Source: Ischnura elegans (lineage: Eukaryota; Arthropoda; Insecta; Odonata; Coenagrionidae). Taken from it: DNA of 64,000 nt. The DNA is taken from positions 38,359,644 to 38,423,643 of the forward strand of contig NC_060251.1 of NCBI RefSeq assembly GCF_921293095.1, written 5' to 3'. Numbering within the stretch: position 1 is the stretch's first letter; each line of letters begins with the position of its first letter. Made by a program: the position numbers and the translations under genes. The notes under the pieces were generated by a model. It did not search any database, was not told where the DNA came from, and saw only the letters and a list, made by a program, of their open reading frames with translations. Shown here piece by piece: positions 1 to 64,000 of this stretch.

Positions 1-235
1 AATTTATATTTAAAATAAATGCAGTATCTGATAGATGCACGCTTACTGGAGTAGCTGCAATTGAGGTTAATAGTAGAACACGAGCCCAACGTTATTTGTT
101 GCATATGAAGCAATTCATTTGGAGACTGTAAGGCGCATAGGAAATTTATTTTTTATTTTTACTGCGCGAGATGCACGGTTTTGCTTAAAAAAATATTTTT
201 ATGTTGTAATGGTACTTCTTTCGATGATAATGATA

Positions 236-450
236 TTGCGTGATGTGGGGGTGGAGAAGAATGGAGAGGGTGAAGTGGACGGAGAGGACGAGGAAATACG
301 AAGTGCTGGACATGGTGGGTGAGGATAGGCAGCTTCTAGATGAGATGAAGATGAGATAGAATGTATGTGTGGAGGGAGTAGGTACTTATTTCGGAGGGGA
401 TATTGAAAACGTTGTTAGAGGGTAGAATGTTAGGTAAACGAGGGAGATGA
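236..450 (+). mobile_element. Non-LTR retrotransposon 3' fragment (copy A)
   Basis: The reading RMEKVRW-like, then DMVGEE-like and EGRML-like, matches the C-terminal region of the reverse transcriptase ORF at 13356-14147. It is heavily mutated. Copies B (23580-23990) and C (47225-47450) have the same fragment at the same place, so the insertion predates the duplication. Copies A and C share an internal deletion right after it that B lacks. Confidence 0.75.
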
Positions 451-3400
451 AGGAACGGACAGTCTTTTCTCATCCTTCATATGTTTCTCAATTATAAAAC
501 TCTCGTCGCGGTTGACACACTTACTTAATTACATTACGTCTACATATAAAAATGATACCCTATTAGCCATGCAAGACAGCCTTAACGTACTTACTTAGCG
601 TGCGTACATAGTTTGAAGGAGATAACTTATCTTAAAGTAAATATTTGTGAGTAATACATTCTGTTTGCTTCAGAATTCACGTCGACTTCGCGTTCGAAAT
701 TAATTCACTCAAACATGTGCTGCATCTTCAGCTGATACAACGGAAAATGTGTCACAATATTTATTATGCGTGCAAAGGGGGGGAGGGCGAGGGGTAAGGA
801 GGAAGTGTGACAAGGAAAAAAACCATTTGGGAAGGAATATTCCCGAGTATGATAACGGCTACCCCTCTTCCAGAATCGACCTGCCTGATCATGGTATTGC
901 CCATCACTAGTAGGTACTCATCCCATTGTCATCGGCCTTCATTCGGGAGGTAGTTAGAATGACAATTTTGAGCACTTTTTGTTCATAAACATGGGGTCGA
1001 AACTACTCATTAACTGAGCTATGGCAAAACAAAAATCTTTGAATGCATACTTAGAATTTACTATGATAACGGTTTTCCTTGAGTATCCAGCCTTTTCGAC
1101 ATTTATACTCTGAAATTTTATGGATTTTAAATTATCAAGGTCGGACGAAAACGTGCTATTATAATTGCCTGAAACAACCAATCTCAAAATGGGTGAGATT
1201 CCGCAATCGTATTGTTGATAAGTTTTCTTGGATCTGAAGGACGCACTATTACATATACCACTGATTTGCAAGTAATAAACTAAGAAAACACATAATGGAA
1301 TACCACGAAGTTAATGATGAGTTAGGGAAATTTATCATATTGTTGATACTCAAAGTTAAGTTTGAAGAAAATTGTTTCATGCAATTACAATCATACATTT
1401 TCGTCCAACCTTCATTATTTAATGTCCTTAAAAATCCAGGGTATTAAATACAATATTGGAAATGCTGGATACCCAAGAAGAGCCGTTTTCATGGTAACTG
1501 CAAAGAGCATGCAAAAAACTGTTTTCTAGGGAATAGCGTGGTAACTAAGGAGTTGCGACCCCATTTTCTATAGACAAAAAATTCTCAATACGTCTCCCCT
1601 ACCATTTCCTGAAGTATTGCAGATTCTTCCTTCAACACCCTGCATGCATACATACGACAAGCTGTGGATATTTTATAAAACCGATAAAAAACGAGCGAAG
1701 AGGCAGCATAAATGAAGCATATTTGGGACGGACTGGGTTCCCGACTATGTAGTCCACTTGGCTAGAGCAATGTGGTGGGTAATTCATGAACGAAATAACG
1801 TTAAATTGCCCATAATAACCCACGGAGCTTTGAGTGCAGCGTTCTTCTTTTTTTTCGCGCTAACACGATACCTATGCATATCGATGGCAAAGTTCAAACT
1901 ACACGTGTCTCAAAATTTGGCCGGTCTGAGTGAATATTGCTAATACTGTTGATAAAAAAATGAAATTCAAGCAAAAAACAACTCTTTGTTTGCAAATGTA
2001 TGCTTATTTTTAAGTTTTATGGATTTTTTGTTTTTAATTTCAATAAAAATGATATACAATCAAGAAATAAAACTTTTTTTTCTCTCCTGAAAAGTAACTA
2101 TTTTTGAGATAAGCATTGTTAGAACGTATCCATCGATATGCTAATGCATTGTGCCCCCCTGACATATATACCGTAACCAAGTTTTATGCTATATCACCCG
2201 CAGATGTTGCACTGAGGCCAACCTTAGCTTCAGTGAATGTATTTTAAATATAGACTTGTACTAATGGCGAATTTCACTAGATGAAATGGTAATTTTTTCG
2301 GACCCCTCACTACTGCTGGGAGGCTACCCTCCAGGTCCCCTACCTATCATCCACAGTCCACACCCCATGTCCCTATCTTAGAGCTGACTAGCTGTGATAT
2401 TTGCACTTACCAATTTTTCGTGAATGAAATTCCAAGTTTATGAAATACCTCCTCTCTTAAATCCTTGTTTTGATGGAAAAACTCTTTCTTGATGTCGAGT
2501 TTGCAGTGATTTTCCTTTTATAATCTGCTCATCTTTAGATGCCCTAATCAATTCCTCCGTCCTTCGCAAACACTCTATATCACTATGGACACACAAAATC
2601 TTCCATTAGTTCCATAATATTTCGCCATTCTCCTCCTCTTCAATGTCCCAGTATTTCAGTTCTATATCTCCTTTGGATGGGTCACAGGAAGTGATAGCCT
2701 GGTTTTAATTAGAGAACAGTGTTTGAGTAAATGTTAAAGCGACATCTATCATAGGGAAAAGTTCTCTAGCGTTCTATGTTCAGCTCTGGCTTCGGAACTG
2801 TGGCGCCATACATACGAGTGATTGGCCTAAAAGCCATTCTGGTGGTACCAAATCTCCATTACCTCTTCCAATATGGTTACCTAGGGTTTTTAGTGGTTAA
2901 ATTGTCTAAAAAAACTCGATTAGAATAAAACGAAGGAAAGTAGCTATTATTTAAGTCTTCTCAAGATGCATCATCGTCTACTTATTTAGCTGTCGTTCTT
3001 TTTGGGTTTATGATATATTGTTTGCATTTGAAGCCATGTTTTACCAATCATACTATTGTCATTGAAGCAACAGTACAAGTTGCCAATAATTTCTGTACTC
3101 AGGCCTGTATATACACGTTGACTCACCGATTGAAGGATTTAATGTTTTGCGCGAAATACAATTTAATAGTTTTTTATACAGGCGTAGTACTTTTAACGTC
3201 CAATTTTTTAGCCTAATTTCCTCTATCTCATACACTAATTTGACTTATCTAGAGTTAAGATTTGTATACAAACATGACTTTCGCTGACTGATATAGCCCA
3301 TAATTACATGTATTTTTGCACGAGTGGTTCTCAGATAATATGTCAATCAATGAACTATGGCCAACCCCGTTTCACTTTCCCAGATTAGAATGCTCCATAT

Positions 3401-3661
3401 TTAGGCGGTCAGTTATTTTCACTTGAACGGAAATGGTTTTGAATAATCGTTTAGTTTTCTTTATCAGCGTTGCAAATGTTTTAATGCATGCAAAATTCTT
3501 GCCCTAATGAATAATCCTAGTTCATGGTCATCTTCTGTTCAATCCTTGAAGAGATAATGCTTTTAAATGCAGCTCATATTGATTCAGAATTCGGCAGCGG
3601 TTTTTTGATTTTTTTGCCGATTATTTTAATTTTTAGGAAAATAGTAATGGACCTTCGTTAA

Positions 3662-4196
3662 CCTTCCGTCGGGCGCAATGGATCTGACAGGCACAGCGCA
3701 AGTGTTTTTTCATTCCTTCTTGCCACTAGGCGGCATTGACCCTTGACGCTTATAGTACCTATTTGTTTTGACATACTCTATGCAGCCTTTGGTTTTCACA
3801 TTTATTCTGACAGATCATTGGCGGTTTATTTAGCATAGTGAAACATAAAATTGGCACAGATAAGGGACAGAAAAAAATTAATAGATAAATAAGTTAGCAA
3901 AATTAAAAAACTTATAGAATTCACGTGCTAAAATACATTACATACAATAAAACTTAAAAGCCTAAAGGGCACGTTAAATGGCACCTTCATGGATCTGTCC
4001 GGGGCCGTATGACAGTGTGTATATACATAGAAAATATGACATCGTTTAAGTGCTTGTTTACACTAATGATGATGCTTTAAACTTAAAAGGTGTACCAAAG
4101 AGCCATGATAAGAGTTAATAACGTTTTTTTAACACATGTGCCTGTCAGGCACATTGTGCCTGAACTCAGCAATTTCAATATTGCGCCAGACGGAAG
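3662..4196. mobile_element. MITE-like insertion with CCTTCCGTC termini
   Basis: Copy B lacks this block at the matching place (about 28945). The block starts CCTTCCGTCGGGCGCAAT directly after TTAA and ends ATTGCGCCAGACGGAAG, giving imperfect 17-base inverted termini. There is no coding potential. The left TTAA suggests a piggyBac-type MITE, but no TTAA is seen at the right end, so the superfamily stays open. Confidence 0.5.
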
Positions 4197-4897
4197 AAAG
4201 AATAGCATTTCAAACATCTATATCGCCATCAATTTAGGTTAAATGAGATCATTTCACGATCATAGTGTTCGTAAGTTAACTAACCACAAATTAAGGGTTT
4301 CGGAATTATTTAGTGAATTCACTTTATTAATGAAGTACGATTTTCTGTAACTTTTATGGAACACAATGGAACTGTGCCAATGACATATCCTTTCCAATAT
4401 TCAGACCTGTTCGATAATAAGATAATGCAGAGCGAGGAATGATTTCGGCTTGTTCCGACAGTTGTTAATGAATTATTGATAAGCGTGAGAGTCAGAAATA
4501 TCACTCTAGGCCATTTAACCCTCATTAGTGATGATAAATATTTTGTCTTGCCTTATAGTTGACAACTAATTTTTCAAACGAAAAAACAGCAGAAACATCT
4601 TCGAGGCGCGTGCATACATATCGGATCAAGGAAGCAATATATATTTTAAAAAATACACTTAACCTCAAAAAATTGTTATTTATATATCTGAATAGGGAAC
4701 GAGACATAACACCGCAAACATCATTAGTACAATAATATCGTCATGATCACTGGTCAACAAACCTAAGATTGGTTTGACGCAGCTCTTTACTCAATTTTCC
4801 CATCATATAATCTTTTCCTTTCAAAATCAATTGCATTCAAATACGCAACAATCGAATCTGCTCGTTGGCTGCCATGTTTACCTCGAGGGAAAGCTAA

Positions 4898-5358
4898 AGC
4901 CTGAATCACACGATCATTTTTTTTCGTCAAGAAAGTGATCACTATCGCGATCACTTTTCCCGTCGCGAAAAGCAATCGCTCTAGTGAGCATTTTTCTTAA
5001 TCACACGGTCCCTCCCGCCGTCGCTTTTCGCATCATTTCCGATATCACAGCTCGTTGTCATAGGACCCGCATCACGAAAATATATAGCGTGTTTGTTTAT
5101 CTATATCGTTCCCACAATTGTCTTACGTTGCGCTGCAATCGCTCCACACGGGCATGCATTCCGATTGGCTGATACGGGGTTTTAGTGACGGTTTTAGCGA
5201 CGGAAAAAGCGACCGGACTAGTGATGAAAAATAGCGATGGGAATCCTCATCGCTATTGCGAACGCGAAAAACAATTGCTGGCGACGATAATTTCGCCTAG
5301 TGATCGCGATAGTGATCACTTTCGCGACGAAAAAAAAAATGATCGTGTGATTCAGGCT
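4898..5358. mobile_element. PIF/Harbinger-type MITE, 461 bp, TAA duplication
   Basis: The termini AGCCTGAATCACACGATCAT and its reverse complement are flanked by TAA (4895-4897 and 5359-5361). The orthologous site in copy B (TAA at 29661-29663) is empty, so the boundaries are exact. Three-base TWA duplications are the mark of PIF/Harbinger. The interior is full of GCGATCAC / GTGATCGC palindromic motifs. The element is non-coding; the short open frames inside it are by-products. A second copy is at 9417-9869. Confidence 0.85.
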
Positions 5359-5636
5359 TAACTGTGGTTCGCAGTGATTTTTGTTGAGACAGGCGAAGGA
5401 AAATTTAGAAGTGTGCGCATGATACCAATGAATTCGCTTCTATTCTTCGGAGTTCATCGCGAGTCATGCTCTAGGTTGAGGGAAACTCAGTGATCGATCG
5501 CGTATTTGCTCGGCGAAGAAAGGGAACGTTAAGCCTCGTTTGAATTTTCCTCACCGACCAAAGAATAACTACTCTCTGGAAAGGAAATCCATTTATGCGC
5601 GGAGCGATTGTTGTGATACTTTTTGGATACTTTTTT

Positions 5637-6255
5637 ACAACTTTTTTCTTAACTTACTTTCGTGTCTGTCTGTTTTGTTTGGTGTAATTTTGTAACTCAA
5701 TTTTAACACCTTTAACGACTAGCTAGAGCATTGAAACTTTATATCTAGCTCAGAACTGGATGACTGCAATTTACTTTCTCTTCTACCATTATCGGAACAG
5801 TATCTAATGTAATATTTAGCAATACAAATTATCTCTGGAGTTCCGAAAATGGTCACCAATATGCAGGCGCTGCAGTCAGGTAGGAAAAATATTTCTTCTT
5901 ATTTCTGCAGCATACGTTAAAACCGTCCGTGGTGTAGCGGTAACGTTGGATAGCTGTGGTAACCGAGTTTGTAACCCGCGATAGTAATTATTTTATATTT
6001 TTACAATGTTTTTCTTAACTTAGTTTCATGTTGAATGTTGTAAAAGTATAAGCGCATTTTTCAGAAAAAAATTATAAAAGTAATGTATTATAAAATTTTA
6101 AGAAATTACGGGAAATTTTATTCATAATGTAAAATAAAATAGCTTATATTGATTCAATTAAAACAATTTCATTGTATTATTGATAGATTTAAATAATTTA
6201 AAACTAAAAGGAAGAAAATAATATTACAGATTAATTTTTAATGTATAATATTACT
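5637..6255 (+). mobile_element. Copy-A-specific insertion with tRNA-like core
   Basis: Copy B (near 29938) runs straight through where copy A has about 620 extra bases. Within them, 5928-5990 reads like a degenerate tRNA head with an A-box-like TGGTGTAGCGGTAACG and a weak B box. Partial direct repeats (TTTTTCTTAACTTA) occur at about 5643 and 6009. The stretch 5690-5880 resembles 21780-21990. This is probably a SINE or a composite of SINEs; the boundaries are approximate. Confidence 0.4.
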
Positions 6256-7190
6256 CGTGTTGTGTGTTGGGACCTTTATTGTGATACTTTTTCCCCAATG
6301 TGCATGGAGGGCTTTAGGACGACAGCTCCAAAGAGTGCCCCCTTCGAACCATAGATTTGACTGCAATATGTGGATGACAAGGTCTTAATATGGGGGCACG
6401 TCAGGGAGAAGCTGGAAGAGTTCCAGCTCTATCTCATGAGTATTGACGAAGACTTCAAATTTAGGAAGAAAGTGGAAAGCGGCGGGAAGTTACCCTTCTT
6501 GAATATCCTCATCACAAGAAGGAAAACGGAAACCTGTGGACACAATGAAGGTAGAGAATAACTAGTGCTCTTATCAGTACTTTTGATTTAGAAATCTTGG
6601 CCGGCTTCTAAAATCCAGTATTAACCAGCTTAGCTAAGCTAAGCGGCATAAAATATCTGTAACTAACTTTATAGGTGAAACTGGTCATAATAGTTAATAA
6701 TTTTGTGCAGAGCTACTGCTGAATTATTAGAGGAAGCTTACCGAAAATGGTGGCGTTCCATAACCAATGCTCTTTTTATGATGCCGTAAAAGATTTTTGG
6801 GTTTTTCCTGTAGGCTGCGATGGACTTAGCCACTTATAATAAAAGGGTAGGTCATCCTTATCACAAGAAGAGAATACGAAGCCTTGGGACACACTGTATG
6901 TATAAAAATCCAACGAGCACCAGCAGTTATCTCCTTGCCGTATCCCACCACCACCCAGCAAAAAGTAATGGTTTGATGACGGAAATGATTCATCAATCCA
7001 TCGCTCTCACCGTCTATAGTAACGTGAACGTCTACTACTAAAATACTAACGTGAGTAAATATGGCATATATGATAATAAAATAATGACGACCATCCCCCA
7101 GAAAATTAGGACACCCAAGCTCAAGTCTTAGAGAAGAAAATATCAAGGATTAGAAAGTGTCTTCCTGCCATCCATCAAAGGAATGACGAA
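6256..7190 (+). pseudogene. Penelope-like element reverse transcriptase fragment (copy A)
   Basis: The plus strand carries the YVDD-like motif of Penelope-like reverse transcriptases (YVDDKVLIWGH at about 6364-6398), then EKLEEF and GKLPFLNILITRR at about 6400-6520. After a spacer of about 260 bases, the downstream part continues with LGTHCMYKNPTSTSSYLL and SHHHPAKSNGL near 6870-6975. These match the known family order YVDD, then LPFLD, then YRKPTHT, then SHHP. Frameshifts and stops break it. Copy B has the same fragment (29945-30890), so the insertion is older than the duplication. Confidence 0.8.
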
Positions 7191-7599
7191 TAAACAATCC
7201 AGAATATTACGAAGGTACCCGATAGAAACCGTGTTTGACAATTTGAGTGCCGGTCGATTTTTTGAAAGCCCTTCCGAAAAATCCGGCCATTTTTACTAAA
7301 TTCATTCTTTTTCAGACGTTAGCTCCAAAATCATATTTACTAGGAAACATGTTTTAATAAAATGTATTTTGCTCATATTGTTGAATTAGTTGAATGAATT
7401 TTTTGCTGAATTTTAAATTTGTCATGTAGCTATCAAAAACTGCGTTTTTCAGGTGTAACAATTCATCTGCAGCCATAAAATGCAGTATAATTATTCATTA
7501 TGCTCAATTTTAAAATATGGGATTAAAGAAAATCATAAAAAATGATGTTGTACATGTAATATTACTTCCATGTCAATTTCCAGAAAGTATCGGAGGCTT

Positions 7600-7745
7600 T
7601 CGGGAGCAGCTGTGTGTTACGCTTTGTCAAGCGAGCTTTCGAGGGCATTGCAGATCGCATCATCAGGCAATCCTACGTACCATATATTTTTCATTGCCTG
7701 ATGATGCAGCTTCAATGGTTGCAGCAGCTCACTTGACAATAAGTA
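7600..7745 (+). repeat. Stem-loop with hammerhead-like CTGATGA core beside Penelope fragment (A)
   Basis: An inverted repeat built on GCATCATCAGGC(G/A)AT pairs across a loop of about 21 bases. Its right arm contains CTGATGA (7698-7704), followed by a short stem-loop (TGCAGC-TTCAAT-GGTTGCA). Penelope-like elements are known to carry hammerhead ribozyme motifs of the form CTGANGA-stem-GAAA. Here GCAG stands where GAAA is expected, so the motif looks decayed or is only suggestive. The open frame 7517-7870 over it is not a gene. Confidence 0.35.
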
Positions 7746-8146
7746 GTACAAAGGTGCTATCGAAAGACTCAGATACTAATGATTCTCGCTACAAAAGCCT
7801 ATGTTTCCATCACGAATATTACAAAAGAGTATTCTCAGTCGGCCTGTGTCGTCACAAAGCGTGTATTTAAATGGGTTTGCAAAAGTCGCCACTCGCGTCG
7901 ATGGTGGACAAATCAATCAGAGTTCTACGGGAAAATAAGGTAATATAGGGGTATTTACCAAAATTGATATTCCTAATGATGTGATCTGTCAAATTGATAA
8001 ATTTTCAAAGCAATTCATCGCAATCGCAAACATTATACTGCAAAATATTGGAAAAAAGTGGATCGCATTGCACTCATTAGTACCGCCAGGACATTTTTGA
8101 AAGCCGATTAAAATGAGATCGAAGTTGCAACAGAAATCAACCTTCT

Positions 8147-8620
8147 ATGAGATGGAATTGAGCCTTCTCAATGCAGTCTCCTTGTTTTCAATCATCGTAA
8201 AGGTCACCAGGACGTAATATTATGAAATCTAGAACATCCAAGGGAGAGAAAAGATTGGAAACGGAGGAATTTTATCAATTGAAATGCGGCACTGGCGACC
8301 AAGTGTATGTGGTTGGAACTGGTCTCACAATAAGAGAGTCAAGAAGAAGAACGCGGCGATTTGACTGGGCCACGCCGATAAATCAACAGTCACCGAGTGC
8401 ACCGCAGTAGGCCAACCGTCACTATAAAGAACAGTGAAAATCTCTCTCGGGAAAAACGTTTTAAGACGAGAGTAATCTGGGAGGAATTTGAAAATAAAAT
8501 GCACTGAAACAAGTTCAGCAGAGGCGACTTGCAGAAGTTTAGTGAAATTTGTCTTGCGGTCATTTCTAGAAAAAATGACGTGCGGAAAATTCTCTGCAAA
8601 CGCTCAGCACCTACAAATTG
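8147..8620 (+). repeat. Dispersed ~450-bp repeat, copy 1
   Basis: This block and 10866-11305 align almost end to end (shared TGCAGTCTCCTTG, GGCGATTTGACTGGGCCACG, ATCTGGGAGGAATT). No protein is recognised in either copy and the open frames are not conserved between them. The last 110 bases recur inverted at 11330-11455. It is an unclassified mobile repeat, possibly with a fold-back end. Confidence 0.65.
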
Positions 8621-8775
8621 ACACTCACTAATGGCGAAACGATCATTTTTCCCGATGAGGTCTCCGGCATTGGGAGCCTTCGCCTAAATACTATTATATG
8701 ATGATATAATATTAGTTAGGCAAGGAAGGACCTTCGTGGGAAGGCGAGAAAAAACACTCGTAGATGTGCTGATAG

Positions 8776-8827
8776 CACAGTCTAAACAAAAGTCTTGTTT
8801 CCTTTGTATTGTTCTGTTTAGACTGTG
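8776..8827. repeat. Perfect 13-bp hairpin
   Basis: CACAGTCTAAACA (8776-8788) pairs perfectly with TGTTTAGACTGTG (8815-8827) around a 26-base loop. The repeat is flanked by GTGCTGATAG at 8767 and GTGCTGATAG at 8825. It may be a MITE core or the end of a small insertion. No terminator role is implied in this eukaryotic context. Confidence 0.5.
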
Positions 8828-9416
8828 CTGATAGGGTGACCACGAGGAATAAAGAGATCAGATTCAATAAATATGTAAAACTGTGAGTAACTATGAGCAA
8901 AATAATAAATGCTCTCCGATTTATATTTTTTAGGCGGTGTAGACATCCTTGTATTAAATCACTTCGACCACTCCTCGGCAATGCCATTTTTAAATTTGTC
9001 GGCACAATTGTCTCCCTAGTTCCTTCGTCGCACGAAAAATTTTATAAAATCTGACTACAAAGGCATTCGAGCCTTTCTAGGCGGAGTAATTGCCTTCCTC
9101 TTAAGTGAATTTGCGCACGACGCGTAACCATTGTAACGGACGGGTAATGTTTTTCCATTCCAACATCTCCGTCGAAGCAATTGAGTGCGACAATCCGTGC
9201 GTTGAAATGCCCTGGTAGGGTGTCGCAATCGGAATTACGCCAGCCAAATGCTAGGGTTATTTTCGTTGCTATAAAGCGACCCCAAATTCCGATTGGGAGC
9301 CGCTATTTTGAGATAGAGAATCAGGGGGGTTTAATATTGCGCCGCAAATAGCATCTTCGTTATGATAACGCAGCCGCTATCTTTTACAGAATAGCCCTCT
9401 TGATATTTGTGTTTAA

Positions 9417-9869
9417 AGCCTGAATCACACGATCATTTTTTTTCGTCGCGAAAGTGATCTCTATCGAGATCACTTTTCCCGTCGCGAAAAGCATTCGCTC
9501 TAGTGATCATTTTTCTGAATCACACGGTCACTCCCGCCGTCGCTTTACGCATCATTTCCAATATCACTGCTCGTTGTCATAGGACCCACATCGCGAAATT
9601 ATATAGCGTGTTTGTTTATTTATGTCGTTCCCACAATTGTCAAACGTTGCGCTGCAATCGCTCCATAGGGGAATGCGTTCCGATTGGCTGATATGGGGTT
9701 TTAGTGACGGTTTTAGCGACGGAAAAAGTGACCGGACGAGTGATGAAAGATAGCGATGGGAATCCTCATCGCGATCGCGAAAAACAGTTGCCGGCGACGA
9801 TCATTTTGCGCAGTGATCGCGATAGTGATCACTTTCGCGACGAAAAAAAATGATCGTGTGATTTAGGCT
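9417..9869. mobile_element. PIF/Harbinger-type MITE, second copy, TAA duplication
   Basis: It has the same termini (AGCCTGAATCACACGATCAT) and interior as 4898-5358, at 453 bp, with flanking TAA at 9414-9416 and 9870-9872. It lies outside copy A, so it is an independent insertion of the same family. Internal differences include an eight-base loss in the right half. Confidence 0.85.
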
Positions 9870-9904
9870 TAACTAAACATGGATGTGAAATAAATTCTGA
9901 TGGA

Positions 9905-10129
9905 TTGTTGCCAAGGATTTGTTTAGAGGAGAGAAGGGGCAAATTTAATATCATCAAAGCATGTTTTGATTTAGAAGGACATTATAATCTGGTTTCTCGT
10001 GATGACCCTCTAGTTGAAACACATTTAGTGGGTATAAAATTTATGGAAAACTGCTTGAAAGTTCACATCGATGGATTAATGGAGAATACAAACATTTCAT
10101 TCAGTACTAGCTATATTGTACTAAAATGA
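9905..10129 (+). CDS. Unidentified open frame, possible terminal exon
   Basis: The frame stays open upstream to the MITE edge and runs to TGA, with AATAAA 8 bases after the stop. The translation (about 74 residues from the first ATG) has ordinary composition, with ICLEERRGKFNII and FDLEGHYNLV segments. I recognise no family. There is no clear acceptor upstream other than MITE sequence. It may be the last exon of a host gene or a transposon piece, or a chance open frame. Confidence is low. Confidence 0.2.
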   Translation: MLPRICLEERRGKFNIIKACFDLEGHYNLVSRDDPLVETHLVGIKFMENCLKVHIDGLMENTNISFSTSYIVLK

Positions 10130-10865
10130 GCTAAATAAAAATTCATTCATTTATTTACAGACAAAATGCATAATTCATATGGTAGTCATTCTTTCCAAAA
10201 CTGACCGGCATTATTTTCGAGAAAACATAAGGGTTAAAAAATTCAAAATCCAACCTAAGGATAATATCAACCCACAAGATATAATATTGAACGGTGAAAT
10301 AATATAAGAGTTCCGCATAATAACGGAATCACAACAGGCAACCATGCCGGTAAAATTTTCCACGAAACAGTTCAGGCCAAAAGCATCAAGAAAAACCTTA
10401 GCTCGCTTATCCATATCGGTTACCGGTTTTCATCTCGTCTTCAAGTGCTCTTAGGGTATAGAAAAGTTTTAAAATTGGAATTGAATGGCAATATTTTCTC
10501 ACTAGCAAGAGGAAACTTAAAAGCTATTTTCTTATCACCAAGCACGCCAAACATGTGCTGTTATAAGTTGTTTATAATAATAACTGTTTGGGAGTCCGTT
10601 GCTGTAGCGATGACTCTGACGCAGAAGAGATATTAGTTGCCTTAACTATCGAGTTAGCTGTGGGATCCAACTGTTAGATGAGCGATCTCTTCGAGCTTGG
10701 CGTGGGAACCAACACTTGGACACTACAACCAAGTTGCGAGCTTCCAATTCAATTGAATATTACACCCAATCGCGTTGGCTGCCGTGTCTGTTGCAGTGGA
10801 TACTGCATCCAACTTTCACTTAGCCAATTATAACAGGATGTCTCAACCAATCCTTTTTTTTGAGT

Positions 10866-11305
10866 GTGGGATGGAATTAAGCCTCCTCTATGCAGTCTCC
10901 TTGATTACAATCATCGTAAAGGTCACCAGGACGAAATATTGCAAAATCTAGAACATCCAAGGGAGAGAAAGATTGGAAACGGAGGGATTACACCGATTGA
11001 AATGCGGCACTTGCGACCAGGTGTATGTGGTTGGAACTTGTTGCACAATAAGAATTAGAGTCAAGAGGAAGAACGCGGCGATTTGACTGGGCCACGCCGA
11101 TAAATCAGCAGTCACCGAGTGCACCGCAGTAGGCCACACCGTCGCTATAATTAACAGTCAAATGCTCGCTCGGGAAAAACATATGAAAACGAGAATCATC
11201 TGGGAGGAATTCGAAAATAAAATGCACTAAAACAACTTCAGTAGAGGCAACTTGCAGAAGGTTGGCGAAATTTGCCTTACGGTCATTTCTAGAAAGAATG
11301 TTTCA
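10866..11305 (+). repeat. Dispersed ~450-bp repeat, copy 2
   Basis: Second copy of the repeat at 8147-8620. It reads closely parallel from GATGGAATTAAGCC to GGTCATTTCTAGAAAGAATG. No coding capacity is conserved between the copies. Confidence 0.65.
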
Positions 11306-11329
11306 GTCAATTTATAGATGTTGAGTATT

Positions 11330-11455
11330 GGCAGACAATTTTCTGCACGTCATTCTTTCTAGAAATGACCGAAAGACAAATTTCGCTAATCTCCTGCAAG
11401 TTGCCTCTCCCGAAGTTGTTCCAGTGAATTTTATTTCCGAATGCCTCCCAGATCG
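11330..11455 (-). repeat. Inverted partial copy forming fold-back with copy 2
   Basis: This segment is the reverse complement of the last part of the repeat at 11205-11300 (CATTCTTTCTAGAAATGACC through CCTCCCAG). Together they make a fold-back of about 110-base arms around a short spacer. Confidence 0.6.
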
Positions 11456-11587
11456 CACACGGAAAGAGAAAATACATACTTAAATTGGACATGAACTGCC
11501 ATGTGAAAAAATTCATCTTTCATCAGAATTACTAATTCATATCTTATAAAATACATTCATTAAAACAATCTATTGCTTTTAGATATT

Positions 11588-11722
11588 AAGATCATGGATA
11601 GCGTAATCGACCGGAAAGGCAAAGGTCCGTGGTTCGATTTCCGGTGTCTGGGATATTTTTTCTGTCATGGCGATTCGTGTATATTTCATAGCCTTTTACA
11701 CGTGAGACTTCGAAATATTACA
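11588..11722 (+). mobile_element. tRNA-derived SINE, diverged copy
   Basis: It has a tRNA-like head with ATGGATAGCGTAATCGACC, an A-box region and a B box (GTCCGTGGTTCGATTTCCGG), followed by a tail (TTTTTTCTGTCATGGC, TGTATATTTCATAGCC, CGAAATATTACAG). The same head and tail order occurs at 55697-55838. It is therefore a dispersed SINE family and not a functional tRNA gene. Confidence 0.7.
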
Positions 11723-12983
11723 GATGCGTAAAGTTGTTCTTGCGAGTTGAGCCGTTTATTGAATCAATATTAACTATCAATCGAATAAGTTGGGCGAATT
11801 GTCCAATTGTTAATAGCACTGTTTCCCCAAAAAAATTCTGTGCTTTGAAATGCCCCGGTACTCCAATTTATTTCCTGTCTCTCTCTCATGATCTTTTATA
11901 CCATTGTTGGGTTGTCACCGGCGTTGAGACAATTTTCACTTCATCTGAGAAAAAGTCTGATTGTGTATGGTGTACTGATATTCTGCAGTAGTTTTTCATA
12001 GTGTTTAGTTATAGTTATTTCAATGAACTCAGTGCCGCGGAAAATAAAAGACTACGAGACCACTTCGAGTTGCATATCTTTGTCGCCTGTATTTTTCTCT
12101 ATACTCATGGAAAGATCTACGTTTGTAAAAATGCACTGTACTCTTTCTGCTGGTATACCTACAATGTGAAGGTCCCACATGCTGGCAGCAAAATTGTAGT
12201 TGACCCACGGCATCTTAAATGAATTTAATCCTTTCGCATGAAATGGCTTACGATTATTTTGCATGTTTCTATAGCGGAGTAATATTTTTTTCGCAGTGCC
12301 TCACTCAGTGGTACTTATTAATTATTTACTCGCTTCAGGCTAGATCAGTCAAAAAATTGTGATATCAGTTATTACTGCTGTAACATATATACCTATAAAA
12401 CCGAGGAAGTTGTGATAGGACGAGTAAATTCAATTGAAGAGATAACGGAGACGAAGGATGAAGACCTTGATATACTCAGCTGTATTCCGATGTCCATTGA
12501 TGGATAGAATGATGGGCGAGTGAATTGATCTCCGCATATCTATGTAAGTCGGAGCGTCTGCTTAATACTTTGTGAGTTACCTTAAGGGTATGTGAGGGAT
12601 TTTTACATCCCTAATGCAAATTTTATATGCAACGTAGATTTAATTTAAACACAATATCACATTGATCTATGTGACAAAAGTTAACTATCACCAAGATTTT
12701 ACGCCATGCATTCGTTCAACAATTAGTTAGACCCAAAGCTACTCAAATGCCTCAACTAATGGCGCATTAGAAAACTGATGATCAAGGCTCAGGTGTCGTC
12801 CAATAGGGTAGTTTCCTTCAGATAAGAACACGAAAGGCATTGATTGCGGTTCGTTACCCACCATTAGTGTATTCATAATATACAAATTATTTGGTTTTAG
12901 AAATCCCAGTTTAAACGAATGACAATGGTCAATTTTAACGGCATTTGAAAAAGGCCAGATTGGCGCCCATGCGATGCCACTCC

Positions 12984-13290
12984 ACGTGACGTCACAGGGA
13001 CCTAGTTTCTATACGAGTAGATACGAGTTTTACATCATCTGAGAATTCCAATGCATGCATGAGGCACAGAGCTCAGGGAAACATCTCTTAATAATCACCA
13101 ATTAAAACTGCCTATGGTCAGAAAGTTTCCTTCGTTTGATAGAGTATTAATAATCCTTATTTAAGCCAAGCGCTACCTGCTAGCAGCCTGCATCTCAGCG
13201 GCGCACACATCCTCGTCCTAAGGTCACCTCACTTTGCGACAGCGGGAACCAGAATAACGTCACACGGAATGACGGGTGAGAGAGGAAGAA
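12984..13290 (+). repeat. Left arm of ~300-bp inverted repeat
   Basis: Starts CCACGTGACGTCACAGGGAC and runs through CGCTACCTGCTAGCAGCC to AACGTCACACGG. The same sequence occurs in reverse complement at 16690-17008. The two arms enclose the non-LTR element at 13340-16240. Arm length and structure suggest a fold-back DNA element into which the retroelement inserted. No clear target duplication was found. Confidence 0.7.
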
Positions 13291-13355
13291 AATATTACTT
13301 GAATGGGGTCGTCGATTAAAGCCAAGAAGGAATTACTATTACAGTATTCGACCGA

Positions 13356-14818
13356 TTAAGGTAGGTTTCCATGGAGTAGTAAAGAAGTGATCTGGGAGCC
13401 TCCCTTTCCTTCCAGTGCTACCTTCTTCAACTCACTGTAAGGCCTACTCCCTTTCAATCTATCTAAAAATCCTATTCTTTTCCTTCCCCTGCCTCGTTTC
13501 CCTAACATTCTACCCTCTAACACCATTTTCAAAATCCCCTCCCCGCTAAGGATTCGCTCCATCCATACATTCTGTCTCCTCCGTACCTCATCTAAAAGCT
13601 GCCTCTCCTCGCCAACCATATCCAGCACTTCGTCGTTCCTTTTCCTCTCCGTCCATCTCACCTTCTCCATTCTTCTCCATACACACATCTCAAATGCCTC
13701 CAATCTTCTCTCGTCTTCTATCCTCAATGTCCACGTTTCCGCACCGTAGAGCGCTATACTCCAGATCAAACTCTTCACTAACCTTTTCTTTAAACTCTTA
13801 CGCAACGATCCTCTCAGAAGCTCCTTCCTGTTCATGAACGCCTCCTTTGCTAATGCAATTCTCTTCCTTATGTCCTTACTACTGTATCCGTTTTCCTCTA
13901 ACGTACTGCCTAAATAGTTGAATTGCTCAACCTGCTCAAGTTTTTCACCACCCACCCTTATCTTGAGTCTCACATTCCTCGCTCGTGATGCTTTACAAAA
14001 CCGCATAACCTTAGTTTTCTTGTGATTTATCCTCATCCCATACTCCTCGCAACGCTCATATAACGTATCCACTAGAGGCTGAAGTCCCCTCGCTGACTGG
14101 CTAATCAACGCCTGATCATCCGCGAATCTCACTGATTCGAACATCATTCCTCCTACTTACTCCAGCTTCTAACTCATCCCACTCTTCCCTTATCATCTCT
14201 TCAGCGTACACGTTAAAGAGCAGCGGCGAAAGAGGACAGCCTTACCTCACTCCTCGTCCCATTCTTGGCCACCCAGATTCTCCGTCCGCTACCCTCCTTG
14301 CGCAGTCTGGCCCATATACAGATTACGAATCAGTCGCCTATCTAACCAATCTACACTTATTTTCTTGAGAATATCCAATAACTTTTCCCAGTTCACCCTA
14401 TCAAACGCTTTCTCAAAATCCACAAAGCAGGCGTACACGTCCTGCTCATATTCTAGGTTCCTCTCGACGAGGGACCTCATTACTACTATTGCATCACGGT
14501 TGACTTCCCTTTTCTGAAACCAAACTGATCTTCGCCCAAATACTCGTTTGCCCTCGCCTCCATTCGTCTGTTCAATATCCTTAGTACCACTTTCGCCGCG
14601 TGCGATATTAGGCTAATAGTCCTGTAATATCCGCATTCCACAGCTTTCTTCTTTTTCGCTAACAGAATTAAAACCGTCTTCACGAAATCCTCCGGCCAAC
14701 ATCCCTCCTCATAGATCCTGCGTACTAGTTCGAAAAACCTTTTCTCACCTTCCTTCCCTAGATTCTTCAGAAGCTCACACGGGATATTGTCCACGCCTAC
14801 TGCTTTCCTGGCCTTCAT
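13356..14818 (-). pseudogene. LINE reverse transcriptase, broken into three frames
   Basis: Segments in order on the minus strand are: 14818-14486 with KAVGVDNIPCELLK and QFGFRKGKST; 14480-14289 with YACFVDFEKAFDRVNW; and 14147-13356 with the catalytic RFADDQ and the C-terminal LYGAETWTL and KRGRGRKR. These are reverse transcriptase palm and finger motifs in the usual order. Between the second and third segment, at least one shift and a stop interrupt the frame. The final 60 or so bases (CCATGGAAACCTACCTTAAT on the minus strand) are the conserved 3' end, which recurs at 56862-57010. Confidence 0.9.
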
Positions 14819-15229
14819 ATCACGAAGTGCTCTCTCTATTACCGAATCTTATATCTCTGGCCCAAGATTATCCTCCTCCATTGCAATTTCCTCTTCTAAA
14901 GTCAATATCTCCGGTCTGTTCCTTCCTTCATAGAGATCCTCCACGTATTCCTTCAATCTACTATGTACCTCTTCTCCCTTGCTTAGCATCCTTCCATCTT
15001 TAGCCTTAATTTTAGGCATGGTTTGTCTTTTTTTGCTGGCAGATAACGACTTAACTTTGCCATATAACGCGCCTACCTCTCCTTCCTTCTGAAACTTTCC
15101 ATTTCCTCACACTTGTCTTTCCCACCAAGCCTCCCTTGCTCTCTTAGTTTCACGTCGTAATCGATTTTTAATGTATCTATACATTCTTTTTCCCTGTTCT
15201 GTGTCCACGTTCTTCCACATCCTCCTCTC

Positions 15230-16240
15230 CTACATTTCCCTTATCATGTTCTCCGTTATCCACGGCTTCTTTTTCCTTGTACTGTCAGCGTAGCCAATTG
15301 ACTTCTCAGCCGCTTTGACTATTCCCGTTTTAATATTATCCCACCCTTTCTCTACAGTCTGTGTACCTACAGTCTCCCGGATACTATTTTCCACTAGTTC
15401 CTGATATTCTCTCATACTCCCCTTCAGCGCTTCTACATTCCATTTCCTCACCCTCCTGCCTTTCATGAGTCTTTTGAATCTTACGTTGCATTTCATAAGT
15501 ACTTGGTTGTGGTCTGAATCCGCATCTGCTGCTGGGAAGCTGCACGAGTTTTTAACACTATTCCTAAACCTCTGTCTTACCATGATGTAGTCTATTTGAT
15601 ATCTCCCCACATTCCCGGGACTTTTCCATGTGTACCTTCGCCCTTTATGATGATTGAACCACGTGTTTGTGATGAATAACTTTTTTCTCCTACAAAATTC
15701 TGCTGCTTTCTCATTCCTCTTGTTCCGAATTCCTATTCCAAATTCTCCTATTTTGTTTCCATCCCTCCCTTCCCCGACCGAAGCGTTCCAGTCCCCCATC
15801 ATTACCAGATTTTTCTACCTGGTGTGTCTCTAATTATTTCCTCGAGCTGTTCATACACCTCATCTATTTCTTCCTCCCTATGATTGCTGGTGGGCATGTT
15901 AACTTGGACCACCACAAGGTTGGTGGACCGCGCCTCAATTTCTACAACCATAATCCTATCGCTTACCTGGTCTATACCTACCACACGCTTACCCATCTTC
16001 CCATTTAATAATAAAGATACCCCTCGCTGGCTTTCCTCCCCTCCATTATGTATTACCCTACACCCATCACTCCAATAGTCCCCCCCATCCCTCCACCTCA
16101 CATCGCATAATCCTAAGATATCTATCCTCCCTTTATCCATTTCCCTTTTGATATTTTCTAACTTCCCCGCCCTCATCATAGGCCTTACATTCCACGTCCC
16201 TACATTTATAGCCGACTTCTTCTTCTCCATCTTCTTGGTA
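15230..16240 (-). pseudogene. LINE endonuclease domain, frameshifted
   Basis: On the minus strand the 5' part reads NVGTWNVRPMMRAGKLENIK, then ILGLCDVRW and GVSLLLN. These are the start and the glutamate-containing block of the exonuclease-endonuclease-phosphatase fold used by non-LTR elements to nick target DNA. After a frameshift at about 15802 it resumes with MMGDWNASVG, the GDWN/NA block, and ends with a conserved SDHNQVL (the SDH catalytic block). The residues needed for nicking are visible, but the frame break argues that this copy is dead. Confidence 0.85.
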
Positions 16241-16640
16241 GCAGAAATTTTGGATGACCCGTGGGTACAGAGGCTGAGGTTCTGCGGGTACATATATCCA
16301 GTGCCGAAAACCGGTTGCAGCTGAGGTGAAGTAACGGATGAAGTTTGGTATCGATGGAAAAAATCCCGATCTCACTTTCTATCCCATCTGAGGGAAAGGT
16401 TTCTCCCCAACTTATTGTATTTTGTTTTTATATATTGTATTTGGAGAGCACTGCAGAAGAAGTGACTTTGTAAGCAGTCACGCGCACGGGTGCATAGTTA
16501 AATACACCAAGGAATATAGTAGTGGTAAATTACAATTATTTATTTCAATATGGAAAAAATTCCACTCCATTGCGCTTGAACCTTCGGATTTTTGTCTCCA
16601 TGTTTCTGAGCTTCACCGCGTGGATTTTTCTTTATGACGA
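16241..16640. repeat. Repeat shared with the sequence upstream of the lipase gene
   Basis: Starting at GCAGAAATTTTGGATG, this block matches 45014-45345 for about 200 bases (CCGGTTGCAGC, GCGGATGAAGTTTGG region). A further part around 16540-16590 then matches 45256-45330 in reverse complement. It abuts the 5' end of the non-LTR element. It is an unclassified, internally rearranged repeat. Confidence 0.6.
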
Positions 16641-16689
16641 CAGTTTCTCCGGAATTCCAACCGCGACGGCTAAGTATGAATGCCGGGAA

Positions 16690-17008
16690 AAGCCCGTGTG
16701 ACGTCATTCTGGTTCCCGTTCTCGCTGAGGACAAGTGAGGTGACCTTGGGGCGAGGACATGTGCTCCTCTGCGATACAGGCTGCTAGCAGGTAGCAGAGT
16801 ACCCTGCTAGCAGGTAGCGCTTGGCTTAAATGAGGATTATTAATACGTTATCAAACCAAGGAAACTTTCCGACCATAGATAGTTTTAATAGGTGATTATT
16901 AAGAAATGTTCCCCGAGCTCTGTGCCTCACGCATGCATTGGTAATCTCAGACGATGTAAAACTCCTATCTACTCGTATAGAAACTAGGTCCCTGTGACGT
17001 CACGTGGA
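16690..17008 (-). repeat. Right arm of ~300-bp inverted repeat
   Basis: Reverse complement of the arm at 12984-13290. It differs by a duplicated CTGCTAGCAGGTAGC unit near 16785-16820 and scattered substitutions. It ends CACGTGGA at 17008, immediately before the Helitron helicase fragment. Confidence 0.7.
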
Positions 17009-17330
17009 CATAAAAAAATCGATTCCGGCAAGATTGTCCTCAGTACAGTTAACGCCGTCGGATCCCACCATGCGTTTTAATTTGACTCTAAGACAATTTC
17101 CCATTAAGGTTTCCCATGCGATGACTATTAACAAGGCTCAGGGTCAGATTTTGCAAAGAGTTGGCTTATTCCTGCCTGACCCTGTATTCTCTCATGGCCA
17201 ACTTTATGTAGCATTCTTTAGGGTAAGATCTTTTCAAAATATTTTTGTATATATTAAGGAAAACGCTAAACAAGTATTAACAAAGGATAGTGTAATTACT
17301 TCCAATGTTGTGTTTAAAGAGGCCATCTGA
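17004..17330 (+). pseudogene. Helitron Rep-helicase C-terminal fragment
   Basis: The translation contains LTLRQFPIKVSHAMTINKAQ, GQILQRVGLFLP and PVFSHGQLYVAF, then VRSFQNIFVY and a terminal NVVFKEAI with a stop. These are the last helicase motifs of Pif1-like Helitron proteins (INKAQGQ, the HGQLYVA(F/L)SR motif, and the NVVY/FKE end). The usual S before RV is F here. Only about 95 residues of a protein of well over 1000 remain. The ATG lies in unrelated sequence, so this is a fragment and not a gene. Confidence 0.88.
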
Positions 17331-17419
17331 CCTCAATTTGTACATGAACATTGAAATTAAATTTGTACATAAGACCCTTCCTTTTTCCAGCCTTTATATC
17401 AACTCACCAACCTGTCTGT

Positions 17420-17800
17420 TTGTCTGTTTGTTTGTCTGTTTGTCTGGTACAAATCTTGTAACTGAAATTTGACTCACTTCCTGTGAAGCAAAAACGCTGA
17501 AATTTTGCACACTTCTTCATTTCCGATGACAATACATGAAAATATAACTTTTTCTCTCCAACCCCCCTTTAACCACCCCCCAGTCAACCTATAGCCCCCC
17601 AAAACATGTTTTAGCTAATTATGATCTTCATATATTTATTAACAATTGTAAGGTTTTGTAAATGTTTGAATATTGTTTTACCGTTACATAAAACGTACGG
17701 GGTGGCATTTTTAACATAGGGGGGGTGGCATTTTTAACATAGGGGTAGGCATTTAAAAGCATAGGGGTGGCATTTTGAAACATAGGGGGCTTACCATTCA
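17420..17800. repeat. Short tandem repeats behind the Helitron fragment
   Basis: At 17418-17446 CTGTTTGT repeats several times. At 17698-17790 a unit like GGGGTGGCATTTTTAACATA recurs four times with decay. Both lie in the presumed 3' non-coding part of the Helitron remnant. Confidence 0.6.
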
Positions 17801-18980
17801 CTGAAAATTTAATAAATATAGTGACTTTTTTAATACGTCACTTTTGGTTTTTCGGGGTCACTGAGTTTTTTTGCTTTGTGTCATATATAAACGTTGCTCA
17901 TCCCCTGTAATCTAAATATAAAGGCTGGTTTTTAAAAAATATTTTTTTATAAGAGCTTATTTTCTACATTTTAAAATTAGAAACGCGCCTAACCCTCTGT
18001 TAACCTGCATTAAAAAGAGCGGGGGAAGCCCGCTGGGAGCGGGCGCATCACGCTCGTACTATTTACCCAAGAAGGCTATCAATGAAAGCTATGAGTTTTT
18101 AATCAATGTCCGTTGCGTAGGTACCAAAATCTGGATTGAAGCGCTCCGTTAGTCACCTGGCTACGGCAGCATTTCCTTGAACGGAGTCTTTCGCTCAAGG
18201 TCGCGCCTGTTTGAGACAACACCACGCAAGGAAGTTCATTCGCCTTGGTCGGGCATTGAACTCATAAACACCCTTTAACTTATGCCGATTTCTTTCGCGC
18301 TTGGTAGGTTAATTTGTTAAGGTTAATGAAATAGAAGCTAGATGAGCGAGCCAATTTTCCTTTACGAGTATAAAAATAAGTCGCATAACAGAAATAAAAC
18401 CGGTTCATGAAAGTGCCATAAGGCTTTGACTTCAAGTGAAAATTCTAATTAGACCATTCATAAAATATTCTTTTTTATAGCGACTATTCGTGTTTCCAAA
18501 TCGCAGGTAAGCTTTAAATTATTTTTTTCAAAATTATAGTTGCTTCTATACTTCAATGTGAGTTGTAAAAACTGTAAAGAAAACACTACTTTTCAACGGA
18601 GATACCTGAAAAATTTCCAGGCCCAAACCTATTACATATTTTACTAATAAAAAATGTGAAAATTAACACAATCTGTAACAGAAATTTTTTAGATGATAAA
18701 ATTAAGAATTACTTGGAATTCGATTTTTTGCTCTTACCACAAACAAGATAGGAGTCTATTGTTTTGGAAATTTTTATGAGAATGGTCGATTCTTGAATCA
18801 GTAGTTATTAAACATAATACCACCTTGGATACCAATTGATACATATCTTATGATATAAATTTTATAAGTAGACATAATTTGGGATTTATTGATAGTGATA
18901 GAAGAATACCTTCAAAGTACCCTCATCCCGAATTCGTTTTCTGGCAATTTTATCCTTTGCTCCCTCCCTTTCAAAGCGCT
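17800..18980. other. Gene-free stretch with one GC-rich double hairpin
   Basis: I see no coding region here. At 18018-18058 two adjacent short hairpins occur (GCGGG-GGAA-GCCCGC and GAGCG-GGCGCATCA-CGCTC), followed by GTACTA. This resembles a Helitron 3' end, but the expected CTRR end is not exact. The rest is AT-rich with no recognised motif. Confidence 0.35.
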
Positions 18981-18984
18981 GTTA

Positions 18985-19434
18985 CTTTCCTTTAAAATAA
19001 ATAAATAATAAATAAACTTTATTGGCTCTAGGAATCCTTTCCTTTGGAGCCTAAATAAATACATAATAATAAACACTCAGACTGAGAAGGTTAACATAAA
19101 AAAAAGAAGAAGTCATCAAACACTAAACCAACCAACTCAAACAACCACCTTTATACAGATTTCCAATAACATGAAACAAAATCAAAAACCATACAAAAAA
19201 CATACAAACCAAAAATTGCAAGTTGCAGACGCTTATATAAATTCAGTTATCATAAAAATAAAAAGAAAACAAAGACTTTTTGAAATTATTGAATCCTGAG
19301 ATATTTTTTAATTCTTGGGGAATCGAATTCCATACATGGCATGAATTAATATAAAATGAATTTTGGTACATGGTTGTTTTATGAATAGGTACAATTAATT
19401 TATTTTTATTTCTTGTTAATCTTGTTTTTTTCAT
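18985..19434 (-). mobile_element. CR1/jockey-superfamily LINE 3' end
   Basis: On the minus strand the 63-residue frame 19434-19243 reads like the last part of a LINE reverse transcriptase ORF (CHVWNSIPQELK, FNNFKKSLFSF), where family members end HLWNSLP...F+KSL. It is followed by a 3' untranslated part (TTTAGGCTCCAAAGGAAAGG, GAGCCAATAAAGTTTATT) and a terminal ATTT/TTTA simple repeat at 18985-19020. The copy is 5'-truncated. The exact clade is uncertain. Confidence 0.7.
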
Positions 19435-19574
19435 TAAGTTATCTAAGTTATGGAAAAGGAAGTTGAAAGGAAGTTCCTTTCAACTTCCTTTTCCATTTAT
19501 TTCTGTTCCTTTCCCTCTCTACCTCCCAATTTCAACCAACGCCCTTGAAGATAATCGCTGGCTATAAAACAGCT

Positions 19575-19858
19575 GCTCACCTTCGCCATCTCCTGTGGGG
19601 AGAAGGAGGATCCGGGGGAACCGGGGGTCCGGACCCCCCCACCCGAAATATAAAAATAAAATCATTTTCCTTCATAAAAGAAAACAAAATGTTGAAAAAT
19701 CATGAATTTACAAAATATTTCTTTAACAAACGAAGCTTTTTCCATTATGAAGTGTTCAAATTAGTCTAAAACCCATTACTTAGTATCCCGTTTTTCAAAA
19801 ATTTTCCCCCCTACTTTTGGACCTCCCCCGAGCGACATTCCTGGCTACGCCACTGGTG
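19575..19858 (-). mobile_element. Short repeat ending CCAGTGGCGTAGCCAGGA
   Basis: The minus strand starts CACCAGTGGCGTAGCCAGGA and contains poly-G/poly-C blocks (GGGGGTCCGGACCCCCC at 19624-19640). Related termini occur at 35239 and 41351. This is a widespread arthropod non-autonomous repeat type. It is non-coding. Confidence 0.5.
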
Positions 19859-19872
19859 ATCCACGTTAAAAA

Positions 19873-20145
19873 TAGCGAGCAGTGATTGAGTTCTTGATTG
19901 CAGAGAAAGAAACTGTGGAAAATATCCATAGTGCAGTGTACGGAGATTTTGTGGAGGTTTTTGTGCTGTGTATGGAGATTGTCCTGTCGATACACAGTTG
20001 GGAGGTGGGCGAAGAGAGTGAAGGCGTCAGAAAGTGCATCAACTCAACTCCAAGATCTGCCGCGTTCCGGGCGTCCTGTCAGTGCCACCACTCCAGACAT
20101 GGTGAGGCGCGTGAAAAAGGTCTGGTTCTGAATCAGTCGCATCTA
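19873..20145 (+). pseudogene. mariner transposase N-terminal fragment
   Basis: Two overlapping frames together cover the helix-turn-helix DNA-binding part of a mariner transposase. One carries IEFLIAEKETVENIHS; the other carries TVGRWAKRVKASES, LQDLPRSGRPVSAT and DMVRRVKKVW. The (S/T)GRP hook between the two helix-turn-helix halves is clear. Frameshifts separate the parts. The catalytic domain and the inverted repeats are absent, so it cannot transpose. Confidence 0.85.
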
Positions 20146-20159
20146 TTGTGCAATCAGTG

Positions 20160-22537
20160 AGGTGTTCATTTCGTGCGGTAAATGCTGGTTCAAGACCTTG
20201 GCTTGGCCTAGTGCGTCTACTACCTACGTCAGATTCAGGAGAAGAAGACGTTGGTAACCATTATCAATACCGAATGCGATAGATAGTTTCTGTTTTACAG
20301 AACTTCACGTTTTCCACTGCTCCAACCAGCTTCGTGTTTAGTTCTTGATCACTCATGCTGAGATAGACACTATACGGCCGATAAAATACCGGCAAAACCT
20401 AGTCCAGCGCACACAGTGTGACTGTTTTACAACTATCGTTGCAAACCAGTTGCGCGCGCAACTGTTTTGTGACCTAGACTTAGACCATGTAAGAACTTTA
20501 CTTAAATGGTCTAAGGACCTAGACAATGTATTAAAGTGTGGAGGCGCACACGACGCGACTGGTTTTTGACGACCTCAAACCAGTCTGAAACCAGTCACAT
20601 ACAACCGTGGGCCCGCGGTTGCAGTTGCGATGCAGACTTCAGTTGCAAGAGACTACGTGGTGTTTTGGTTCAATTGGACATTTGTTCCATAAAATAAGCT
20701 TTCAAATTCCGCAAACAGCATTAAAAAATATGCCGTCTTGACCGAGATATCTCGAAAAGGTTGAAAATCGTATTTGCCGGTGACATAATCAAGCCGGCCC
20801 TGTTGGGCCTCCAGCGAGCTGTAAGTGTGGGAAGGTTAGTCCGATTTGATGCCAAATAGGATGTCCTAAGTACGGAATAATCCTGGAGGGGGGACTTTAC
20901 ACCCTCTTATTCAGCTATGCCACTATAAATAATAGTGTTCTGTTATTTGAAATTTTATGTAAACATGTCATCGAGCAGAAGTGTTTTATACAACGAATAC
21001 AGTGTTATGTTTAAGTAAAGGCACAAAACCGTACATGAATAAACGTTATAAACTTACAAACACATTTAAATGAGGTTCTACTGCTGAAAGAAATGTCTAA
21101 TTTTCTTTTGGACAGTCCTTTCTTGCTTTGAGCCGGATTTTGTTGGCGTTATACATAAAGATTTATCGATGCTTACATTTTAAGTTTGACGACACTTACT
21201 GTTAGAAACGAATGACGTTGTATCTGTGTTGACGTTTCCGCCGAGGCTTCATTAACAAAGTTGTAATGGAATTCCGATTCCGTGGCCATTCGGAATCAAC
21301 CGCTCGTAATGCATTGCAATCGGAATGGAGGCGCTCACTCGGAAACCACATTTGATAAAGGAACTCGGTGGAGAGAAGGGAAGAATAGGTAAACATGATA
21401 AAATATTTCTCATTTGCTCTCATAATTTTAAAGAAATCGACACGACAAAATTCCCGCCCACTTTTCTTGAGTTGGTGGCGTCATTTAAGTATCGGATCAC
21501 TAAATCGTTGAGAGAGAACCGCTCATTGAAAAAAGGGATTCCGCACGAGACTGAATACAGCAATTAACACTCGAGGTCGATGCGTTTGGAGCAGGGGTAG
21601 CTGATACGCAATGACCCGATCGGTCGGAGCCAGTGGCATAATCATCTTATGTGTGAAAGGGTGAACGTAGATATTTTGTCGTCAAAAGCTTGAGAAGTAG
21701 GTGACGGATAATGAACGAAAACATATGGGCCGCCTTTTTTAAAAGTTTTTATTTACTCACTTTGCTCTTTGTTGTCGTTAAATATTGCAACTCAATTTTA
21801 ACAAACTTTCAGGTTAACTATGCTGCTGAAATAGTAAGGATAATTTAGTTACAGATGGCAATGCTATATTCTAACAGTTTTTTATGATTGGAACTGTATC
21901 TATTTATTTTTATTCAGAATTTAAAATTCAATGTGGAGATTAGTTCTTATAATGGCCACGAAAATCCGATGGCGGTGCTGCGATCATTAAAAGGAAGAAG
22001 TTTAGATAATTACAGCAAAAAATTAGTGTGCATCAAAGCTTATTAAATACAGTTGATGGAACTAAAAATTAATGGAGCTAAAATAGCAAATTTTTAAGAA
22101 AGGAAAAAGGAATTGGAATATAAAGTGAAATAGACAAAAACGGAAGGGATAAAAAGTGATTTATACAAAAGTCATGACAAGAAAAGAAAAATATAAGAAA
22201 TAATATTGCAGTATAAAAATATTTTTTTATAAAATACAAAGTTTTTCTCACGAACTAAAAATGAGTTAAAAAATGCATGCGCCTTGAAGTAGCTACTCCA
22301 GTGAGTGCAAACTATCTAGTGCTGATGTGAAGTTTAAGTAGAGTGTTATAATGGAACATGCGCCTAACGTTTTCCTCTATAAATGAAAAAATGAACTTTG
22401 AGACGTTTTAGGCTATTAGAATATTAATTTTACTTTTTTAATCCGCGAGAAATATCTTGTTTCATTGAAAATATATTTTATGTTGTAATATTTTGAAATT
22501 CATCATAGTCGACAGCGAGAAATATTGAAAAGCAAGC
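20160..22537. other. Gene-free stretch before copy B
   Basis: I see no recognisable gene or RNA. The part 20340-20650 has many CAACTG / ACCAGT motifs, suggesting an old DNA element. The part 21780-21990 resembles the insertion at 5690-5880. If the tandem layout were complete, a lipase gene body would lie upstream of here in this slot, but I found no further lipase exon. Confidence 0.4.
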
Positions 22538-22585
22538 CCATTCATGCAATCATTGTCTCTCTCAATCTATTCCAATGTCACTTAC

Positions 22586-22744
22586 GGGAAACGTTACTCC
22601 ATTCAAAATCTGCTTCAAGTAAGTCACGGATAGCTCTATTCTGGCCAGGAATATACTCTCAAGGCTGCATCTTGAAACGGCAATGAGTGCAAGGAGCACA
22701 ATACAGACTGCCGCAGTGTTCATAGTTCCCCCTCCGGCCTTCAT
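22586..22744 (-). CDS. Orphan phospholipase B-like first exon (signal peptide)
   Basis: The minus-strand frame begins with a start at 22744 (or 22723) and reads a classic secretion signal, MNTAAVCIVLLALIAVS, then about 30 residues ending LKQILNGVTFP. It stops at a GT donor (gtaagt, 22580-22585). Exon 1 of the lipase gene at 44716-44868 has the same plan: signal peptide, then VLNGPSLP, then gtaag, both in phase 0. From the second ATG it is 138 bases, the same as the decayed copy at 46250-46387. I found no matching downstream exons between here and base 1. It may be an orphan exon, or the start of a gene whose body was replaced by transposons. Confidence 0.55.
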
Positions 22745-23579
22745 TTGGGACGAAGACTAGTGCCCTGTTGGGTTCTTTTTAATAGCCCTCGGGCGGTATC
22801 TTGTGTACCAACTGAGGCAGATTGCTTATCGTTCAGGTAAATATGGGCCTCATTTGTTTTCTGTCCCGCTAGTGACCCAAATTTTCTTGCCTTTTCCACT
22901 ACATATGAATCGCGAGTATGCAAAGTCTAATAAACAAAACAGAAATGATTGGCAGGGAATTATGAAGTATCGGCAACTATCTGGTTAGCTTCCCCTTGAA
23001 TAAAATTATGATAATTCCTAAAGCTACCCAACAGCTACTCCAATTTTACCATACGCTCTGATATGTTTGATATTGTTTTCCTTCCTTGGGAGGTATGCTT
23101 CTATGAAAAATTCCTGGTCATTGCTGAACTAGATGCAGTACGAAATCAATGGGTACATTCGGTGAAATGACAGTCACATTATAGTGTGATTGAAATGATC
23201 ATTTCTGGCAACGTGATGCTTACTCTGCTGAACTAATAGGAATAAAATTAATTTTCTATGAGCCTGCCAGGGGTCTCTAAATAAAATCCTTCATATCCAA
23301 CGAAAAACGTTAGCCACATGTTCCGCTATAACTCTCAATGTATACTCAACATAAATGCAGTACCTGATAAGTGTGCACGGTTACTGGAGTAGCTGTTATT
23401 GAGGTTTATAGTAGAACACGAGCCCCATGTTTTTCGACGTATGCGAAGCAATTCATTTACAGTCTGTCAGAATTATAGGAAATTTATTTTTCCTTTTTAG
23501 TTCGCGAGATAAACGTTGTTTATTATAAAAAACATTTTATGTTGTAATGATGTTTCTTTCGATGATAATGATATTGCGA

Positions 23580-23990
23580 GATGTGGGGGTGGAGAAGAAT
23601 GGAGAGGGTGAAGTGGACAGAGAAGAGGAGGAACGACGAAGTGCTGGAAATGGTGGGTGAGGAGAGGCAGCTTCTAGATGTGATATAGATGAGACAGAAT
23701 GTATGTATGGAATAGAATAGAATAGAATTTTATTGTTCGAGGACTAGTGTCCTATGGAACAGGATTACAATTCAACAAAGGAGGGAGTACTTAGTTGGGA
23801 GGGGATGTTGAAAACGATGTCAGAGGGTTGAATGTTAGGTAAACGAGGGAGAGGAAGGAAGAGAATAGGATTTTTAGATAAATTAAAAGGTAGTAGACGT
23901 TACAGTGAATTGAAGAGTTACGTGCTTGAAAGAAGGAGAGGCTCTCTGAATGTTTCTTAAGCAACCCAGGAAAACCTTACTTAATCGGTG
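23580..23990 (+). mobile_element. Non-LTR 3' fragment (copy B) with nested insertion
   Basis: Same LINE fragment as in copies A and C, but here it runs to the LINE 3' end (ACCTTACTTAATCGG at 23971). A 71-base piece at 23711-23781, starting AATAGAATAGAATAGAATTT and absent from A and C, looks like the truncated 3' end of another LINE in reverse orientation. Confidence 0.7.
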
Positions 23991-24887
23991 GGATGCTTTA
24001 TTAATTAATCAAAATGATATTTCTGATCATTTACTTATCTTATTGTCTCTATTTTCTTAAATTCACCACTTTTCACTTTGCCTCTAGTCTATTTCACTTT
24101 ATGTTCCACTTCTTTTTTTTTTCACTTTCATTGCTAAAAATTTTAAATTTTAAGTTCAATCATTTTTTTTATTCAATAAACTTTGATGCAAACAAACTCT
24201 TTGCCGTGACTTTATTGGCTTCTCCTTCTTTATGATGATCGTAGCGCTGACATCGGATTTTAGCGGTCATTATTTGAACTGACCTCCACATTTGATTCTA
24301 AACTCGCTTCCGCTCGCCTCTGCAAAGTTCTCAAAAGAAAAGGAAATGCCAATTTTCTCAGCACCTTGATCAGTATATGTATTCACCTACATCAGTTTCC
24401 ACATTGGCAGTTATACAGCCTCATTGATTTCAATGTTGCAGCCACTGAACGATTCATTTCTCGTAATTAAATGGACCTGATGGTGTTGTACGATATAAAT
24501 TACCGCTAGTCTTCTTGTCAACCAGTCAATAGTGATTTTTCACACATTCTTTCTGCACATGTGTTACATTAATAGATTGCTAGCTTCACGCTTGCCACTC
24601 TTAAATACTTAACCTCATCAGCGTATCTTTTCTGCAAATTGACTATATTCTTTGTCACACCCTTCACTCCCAAACTTTCTCTTTCGCCTATGAAACTAAT
24701 TTTTTGGCTTTTTGTGTGTTCAACGGAAGGTCTTTTCTCACCCCGCATATGTTTCTCAATTATAAAACCCTCGTCACGATTGAAATATTTACTTAATTAT
24801 TTTACATCTACATTTCAACATGATACCCTGTTAGCCATGCAAAACAACCTTAGCGTACTTACTTAGCGTACGTAAGTACATGGAAAA

Positions 24888-25530
24888 AAAAGATTTTATT
24901 AAAACTATCAAACTGGTGTGATAGGGATTATTTCTGTTAAATATACTTAAAATTTGATATAAATTACTAAGCATTTGATTTATTTTACCAAACGCTCTTA
25001 ATATTTTTCATCAAACAGTTTGATATTTCTAATTTGGTCAATTGTACGAAAGAGTTTGGTAAAAATAACTGAATTAATTCAATTCGATCCAGAGTTTGGT
25101 AACTTTTATCGAAGTTATGATTAATTTTACGAAGGTGCTTGCTTGTTTGGTAAAAATTATCAAACTCTACATTTTGTGCAAATTTGGTTTGAGTGAACTT
25201 ACTAAGGGTGCGATTCATAGGCGACACTGAAATTGCTCACTTTACAAAGTCTCTCGTTACGGTAAAGTGAGACTTTAGCTAAAGTTCGTTTCAAAGTCGT
25301 CCCAAGGATCTCACTTTATTAAGCGGAACTTCAGCTGCTTAAGTCTCGATCAGGCATTGAAATTTTGAGTGCTGGCAATGAACGCTGCGAAAAAATGAAG
25401 AAAAAGTCGACACGCGATATTAAACGCGTACTTGTTTACATGTTTCTGACGACTGGATTACCGAGTTGTATTTTGCAATCTGTTATTGACGCTGAGCATA
25501 AGATGAGGAAGACAGAGAAGGAAAAAAACC
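24888..25530. other. Copy-B-specific block rich in TTTGGTAA / ATCAAAC
   Basis: Copies A and C have different sequence here (A about 600-800). Between 24900 and 25205, motifs such as TTTGGTAAAAAT and ATCAAACT recur at least eight times in both orientations. The part 25206-25330 has GTGAGACTTTAGCTAAAGTT. This looks like a small non-autonomous DNA element joined to another repeat. The open frames in it are not conserved. Confidence 0.35.
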
Positions 25531-26724
25531 ATTTGGGAAGGAGCAATCCCAAGCTGTTAACAGCTACCACTCTTCCCACGCCACCTGCCTGCTCTTGGAA
25601 TTGCCCATAGCCAGTAATCATCCCATTGCCATCGGCCTTTTTACTAACTCCACTCTCCTATTGCCTTTCTTCCACTCCCTTAACTACATGAGCAAGGTAT
25701 TTCTAGAGGTATCTGCAATACTTCTGGAGGTGGTTGGGGAGACAATTTTGAGCACTTTTTTTGTTAATAAACATGGGGTCGAAACTTATCAGTAACTAAG
25801 CTATGGCAAAGCAGATATTTTTGAATAAAACTGCATTTACAATGTAAACGGTTTTTTTAAGTATCCAGCCCTTTCGAAATTTATACTCTGAAATTTTATG
25901 GTCATTAAATTATTAAGGTCGGACGAAAACGTGCCATTATTGTCTAAAACAATCTCAAAATGGGTGAAATTCTGCAATGATATTGTTGATACTGATTCAA
26001 AGCTCTCGCGTAATTTAGTTCAAAGAAAATTGTTTCAGGCAATTATATTAATACATTTTCGTCCAACCTTTATTATTTAATGTCCTTAAAAATCCAGGGT
26101 ATTGACTACAATGTCGAAAAGGCTGGGTACCCAAGATGATCCATTTTCATGGTAGCGGAAAATGGCATCCAAAAATGTTTTCATTTTCACAGCCCAGTTA
26201 CATGCACACGACAAACTGTGGATATTTTATAAAACCGATTAAAAAGCGTGCAAAGAGACAGAATTTATCAAGCATATTTGGGACGAACTGCGGTCCCCTC
26301 TATGTATTCCATCTGGCTAGAGCAACGTTGTGGGTAATTCATGAACGAAATAACGTTAAATTGCCCATAATAACCCACGGAGTTTGGGGTGCATCATTCA
26401 TCTTTTTATTCGCACCAATACGATATACCCCCTTACGTATAGTATACCGTAACCCAATTTTATGCTATGTCACCCGCAGGTGTAGCACTGAGGCCAGCCT
26501 TAGCTAGTGTGAATGAATTTTAAACATAGACTTGCAGTAGTGGCGAATTACACTAGATAAAATGGTAATATTTTTCGGATCCCCCCACTACTGCTGGAAG
26601 GTTACCCTCCAGGTCCCCTACCAAGCCCCCTCACCCTATGTCCCTATCTTGGAGCTGACTTGCTGTAATCTTTGTTCTTACCTATTTTTCGTGAATGAAA
26701 TTCCTTTTAAGTTTATCAACAGAC

Positions 26725-27713
26725 TAGAGCTGTGTCGGTCATGAATGAATCGTTCAAAATGAACGATTCAAGGGCATGAACCGAACGAATCTACTTTTTC
26801 CACTTGAATCCTTCAAAATGAACGATGGAAGATTCAAATCCTCCAAATAAAAATTGTCCAATAAGAACGATTTGAATTCGGTTTGACTGCGTTGATGCTA
26901 CCTATGAAAGGCGGTGAATCATCATTTGATTCCGACGAATGGCCATACAGGTTGGCAATAAAAATGAACTCTTCACCATGTTTACTATTGATCTGACTCG
27001 TAGAAATATTCGGTATGTATCATAGTGTGACGGAGCTAAATAAACACTGATTTTGCCGAATGTCATAAGAGCTTTTTCATGGATAAATCAGTGTTACAAC
27101 TATTCTTCAGACGATAACAGTGAAATGAAAATTCTTCAGGCACGGGAATTTTTTAGATGAAATTAAAATGAATTCTCCACTTTCACAGTTCAATGTTTTC
27201 ATAAGTATGAAAGTCTTTGACAAATAGTTGCATGCAATGGAACAGATAAAAATGCATGTAATCTGACGGATTGAACTAGTTTAAGGGTTATTTGCATTGA
27301 GAGTAATTGCATTTCACATTTAATTTATCGTGGACTACGTACTAATTTTGTATTGAAGAGAAGGAGGATGGCATTCATGGCATAACATTCAGACAGATCG
27401 AAGAGGTTTTATTGGCTGAAAGTAATTAATTAGAGATGCGTTTAAAATGAAAATTCATAATTACCGCGAATTTCTATCCGTCATAATATTTGAAATGCAG
27501 TAGGATGACAGATTCTCATGGATTCAAGCATGATATATTCATTACACTTACATATAATGTATTCTTTATGGATTCAGAATTCACGCAGTATGGAGATTCA
27601 CATGGATTCGAGATTCCCACGGTTCATTATGAACGATTTAAAGAACCGATTCATTGCCATGAATCAAAACCCATAAACCGAATCCACAGAATGAACCGAA
27701 ATTATCACCGCTA
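26725..27713. mobile_element. Non-autonomous hAT element, 989 bp, 8-bp duplication
   Basis: Flanked by CAACAGAC on both sides (26717-26724 and 27714-27721). The matching site in copy C (near 49615) reads TCAAACAGACTG with no insertion. The termini TAGAGCTGTG and TAGCGGTGAT (reverse) are short imperfect hAT-type inverted repeats. The ends are packed with GATTC / GAATC motifs in ATGAACGATTCA-like units, as expected for subterminal transposase-binding sites. There is no transposase; the 92-residue frame inside is not a gene. Confidence 0.85.
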
Positions 27714-29944
27714 CAACAGACTGCCTCTCTTTAATCTTTGTTATGATGGAAAAACACTTCTTCCTTGATGTCGAGTTAGCATAGATCTTCGTTTTATTGC
27801 CTGCTCATATTTAGATGTCCTAATCAATTTCTCCGTCCTTCGCAAACACTGTATCACTATGGACGCACTAAATCTTCCATTAGTTCCATAATATTTCGCC
27901 ATCCTCCTCCTCTTCAATGTCCCAGTAATTTAGCTCTGCATCTCCTTTTGATGGGTCACAGGAAGTGATAGCCTGGTTTTAATTAGAGAACAGTGTTTGA
28001 GTAAATGTTAAAGCGACATCTATCATAGGGAAAAGTTCTCTAGTATTCTATGTTCAGCTCTGGCTTCGGAACTGTGGCGCCATACGTACGAGTGATTGGC
28101 CTTAAAGCCATTATGATGTTACAAAATCTCCATTACCTCTTCCAATATGGTTACCTACGGCTTTTAGTGGTTAAATTGTCCAATAAAACTGGATTAGAAT
28201 AAAACGAAGGAAAGTAGATATTATTTTAGTCTTCTCAAGATGTATCACCTACTTATATAACTGTCTACTTATATAACTGTCGTTCTTTTTGGGTTTATAA
28301 TATACTGTTTGCATTTGAAGCCATGTTTTACCATTAATACTATTTTCATTGAAGCAACAGTACAAATTGCCAATAATTTCTGCATTCAGGCCTGTACATA
28401 CACGTTGACTCACCGATTGAAGGATTTAATTTTTTTCGCGAGATACAATTTAATAGTTTTTTATACAGGCGTAATAGTATTAACGTCCAATTTTTTAGCC
28501 TAATTTCATCTATCTCATACACTAATTTGACTTACCAAGAGTTAAGATTTGTATACAAATATGACTTTCGCTGACTGATATAGCCCATAATTACATGTAT
28601 TTATGCACGAGTGGTTCTCAGATAATATGGCAATCAATGAAACATGGCCAACTCCATTTCTCTTTCCCAGATTAGAATGCTCCATATTTAGGCGGTCAGT
28701 TATTTTCACTTGAACGGAAATGGGTTTGAATAATCGTTTAGTTTTCTTTATCAGCGTTGCAAATGTTTTAACGCATGAAACATTCTTGCCGTAATGAATA
28801 ATCCTAGTCCAGGGTTACCTTCTGTCCAATTCTTGAAGATATGATGCTTTTAAATGCATATCATAATGACTCAGAATTCGACAGCGAATTTTTAATTTTT
28901 TTCGGATTATTTTAATTTTTAGGAAAACAGTAATGGAACTTCGTTGAGCTGGAAGAATAACATTTTAAACATCTATAACGCTATCAATATAAGTTAAATA
29001 AGATCATTGCACGATCACGGTGTTCGTAAGTTAACTAACCACAAATGAAGGGTTTCGGAATTATTAAGTGAATTCACTCTATTCATGAAGTACGGTTTTC
29101 TGTAACTTTTATGAAACACAATGAAATCTTGCGAGTGATGGCTCCTTTCCGATATTCAAACCTGTTCGATAATAAGATAACCCTGAGCGAGTAATGATTT
29201 CGGCTCTTTCCGGTAGTTCTTAATCGGTTATTAAGAAGCGTGAGAGTTAGAAAAATCACTCTAGGCCATTTAACCCTCATTAGTAATGATAAATATTTTA
29301 TCTTGCCTTATAGTTGACCAACTCATTTTTCAAACGAAAAAACAGCAGAAACATCTTCGAGGCATTGCATACTTATAGGATCAAGGAAGCAATATAAGTT
29401 TAAAAAATGTACTTAACCTCAAAAAATTGTTATCAATGTTGTTAATACGGAACGAATTATAGCACCGCAAACGTCATTAGTATAATAATAGGGGATAAAG
29501 ATATCGTCTTGATCACTGGCCAACAAACCTAAGATTGGATTGACGCAGCTCTTCACCTAATTTTCCTATCGCATAATAGTTTCCCTTCAAAATCAACTGC
29601 ATTCAAATACGTAACCATCGAATCTGCTCGTTGACTGCTATGTTTACCTCAAGGGAAAGCTAACTGTGGTCCCCAGCGATTTTTGTTGAGACAGGCGAAG
29701 GAAAATTCAGAGGTGCGCGCATGATACCGTTGAATTCACCTCTATTCTTCGGTGTTCATCGCGAGTCATGCTCTAGGTTGAAGAAAACTCGGTGATCAGT
29801 CGCGTATTTGCTCGACGAAGAAAGGAAATGATTAGCCTCATTTGATTTTCCCTCACCGACCAAAGAATAACTACTCTCTGACAAGGAAAACCATTTTTGC
29901 GCGGAGCGATTGTTGTGATACTTTTCGGATACTTTTTTTCTTGT

Positions 29945-30890
29945 TGTTTGTTGGGGCCTTTATTGGAATACTTTTTCCCCAAAGTACATGGAGGACTTTA
30001 GGACGACAGCTTCAAAGAATCCCCCCTTCAAACCGTAGATGTTACTGCAATATGACAAGATCTTAATGCGGGGACACATCTGGGAAAAGCTGGACAAGTT
30101 CCAACCCTATGTCATGAGAATTGACTGAGACATCAAATTTAGTGAGGAAGTGGACAGCGGCGGGAAGTTGCCCTTTTTTAATACCCACATCACAAGAAGG
30201 AAAAATGGAACGTTTGGACACAATGAATGTAAAGAATAACTCATGCTGTTATCAGTGCTTTTGATTTAGAATTCTTGGCCGGTTTCTAAAATCCAGTATT
30301 AACTTGCAGTGTAGCCATGCTAACCGTCATAAAACATCTGTCACTAACCTGATTGGTGAAACTGGTCGTAATAGCTAATAAAGTTGTGTAGAGTTATTGC
30401 TGAATTATCAGAGGAAGCTTACCGAAAATAGTGGCGTTCCATAGCCAATTTTTTTTTGTGATGCCGTTAAATATTTTTGTATTTTTCTTTTGGCTGCGAT
30501 GGCTTTAGCCAATTATAGTAAAAGGGTAGGTCATCCTTAATCACAAGTACAGTATACAAAATCTTGGGACACACTGTGTGCCGAAAAAAAATAAAAAGCC
30601 GACGATCACCAACAGATATCTCCTTGCCGTATCCCATCTTCACCTAGCACAAATTAATCGATTGAAGACTGAAATTATCCATCAGTCCATCGCTGCCACC
30701 GTCGACGACCGCAGGGACGAAGAGCTGAATGAATTAATGAAAATACTTACGAGAATAAATATAAACGAAAAAAAGAACGACCATCCCTCAGATATTAAGA
30801 CACCAAAGCTCAAGTCTTGGAGAAGAAAATATCGAGGAGTAGAAAAAAGTCTTCCTACCATCCGTCAAAGGAATGACGAATAAACTATCC
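29945..30890 (+). pseudogene. Penelope-like element reverse transcriptase fragment (copy B)
   Basis: Duplicate of 6256-7190. The most intact stretch, 30578-30883, reads NRYLLAVSHLHLAQINRLKT and continues through IIHQSIAATVDDRRDEELNE, the region after the reverse transcriptase palm in Penelope-like proteins. Upstream GKLP-like pieces and a YVDD remnant are frameshifted. The endonuclease (GIY-YIG) part is not seen. Confidence 0.8.
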
Positions 30891-31344
30891 AGAATATTAC
30901 AAAGGTAACAGATAGAAACCGTGTTTGACAATTTCAGTGCCAGTCGCTATTTAAAAGCCCTTCCTAAAAATCCGGCCATTTTTACAAAATTCATTCTTTT
31001 TTTTGACATTAGTAGCAAAATCATATTTGATAGGATACGTGTTTTAATAAAATTTACTTTGCTCTTATTATTGAATGAGTAGAGTTAATTTTTTGCTGAA
31101 TTTTAACTTTGTCATGTGGCTATGAAAAACTACGGTTTTTTTAAGTTGAAACAAATCATCTGCAGCCATCAAATACACTTTAATTATTTATGGTGCTCAA
31201 TTTGAAGTATGGGATTAAAGGAAATCATAGTGTTGTTCTACATGTAACATTACGTACATGTCAATTTTTAGAAAGTATCGGAGGCTTACGGGAGCAGCTG
31301 TGTGTTACGCTTTGTCGAGGGAGCTTTCGAGGCCATTGCAGGAG

Positions 31345-31411
31345 GCATCATCAGGCGATCCTAGGTGCCATATATTTTTCATCGCCTGATGATGCAACTT
31401 CAATGGTTGCA
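31345..31411 (+). repeat. Perfect 15-bp stem-loop with hammerhead-like core (B)
   Basis: GCATCATCAGGCGAT (31345-31359) pairs with ATCGCCTGATGATGC (31381-31395) around 21 bases. CTGATGA at 31386-31392 is followed by a second hairpin, TGCAAC-TTCAATG-GTTGCA. The copy A version has changed on both sides of the stem. See the Penelope context; the GAAA part of a true hammerhead core is missing. Confidence 0.4.
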
Positions 31412-31929
31412 GCAGCTCACTTGACAATGCGTAATACAAAGCTGCTATCGAAAGACTCCGATACTAATGATTCTCGCTGCGAAAGCCTGTTTTCAATCAC
31501 GAATATTACAAAAGAGTATTCTCAGTCGGCCTGTGTCGTCACAAAGCGTGTATTTAAATGGGTTTGCAAAAGTCGCCACTCGCGTCGCTGGTGGACAAAT
31601 TAATCAGAATTCTACGGGAAAATAAGGTATAATTAGGAGTATTTACCAAATTTGATATTCCTTATGATATGATTTCTCAAATTGATAACTTTTCAAACCT
31701 GTTCCTCGCAATTACACAATTATAAACACTATACAGCATAATATTGAAAAAAAGTGGATTGTAATGCATTCATCACCGACAGGATATTTTTTGTAAGCCG
31801 ATTAACATGAGACCGAAGTTGTTTTTGCTATTAAAAAGTGACATCTTAATCAAAGTCTTTACTACCATGCGTATGCATGAAATGCAGTTTGCTGCTGATC
31901 ATCAACAAAGGTATAAAGTGTTAAGAATG

Positions 31930-32480
31930 CCGCAGGGTGCTACCCTTCCCCCATGGCCGGCGCATCCGGCCCGGGGTACTGGTGGCGTAGATTAGAGGAA
32001 CGGCGAAGCCGGCCACTACGATAGCTACCACTTCTTCCAGGCCGGTGAAGCCGGCCCCGTGAACTTCGGGGACAGAGCGTCGAGGAACGGCGTAGCCGAT
32101 CCGAGCTGTCTGGCGGTGAAACCTGCCGCGGCGGTCGCTACCGTTTACCTCTGGCCGGCGCAGCCGGCCTCGTTGATTTTGAAACAGTGTTTCAAGGAAC
32201 GGCGAAGCCGTTCCGTGTTGTGTGGTGGCGAAGCTGGCCACAGCGGTGGCTACCCCTTCTTTCTAGCCGGCGAAGCCACCTCCGTGGGCTTACGGGACAG
32301 GTGTCCAAGGGGCGGTGAAGCTGTTCCGAGGTGAGTTCCCTCGAAGCCGGCCGTGGCGACCCGAGAGCAGAGTCCTCTGGATTGTTGATAATACACCCTA
32401 TGAGGGAGTAGTCTAGAGAACTGCCATCCAGAGGACTCTGCCCGAATGTCCCTTACACTCCCAGCTGGCCGACGAAGCCG
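31930..32480. repeat. GC-rich imperfect tandem repeat with embedded palindromes
   Basis: Units of roughly 95-115 bases start with AGGAACGGCGAAGCCG-like sequence near 31995, 32090, 32192 and 32306. Each is followed by GCTACC and a GGCCGGCGAAGCCGGCC-type palindrome. The block is strongly GC-rich in an AT-rich neighbourhood and lies about 1 kb downstream of the lipase stop codon. Open frames run on both strands because stops are rare, but none looks like a protein. Confidence 0.65.
32367..32441. repeat. Perfect 16-bp inverted repeat at the end of the GC block
   Basis: GCAGAGTCCTCTGGAT (32367-32382) and ATCCAGAGGACTCTGC (32426-32441) are perfectly complementary around a 43-base loop. It may mark the terminus of the GC-rich element. 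Confidence 0.6.
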
Positions 32481-32499
32481 TTACTCCAATAAAAATTGT

Positions 32500-33320
32500 T
32501 CCAACACCCACAAAATTAGACGGCTAAGCATGGATCCGGGGATTTAAAGGGGCGTATCCTCTTGACGAGCGCGGTAATCAATGATTATTTGGTAGCTCAT
32601 AGCGATTGAACTCACCTGTTATGAGCAAGTTTTCACTAGTTAAGCCCTTAGTTTGTACTTCATTTTATTCTATTCATTTTTCTTAGAAGTAACTCTATTC
32701 TGAAAAAAAGGGCACCGTAAAAGACAAGGGTGCTGAGATCAAGGAGTCTGATCGGTGGCTCACATCTGAAATCTTCCTCTTCAATGCCACTTTATTGTCT
32801 TTCTAAAAGTATTTTTGAAGGGATTTTTTAATGCTTTGTTCAAGCGTCCATGTGTAACTAATCCGTAGAAAAAATAAAAGAAAAAGGCGCTTAAACATTA
32901 CATATTTGTCCCTCTGACACAACAGAATGGACCACCTTACAGCCGTATCCGATAGTTGAATGCTTGAGCATGGTAATGGTGGTGGAGTAAGCCTACTCGT
33001 TTTAAGGTTACAAAATAAGTAAAGATGTATAGAGGATAAAAAAAGGATTCTCATTTGACGTGCTCTGTTTGACATCTGAGATATGAAGGGAAAATCTTTT
33101 ATAATTCATTTGAGGTAAAGGCTCTACAATGCCATATAATATTTCATACCATTGGGGCAGCTTCAGAATATTTTCTGATTCGTCTGATAGGACAGTTCTT
33201 AGCATTTTGATGGGTACTTAATGTTTTTTTTTTCATTCCAATGCAGTTTATGCCAACTTTGGAAAGAGTTTATAGCATCTGTCAGTCCTTTTCAATTACT
33301 TAGTCGTGGTAAAAATCTTT
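32500..33320. other. Gene-free stretch downstream of the lipase gene
   Basis: I see no recognisable gene. Minus-strand open frames here (for example 33205-33008) lack family resemblance and lie beyond the likely polyadenylation signal. Confidence 0.4.
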
Positions 33321-33329
33321 TGTGTAATT

Positions 33330-33335
33330 TTTATT
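33330..33335 (-). promoter_or_regulatory. Probable polyadenylation signal of the lipase gene
   Basis: AATAAA on the minus strand, about 165 bases after the stop codon at 33501. It is the first exact match downstream on that strand. Confidence 0.45.
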
Positions 33336-33500
33336 TAATATTTGGTTTTGAACATTTGGATCTTGTGTTAGTTTTAATAATACGGTTACAGAACATGTAG
33401 TTTGTTGATTGAAGTGTGGTTTTATGGTCTACTTTTTAACTTATCTTTGCTAGAAAAGTCACCTCTGGCTTTCATGCTTGGGGATATGATATGTTTGGTC

Positions 33501-33661
33501 TCACTGGTGACAGTATTTACGATATGTCTCCGAATTTTTTTCAGTGAATAGATAGGGATTTTTCTTTGTTGGACATTTGATGCCTTGAAAGAAGATATCT
33601 TTAAGTGTCTTGGTTTTTTTTCCCACTGGCTCCAGCATATTATTCCAAAGAGTTCGTGCCA
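33501..33661 (-). CDS. Lipase gene exon 7 (terminal)
   Basis: Acceptor tttgcag, then VARTLWNNMLEPVGKKT and KCPTKKNPYLF, ending CHQ and TGA. The motif LWNNMLEP(V/I)G and the KCP...PYL segment are typical of the C-terminal end of a phospholipase B1 domain. No hydrophobic tail follows. Confidence 0.9.
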
Positions 33662-36600
33662 CTGCAAATGAAAATAAAGTATCTGCTATTAAGTTATACA
33701 TTTAAAAGATGACGTATTACTATTTACATATTTTTTCGGATCCTAGATAAGGAGTTTGCAGATATGAAGAATGATTCCGCAGTTTAAGTTATTAGTTCAT
33801 ATGTAGCTTGATAATGCAAACATTTGTGATGGGGACTTTGATCAAACACGGCATTAGTGCCTTGGAAGTGCTACTAGTAACAGAACAGTGCATATATCAT
33901 GGTCAGTAATTCGCTTTTTTTGTAACCTGATAGCGATCAATAGTAAGTGAATGTTCAAGCTGCGCACGCCGCTATTGATAATTCTTAGATTTTGCTGCTA
34001 TTATTTCCGATTGTCGTTGGATTTGAAGTATGCGGAATTATTTTTTGCCTATATGTATTAAGATTTAAGAAATTTATGGATACATAAATGCACATATGAG
34101 AGTCAACGGAACAACAAAACCACCTTGTTAACAATAAATATATATTTTTTCCGGTGATGATTCATGAAATACTTGCTACGGGACAGGGATACTTGTAGCA
34201 TCTATGGCATATTCACTTTAAGAATCTGAAGATCTCTGTAAAGTCTAGATATGGGTAAAATCAATCACAGTGCTTTGGTAAATGATACTTTTATCTCTTT
34301 GTAAAAATTTCTTTTCCTTGTGCAGTGTACCACTCATTTTTCAGTTCCTAAGATTGTTTTAGTGACGAAGATGAATGTACCTCTGCAGTCATCGTAATGC
34401 GGTAGATGCTTGCACTTACTGAGAAATATATGACTATACTAGGGCATTTAATAATCCGATGATATCTAGCTGCTAAAATAATTTCTTACCTAATGCTGAG
34501 CCTCGTTGGTTGAAATGAACACATTCTTCAGTTAAAATTGGCAAAGTGCGAGTGAACACTTTGGAGAATACTCGAGTCTCTGGCGCCCCCCTCGTCAGTG
34601 GTGCATTAGTTGACAATAAAAATGGCTGCCAAACCACAGTAAAGTCCTCTTTGTTCTTGTAGCGGTCATCAGAAGCCTGCAAATAAATGGCTTTCAATTT
34701 TCATTCGATTCAGAGAATAAAAATTAATTGAACCGCAATTGTCTTATTTTGTTCTATTTCTCATCAGAGAGGCCCGTTTCTTAGTGGATGTGTAAATGTG
34801 GATAAAAAGATAGTTTTGAGTCGGAAAAAATGCATGTAATATTTTTGTTCATGGTAATGCACAAAAGATACGATAAGATAATGATAAACACTTCGGAGAT
34901 TTTAGTCATCATGACTTATTCTGTCAGTTGAGTTCCTCTGTCTTATCATGATTTCGATTATTTCTTATACTGCTGGTAAATTTAAATATAATACGGGGTA
35001 AATGAGCTTATATCCTCAAAGATGAAAAAGATGGAATGAAAAATCTCAAACGGCCGTATAACATCTCCCAATAGCATGTTTCCATTGATAAATCAAACAT
35101 TTACACCAGTTTTCATAAAAAACTGACTGAGCGAACTCATGTTTGGAGTTGTGTGGAATAACCTGCGTACAAGTTGAAGACCTCGCACCTTGGTAATTCC
35201 ATTGAAATCCTCGTTGAGAGTAAATTTTCAATATTAGTCAGTGGCGTAACTATGGGAAGATAAGGGGATATAGATCTGCCCCAAAGACTCAGAGGAATAA
35301 ATAAATAATTTATGTTTTTCCTGTATCGATGATTTCTCGGGGAATTTCGAGTGAAACCCAAGCATGAAAACTTTTCCTTGACCCTCCGTTGTCTGGGGAG
35401 TGCGATTCCCCCCTAAATTCCCCCACCCCAAAGCATATTCCTAGTTAATTTACTGATATTAATACTAATTTACTAATATTACTCAGTTAATGTAATACCA
35501 GCTCTTTCTCTTTCTTCTGATATTCTCTGACGACAGCAGACATTTTTACTATGTTATCCTCAAGATCAGGTGTCACTAGCAAACATGGACAGGTGACTGG
35601 TCTTATTAATTCACAGGCTGTTGACTCCGGATATCTTGCGGCGAGAGTTGTATCTGTTGAGAAAATTACATTATCCTGTTTGATTATCGACTCATTTATT
35701 ATTGATACGAAATTTTCAGTTGCATCATACACGGCTCCAAGTAAGCATCACTTTTTCTTTCTTATGAGGACTTACCTAGGACTGAAATGAGATTTACAAA
35801 TGTCTTTGGGAATTTTTCCTGGATGAAGTCCAAAACCTCTTGGAGACGGGTTTTGTGTGCATCCGGTGAATTTTGTACTGGATGAGAGCATTGATATGAG
35901 CAAATATTGTTCTGACCTATTAATATGTTTATTAGCTGAAGGAAAAAAAGCGAATAAAATATTATTTTGAGTTGTTTAGGTGAATATTAGTGTTTTTACA
36001 AACATATAATATGCTGGCAAATAGTCACCTTCCAATCCTCTTCCATGTTAACTTTAGGATCCTCCACACTTTTATTGTATAAATACATAGCCTGAAAAAG
36101 TATATCGTAATCAGCGGCTCCAGTAATAGCTACATTCAGTTTGGCAGATTCGGAGAAATAAGGGCCTTTTCCAGTTGCGTAGCCGTATAAATTAGGATTA
36201 AATACTTTTAAAATGTTTGGCAGGGTAGTGTATTTTCTCCAAGTTTCTTCACCCCCTGAAAAAGTGAAAACATTTGAATTTTTATATTTATTTTAAATAG
36301 TTTCATTTAAGAACTAATGTAACATTATCAAAATTGAGTATATGCTGTATAAATTATTGCATTGCTAATATTTTTGGTTGCTAAGCTGAGGAAAAATTCG
36401 TAGAAATGGTATGATGAGAGGATTATTAATAAAATTAATTTTATATGCGGAGTCACATTGTTACACTTCCGGTAGGACCAAAGTTAGTCCGAGTTGGAAT
36501 TTACAAATGAGACTGTTAGAATCAGTGAATTAACGTTCTTTTATCCGACTTTATTCGCGACTAAAATAATGCCTGAGAAATAGAAAATAGAAATGTTGCC

Positions 36601-39600
36601 GGAGGAGGAAGCACTTTTAGTCTGTAATATTAACTTAGAATATTTCAAATAAAAAATGCACACGAATTACAAATACGCTTTTCCAGAGTTATTACTCGGG
36701 AAGATAATCGGGAGCGACGACACGCACTGTTACTTCACAAATCAAAGTAACAGAACTTACAAATTCAATTGTGCAGGAAAAGTACTCGCGAAGAAATTCG
36801 GGAGCGTCGACTCATACCTTACTTGCTTGAGCGTTCTTATGACCCCTAGAGCTGCACTGGCGAGATTAATTCGCAATTAATCTCGGTAGGGTCACCCATA
36901 CCACATAGGTCGAAGAGTAGGATCCAGACGAAAGGTAGGCCACGTGATGGTGCCACAAGAAAAACACTGTTGGAATGGAAGTGGGAAACCCTACCAATTA
37001 TCTCTTCCCTGAAAACGTGGTGTTTGGTCAAACGAGCCTCGGGGTCTTCGTGGTCCTAATCATGCGAAGTCCTTGCAGAGACATATCATTATCACCTATT
37101 TCAGCATAAGCAGCAGCAATCAAGGATAAGGACAAGAAGACCAAGAGAATGGAGAAGAAGAAGGCATCGGTGAATGTAGGGACGTGGAACGTGTGGACAA
37201 TGAGTGCGGGTAAACTATAAAATACAAAAAGGGAAATGCAGATAGGGAGGATAGATATCTTAGGATTATGGGATGTGAGGTGGAGGGATGGGGGGGGGGG
37301 ACTATTGGAGTGATGGGTATAGGGTTATACATAATGGAGGGGAGGAAAGACAGCGCTTTAGTATTAAACGGGAAGATGGGTAGGCGTGTGGTAGGCATAG
37401 ACCAGGTAAGCGATAGGATTCTGATGGTAGAAATTGAGGCGCGGCCCACCAACCTTGTGGTGGTCCAAGTTTACATGCCCACTAGCAATCATAGGGAGGA
37501 AGAAGTAGATTAGGTGTATGAACAGCTCGAGGAAATAATTAGAGTAACTCCGGTAAGAAAATCTGGTAATGATGAGGGACTGGAACGCTTCAGTCAAGGA
37601 AATGAGGGATGGAAACGAAGTAGGAGAATTTGGATTAGGAATTCGGAACTACAGGAGTGACAAAGCAGCAGAATTTTGTAGGAGAAACAAATTATTCATC
37701 GTAAACACGTGGTTCAATCTTCATAAAAAGCAGGCGTTCAAATGGAAAAGTCCAGAGGATATTGGGAGATATCAGACAGACCACATTATGGCAAGACAGA
37801 GGTTTAGGAATAGTGTGAAAAACTCGCGCAGATTCCCTGCAGCGGATGTGGATTCAGACCACAACCTAATACTTATGAAATGCAACGTAAGATTCAAAAG
37901 ACTCATGAAAGGCAGGAGGGTGAGGAAATAGAATGTAGAAGCGCTGAAGGGGAGTATGAGGAGAGAATATCAGGAACTTGTTGAAAAATGTACCCGGGAG
38001 ATTGAAAGTGCACAGACTGTTGGGGAAAGATGGGATAACATTAAAACTGGAATAGTCAAAGCGGCCGAGAAGTCAATTGGTTACGTTGACAGTAAAAGGG
38101 TAAAGAAGCCGTGGATAACGGAGAAAATGACGAGGGAAATGAAGGTGGGGAGGAAGTGAAAGAACATAAACAAAGAACAGGGAAAAAGAATTTATATACT
38201 AATTAATAATCGATTACAGCGTGAACTTAATTGAACCAGGAACACTTGGTAAAATGACAGTGTGAGGAAATGGAAAATTTTCAGAAGGAAGGAGAGGTAG
38301 GCACATTGTACGCCAAAGTTAAGTCGCTATCGGGTGGCAAAAGGGGGCAGGGCCATGTCTAAAGTTAAGGCTAAAGATGGAAGGATGCTAAGCGAGCGAG
38401 AAGAGGTACAGAGCAGATGGAAGGAATACGTGGAGGATCTGTATGACGGGAGGAACAGGCCAGAGAGATTAACTTTAGAGGAGGATAATCGTGGGCCGGA
38501 GATCTTAGACTCGGAAATCGAGAGAGCAACTCGTGATATTCATCCCTAGAAAAGCAATGGGCGTGGACAATATCCCATGATCAGTTTGGTTTTATAAAAG
38601 GGAAGTCAACTCGTGAAGCAATAGCGGTAATGAGGTCCCTGGTGGAGAGTAACCTAGAATATGACCAGGATGAGTATGCCTGCTTTGTGGATTTTGAAAA
38701 AAAACATTCGATAGAATGAACTGGGTAAAGTTAATGGACATTCTCAAGAAAATCGGTGTAGATTGGAGGGTGTAACGTCTGATTTTTGAAAGTTGTTATT
38801 TTGGTTGTGAAGGGTTTGTTTGGGGAGAGGGGATTGTTGAGAGAGATGTGAAAAGGAGAGGTTTTGTGGAGTATTGTGGAGAGAATTGAAGGAAATAAAA
38901 AAGGTACTGAAAATTAATCGTCTTACGTTACAAGGGATAGACGACTGATTCGTAATCTGTATATGGCCCAGACTACGCAAATGAGGGTAGCGGACGAAGA
39001 ATATGGGTGGGCAAGAATGGGCTGGGGAGTGAGGCAAGGCTGTCCTCTATCGCCGCTACTCTTTAACGTGTACGCTGAAGAGATGGTATGACAAGCGTGA
39101 GATGAGTTAGAAGATAGAATAAAAGTGGGAGGAATGATGTTCAAACAGGTGAGATTCGCGGATGATCAGGCGTTGATTAGCTAGTCAGCGAGGTGGCATC
39201 AGGCTCTAGTAGATGTGTAACGGAATCACCCGCAATTCACAAAATTTGCGAAAAATCTCCAGAGAAAAATTCATTCGCCTTGAACGAGATTCGATTCTTT
39301 AGCCAGTTAAGCTACCCGAGGTGTCATTATACCCTGTGGAAATTTGAGGACTATACATGACAAGGTGGTTTTGACTGCTGGGCATATTAATTGCAAGCAG
39401 TTAAAATCGTGCGCAGAGCGCCACAACCGGAGAGCGCGAACTTACGTAGTTAAAAGCGAATGAATGGTCTCCAATGTAGTTAGAGAAAACATTCTTCTGC
39501 TTGAAAAAATTTAATGAGTATGAGGAGAAGGAAATATAGAGAAGTGAAAGAAGTTAGGTGGAAGAAGTGTGAAAATCAGAGGGCAACTGTGAATTAGACA

Positions 39601-42600
39601 ATAGCAATAACAACAGATCATAGTCTGTTGAAAGTTTTTTTTTCAAAGATATGTAAACCAAACGAAGAAGCTCATTATAGAAATATTGGCCAAGGAAGTG
39701 ATACAAAATCGATCTACATTTGAGTGAGACATTGATCCTGAAATTATGTGACTACCACGTACTGAATGTCCTGGAGCAATCAATATTCGTCACAACTTCT
39801 CTATAGAAGGCGAATTCTATTGAAAATGTAAAATTTAACGTGAAAAATTATTTATATGACTCATGGTTACGGCTTAAGTGCCAATAAGGGCCCCCGCGCA
39901 CTGGCAACTTTTTCAAAGCAACTATTTAGTTGCTCTATGGAAGTTCAAATGAAACACACGGCATTGACTGTGGCCCCGCGCACCGGCGACTTTTTAGTTG
40001 CCGCAACTAAATAATTGCGTCCGGACCTATTCTGAGGGTGATTAAATTGTTGCCGGCAGGAATAGATCGCGTGGGTGTTTACCTAACCCCGCGCACTGTC
40101 AACTTTTCAGTTGCTTGACGGCACTTGTTCGGAGCGCATCTTGGGAAGTGTTTTGCAGGACGCGTTTTGCAAAGGTCCCATAGTTTTTAAGTTTTGGGAT
40201 TATTTACGGTAATTTTAATTACTGAACATGCTCTGGATTGTATTTGGAGGCCATATATTTACAACTTCACTTACTTCCATTATGTAAATACACAACAACC
40301 TCAGAATAATTTTACTCACATAGTTACACCTTCCCTTCATTTAACACCTTTCATTGAATTTTCTCCATCTTGATTTTCTTTATACTCTTGAGATTCTTCG
40401 AAATTCTTTTCTTCACTTTCCTATTCTTCTCCTTTCTACTTGTCCAACTACTATTGTTTTACAGCACATTATACATGGTGGACCACGGATCTTTATTGTA
40501 GAGACTATATAATGCTGGCCTTGGAATTTCTCGCATTCCACCTACGTTTCTGATCTTGATTCATTTCTTTTTCTTCATTCAAGTCGACACCTTCAATTGC
40601 TTCAATCATTTCTGTTGTTCGAAATAGGATTTCTATTTAAAAACACCACATTGGGTAGGTTGATTTGTCCTTCCGCTACGGTATATGCGTTACACCTTCA
40701 CTCGACTCCACCATTTCTTTAATTTTTTCCTTCCGTTCTTTCTTCCTATTTCTCAATTTTACTGCAAATGTTGCTCCGGCCTCATTACCTTTTGGGATTA
40801 TTTGCAGTACTTTAATTTATTGAAAAAGCCCTGGATTGTATTTGGAAGCCATAAATTCACAACCAACGGTCATATACCCTTACGGAAAGATTCGGCAATC
40901 CATGTTAAAAATCGAGTCTTAAGTTCGACTGAGGCGGCGCCAATCGTTCCTGCAGCGAATTTGGAGCTAATCTGCACAGGTGTGGGTTGATCCATAGAAC
41001 CACTCATTTTTCGTTTAAAATTTAATGCTGAAATATAATCCTAACGTTCTTCTTTATTTTCTGGTTCAGGCTCTTTTCAGGTTCTTATAAATTTCACATT
41101 TTTTTACACTAGTGAGCATTATAAAATGAAAGTTGTTTGAACGAAGCAAATTACAATTAATATAAGGCGGAAATCATGTAAAATTCATGCAAATTTATCA
41201 TGTATATGATAGAGGAATCGTACTTACATGTCAAAGATAAGTAAGTGATTCTGAACAGAGGATTACCAAAAACATTAAAACAATATGTATACCCAAAGAT
41301 TCCACAGTATTGGATTCGTGATTGCAATCCAAAGAATGCTGTACTGCAGCCAGTGACGTAACTAGGAATATGCTTTGGGGGCGGGAGGGATGAGATGGCA
41401 TGGGGTGGGAAAATTTTTGACAAATGACATGCCTCGATATACATTTCACATCATTTTGGCGCTAAAAATTAAATTTAAGCAGATAAAGTTATTATATTTC
41501 AACACTAGGTAATTTTTTAAATATCTTTTTTTTCCTCTGATGGTTTGGGGGGATCTATCCCCTCACCCCCCATATTTACGCTACTGACACTGACTGCATC
41601 CCAATCTTTCCTAGCTCGCGTCATATTTTATTTTCTTGAGTTTCCTCCTCATGTGTTTCACGATCCAACATAGTTTCTTTTCAATAGTCTAGTCTCCTTT
41701 CCATGTATAACTAGATGGATGTATCTCTTCCCTGATATCTGGTCCCATATTAAATAGCCACTCCACCATTTTCACAGCTTCTCTAGTGCCCAATTTGCGG
41801 ATAAAACTATTGAAGATCATTCCTGGTACATATATAAACCAGATTTATTAAATTTGATTAAGATATCTTTTATATATAGGTGATTGAATTTGTGATCATT
41901 TTTAAGTATCTTGATAATGAATTGGAATTAAAGGCAACAACATTTTAGATTAAACGAAAGTTCTATGAACTTCTCCTACCAATTTTACACATAGTATAGT
42001 ATATGTAAATTCCTCTAAAAAGAGGATAGTCCACAAGGACAAATACTGTACCCAAAACATTTTGTTCCTTTGCTTATTTTTTCGCTGTCTCAAAATGAGC
42101 GCAACAACACAACTTGCTTTCACGAGATCCATTGTAAACTGAGCTGAGGGGCAACTATTTAATCGCCAGTGCGCGGTAGCGAGCAACTCTTGGGTGAGTA
42201 AATTGTTTAGTTGCCGGTGATTAAAGTTGCCAGTGCGCGGGGGCCCTAAATCTCAGTAGGTACTGTGGCTGAAGCCGAAGTACGGCCAGCACCATTTACT
42301 AAATACTTCTTCTGCATCCATTTCATCCCTACGCAAAATCAGTGTCCTACAGGACTATAGTGTCCCAGGTGTAAAGAGTCCACGGAGCACATACCCTCCG
42401 TTTTGTTTGCTCACCTCCGACGAAGGAAACTCCTCTGTCGTCGACGGTTAATCCAAGGGGTGTTAGTTCCCTGGCCGCTGCCCCAGCTGATAGGGAATCC
42501 CCCAGAGTCATGACCACATCGATATCTCCCGGTCGAAGTTGGTGGACGCTTGTCGGAGATCTGCGAGATCTCCACACGGGTTTATCTTCGGTGTAAAGAC

Positions 42601-44868
42601 AGGGGAATTTAGTGTTCTCTGGGATTCTGTCTTGGAGGATCTTCCACCAATCACTGGGATCGTAGGCGCTTGCTGTGAGTATCTGTTGGGGTAAAATGAC
42701 AGTAATTACCCTGAATATATTTTTTATTGCCACCAAGAGAGATAACATGACTGCTAAGTTAAATGTTTTTCATGGAATTTCAACTCATTATAACCCAATA
42801 TTGCCTCCAAGTAACATCAAAGATGTATAAATTTTCTGCTTTATTCTGTAAATATTTAAGCCACGTGTTCCTTTGTGCTGTTCAAATTATTGACGAAATG
42901 TATAGCTGCCACAATAATCACAAAGGAGTACAAAATGTTCTAATTTTAGAAATGAGAAGTCCTGAAATATAATAACGAGAAGCATAAAAGGTTAAAATGA
43001 TACTAAGTTATCATTCAAGTATGATCTTAGAGTTTCCCGGTGTATCTGGTCCGAAAAGTTTCTCGGGTTTTTCAGCGTGTGATGTCTTCAATGTCTCCCG
43101 ACGTTTCGAGCAGCGACTAGCTGATTATCCTCAGGAGATGTTTCGAAAGCCGTTCTTCGAAATTTGACCAGTATATATACATCCCATCCGTGGTCTGGTG
43201 TATATTTGATGTACAGAATGGAATGTATATATACTGGTCAAATTTCGAAGAACGGCATTCGGAACATCCCCTGAGGATGATCAGCAAGTCGCCACTCGAA
43301 ACGCCGGGAGACATGGGAAACATTCACAGGTGAAAAAACCGAGAAACTTTACTCATAATTTAAGTGTTTCGTGGGACACCAGAGACATCTTTCGTCGCGG
43401 ACATCAATAAGGAGAGCATCTGCCTAAAAACGATTTGTTCTATTGTAGAATACAAGAAAAAAAATTTATCTAGAATTCTACAATAATATAGCCTCCGCTA
43501 TACATTTTTTATTGCCATACCACAGAAATGTATTGACCTTTACCTCGGGGGTTTTTCAAAGAGTTATAAATTAAACATACTTGAACATGCATGCCCTGGA
43601 TAAGGGCAACCCTCTCAGGGGAAACTCGTACCCGCGACCTCTTTTAGCAGGTAAAGGGGGGGGGGGCTTTCCGTATGGGCAACTCCTCTAAAAGGTATCT
43701 ATTCCGCTGTCTTTATGAATTGCACGATGAAAGGTTGTTGCGATCCTGCCTTTTTAATTAATTTACTTGCAATACATAATTTCCTGAAACAAGTAGTTGT
43801 CTCTTTGCGCGGCTCTCTATCATACACTATACTCTCAACTACTGCTCACTAAACACCAGCTCGGAATTGTGAATTTTTCTTTCACGAATTCATCATGTTC
43901 TTAAAATGCACCATAATTCTCTTGCGTTGTCCACTTAATGATTTAAGTTTTAATTAGCCATAAAGGAAATGTTATGGCATTCTGGATTTTAATATGGGAA
44001 AAATCTTAGGTATTCAACCAGGGACTGTCAGGGTTAAAATGCAGCCGAGTTTATGGGTCGATTCAAACACTGAAATAGTGAGGGGAATCAAAACTCAGTT
44101 CTGCAATGATACAATTTCTAAACATAAAAAATTATGTATTATCTTGCCAATTGATCATTATCAAGTATTTTTGTGATTTTAATTATTAATTTCGCTCAGT
44201 TCAGTACTATTCAAGCATTGTAATCAATTAGCGGTGTCTGGCATTAGTATCATTTGGTGCAATCAACTTTTTAGGGAACACTCCGTAAGTTGTACATATG
44301 CTTTACCTAAGACCGTCATTATTTTAGATGCATAACTAGACCACAAACCTTAGGTTCCCTGCACACAACGATTTTTGACGGCCGGTAAAATATCGACCGT
44401 CCACATTCAAATAGTGGACAATGGTAGGGTATGGGAACTTGCACATCAAATAGTGGACAATGGTAGGGTATGGGAACTTGCACCCTGATCCAAATACGCA
44501 CATTAAGCGATAAAAGTCGGTTGATCACGACAACCATGCAAGTGACCGTATGATCGTTTAAAATCCGGTGTATGTGCAAGGAGCGCTTCAACGATAGAAT
44601 AATGGCCGGTTTTTTTACCGTCCAATATCGGTTTGTGCAAGGGACTTTAGCTTCTGGTAGTGCTTCAAACCGGTGCCAACTCCGAAAAATGTGTGATAGA
44701 CGATGCCTGACTTACCGGCAGCGACGGTCCGTTCAATACCGTCGCAAGCTTCAGACCGAAGTCAATGAGGCGCTGTTCCAAACTCGGGATCGGTGAACTG
44801 TCAGCCTCACAGAGACCAACCACCGCGACAAGCAGACACCCTAGCGCAGGAACAAGCTTCATCTTCAT
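33501..44868 (-). CDS. Phospholipase B1-like secreted lipase, seven-exon gene model with a frameshift
   Basis: Join 44868-44716, 42682-42415, 36255-36029, 35936-35776, 35653-35499, 34676-34490, 33661-33501 on the minus strand. All junctions are GT-AG with matching phases. Apart from one extra base in exon 4, it gives a 436-residue protein. Family knowledge: phospholipase B1 is an SGNH-fold esterase cleaving acyl chains from phospholipids. Seen: a signal peptide (1-20), LRPGDIDVV and the nucleophile block GDSLSAG (Ser about 114), TLPNILKVFNPNLYGYATG, the oxyanion block IGQNN (223-226), DFTVVWQPF, ECVH (372-375), and the C-terminal LWNNMLEPVGKKT. It ends without a membrane anchor, so a secreted enzyme is likely. 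Oddities: a +1 frameshift, GxND changed to GQNN, and Glu for the usual Asp in DxxH. It may be a young pseudogene, or the frameshift may be an assembly error. Confidence 0.82.
34490..34676 (-). CDS. Lipase gene exon 6 (catalytic His block)
   Basis: Acceptor tttgcag, donor gtaag, 187 bases. It encodes DRYKNKEDFTVVWQPF and ILTEECVHFNQRGSAL. The histidine lies in E-C-V-H, where the family usually has D-C-F-H. It ends phase 1. Confidence 0.88.
35239..35455. mobile_element. MITE in lipase intron 5 (CAGTGGCGTAACTA termini)
   Basis: Starts CAGTGGCGTAACTATGGG and ends GCATATTCCTAGTTAATTTACTG-like (reverse CAGTAAATTAACTAGG). The related sequence at 41351-41586 has the same termini. It is about 217 bp and non-coding. 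Confidence 0.5.
35499..35653 (-). CDS. Lipase gene exon 5
   Basis: From acceptor caacag to a weaker donor (gtatta), 155 bases. It encodes LAARYPESTACELIRPVTCP, then CLLVTPDLEDN and VREYQKKEKEL, phase 0 at the end. The open frame extends upstream into intron, but the acceptor and the exact length match with 62359-62513 fix the start. Confidence 0.86.
35776..35936 (-). CDS. Lipase gene exon 4, with one-base frameshift
   Basis: Flanked by ttcag and gtaag. The 5' part reads LINILIGQNNICSYQCSHP. The 3' part, LQEVLDFIQEKF and PKTFVNLISVL, is in another frame, shifted by one extra base in or near CATCCCAG at about 35879-35882. The partner exon at 63497-63656 is 160 bases and open throughout; this one is 161. 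GQNN stands where SGNH enzymes have GxND. The oxyanion-hole Asn itself is kept. Confidence 0.82.
36029..36255 (-). CDS. Lipase gene exon 3
   Basis: Runs from acceptor ttcag to donor gtgac, 227 bases. It encodes GEETWRKYTTLPNILK, then FNPNLYGYATG, then LNVAITGAADYDI and MEEDWK. The phase completes the split Gly codon of exon 2 and leaves phase 0. TLPNIL..FNP and the ITGA segment are phospholipase B1 hallmarks. Confidence 0.87.
36260..37129. other. Intron 2, 3' part: no element recognised
   Basis: I see no gene. Two nearly repeated blocks, ACAAATACGCTTTTCC with CTCGGGAAG near 36670-36705 and ACAAATTCAATTG with CGCGAAG near 36758-36800, suggest an old local duplication. Confidence 0.3.
37130..39215 (+). 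mobile_element. Non-LTR retrotransposon, second copy, in lipase intron 2 (antisense)
   Basis: Plus-strand counterpart of 13340-16240. It holds endonuclease pieces (VNVGTWNVW at about 37170, RDWNASV at 37575, SDHNLILMKCN at 37855) and reverse transcriptase pieces (DQFGFIKGKST at 38578, YACFVDFE at 38677, VRFADDQALI at 39150). Many stops and a gap between the endonuclease and palm parts show long decay. It breaks off at about 39215 in the palm region, so the 3' end is missing. Confidence 0.87.
38771..38932. mobile_element. 162-bp MITE nested in the LINE copy
   Basis: Interrupts the reverse transcriptase sequence between GATTGG and ATAGACGACTG. The termini are TGTAACGT and ACGTTACA, with the four bases AGGG on both sides (38767-38770 and 38933-38936). 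The intact LINE (14310-14350, minus) reads through without it. Confidence 0.7.
39219..39330 (-). repeat. Possible decayed tRNA-derived SINE
   Basis: On the minus strand CACCTCGGGTAGCTTAACTGG resembles an A-box region, followed by GAATCGAATCTCGTTC. The box spacing is short and no family partner was seen in the window. Confidence 0.25.
39888..42246. mobile_element. PIF/Harbinger-type DNA transposon, 2359 bp, in lipase intron 2
   Basis: Inverted termini of 24 identical bases begin GGGCCCCCGCGCACTGGCAA, with flanking TAA at 39885-39887 and 42247-42249. The TIR motif recurs internally near 39974 and 40087 (CCCCGCGCAC(C/T)G), giving tandem subterminal repeats at the left end. On the minus strand 41770-41610 reads like a protein fragment (AVKMVEWLFNMGPDI, then RRKLKKIKYDA), possibly the Myb/MADF-like second protein of Harbinger elements. 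No clear DDE nuclease remains. A smaller MITE (41351-41586) is nested inside. Confidence 0.78.
41351..41586. mobile_element. MITE nested in the PIF element
   Basis: Left end CAGTGACGTAACTAGGAATATG-like, right end (reverse) CAGTAGCGTAAATATG. Same family as 35239-35455. It contains GGGGGATCTATCCCC (about 41549-41563). Confidence 0.5.
42415..42682 (-). CDS. Lipase gene exon 2 (GDSL nucleophile)
   Basis: The acceptor is aacag before ATACTC. It encodes 89 codons plus one base, ending GGAG before gtgagc. It carries DWWKILQDRIP, KFPC, PTSVHQLRPGDIDVV and GDSLSAG. The last is the catalytic serine block of SGNH hydrolases. The distance from LRPGDI to GDSL is as in phospholipase B1. Confidence 0.88.
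43092..43313. repeat. Large palindrome in lipase intron 1 with hammerhead-like cores
   Basis: Arms of about 96 bases (43092-43187 and 43216-43313) pair around a 28-base loop, centred on ATATATAC. Each arm, read outward from the centre, contains CTGAGGA and GAAAC about 20 bases apart (plus strand 43271-43302; minus strand 43134-43103), then CGGGAGACAT. CCTGARGATGA...CGAAAC is typical of Penelope-like element terminal repeats and matches the CTGANGA and GAAA parts of a hammerhead ribozyme. I therefore read this as two inverted Penelope-type ends. Confidence 0.5.
44353..44646. mobile_element. PIF-type MITE in lipase intron 1, TTA duplication
   Basis: The ends GGTTCCCTGCACACAACG and (reverse) AGTCCCTTGCACAAACCG are imperfect inverted repeats extending through GACGG. 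Flanks are TTA at 44350-44352 and 44647-44649. It holds a tandem duplication of about 40 bases (GTGGACAATGGTAGGGTATG twice, about 44414 and 44453). It ends 70 bases inside intron 1 from the exon 1 donor. Confidence 0.65.
44716..44868 (-). CDS. Lipase gene exon 1 (signal peptide)
   Basis: Starts ATG at 44868 with MKMKLVPALGCLLVAVVGLC, a good secretion signal. It continues to VLNGPSLP and the donor gtaag, phase 0. Assignment to the gene rests on position, the matching phase with exon 2 and likeness to the orphan exon 22586-22744. Additional exons in the 2-kb intron 1 cannot be excluded. Confidence 0.6.
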
Positions 44869-45013
44869 CCACTCACTTTTCGCCCTGATCTTCCTCGATT
44901 GTCTTCTTCCTCTAATCGCCGGACGGCGACTGAAGGCGTTGGAGAAGCTCTCTGGTGCCTGAAGCGAATGGATTTAATTTTATGGATGGGGGAGATCAGA
45001 CCGAGCGCAGAAA

Positions 45014-45345
45014 TTTTGGATGGCCAGCGGTGGAAGAGGCTGACGGTCTGCGGGTAGATTTTTACAGAGCCGAACACCGGTTGCAGCAGATGTGAAGTAG
45101 CGGATGAAGTTTGGCATCGATGGGAGAAATCCAGAGCTCACCTTCTATCCCATGTGAGGGAAAGGGTTTTCCCAAACTTATCGTATTTTGGATTTTATTT
45201 ATTTTATTTGGAGAGTTTAGAGCACTTCTAAAAGCTAAGATTTTTGCATTAAAATCCGAAAATTCAAGAGCGATGGGGTGAAATTTATCCATGTTAAAAT
45301 AAATAATTGCAATTTTCCACAATGGGGAACTTTCATGGGTCGTCG
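45014..45345. repeat. Repeat upstream of lipase exon 1, shared with 16241-16640
   Basis: Begins GCAGAAATTTTGGATGG, 146 bases upstream of the exon 1 ATG. It matches the block next to the LINE at 16241 for about 200 bases, including TATCCCATSTGAGGGAAAGG-like sequence. The part 45256-45330 is inverted relative to 16540-16590. It may supply promoter or 5' untranslated sequence to the gene, but nothing in the sequence proves that. Confidence 0.55.
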
Positions 45346-45349
45346 ATTG

Positions 45350-46021
45350 CTACAAAAACTATTTTGAACAGGCAAAATTGATATTTTAGCTCGATAAAAT
45401 ACCTAAATTTTCTCCATTCATCATAAAAAGAAACAAAAAATTGACTTCAACATTGAGAAATATTTCTGTGATCCGACCACTGCGCGAAGACACCTGAGCT
45501 CTGCCGAAGCTAAGCGTGACATAGGTGTCTTAACTGTCATCGGGAGTCGGGAAATACTCTGAGCGTATGCTGTAAACATTGTTTTAAGGGAGGACTTATC
45601 CGCTCATTGTCACTTGTGTATGTGCTGGTATCCTTGGTATGTTTTGCTATTGCTATTTTGCCACGATTATTACTTGAGATACTGAAAATGCGACATCAGG
45701 ATGATGAAGTACAAGCGTTTCACTTCGTATGTTTCAGTTTTCAGAAAAATAGATGATAACATTGCCGCTCGTTTCAATAGTACACCTGAAATTCATCTAC
45801 ATCTACATACTAACACGCAAGCCGCCTAAAAGGCGTGTGGCAGAGAGAGTTATGACACCAGCCTTTTTTTAGGACACCAAAAATGCCACGACCTCCATGG
45901 AATTTGTTATGACAAATTATTGCTGTACGGCGGCGAAAAATCGAGATTTAAAAGAAACCTGTAATACTGGAGGAGAACGATCGTGAACTTACGAGCCGTG
46001 CTGTTGAATTTAGCAACGCTG
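45350..46021. other. Gene-free stretch with a common arthropod repeat
   Basis: At 45790-45860 CATCTACATCTACATACTAA followed by CGCAAGCCGCCTAAAAGG and GTGTGGCAGAG resembles a widespread arthropod repeat. The rest has no recognised feature. Confidence 0.4.
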
Positions 46022-46140
46022 TACAGTGGACGAAATTAGAAAAAAAGTTTGACAAAACCCTAAATTTTCACAATGTTTCTGGAAAACAAAAATGGTATAG
46101 TCTGATAGTGTTATGTCTGAGTATCTATTTAAACATTTGG
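46022..46140 (+). mobile_element. Transib-like terminal fragment
   Basis: TACAGTGGACGAAATTAGAA, then AAAGTTTGACAAAACCCTAA, TTTTCAC and ATAGTCTGATAGTG, parallels the left end of the Transib at 58531 (CACAGTGGGCGGAAATCGAA, then AGCTGGCCAAAACCCCAA, TTTTTCAC). It is diverged, with the first heptamer base changed to T. The remainder of the element is not seen; copy C begins about 60 bases later. Confidence 0.55.
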
Positions 46141-46249
46141 TTTATCGATGGTGTCAGCGGAAGCCGTTGAAATTGATAAAAAGTAGTGAAATTCCATTTC
46201 CCCATTCATGCAATCATTGTCCCACTCAATCTTTCCCAAAGTCACTTAC

Positions 46250-46387
46250 TGTAAACGTTACTCCATTCAAAAACTGCTTCAAGTAAGTCACGGATAGTTA
46301 TATTCTGGCCAGGAATATACTCTCAAGGCTGCTTCATGAAACGGCGATGAGTGCAGGGAATACAACACAGACTGCCGCTGTGTTCAT
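46250..46387 (-). pseudogene. Decayed lipase exon 1 copy
   Basis: Reads MNTAAVCVVFPALIAVS then a stop where the 22586-22744 copy has Arg, with a second stop about 11 codons later. Length (138 bases) and the gtaagt donor are kept. It lies 1.4 kb upstream of the intact exon 1 at 44716-44868. Confidence 0.75.
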
Positions 46388-47224
46388 AGTTCCCCTTCCG
46401 GCCTTTATTTGTGATGAAGACTGGTGCCCTGTTAAGTTCTTTTTAATAACCCTCGGGCGGGCTCTTGTGTACCAGCTCATACAGATTGGTTATCGTTCAG
46501 GTCAATATCGGCCCCATTTGTTTTCTTACCCGCAGGTGACCCAAAATTTCTTACCTTATCCTCTCCATATGTATCGCGAGTATTTGGAGCGTAACAAAGA
46601 AAACAGAAATGATTTGCAGGTAATTATAATGCATTGACAACTCACTGGTTCCCTTCCTCTTGCATACAATTATGATAATTCCTCAAGCTACCAAACAGCT
46701 ACTCCAATGTCACCATACGCTCTGATATGTTTGATATTGTTTTCTTCCATGGGAGATATGCTCCTGTGAACAACCAGTGGTCATTGCTGTACTAGAGGCA
46801 ATACGAAATCAATGGGCACATTAAGTGAATGGCAGTCATATTCTACTGTGATTGAAATGGTTATTTCTGGAAACTTAATGCCAAACTAACAGGAATAAAA
46901 TTAATTTTTTTGAGCCTGTCAGTAGTCTCTAAATAAAATGCTTCATATAAAACGAAAAACGTTAGCCACATGTTCTTCTATGACACTCAATTTATTTTTT
47001 AAATAAATGCAGTATCTGATATATGCACGCTTACTGGAGTAGCTGCAATTGAGGTTAATAGTAGAACACGAGCCCAACGTTATTCGTTGCATATGAAGCA
47101 ATTAATTTGGAGACTGTTAGGCGCATAGAAAATTTTAATTTTTACTTTAAGTGCGCGAGATAAACGGTGTTTGTTAAAAAATATATTTTTATGGTGTAAT
47201 GGTACTTCTTTCGATGATAATGAC

Positions 47225-47450
47225 ATTGCGAGATGTGGGGGTGGAGAAGAATGGAGAGGGTGAAGTGGACGGAGAGGAGGAGGGAGGACGAAGTGCAGGA
47301 CATGGTGGGTGAGGAGAGGTAGCTTCTAAATGAGATACAGATGAGACAATGTATGTGTGGAGGGAGTAGGTACTTAGTTGGGAGGAGATGTTGAAAACGG
47401 TGTTAGAGGGTATAATGTTAGGTAAACGAGGGAGATGAAGGAACGGACAG
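47225..47450 (+). mobile_element. Non-LTR 3' fragment (copy C)
   Basis: Same fragment as 236-450, sharing with it the junction GGGAGATGAAGGAACGGACA, which B lacks. Confidence 0.75.
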
Positions 47451-47799
47451 TATTTTCTCACCCTGCATATGTTTCTCAATTATAAAACTCTCGTCGCGGT
47501 TTACACACTTTCTTAATTACTTTACGTCTATATTTTACTATAATACCCTTTAGCTATTGCAACCTTAACGTATTAACTTAGTGCACGTACGTAGTTTGAA
47601 GAAGATAACTTATCTTGAAGATAATATTTGGGAGTAATGTATTTTGTTTGCTTCGGTTTTCACGTCGATACAGCGTTCGAAATTTATTTACTCAACCACG
47701 CGCTGCATTTAAAGCTGATAAAACGGAAAATGTGTCGCAGTATTCATTATGCGTGCAAAGGGGGGAGAGTGCGAGGGATAAGGAGGAATAATGACAAGA

Positions 47800-48045
47800 A
47801 GTTTGGACCTTGGGGTGGGGGTGGAGGCCCTCGGGTGACATGACTTAGTGCGAGGGCTACACGCTCAGAGACAGAGACAAGGGGCAGTGTTCGGCGAGAC
47901 ATCAACCGAGAAGCATCTATTCTGTGATGTGAACCATTTTTATTTGTTAATACATTCCACTAAGTATGTTTACGGGTTTTTCATTTCATTAAAGTTACCT
48001 CCCTTGGACAAGTCGGTTTGAAGACGCGTGTTTAATATCGAACAC
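47800..48045. mobile_element. Copy-C-specific insertion of ~240 bp, LTR-like
   Basis: Copy A (about 818) runs from TGACAAG directly into GAAAAAAACC, while copy C has about 240 bases between. The insert ends near ATCGAACACAAGG and holds CATTTCATTAAAGTTACC. ACAAG occurs at both edges, which could be a 5-bp duplication. A solo LTR is possible, but TG...CA ends do not line up with that duplication. Confidence 0.3.
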
Positions 48046-48399
48046 AAGGAAAAAAAACATTTGGGAAGGAACATTCCCAAGTATGTTAACAGCTACCCCT
48101 TTTCCCCACTCCACCTGCATGCTCTTGGAATTGTCCGTCGCTAGTACTCATTCCACATCCATCGGACTTTTTACTTATTCTACTATCCTATTACCTTTCT
48201 CCCACACCCCTTTTTCTACATATGCAGATTATTTCAGCAGGAATCCGCAATACTTCATGAGGTAGTTGAGGAGACAATTTTGAGCAATTTTTTTCATGAA
48301 TATGGGGTCGAAACTCCTTAGTTATTGAGCTATAGCAAAGCAAACACTTTTAAATGCACTTTGAAGTTACCTTGAGAATGGGGTTTCTTTGGTATCCAG

Positions 48400-48860
48400 C
48401 ATCACAAAAGGTGAGATTTCAGCAATTATATTGTCATTCAAAGCTCTCGAGTAATTGAGTTCAGAGATAATTGTTTCAGACAATTATAATCATGAATTTT
48501 TGTCCAACATACATTATTTAATTTCCTTATAACACCATAAAATTTACGATTACAATTGCCTAAAACAATCTATCTCACAATGGGTGAGATTCCGCAATTA
48601 TATTGTCATTCAAAGCTCTCGAGTAATTAAGTTCCAAGAAATTTTTTCAGACAATTATAATCATACATTTCCGTCCAACCTTCATTATATAATGACCTCA
48701 AAAATCCAGAAAATATGCGATTAAAATTGTTTGAAACAATTAATCTCACAATGGGTTAGATTCTACAATTGTCATTCAAATCACTTGTGTAATTAAGTTC
48801 AAAGAAAATTTTTTAGGCAATTAGAATCATACATTTTCGTCCAACCTTAATTATTTATGT
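48400..48860. repeat. Local triplication of a ~190-bp unit in copy C
   Basis: The segment (A/G)TGGGT(G/T)AGATT, then CATTCAAAGCTCTCGAGTAA, then CAATTATAATCAT, occurs three times head to tail with about 180-195 base spacing. Copies A and B have it once. A related piece also lies in the second lipase gene's intron 4 (62920-63015). Confidence 0.6.
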
Positions 48861-49833
48861 CCTTATAAATCCTGGGTATTAATTACAATGTCGAAAAGAC
48901 TGGATACCCAGGAAGATCCGTTTTCATGGTGACTGCACAGACCATCCAAAAATATTATTTCGTTGCCATAGCTCAGTTACTAAAGAAGTTGCGACCCCAT
49001 GTTTATGCACAAAAAATGCTCAAAATGTCTCCCCTACCCTCTCCTGAAGTATTGCAGATTCTTCCTTCAACACCCTGTATACATACATACGACAAGCTGT
49101 GGATATTTTATAAAAGCGATAAAAATGGAGCGAAGAGACAGTATAAATGAAGCATATTTGGGACGCACTGGGGTCCCCACTATGTAGTCCACTTGGCCAG
49201 AGCAGTGTGCTTGGTAATTCATGAACGAAATTACTATGAATTACCCATAATATCCCACGGAGCTTTGAGTGCAGCGTTCTTCTTTTTCTTCGTGCCAATA
49301 GGATATGCATATACCAATACGATATGCCTCCTTACATACAGTATACCGTAACCAAGTTTTATGCTATGTCACCCGCAGATGTTGCACTGAGGCCAGCCTT
49401 AGCTTTTGTGAATGAATTTTAAAACGCAGACTTGCAGTAGTGGCTAATTATACTACATAAAATGGTAACTTTTTCGGACCCTCTCACTACTATTGGGAGG
49501 TTTCCCTCTAGGTCCTCTACCTAACCCCCCACTCCATATCCCTATCTAAGTGCTGACTTGCTGTGATCATTGTTCCTACCTATTTTTCGTGAATGAAAAT
49601 CCAAGCTTATCAAACAGACTGACTATTTTAAATCTTTGTTTTGATGAAAAAAACACGTCTTTCTTGATATCGAGTTGGCAAGGATTTTCCTTTTATTGTC
49701 TGCTCATCTTTAGATGTCCTAATCAATCCCTCCGTCCTTCGCAAACACTCTGTATCACTATGGACACACTAAATCTTCCATTAGTTCCATAATATTTCGC
49801 CATCCTCCCCCTCTACAATGTCCCAGTATTTAA

Positions 49834-52389
49834 CCCATTGGCTTAGTATTTTTTGAGCGTTTCCCTTACCGAGGATTACGATTTATTTCAGCCAAATTCT
49901 TTAAATGAATAATATTTTTTATCTACGTATATAATGTTGCTATTTACTTGAAAATTTCACTTAACTACAATGAAACAATTTCGAACGTTATTTAATTTTT
50001 TGTTACAAGAAGTTTGAATTTACAAAGCGATATTATTAACAATAGCAAAATTGTAACTTTTTACAACAATTGTTGTAATAATGCAACAAAGTGAAATTTC
50101 GAAGGTAAAATTGGAAAAAGTAATAGTGGTACGTGTGTTTTTATAAATATTTCTTTTTAACAGTGATCAAATCACTTATATGGAAACAATCAAACGTTGA
50201 ATTCATTTCAGGAAATCTGTAAAAAAAATTTTGACTTATCAGTTCCTTGAGTGAAAGTTGCCATCATACTTTGTTTTTATTCGTATTTAATGTTAAATGT
50301 ATATTTCTGGTTGGTAGGTACTCTGAACAATAATATAAACTAATACTATTTAATGTAAATTTCGTTATCTTCATGGTTTTTTGGTATAAAAATCCTTGAA
50401 GCATTCGGGTATTTGAAGAGCAACACAGCTCTGCTCACACTCCCTCCGACTTTCACTATATTTCAAACTGGAGACAATATCCTGAGGAACTTTCACAAAT
50501 GTTGTAAAACTTTATCCAAAATCTATCTCTCTTGTTGCGGTTTTACTTCTAAAACTAAGTCTGCCTTGAGACTTCATAAGGCTTTCATCGACAGCAAGAT
50601 TTTGTGAAGGGCAATATATATATAGACTGAAATTTTTTGTTCACTTACTGAATGATGGGAGAAATATTTCTTAGCCTGTCATTTTCATCGAGAGTTGAAT
50701 TATCAGTGAAATGCAAAAATTTAGACAGCAATAGAAAGCGTTGATAGGGCATTACTTTACCGAAGAAAGGAGTTTCAGTGACCGCTCGCGGACTCCAATA
50801 CTTTTGAATTTTATTTTTCTTCACCTGTGCCATCAAAACACACAATGCAAAATATGCTCGTAATTCTTCAGAAGTGGTTGGAAACCATTCGCCCATCAAA
50901 CTACTTCTGCGATTCATCGCTGCATTCAAAAACGTTTCAGCAAATCTGGTGGTCTCTTGGCAGATCAACTCCCAAAAGTCAGGTTGCAAAAAAGCGTAAA
51001 AAATAATCCCGTTCATTGGCATTTTCCGGAAAATGCCGAAGCATTCTCGAGTTCATGCCAGGTGCACCACAAAAATTAAACTTTTTCACGAGGTTATTAC
51101 ATGTATTCCACATTCAGCTGTCTTCCTTTACTTTTTTTCTTTACTGGTTGACGCTCAACCTCTTCTTCACTAGAGTCCTCGCTACCTGTCTCACAGTCCG
51201 CGGTTTCATTGGTGCTCCCCCGCTCATCGGACGAATCTTCATCACCACTACCTATACTATTACTGTCAAACAGAGCATTCTCGATATCGGTACTCTCACA
51301 GTAATTCATTTTTCTGCTTGCCATTTTCGCTAGGAGCACAAACACCGACGAAATAAAGCCTTACGTGCTTCCGAACTGACCATCTGAATGCCAAACCCAG
51401 GGTTTATATAGCCGTAGAGAAGAGAAGAATGTCTTACAATGTGATTAGTTCTGATAATGTAACGTGAGCAACAAAGGTCTGAGTAAGAAGCAAATTGATA
51501 AAAAAGCTAACGAAAACAAAGTAATTGCTTCTCACCAATTTTCAACCCAGAAAAGAAGGTTCTCAAATAACTGCGTATTATATTACCAGAGACATGAATC
51601 CGATATCAAAACACAATTGTCAGCTAAGTATAAAGAAATAAAACACCTGTATAAGGATCAGGTTAGGCACCTGCAGTGGAAGTGAAACACAACACTACGT
51701 CAGCATTGATAGTAAACCGATAGGTGATTTTGAAAGGGAGACGGGCCTCTGCGGCCATCTGCGGGAGAAAGAGAGGTTCATAATCCGAAATGAACTGCTC
51801 ACTTGCAAGGCAATAATACTAAGTGATTCGTGAAATTGATAACTAGACATTACAAAGTAATATCATTACAGCCGTTTGTCGGTCATGTCATGCACGCACG
51901 AAGCCAAATTTCAGTCATTTCAATGGGTGCGTCTGAGTCCACGAAAACGAAGTGGTCTCGTTTATGTGTCCTTCTTATCGTCAGCAGAGATGAATAGACA
52001 GTCAAAAAATTGCCTCCGATAAATACTAAAGGTAATCACTTTGAAAAAAATTGCATAAACAGTGAATAATAAGTGCCTATGAAAGGCAACGGCTAGGCCT
52101 TCATCTGTGAGGAAAAATAACTGGCGGAAAGACGCACCCCTAAAAAATGGCAGTTATACATTTCGAGGTAAAGAGTAAAAATACCGAAAAATGATAGCTG
52201 CAAATGCATTTGACCTAAAGAACAATGTTTCTGTGATACAAATGTTAAGATTTCATCCAAATATTTTATTTCGTTAATTAATTAGGCGTGTTGAAAGACA
52301 GCGCTGCATTCAACCGGCGAATCGCCGGCTCTTTAGTTTACGGCAAAGTCCCGTAGGCCGGCGAATCGCCGTCTCTTTAAGCCAATGGG
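49834..52389 (-). mobile_element. piggyBac element, 2556 bp, TTAA duplication
   Basis: Flanked by TTAA (49830-49833 and 52390-52393). Copies A and B have CAGTATTTCAG / CAGTAATTTAG with no insertion. Inverted termini CCCATTGGCTTA begin with the CCC typical of piggyBac. The right subterminal part repeats GGCGAATCGCC palindromes with GCTCTTTAG / GTCTCTTTAA. The transposase is read on the minus strand and is broken. Confidence 0.88.
50410..51324 (-). pseudogene. piggyBac transposase, truncated and frameshifted
   Basis: Minus-strand order: an acidic Ser/Glu-rich N-terminus from MASRKMNYCES (about 51324) to a Lys-rich VKKKSKGR; then 51022-50645 with the family domain (FWELICQETTRFAE, YFALCVLMAQVKK, RFLLLSKFLHFTDN, DRLRNISPII). 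Then AVDESLMKSQGRLSF (about 50600-50560), holding the first catalytic Asp at 50587-50589. A frameshift and stop follow within 25 codons. The remaining catalytic Asp residues and the Cys-rich end are missing, so the element is inactive. Confidence 0.85.
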
Positions 52390-52643
52390 TTAAGCTCTAT
52401 ACCTCCTTTTGATGGGTCACAGGAAGCGATGATCTGGTTTTAATTAGAGAACAGTGTTTGAGTAAATGTTAAAGCGACATCTATCATAGGGAAAAGTTCT
52501 CTAGTGTTCTATGTTCAGCTCTGGCATCGGAACTGTGGCGCCACACGTACGAGTGATTGGCCTTGAAGCCGTTATGGTGGTACCAAATCTCCACGGCCTC
52601 TTCCAATGTGGTTACTTATTGTTATGGTTTTTAGTGGTTAAAA

Positions 52644-53948
52644 TCTATATATATAAAAGGAAGTCGAAAATTGTGTTAGTAAGAACACTTATAACTTGAG
52701 AACGGCTACACCGATTTTAATGATATTATGACATGTAGGACATATATAAAATAGGATAATTTCACAAAAATATTCACCTTTTTCTTAGGGATGTGTGTTT
52801 TGTAAGTGATATGCATTCGTGATAACTATTAACAAATCGCATGGTCAGTCTATCAGTTTTTGTGATGTTTGTGCTCATGTGCTAATGAAAACCCATGATT
52901 TTCTCATGGTCAATTATACGTGGCATGAATACGAGTCGGTAAACCATCCGCCGTATTTCTTCCTTTGATTCAAGGGCGCAGCTAGGAATTAAGGATTGGG
53001 GGTTTTACGCGCAGCTAATACTACGGGTCTGTAGGGTAGGTATAGAAAACTCGCTAAGGTAAGCGGGAGGTGTGGGGGCCCTCTCCCAGGCATTTTTTAA
53101 GATAAATGGTTCAAAATAGTGGATTTTGCGGCTGTGTGAATAGTTATATATGTTTTGTTTGTTACTCATCCGTCCCCCTAATATTAGTTACAAAATGTTT
53201 TGTAAAAAAATTCTCTGAGCTCTTGGGGGGTTTTATCCCCCAAAAACCTCCCTCGCTGCGTCACTGCTTCGCTTCGCTATATTCATTTAGCTTCATACTC
53301 TTTATCTTGCCCCTGATAACAAAACAAAAACTGTTGTTTATCAGAATGTGCTTGACGCAAGACATTAAACCGGAATTGGCACACCGTGGTGCGCTTACGC
53401 AGGCAGCACGTTTACGCAGTGCATTTTTTCCAAGCAGAGATACTATACCTTGCGCGTCTAAAGACATTTGATACAAATGCTGGTTCATGGGGGCTTTTCT
53501 TATACAATTTTGAGCATCAGTCAAGCGTCGGTCTAGCGTTGTGTTCACCTGCCCCGTGAACGGGCCAAGTTTACGCAACAGACTAAACATTTTTATGGTT
53601 AATAACACAAATAACCAACAATTGAATGCGTATAATTTTTATTTCATGAACTGCTTTATTAAACCACAATGCCCAAAATTTCTTAAGCTAAAACGTAAGA
53701 AAATTTGTTGAAAAAAATCCGCGTAATCGTGCTCCGATCCACCCTATGTAGATTCAATAAAGAAAATGTCTTTCTGACAAGCAATTTTGGTACTCATTTA
53801 CGTAGTTTTATTGAATTTGTATCCTTATTTTATTATAATAAATTAACCATGATTAAAAACGATACAGCCGCTCTTGATTTATAAATGGTGTAAGTAAACT
53901 GTAAGTTCATTGATTGTTAGGCGGTACGAAGTTCGCCGGGTCAGCTAG
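52644..53948 (+). mobile_element. Non-autonomous Helitron, 1305 bp
   Basis: It begins TCTATATATATAAAAGGAAG and continues GAGAACGGCTACACCGATTT, the standard insect Helitron 5' end. It ends with the hairpin GGCGGTACGAAGTTCGCC (53920-53937), then GGGTCAGCTAG. It sits between A (52643) and T (53949), as the family does, with no target duplication. No Rep-helicase is encoded. Confidence 0.9.
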
Positions 53949-53984
53949 TAAATTATAAATGACATGTTACAAGGAGATGTATTG

Positions 53985-54220
53985 CTACCATGACTCCCTA
54001 TTATTCCAACAGATATGCCAATTGAATGGAAACGGGTTCAATTTCCAATTAGATTGGCATTCACAATGACAAGTCTCAAGCCCAAACGATGTGTTTTTGT
54101 GGCTTTGAGGCACACCGTGTTCTTCAAACGGACAATTATACATGGCATGTTCACGCGTGGGAAAACAATAAAGCTTGTTAGTTTTGGCTAAAGATAGATT
54201 TACTAAAAATATCATAAACT
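53985..54220 (+). pseudogene. Helitron helicase C-terminal fragment, frameshifted
   Basis: The first part reads IPTDMPIEWKRVQFPIRLAF plus TMT. After a frameshift it continues GTPCSSNGQLYMACSRVGK, a stop, then LAKDRFTKNIINSI. These are the final motifs of Helitron Rep-helicases: QFPIRLAFAMT, the HGQLYVACSRV motif, and the TKNIV end. It lies immediately after the non-autonomous Helitron and may be the older element it landed next to. Confidence 0.82.
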
Positions 54221-54300
54221 CCATTGACCTAAGAGGCTGATAATGTTTTTTTTAATAGTCATAATTTGAGATAAAGATGTCATTTGACATGTATTAATTA

Positions 54301-54770
54301 CTAGCAGGCCACTCGGTGTTGCTCGGGAAGTATAGTACCCAGAGAATTGGTAAACTTGGGACTGGGAATTCATGGTCACATGGCAGGATTTTTAGGTAAA
54401 AGAACAGAGCAGGTCTGATGATGGTATACATATATAACAGCAAACAATGGAAACAATGATTTTTGTATATCGCGCACGGGATGAACTTACGCATACCCCA
54501 GAAAAAAGTTTTGCACCAAGAGTATTAACAGATAAGAGTAGATTTCTTTTAGTTATGTTTTACCAGACCGTGTCAAGGGTTTTGTCTACCCAGCAGGATT
54601 ACCAACCACAGAAGTTGCATGCCGTGACGTAATCAATGGTAATGAAATAAGGACGCAAAGAACTTGTCGAACAAAACCAAAAGTAGCACTACGTAATTTG
54701 GTAGCATGAGATGCACCAACGAACTAACTTTGGTTGACAAACAGACGTCCTCTTTTATATATATAAAAGA
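54301..54770 (-). mobile_element. Second non-autonomous Helitron, 470 bp
   Basis: On the minus strand it starts TCTTTTATATATATAAAAGA and ends CCCGAGCAACACCGAGTGG then CCTGCTAG, lying between A and T. The 3' end has a short CCGAG/CTCGG-type hairpin before CTAG. It is non-coding. Confidence 0.75.
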
Positions 54771-55325
54771 TAATAAAAGAACAATGAATTAAAAAAATGA
54801 ATGTTTACTGTTTCGTATAGGTCAACATCTTTCACAGCATTTTCTTCTTTTAGTCTTATACCACATCACCACACACTTACAATAAGTTAGCTATTTGTTT
54901 TTTGGCCACCAAAATACTGGGTGTTCATGAATGAATATCGGGGTTTTAGCGCTTTATAATATTTATTACATTATACTTACAGTTACAAATTATATGTCAA
55001 ATGAATTATAATTTATTTGATCGACGAATTTCAGCTTATTTACTTATTGAAGTAAGGAATATTATTAAAACTCTCAACTCATTACAAATCCAACATCGTA
55101 TACCTACCGCATGTACTGGGAAGACATTAAATCACTTTTTCACAAAGCTTTTTAAGATAATTGCTGCATAAATGTCAACACCCAACTTCAAATTGCTGCT
55201 TAAGTAGTCTGATAAGAATTGTTTCTTGAACGACATAGATCCTTTTCCACTTTCAAGAAATATTTTTGAATTCTCATATCCACTGAAAAATTAGCCGAGT
55301 GGTTGTAAGGCAAAAACAACGATAA
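54771..55325. other. Gene-free AT-rich stretch
   Basis: I see nothing recognisable here beyond simple AT-rich sequence. Confidence 0.4.
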
Positions 55326-55330
55326 CTAAA

Positions 55331-55399
55331 TATACAACAATTGCCATGAGAAAAATTCCCCCGGACCGGGAATCGAACCACGGACCTTTGGCTTTCCGT
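55331..55399 (-). mobile_element. SINE head in reverse orientation
   Basis: The reverse complement reads CGGAAAGCCAAAGGTCCGTGG, the B box GGTTCGATTCCCGG and the tail start TTTTTCTCATGGCAATTG. It is fused head to head with the plus-strand copy that follows at 55409. Confidence 0.65.
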
Positions 55400-55408
55400 G
55401 GTTCGATT

Positions 55409-55540
55409 GTGGTCTGCGCAGTGGCCCGGAAAGCCAAAGGTCCGTGGTTCGATTCCCGGTCCAGGGGAATTTTTTCTCATGGCCATTTTTTGCTGTATAT
55501 TTCACCGCCGTTCACGCGGCAGGTTTAGAAATATTACACA
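55409..55540 (+). mobile_element. tRNA-derived SINE, plus-strand copy
   Basis: GTGGTCTGCGCAGTGGCCCG, a B box (GGTTCGATTCCC), then TTTTTTCTCATGGCC and the conserved tail TATATTTCACCGCC, CACGCGGCAGGTTTAGAAAT. It is missing the first few bases of the head, as expected for the inverted junction. Confidence 0.75.
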
Positions 55541-55696
55541 TACCGCTTTGCGCGGCTTTAGCGCAGGTATGAGGCTCTCAACCGGTTGTGGCTTCTTGGA
55601 AGTCCTTTCTCCCTCGCGTTGCCATCCTTGATGGACCGCGAGGGCCTAACACCTAGTACCATGAGCCTCGGTATTATTGCCATGAGAATTAAAGAA

Positions 55697-55838
55697 CCTG
55701 GATAGCGTAGTGGTCTGCGCAGTGGCCCGGAAAGCCAAAGTTCCGTGGTTCGATTCCCGGTCCAGGGGAATTTTTCTCATGGCAATTGTTGTATATTTCA
55801 CCGCCGTTCACGCGGCAGGTTTAGAAATATTACAAACG
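55697..55838 (+). mobile_element. tRNA-derived SINE with complete head
   Basis: The head 55697-55766 begins CCTGGATAGCGTAGTGGTCT and ends GGTCCAGG. Its first and last seven bases pair as an acceptor stem, and GCGT/GCGC can form a D stem. Tail as in the other copies. The T-arm pairing is imperfect and three copies share a conserved tail, so this is a SINE and not a tRNA gene. Confidence 0.75.
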
Positions 55839-55839
55839 A

Positions 55840-56439
55840 TAACTAAATCAAATGCCATTATTGCACCAAAAACAATCACAGAATTGGAGAGGGGCGTTGA
55901 ACTACGCTACAACAAAACACTATGGCCTCTCTTCTTCAATGCTGCAGTCTTCTCCTCAAAACGTAGTGAATACTCGACCTCTGACATACTTGAAGTAACT
56001 CACTTTCACTTCTTTCTTTGGGCAAACTCTGAGTAAAACTCAAGTTTAGCGCGAAATTTTCTGACGATCGGTGTCTAAGAGTAATTTGGATTTTTCATCT
56101 TCATTTTCCAAGAAAATTCGCATGTGAAGGGTGAAGAGGCTTACTCCGTTCATCCCCGGTGGCCAAAGTGCAATTTATAACTTATACAATAAGCAACTTA
56201 CATATAGCAAACAGATAGCTATGTTTGTGTTTTCCCGGTGGGTGCAATAAATGGCTTAAGCCTATTCGGCAGTCGTTTACCCTGCATGCGGTTGATGAGG
56301 CCGCTACGGAGGAGTCAGAAGGTCAATGTGCCGCGTGAGGACGAAAACAAGTTGGTCTAACGATAGAACAGGGTGGAGAAGCATTTGTAGGGGTTTTTTT
56401 GCTTCTGAATGCATTCAAGTTTTTTTAGATTACTATATA
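55840..56439. other. Gene-free stretch
   Basis: No gene or known repeat recognised. The small open frame reaching 56036 starts in the SINE and has no family resemblance. Confidence 0.35.
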
Positions 56440-56545
56440 CCCAGCTGATACGGAGGAGACAGAAGGTATGGATGGAGCGAGTACTAAGCGGGGAGGGGAT
56501 GCTGAAAATGGTGTTAGAGGGTAGAATGTTCGGGAAACTCCGACC
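56440..56545 (+). mobile_element. Non-LTR fragment (plus)
   Basis: GGAGACAGAAGGTATGGATG to GTTAGAGGGTAGAATGTTC corresponds to the RRRQNVWMERILSGEG...VLEGRML part of the LINE protein. Confidence 0.7.
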
Positions 56546-56861
56546 TCAGCATTGACTTAACTATAATGACGCAAGGCCATGACGCGGGTGGCGGCCGGAT
56601 TGGGGCGTGGTAGGACTCGATGAAATGAATATTTTTGGGTTTAATTCAATTTTTTTACATATTTTATTTTCCATAAGGAATATAAACCTCATGAATAAAC
56701 GTCTTATCTAAAAATAGTACATTTTTTCGTCCATAAAAGGTTTCCAGTTGACTTTACTTATTATTTACGTTTCTCCAAAAATCAGTCTCCTGAGAACTCC
56801 AGCGGAAGGTAATAATTGCGGAGCAAAAGTACGCATCTGAGTATATTGTTATTATTCTACC

Positions 56862-57010
56862 GATTAAGGTAGTTTTCCATGGAGTACTGAAGAAGTGATC
56901 TAGGAGCCTCCCTTTCCTTCCAGCACTGCCTTCTTCAATTCACTGTAAGGCCTACTCCCTTTCAATCTATCTCATAATCCTATTCTTTTCCCTCCTCTCC
57001 CTCATCTCCC
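56862..57010 (-). mobile_element. Non-LTR 3' end fragment (minus)
   Basis: Matches 13344-13495 closely (CCGATTAAGGTAG, CCATGGAGTA, AGGAGCCTCCCTTTCCTTCC). It is therefore the LINE 3' end in reverse orientation, a few hundred bases from the plus-strand fragment. Confidence 0.75.
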
Positions 57011-57304
57011 TGAACGTCCTTTCTTGAGAAATTTAAATAAGAAAATGGGGAGAGAGAAGTGAAAGAATTGGCATGGGAGAGGTGTAATTGAGGACTTCAT
57101 TCAATTGGACCGAGGATTGTTGCATTAATGATAACTACTCATCTTAGACTGTTGAAAGTCTTTTTTATTCCTTCAGTAGGTACTATTGCTAAAAAAACGT
57201 TGATATAGTCCATTAATTTCCTGAAATATGCATAGTTAAAATCGTGCACCAAAAACACTGTTTCTGCTCAGATAATGCACTGGAAGCGTTTAAATTTATC
57301 ATCA

Positions 57305-57350
57305 CATCATTATTATTATTATTTATATTATTATTATATATTAATAAGTT
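57305..57350. repeat. ATT microsatellite
   Basis: Runs of ATT/TTA triplets, imperfect. Confidence 0.7.
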
Positions 57351-57493
57351 AGATACGCTTCGCTGAGCAATTTTCGTTGAAGCTTGAAATAGAAGATACT
57401 TAGCAACGCAACAACAACATATTTTGACAAATATAGTTGGTAATAGGTTTCACAAGTTCACAAATAGCGTGTCACAAATTCACAATTTCCCCA

Positions 57494-57654
57494 TTACTGA
57501 TGCCCTTCCCTGTAAAAGGTTTCCGAGTTCTTTTTAGTGCAGAAATATGGTGCTCTTGACGTTGGGCATTTGTATTCATCTAGCAGGATATCGTCCAATG
57601 TCCTTGATTTGGCTCCAACTGGCTCCAGCATGTTATTCCACAGAAGGATGGACG
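57494..57654 (-). CDS. Second lipase gene exon 7 (terminal)
   Basis: Acceptor cttattag, then ASILLWNNMLEPVGAKSRTL, DDILLDEYKCP, a Lys-rich CTKKNSETF and GHQ then TAA. It parallels 33501-33661 codon for codon in length. Confidence 0.87.
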
Positions 57655-60600
57655 CTAATAAGCAATTTAAATACCATTTAACGCTTAAAGCAATGAATGA
57701 TGATAGGATTATTAATTTTAAAAACTACGATAAGCTATTATGATTGTTGTCTCCGTTTCCGGTTTCATAAACGTTTATATTTCTTTAGGTCTAAATTCTT
57801 AATCACAGGAATGCATTTTTGCATTGTTTTTGGAATAATTGGTTTTCCTATTTTTTTTCAAATAAATATGAATTCTTTACCCTTGTGAATTATTTAAGAA
57901 GGGAATAGGTAGCAATCTTCTAAAATTACCTGTTGCCAATCCTCTTTGGTTCAGATGGAAGCACTCCTTCGTCCAAATAGGAGGTCTCTCCTTCAAATAT
58001 CGTACAAGTTGTGGATTTTCTGGCTCGCCTAATTTAGTTGGACCGTTGAGAATCGCAGGAAAGGGTTGAAAAGTCACGGCAAAATCTTCTCTGCCCTCGT
58101 ATCTTCCACTTAACGTCTTTAAGAAAGAGACGTAGAGATACTCCTTGGTATGAACGAGCATTTTTGTGACAGGACACTGTATATGACATATACCATGTGT
58201 GAGAAAATTTTATGGAAAAAGGTGCTCCTCTTTCTTAAATATAATGTTTCTTAGGAGAATTCCTCAGTGTGGAAAATTAAGTGGTTAGTAAAATTTAATT
58301 ACCAAGTACTTCGAAGTGTCTTTGAAACTTTCCCAAGAAAACAGCGACGTATACTGGGAGGAGAAATATTTTGTCGCGAAATTGTGATCCTGGTTAGCCG
58401 ATGCCAGCGAATGATGGTCCATGGGGGTCATGTTGAAGAACACAACACAACGGAACCCAATGATTCAATTGATTTGCCTGGAAAGCCGAGGAGGGGAATG
58501 GAGTGGGGGGAATGAAGGATGGAGGCGCCGCACAGTGGGCGGAAATCGAAAAAAGCTGGCCAAAACCCCAATTTTTCACTATTTTTTTTAAATCCAAAAG
58601 TTACGTAGTATTGTTCTAGAATGTCTAGACACCCAAATACGTTAACTTTTTAAAATTTATTTATTCTCTTTATATGTGTAATATCCTTCGAAAAGCGATA
58701 AAAAATCGCGAAGTTCCAAATCTACGTTTTTTTAAAAAAATCTCTATGTTTGCTGCCCTGGTGTGTGAACAAAACATAAATATTGTTCTATTGGCGAATA
58801 CAAAACGATAATATATATCTTTTAGATACTATAACGCTATTCATCGTGGAAAACAAGACTTTCCGAATGGCCATAATATATTAATTAAAAATTAACTGTT
58901 TTTCGTTCAAATTTTAACTAAATCAGAGATAAACTTACTTATCTCCGCTTATCTCCGCGGAGATATTATCATCAACAGTTAGAGCGAGGTTTATTCTATG
59001 TAACGGAACGATAAAATCATGCGCATACTTGCAACTTTTCCACTTTTGTTGATAAATGTAAAATAACGCACGGCGCGTAGCGGAGCGGCGTCGCAGCGCT
59101 CGGAACAGAGGGTGTTCTGATTGTCTAATTCTTTGGAAAACTAGGATTGTAATCACACTGGCCATTCACTTTGCATTTTTCACATATTCCCTTGAATGCT
59201 TTTTGGGCGATTCCCAGCAACTGCGTTTTAATCCTTTCCTAGAACTCCGCAGTGTTCAGACCCTGTCCGCGGTTCACCCAGACGGCAATAAATAGCCCTT
59301 ATCACTGTCCCTTGCCGTCTTTTGTGTACCGCGGCAACTGGTTCCTGTGCGTAAAAGCTTCTAGGGGCACGTGCAAGGAGTATTGGTCATAAAGTGCATT
59401 TTCCTAAAATTAATTCCTGAATATTGGTTACGAGTGGAGGCCTCGAGGAAGACCATTGACGCTTTTTGAGAGAGCAAGTGATAGGTCCAAAAGAAGAAAA
59501 ACAGAATGATGTGAGAAGCAGCACTTCGAAAAAAGAATTATGTGTGGCAACTTCAATTCAGTTACGTGCCACAGGAGATGATGCTGCAGAAAAAAATATT
59601 AAATTAGCAACAAAAATCACACCAATCAGGGCCAAGAGAATACTTGACAAATGGAGAAGGAAATAAATAGCTCAATCAGAATTATCGGGGGAAGAGGCTA
59701 TTTCCCTTATTGTAACGGGCCATCTGACAAAGACGCAGTATATATTAATTCGTGAAATGGCGAGAAAACATGGCCACAAAATATACCCAAGTTACGACCA
59801 AATCAGTTTGGCAAAAAGTGCAGCATATCCTGAGGGATATCTATTTCTGAAGAAAAATGTGAAGTTAACTTGCAGTCTCTATTAAATCACACAGCCTCTA
59901 GAATAATATGTAAATGGGGTTTTAAGGGAAGTTCTGGCCATTCCCAGTACAAGCAAACATGTGAGACTCCTAATGAAAGATACGAAAGCTTGTTCGCGAC
60001 CTCTCTTGTACCACTACACTGTTAAACACCATATCAGGTAAGCACATTTAGAAATAGTAGAAATAGTAGTATTAGCACCACGCAACGTTCACATTCTGAA
60101 ACGTAAATAATAGTTTTTTTGATACAGGAAAATCTTTATCCTCGCCTCGTCTAATCCTCGCCCATCATCGACCAGATTTTGTCGAACAATAAGAATTCGA
60201 TGGACCCGAGTAACGAGAGAGGTTTCCGTGGAAGAAGAAAGATATATTAATTAGCTGATAAAGAACCTTTGACCAATTCAGATCGAAATTATTTTGGTGA
60301 CTTTCAAATTATTGCTTACAAATATTGATGGAAAGATATGGCATATAAAGATAATGATAATAACTCGTTTTTATCAATTATTTACTCTTCAATTTATATC
60401 TAAATTCTTTCATTGCTTGGTTTTGTAGGCATGCTATGCATTGGCAGAAACGAGCAGCATGAAACGCTATCTGTCAGCTGCAAATATATGAGGCTGTATT
60501 TACTAAATATTGTTGTTCCACGGCCAAAATTTATGTCAAAATTTATTCGTGGTTCTATATGCCACCTACTGTGCATTAAGTTTTGATTCACGGTGCGGCA

Positions 60601-63600
60601 GTTATTAAGGACGCAAGTATTCGTATTGGCCAGCTTTCCGAGGAGGCTTTGGAAGCAAGGAATAAAGATATTCGACGATTTAGAGAGCATCACTCGCGAA
60701 AAATAGCCATACTAGCCACTAATCACGAACTTTTTCACGGAATACTTCTTACGTGCGACCCATATATTTCATCTACTCCAAAATTTGGTAAAAATACAAA
60801 GAAGAATGTACCTGAACTAGTCAGAAAACTTCCTTTGACGAAGAAATTGATTCAGATGCTGAAGATGAAGATTCAGGATCAGATCTGGGTTTTGACTTTT
60901 CATGCGCCTAATTGATTTTTTATCGTTAATTTTACTAAATTGTGTTCGTGAGAAAGTATTAAACTGCTAATTCGTATTGAAAATAGAAGACTTATGAAGT
61001 AAATATCAAAATATTACACTGATGGAAAAATATTTGGGGTAAATACCAAAAATTAGCAACCCATCTGATGACGCAAAAACGGCCTCTCCGTCATTTTGTT
61101 TTTAGATCATCTTCTTGTAGAGATAGAGTCCCAAAAACACTAAAATTGGATTCTTCAGATCAAAAACTTCTAGAATCACCACAAATTAGCCATAAATTAG
61201 CCAAAAATTCTTCCACAGAGGTTTAGGCCAGCTTTTTTCGATTTCCGCCCACTGTGCGCCGCCGCCATAGGAGCCCGTCGACGCCTCCCGGAGAGGATGT
61301 TGATGATAGGGTGTGATAGGGAATACCCGCGTTGTCATTGAGACAACGGGGCCATCTAATAGTGATACCGTTACATGATTTACCGACGAAATCTACAGAT
61401 TTTTTTATGAGGAGAACAACCATTGGTCATTTCAATGGATAGATATATAGTTGGATAGCTGATGCCAATAGGTACCCAAATTACCGATGATGTATCGGTC
61501 GAAAACGCAACATTTCAAACTACATAAACTTTGAGGAGTTCAATCAATTATAGAGAGGAGAATCAATTATAAAATAGGGAAGAGTATTGTTTAAGCGTTA
61601 AATTCAAGAAAACGTATAGACACAATCGTGCTAAAAGGAGATCCAGGATAAGTGCGGTACGTTGAAAGGAATGACATTTTAGTTGGGAATCTTAGAATTG
61701 AATTAAACGATAAATGGTTGGATAACAATTAAATCTACTGTACTTGTACAGATATAGTACGTAATTCGAGTGGGTTAGCTGTTAGCAGTGCATAATCTTT
61801 GACTGTGACCCTAAAAATAATCGACAAAAATGTCGTAATGAATTAAATAACAGTCAATAGCCATATCTTATCGGAGAAAGACGAGTAATATAAAAACAGA
61901 GCACTAACATGAATTTTACGGTACGAGTAATTAGGAAATAAGTTAGGATAGGGATCCTTGGGTTATTTTGGAGTTGAAATACCTTTTGCTATCACTCAAA
62001 ATTGGAAATGCTTGCCAATGCTATGTCCAGCATGGAAGAAACTGTCTAACCATTACAAAGCTATACTGCTGCATAGGTTAGATATAGTGTGTTTTTATTC
62101 TTCTATCATCTCTCTCTCAAACCACAAATTCATCACAGGAGTATCAAAGGATTCAACTGGTTACACTTATTGCGAAATTCAAGGTTTTAAGGGAGAGTTT
62201 GAATTTTCATGTTGCTACACCCTTTGTTGACTGAAAGGGTGAATAATTAGTTTTTTTAAGTCAGCCAAGAATATAAGAATATTAAAGCATGCATTTGAAT
62301 TCGAGTGAAGTAATGCCATATGCCTTAAATTACCATGCAAAAGGAAATACTAAATTACCAGTTCTTCTTCAACTGCCTGATACTCTCGGACTTGTGAACT
62401 AATGTTGACCTTGGTCACCTCAATATTAGGGCTAATATATAAGCAGGAACAGAACACACGACGAATAACTTCGCATGTCAATGAACTTGGAATCCTCGCC
62501 GAGATAGTTGGATCTGGAAAATGGAAATAGTTCAGATGTTGAGCCATCGTTTCAGTGAGTGATCCATGAGGTACGGTGCAAGCCAAAACCAGGAAGTATC
62601 GTAATTCTTCACAATTCCAAACCAGGCATGCAGCACTCATCCTTCATCGGAAACGCAGGCGTTCGCCGGATACAGACTAAGCATGCCGGACAACGACACA
62701 CGGTCAGGCCTGAAACTAGGAGAGTCTAAGGACACGAACATGCAACCATGCATATAAAACTAAATGTTAGTAATGGAAAAAAGGAAAAGCTAGCATAGTA
62801 AGTGATTCATGCATGAGTTATAACATATGGAAAATTCATGCAGATAGTTATTAGGTAGTGACAAATATAATGAGTTATTTGTTAGAGAGGGAATCTGCAA
62901 TATTTCAAGGGTCTGAAACAATATTAAAATTCGTGAGATTGCGCAATTCTATTAATGATAATCACTCAAATCTCTCGTTATTTTAAGCTCAAAGATTGTT
63001 TCAGACAACGGTATTGTAGGGGTATTCCAACGTTATTTTTAAAATTGACTGTAGTAGTCTCCAAACTCGTTAGAAATTTAAATATTTAGCTCCCGTTATT
63101 TTGTGAATACATCACGCACACATTTCTGGAATGAGAAGAAGGATATAAATACTGAAAATAACGTTATAGGAATTCACTTTCCCCTGAACTATACCGCTTG
63201 TCATAAATAGAACAAGATGCCAACTGATGTTAACGATAGCACATATGTTAAAACATTTGAACTGAAATATTATGATTGCTTACTTTTTCGGTAATAGCAT
63301 ATCTGTTAAAACATTTTTACTAAAATTTATGAAAATTTACTGTCTTGGGAATACCACAAGTTGCACTAATATTTTTTTTCAAATTTATGTTCTTGCTATT
63401 ATGGTTCATTTTTTTGCTGTAGCATTTTTTAATTTTTTTAGTTAGGAATACAAGAGAACGAAACATTTTCATATCCTGAATTGGAACCAGTCTCACCTAA
63501 AATTGAAAGCAGGTTTACGTACAACCTGGGCACATGTTTGTACAAGTAGTCCAGCGCTTTTTGTAAGTGGAGAAAATGCTGTCGAGAGGAGTGCTTTTCT

Positions 63601-63656
63601 CGATCAAAGCAATGACAGGAGCAGAGGTCATTATGTCCAATAAGTATGGTGAGGAG
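57494..63656 (-). CDS. Second phospholipase B1-like lipase gene, exons 4-7 (5' end beyond window)
   Basis: Join 63656-63497, 62513-62359, 58116-57930, 57654-57494 on the minus strand. Exon lengths 160, 155, 187 and 161 equal those of the gene at 33501-44868 (161 there in exon 4 because of its extra base). Phases are 1, 0 and 1 at the three internal junctions, the same as in that gene. The visible part is about 220 residues, open throughout. It keeps the oxyanion block IGHNDLC, a Cys-rich LCSCHC, PRLYVNLLSIL, DFAVTFQPF, ECFHLNQRG and LWNNMLEPVGAKS, and ends GHQ and TAA. The gene is likely functional as far as seen. Exons 1-3, with the nucleophile serine, must lie above 64000. A Transib sits antisense in intron 5, making that intron 4.2 kb. 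Confidence 0.85.
57930..58116 (-). CDS. Second lipase gene exon 6 (catalytic His block)
   Basis: Acceptor cttaaag, donor gtaatt. It encodes TLSGRYEGREDFAVTFQPF and IWTKECFHLNQRGLAT. The His block is again E-C-F-H instead of D-C-F-H. Confidence 0.87.
58531..61256 (+). mobile_element. Transib DNA transposon relic, 2726 bp, CGCCG duplication
   Basis: Inverted termini are identical for 31 bases, beginning CACAGTGGGCGGAAATCGAA. The first seven bases equal the V(D)J signal heptamer CACAGTG, as known for Transib. The flanks are CGCCG on both sides (58526-58530 and 61257-61261), matching Transib's GC-rich 5-bp duplications. The transposase is on the plus strand and is broken. The element lies in intron 5 of the second lipase gene, antisense to it. 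Confidence 0.92.
59466..60906 (+). pseudogene. Transib transposase (RAG1-core-like), degenerate
   Basis: The pieces in order are as follows. An N-terminal frame runs 59466-59666 (LATKITPIRAKRILDKWRRK at its end). At about 59905-59965 ICKWGFKGSSGHSQYKQTCE matches the first catalytic Asp region of Transib, but Lys (59924-59926) stands at the Asp position. At 60610-60906 IRIGQLSEEALEARNKDIRR then FREHHSRKIA matches the last catalytic Glu region. There RAG1 has a similar S-E-x-x-E-x-x-N-K-x-x-x-R-F-R pattern. Stops and shifts lie between; the second Asp region was not found. The protein cannot be active. Confidence 0.85.
61262..62358. other. Intron 5 of second lipase gene, 5' part
   Basis: No element recognised. 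The plus-strand open frame 61958-62230 has no family resemblance and lies antisense in the intron. Confidence 0.35.
62359..62513 (-). CDS. Second lipase gene exon 5
   Basis: Acceptor ttttccag, donor gtaatt. It encodes PTISARIPSSLTCEVIRRVF, then CSCLYISPN and VREYQAVEEEL. The open frame continues 5' into intron, but the acceptor and the paralogue length set the start. Confidence 0.85.
62514..63496. other. Intron 4 of second lipase gene
   Basis: It contains 62920-63015, which resembles the 190-bp unit triplicated at 48400-48860 (GAGATT.CGCAATT, then TCAAATCTCTCG). Otherwise it is AT-rich and featureless. Confidence 0.4.
63497..63656 (-). CDS. Second lipase gene exon 4 (oxyanion block)
   Basis: Acceptor cttatag, donor gtgag. 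It encodes LLTILIGHNDLCSCHC, then LQKALDYLYKHVPRLYVNLL. GHND is the expected GxND motif. It is open over all 160 bases. Confidence 0.86.
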
Positions 63657-64000
63657 CTATAAGAAAAAAAGATAAAACATTTTTCGAAATTATCGACAGC
63701 TTAAGTCAAGGAAGTTCTCTCAGAAAATAATGAAATACCATTTTCAATTCCAAAACAGGTATATTCCTCCATTATTTACCATCAACTAGTAGAAATAACA
63801 TTTTACCAAACAATGGCCAAAAATAGCGCTTAAAAATTATAATTTTATTTAAGGTCTTAGGATGATATTAATCTGAGCATAAGAAAAGTATTGATTAAAA
63901 CTAAGTTGCTATTTACACTATTTCCTGATTTTCCGGTCGTATATGCCGAATAAAATTACGCATCATGCCAGTTTATTTTTAGTTATTGTCATTAAAATAC
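63657..64000. other. Start of intron 3 of second lipase gene
   Basis: No exon 3-like sequence is visible up to the window end, so intron 3 is longer than its 92-base counterpart (35937-36028). Confidence 0.4.

What the first reader, a model, noticed from the sequence alone, without database searches (positions are those of the whole stretch)
58531..61256. Transib with exact V(D)J-like CACAGTG termini and RAG1-like remnants inside a lipase intron
The 31-base identical inverted ends begin with CACAGTG and the 5-bp duplication is CGCCG on both sides. The C-terminal transposase piece parallels the RAG1 catalytic Glu region. Ends this well preserved around a dead transposase suggest recent mobilisation in trans by a still-active relative. 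The match to the heptamer is exact, where Transib ends usually only approximate it.
Basis: partly seen in the sequence, partly recalled or inferred. Interest (0 to 1): 0.75.

Follow-up and report, generated by a model that had tools for sequence, protein, structure and literature searches.

The report
Dead Transib transposon copied by relatives
This is one copy of a broken "jumping gene" of the Transib kind, the group related to the enzyme that shuffles antibody genes; its own enzyme has been dead for a long time, yet copies kept spreading, most likely moved by an intact cousin such as one found elsewhere in the same genome.

Summary
Window 58531-61256 is a 2,726-bp Transib element with perfect 31-bp inverted ends (CACAGTGGGCGGAAATCGAAAAAAGCTGGCC) and a CGCCG target duplication. 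Its coding pieces match HzTransib transposase (E 1.6e-26) and no other transposase in the PDB. It is no lone fossil: the 31-mer occurs 1,760 times in the 1.72-Gb source genome at up to 2 mismatches, backward control 0. In 18 aligned copies one premature stop is shared by 18 and another by 16, across groups about 9-11% apart. The family was therefore dead before it amplified and was moved in trans. A relative on C3 has an open, spliced, DDE-complete transposase (N-terminus and left end not reached). It is 99.35% identical to a second copy elsewhere, and its right TIR matches this one at 30 of 31 bases. Related empty sites span the insertion point. The exact RSS heptamer is a family trait, and a review already says some Transib ends carry identical consensus heptamers. 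Verdict: a well-supported new member of a known kind.

The parts
58526..58530 (.). left copy of target-site duplication, CGCCG
   Evidence: 20 copies examined, 19 with identical duplications, 16 of those CGNCG
58531..61256 (+). non-autonomous Transib element, 2,726 bp
58531..58561 (+). left TIR, begins with CACAGTG
59432..59837 (+). remnant of transposase exon 1, N-terminal part (in-frame stop at 59664)
59813..60016 (+). remnant of exon 1, second part in another frame; 18 codons missing against the C3 relative; first catalytic Asp replaced by Lys at 59924-59926
60150..60335 (+). remnant of exon 2; stops at 60252 and 60270; second catalytic Asp kept at 60327-60329
60432..60488 (+). first 19 or so codons of exon 3; the rest of exon 3 and exon 4 not found
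60478..60852 (+). remnant of exon 5; stop at 60577; catalytic Glu kept at 60652-60654
61226..61256 (-). right TIR, identical to the left one
61257..61261 (.). right copy of target-site duplication, CGCCG
58480..58530 (.). left half of the dispersed repeat that received the insertion
61257..61321 (.). right half of the same dispersed repeat
62350..62643 (-). open frame read as holding an upstream exon of the host gene (phospholipase B1-like, name recalled)
   Evidence: no family hit
57877..58209 (-). open frame read as holding the next exon of the host gene, which would place the element in an intron
   Evidence: no family hit

Best explanation
A non-autonomous Transib copy. Its ancestor lost the transposase gene (premature stops, loss of most of exon 3 and of exon 4, and in the young group the first catalytic Asp) but kept ends that a Transib transposase recognises. 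A transposase made by an intact relative binds the CACAGTG ends, cuts next to the heptamer by the nick-hairpin route known for HzTransib and RAG, and inserts the element into a CGNCG-like target with 5-bp duplication. Here the target was a GC-rich dispersed repeat, probably inside an intron. Shown here: the anatomy, the duplications, related empty sites, shared stops across copies, and a relative with an open DDE-complete reading frame and a nearly identical right end. Inferred: that this relative (or a sister) is the enzyme source, and the chemistry.
For: TIR and TSD. HzTransib matches along the element in order. 20 copies read whole (window + 19): target duplication identical in 19, CGNCG in 16 of those 19. 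Stop at 60270 in 18 of 18 aligned copies, at 60577 in 16 of 18, at 59664 in 13 of 18, at 60252 in 4 of 18 (L024 and L030 were left out of the alignment). The 60270 stop is shared by four copies that differ from the window by 9-11%, so the family spread after that stop arose. Closest pair 0.3%, window's closest 0.7%. Empty-site query: 40 scored of 1,186 candidates; 2 are the window's own halves, 38 lie elsewhere at 79-92% and span the junction without a large gap. Relative: 574-aa open spliced reading in L092 with all three catalytic positions, HzTransib E 6.4e-122; 99.35% identical over 2,753 bp to L091+L090, with CGCCG against CGACG after the right end. Right TIR 30 of 31 to the window's; chance of that at the 67-75% identity of the coding DNA is 6e-5 to 2e-3.
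Against: The left end and the N-terminal start of the open relatives were not reached, so they are not proven complete elements. Their exons are only 53-65% identical in protein to the remnants, so a closer autonomous parent may exist or have existed. The second copy (C9) goes out of frame near the end of exon 4 in the same splice model. The 60577 stop is absent in L036 and L039 although their close kin L038 has it, so its history is not simple. No expression or activity data.
Confidence: 0.88

Rival explanations
1. Each copy was inserted while its own transposase was intact and the copies decayed afterwards in place (no trans mobilisation).
For: Some stops are not shared by all: the 60252 stop is in 4 of 18, and the 60577 stop is absent in L036 and L039.
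Against: The 60270 stop is in 18 of 18 aligned copies and the 60577 stop in 16 of 18; exon 4 was not found in the three copies tested, window, L023 and L038; near-identical copies (0.3-2.6% among 14) at unrelated loci.
Confidence: 0.03
2. The relevant enzyme is an unseen closer autonomous copy of this same group, and the roughly 55%-identical open lineage has nothing to do with it.
For: Transposases usually serve close kin best (general knowledge); only the best 150 of 3,132 protein candidates were scored and few were read.
Against: The closest 15 protein matches are the window and 14 copies read whole, none with an open frame above 111 aa; the right end of the open lineage matches at 30 of 31.
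Confidence: 0.35
3. The element belongs to another superfamily with 5-bp duplications.
For: None found; but only the PDB and Pfam were searched with the remnants, and Pfam has no Transib hit even for the open relative.
Against: Remnants hit only HzTransib at meaningful E-values; the CGNCG target fits the motif given for Transib (PMC4735498, passage).
Confidence: 0.01
4. The copies spread by segmental duplication or repeat amplification rather than by transposition.
For: The window does hold triplicated ~24-kb segments, and L033 and L039 share 324 bp of flank at 95.7%.
Against: Own duplications in 19 of 20 copies; in an all-against-all comparison of the 20 joined sites only L033, L039 and the window align junction to junction, and L033 and L039 hold elements 9% apart, so they are separate insertions; no second copy of the element in the window.
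Confidence: 0.02

Closest known systems
HzTransib (Helicoverpa zea Transib; PDB 6pqn and others)
   Same: Homologous transposase along its length; DDE residues; TIRs and 5-bp duplication (3,518 bp, TIRs, 5-bp TSD: PMC1852546, passages); symmetric ends resembling the RSS heptamer (PMC8289069, passage)
   Different: HzTransib has an open 489-aa product and is active in vitro (PMC6941560, passage); the window copy is a pseudogene, and the open relative here has at least five exons. HzTransib's reported duplication is GCTCG, not CGNCG
Transib superfamily, incl. hopper and transib2 of Drosophila
   Same: 5-bp duplications (PMC3276498, Table 3 passage); GC-rich palindromic target
   Different: Drosophila hopper prefers CCANTGG; here CGNCG, the motif given for Transib insertions from moths in PMC4735498 (passage)
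RAG1/RAG2 and ProtoRAG
   Same: CAC-start ends; this TIR starts with the consensus RSS heptamer CACAGTG (PMC8289069, passage); nonamer-like 7 of 9 at spacers 21 and 22 on the left end, 6 of 9 at spacer 21 on the right
   Different: No RAG2-like gene seen, and none specifically searched for; near-identical symmetric ends; protein similarity of the open relative to RAG1L only E 0.04

Membership tests
Transib superfamily | transposase homologous to known Transib transposase | tested here: met
   open relative 6.4e-122
Transib superfamily | 5-bp, GC-rich target duplication (CGNCG) | tested here: met
   19 of 20 copies have identical 5-bp duplications, 16 of those 19 CGNCG; 13 of 20 further left flanks CGNCG
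Transib superfamily | TIR starting with CAC, resembling the RSS heptamer | tested here: met
Transib superfamily | D-D-E triad | tested here: inconclusive
   window copy: Asp2 and Glu kept, Asp1 replaced by Lys, as expected of a pseudogene; all three present in the open relative
Non-autonomous transposon | copies share the same disablement yet are dispersed | tested here: met
RAG-like (RAG1L-RAG2L) transposon | RAG2-like gene in the element | tested here: inconclusive
   no open frame above 111 aa in the window element and none hinting at RAG2, but no RAG2 profile search was run and the open relative's 5' part is unread
RAG recombination signal | 12/23 spacer asymmetry with nonamer | tested here: not met
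   the two ends are identical over 31 nt. In the tested spacers 11-13 and 22-24 the best nonamer match is 7 of 9 at spacer 22 (left; reached by 1.6% of shuffles) and 6 of 9 at spacer 11 (right; 7.6%). Spacer 11 gives 6 of 9 at both ends, and spacer 21 (7 left, 6 right) lay outside the tested set

The most novel reading that the evidence does not exclude
A Transib family whose transposase died before its groups split (9-11% ago) has been kept mobile by a transposase lineage whose protein is only about 55% identical, because the ends alone are held to a shared 31-base sequence containing the exact RSS heptamer: long-term parasitism of one RAG-related transposase by the ends of another lineage, in a genome with about 1,760 such ends.
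Probability: 0.4. Interest if true: 0.45.

Novelty: new member of a known kind. Interest (0 to 1): 0.27.

Why it matters
It gives a matched pair in one genome: an open, recently moved, intron-containing Transib transposase gene and many dead elements with almost the same ends, which carry the exact V(D)J heptamer. That is a usable natural test of which end bases a RAG-related transposase really needs, and of how dead elements keep using it. As biology it is otherwise ordinary transposon behaviour.

Tried and rejected
Own-decay after insertion: rejected by the stop shared in 18 of 18. Other superfamily: rejected. Empty site in the window's own paralogous 24-kb segments: the joined flanks match nothing else there; replaced by related empty sites, in which I did not check base by base whether CGCCG stands once. 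Pfam does not recognise the remnants or the open relative. Host-gene naming by Pfam, NCBIfam and PDB failed. Extended palindromic target (A at -7, G at -4): clear in the 19 sites where it was first noticed (23 and 27 of 38 half-sites, both strands summed). In 20 independent left flanks it is 11 and 12 of 20. After dropping 4 similar flanks it is 8 and 9 of 16, p 0.03 and 0.02, with the four-letter chi-square not significant there (0.09, 0.11; the lowest, 0.01, is at -1). I keep it as a hint only; palindromic target motifs are general for such elements (PMC3276498, passages). Literature: seven searches, of which I saw the listings, and passages of seven papers (six of them cited here), showed none on this family. 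The library lacks most subscription papers and the main 2005 Transib paper, so absence from print is not claimed.

Full report
Observation. The window holds a 2,726-bp element at 58531-61256 with identical 31-nt inverted ends starting CACAGTG and a CGCCG duplication. At up to 3 mismatches these ends occur only here in the window. The inverted repeat extends outside the element to 49 nt at 94% because the target itself is nearly palindromic.

Kind. Translated pieces hit one solved protein well, the HzTransib transposase: 2.9e-16 for 60580-60912, 5.7e-5 for 59667-59882, 1.7e-7 for 59834-60022, 1.6e-26 for the stretch read with X at stops. Pfam has no hit. HzTransib catalytic residues are D126, D225, E436 (PMC6941560, passage). 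By alignment the window copy has Lys at the first, Asp at the second and Glu at the third. Among 18 aligned copies the first is Lys in 14 and Asp in 1 (3 gaps), the second Asp in 16 and Glu in 1 (1 gap), the third Glu in 18.

The family in the source genome. G000 is 1.72 Gb in 110 contigs. The first 170 bases give 40 scored matches of 476 candidates, 16 of them (window included) at 98-100%. I read 19 further copies whole. Target duplications are identical in 19 of 20 copies including the window; in L022 one extra base separates end and duplication. Of the 19, 16 are CGNCG and 3 are CGCCT, AGACG and CGATG. Of 20 further left ends, 18 carry the exact 31-mer, 19 the exact heptamer, and 13 have CGNCG. 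Copies were found by their left end, so left-end conservation is partly by selection. The right ends were not so selected: 18 of 19 fetched copies have CACAGTG there. The 31-mer with up to 2 mismatches occurs 888 + 872 times, backward control 0; I count 79 exact matches in the listing, which shows only the first places.

Dead before it spread. The longest open frame is 111 aa in the window copy and at most 124 aa in the 19 other copies. With exons of an open relative as guide, the window keeps parts of exons 1, 2, 3 and 5. Exon 4 and most of exon 3 were not found in any of the three copies tested (window, L023, L038). In 18 aligned copies (L024, a 919-bp short form, and L030, with a large insertion, were left out) the stop at window 60270 is in 18, that at 60577 in 16, at 59664 in 13, at 60252 in 4. 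The alignment holds a young group of 14 (up to 2.6% apart) and four copies 9-11% from the window. The 60270 stop is thus older than that split, and the copies moved afterwards without an enzyme of their own. The 60577 stop is absent in L036 and L039 but present in their kin L038 and in L037, so that one is not a clean marker.

An open relative. A protein search of the genome scored the best 150 of 3,132 candidates, and 150 match. The closest 15 are the window and 14 copies read whole; the next rows, apart from the short form L024, are 39-83% identical and include open frames of up to 194 aa without a stop inside. The copy on C3 (L092) reads through five exons, GT-AG at each of the four introns, as one open 574-aa stretch to a stop codon, with CKWGFDGSSGHS, LLTMIDGK and SEEALEARHKD. 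Its N-terminal start was not reached; in C9 an open upstream exon is seen. It matches HzTransib at 6.4e-122 over residues 3-460 of 497, and amphioxus RAG1L only at 0.04. The C9 copy is 99.35% identical over 2,753 bp and is followed by CGACG where C3 has CGCCG, so this lineage moved recently; the C9 copy is out of frame at the end of exon 4 in the same model. The right ends match the window TIR at 30 (C3) and 29 (C9) of 31, while the coding DNA of C9 aligns with the window at 67% and 75% in two stretches. The left ends were not reached.

Site. The joined flanks (111 nt) hit a dispersed repeat: 40 scored of 1,186 candidates, two of them the halves of the window site, 38 elsewhere at 79-92%. All 38 span the junction and 25 of them reach query position 105 or beyond. 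These are related empty sites. L033 and L039 sit at the same position of the same repeat. The insertion lies between minus-strand frames that look like exons of a phospholipase B1-like gene, a name I recall and could not confirm.

RSS likeness. The heptamer match is exact. A nonamer-like 9-mer matches 7 of 9 at spacers 21 and 22 on the left and 6 of 9 at spacer 21 on the right. In the shuffle test, limited to spacers 11-13 and 22-24, the left best (7, spacer 22) is reached in 1.6% and the right best (6, spacer 11) in 7.6%. Symmetric Transib ends with 20-22 bp spacers are described in PMC8355894 (figure legend passage), and identical heptamers in some Transibs in PMC6941560 (passage). This is known territory.

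Mechanism and verdict. The best reading is a non-autonomous Transib family mobilised in trans. The anatomy, shared disablement, related empty sites and existence of an open relative are shown; the identity of the enzyme source and the chemistry are inferred from HzTransib.

Noticed in passing
window 46021-46091: A degenerate Transib-like end (75% to element bases 2-69, TACAGTGG...) about 12 kb upstream, probably an older relative.
   Followed up: no
G000 contigs C1-C8 and C19, rows: Eleven Transib transposase pieces with the same alignment (52%, query 3-84, 102-aa frame) all lie within 4.2 Mb of a contig end, as if part of a subtelomeric repeat (contig lengths).
   Followed up: no
window 1-9700, 22500-31600, 46200-52600: Similar blocks repeat at about 24-kb steps, up to three times, 60-94% alike, probably a tandem gene family.
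   Followed up: no
window 50645-51052, minus strand: Remnant of a piggyBac-type transposase (PF13843 DDE_Tnp_1_7, 2.8e-23).
   Followed up: no
window 13356-16371 and 37214-39165: Two inverted copies of what looks like a non-LTR retroelement; the frame 13356-14156 matches reverse transcriptase (PF00078, 1e-8; inverted repeats).
   Followed up: no
window 55696-55768: tRNA-Ser (gga) match beside a 71-nt 97% inverted repeat (55328-55398/55728-55798); likely a tRNA-derived repeat.
   Followed up: no
L033, L039, window flanks; left flanks of L046, L048, L056: Several Transib copies landed at the same point of one GC-rich dispersed repeat, a possible insertion hot spot (L046, L048 and L056 judged by eye).
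   Followed up: partly
L091 (G000:C9), upstream of the transposase exons: A 157-aa open upstream frame ending at a GT donor, apparently an extra N-terminal exon in the open lineage.
   Followed up: no
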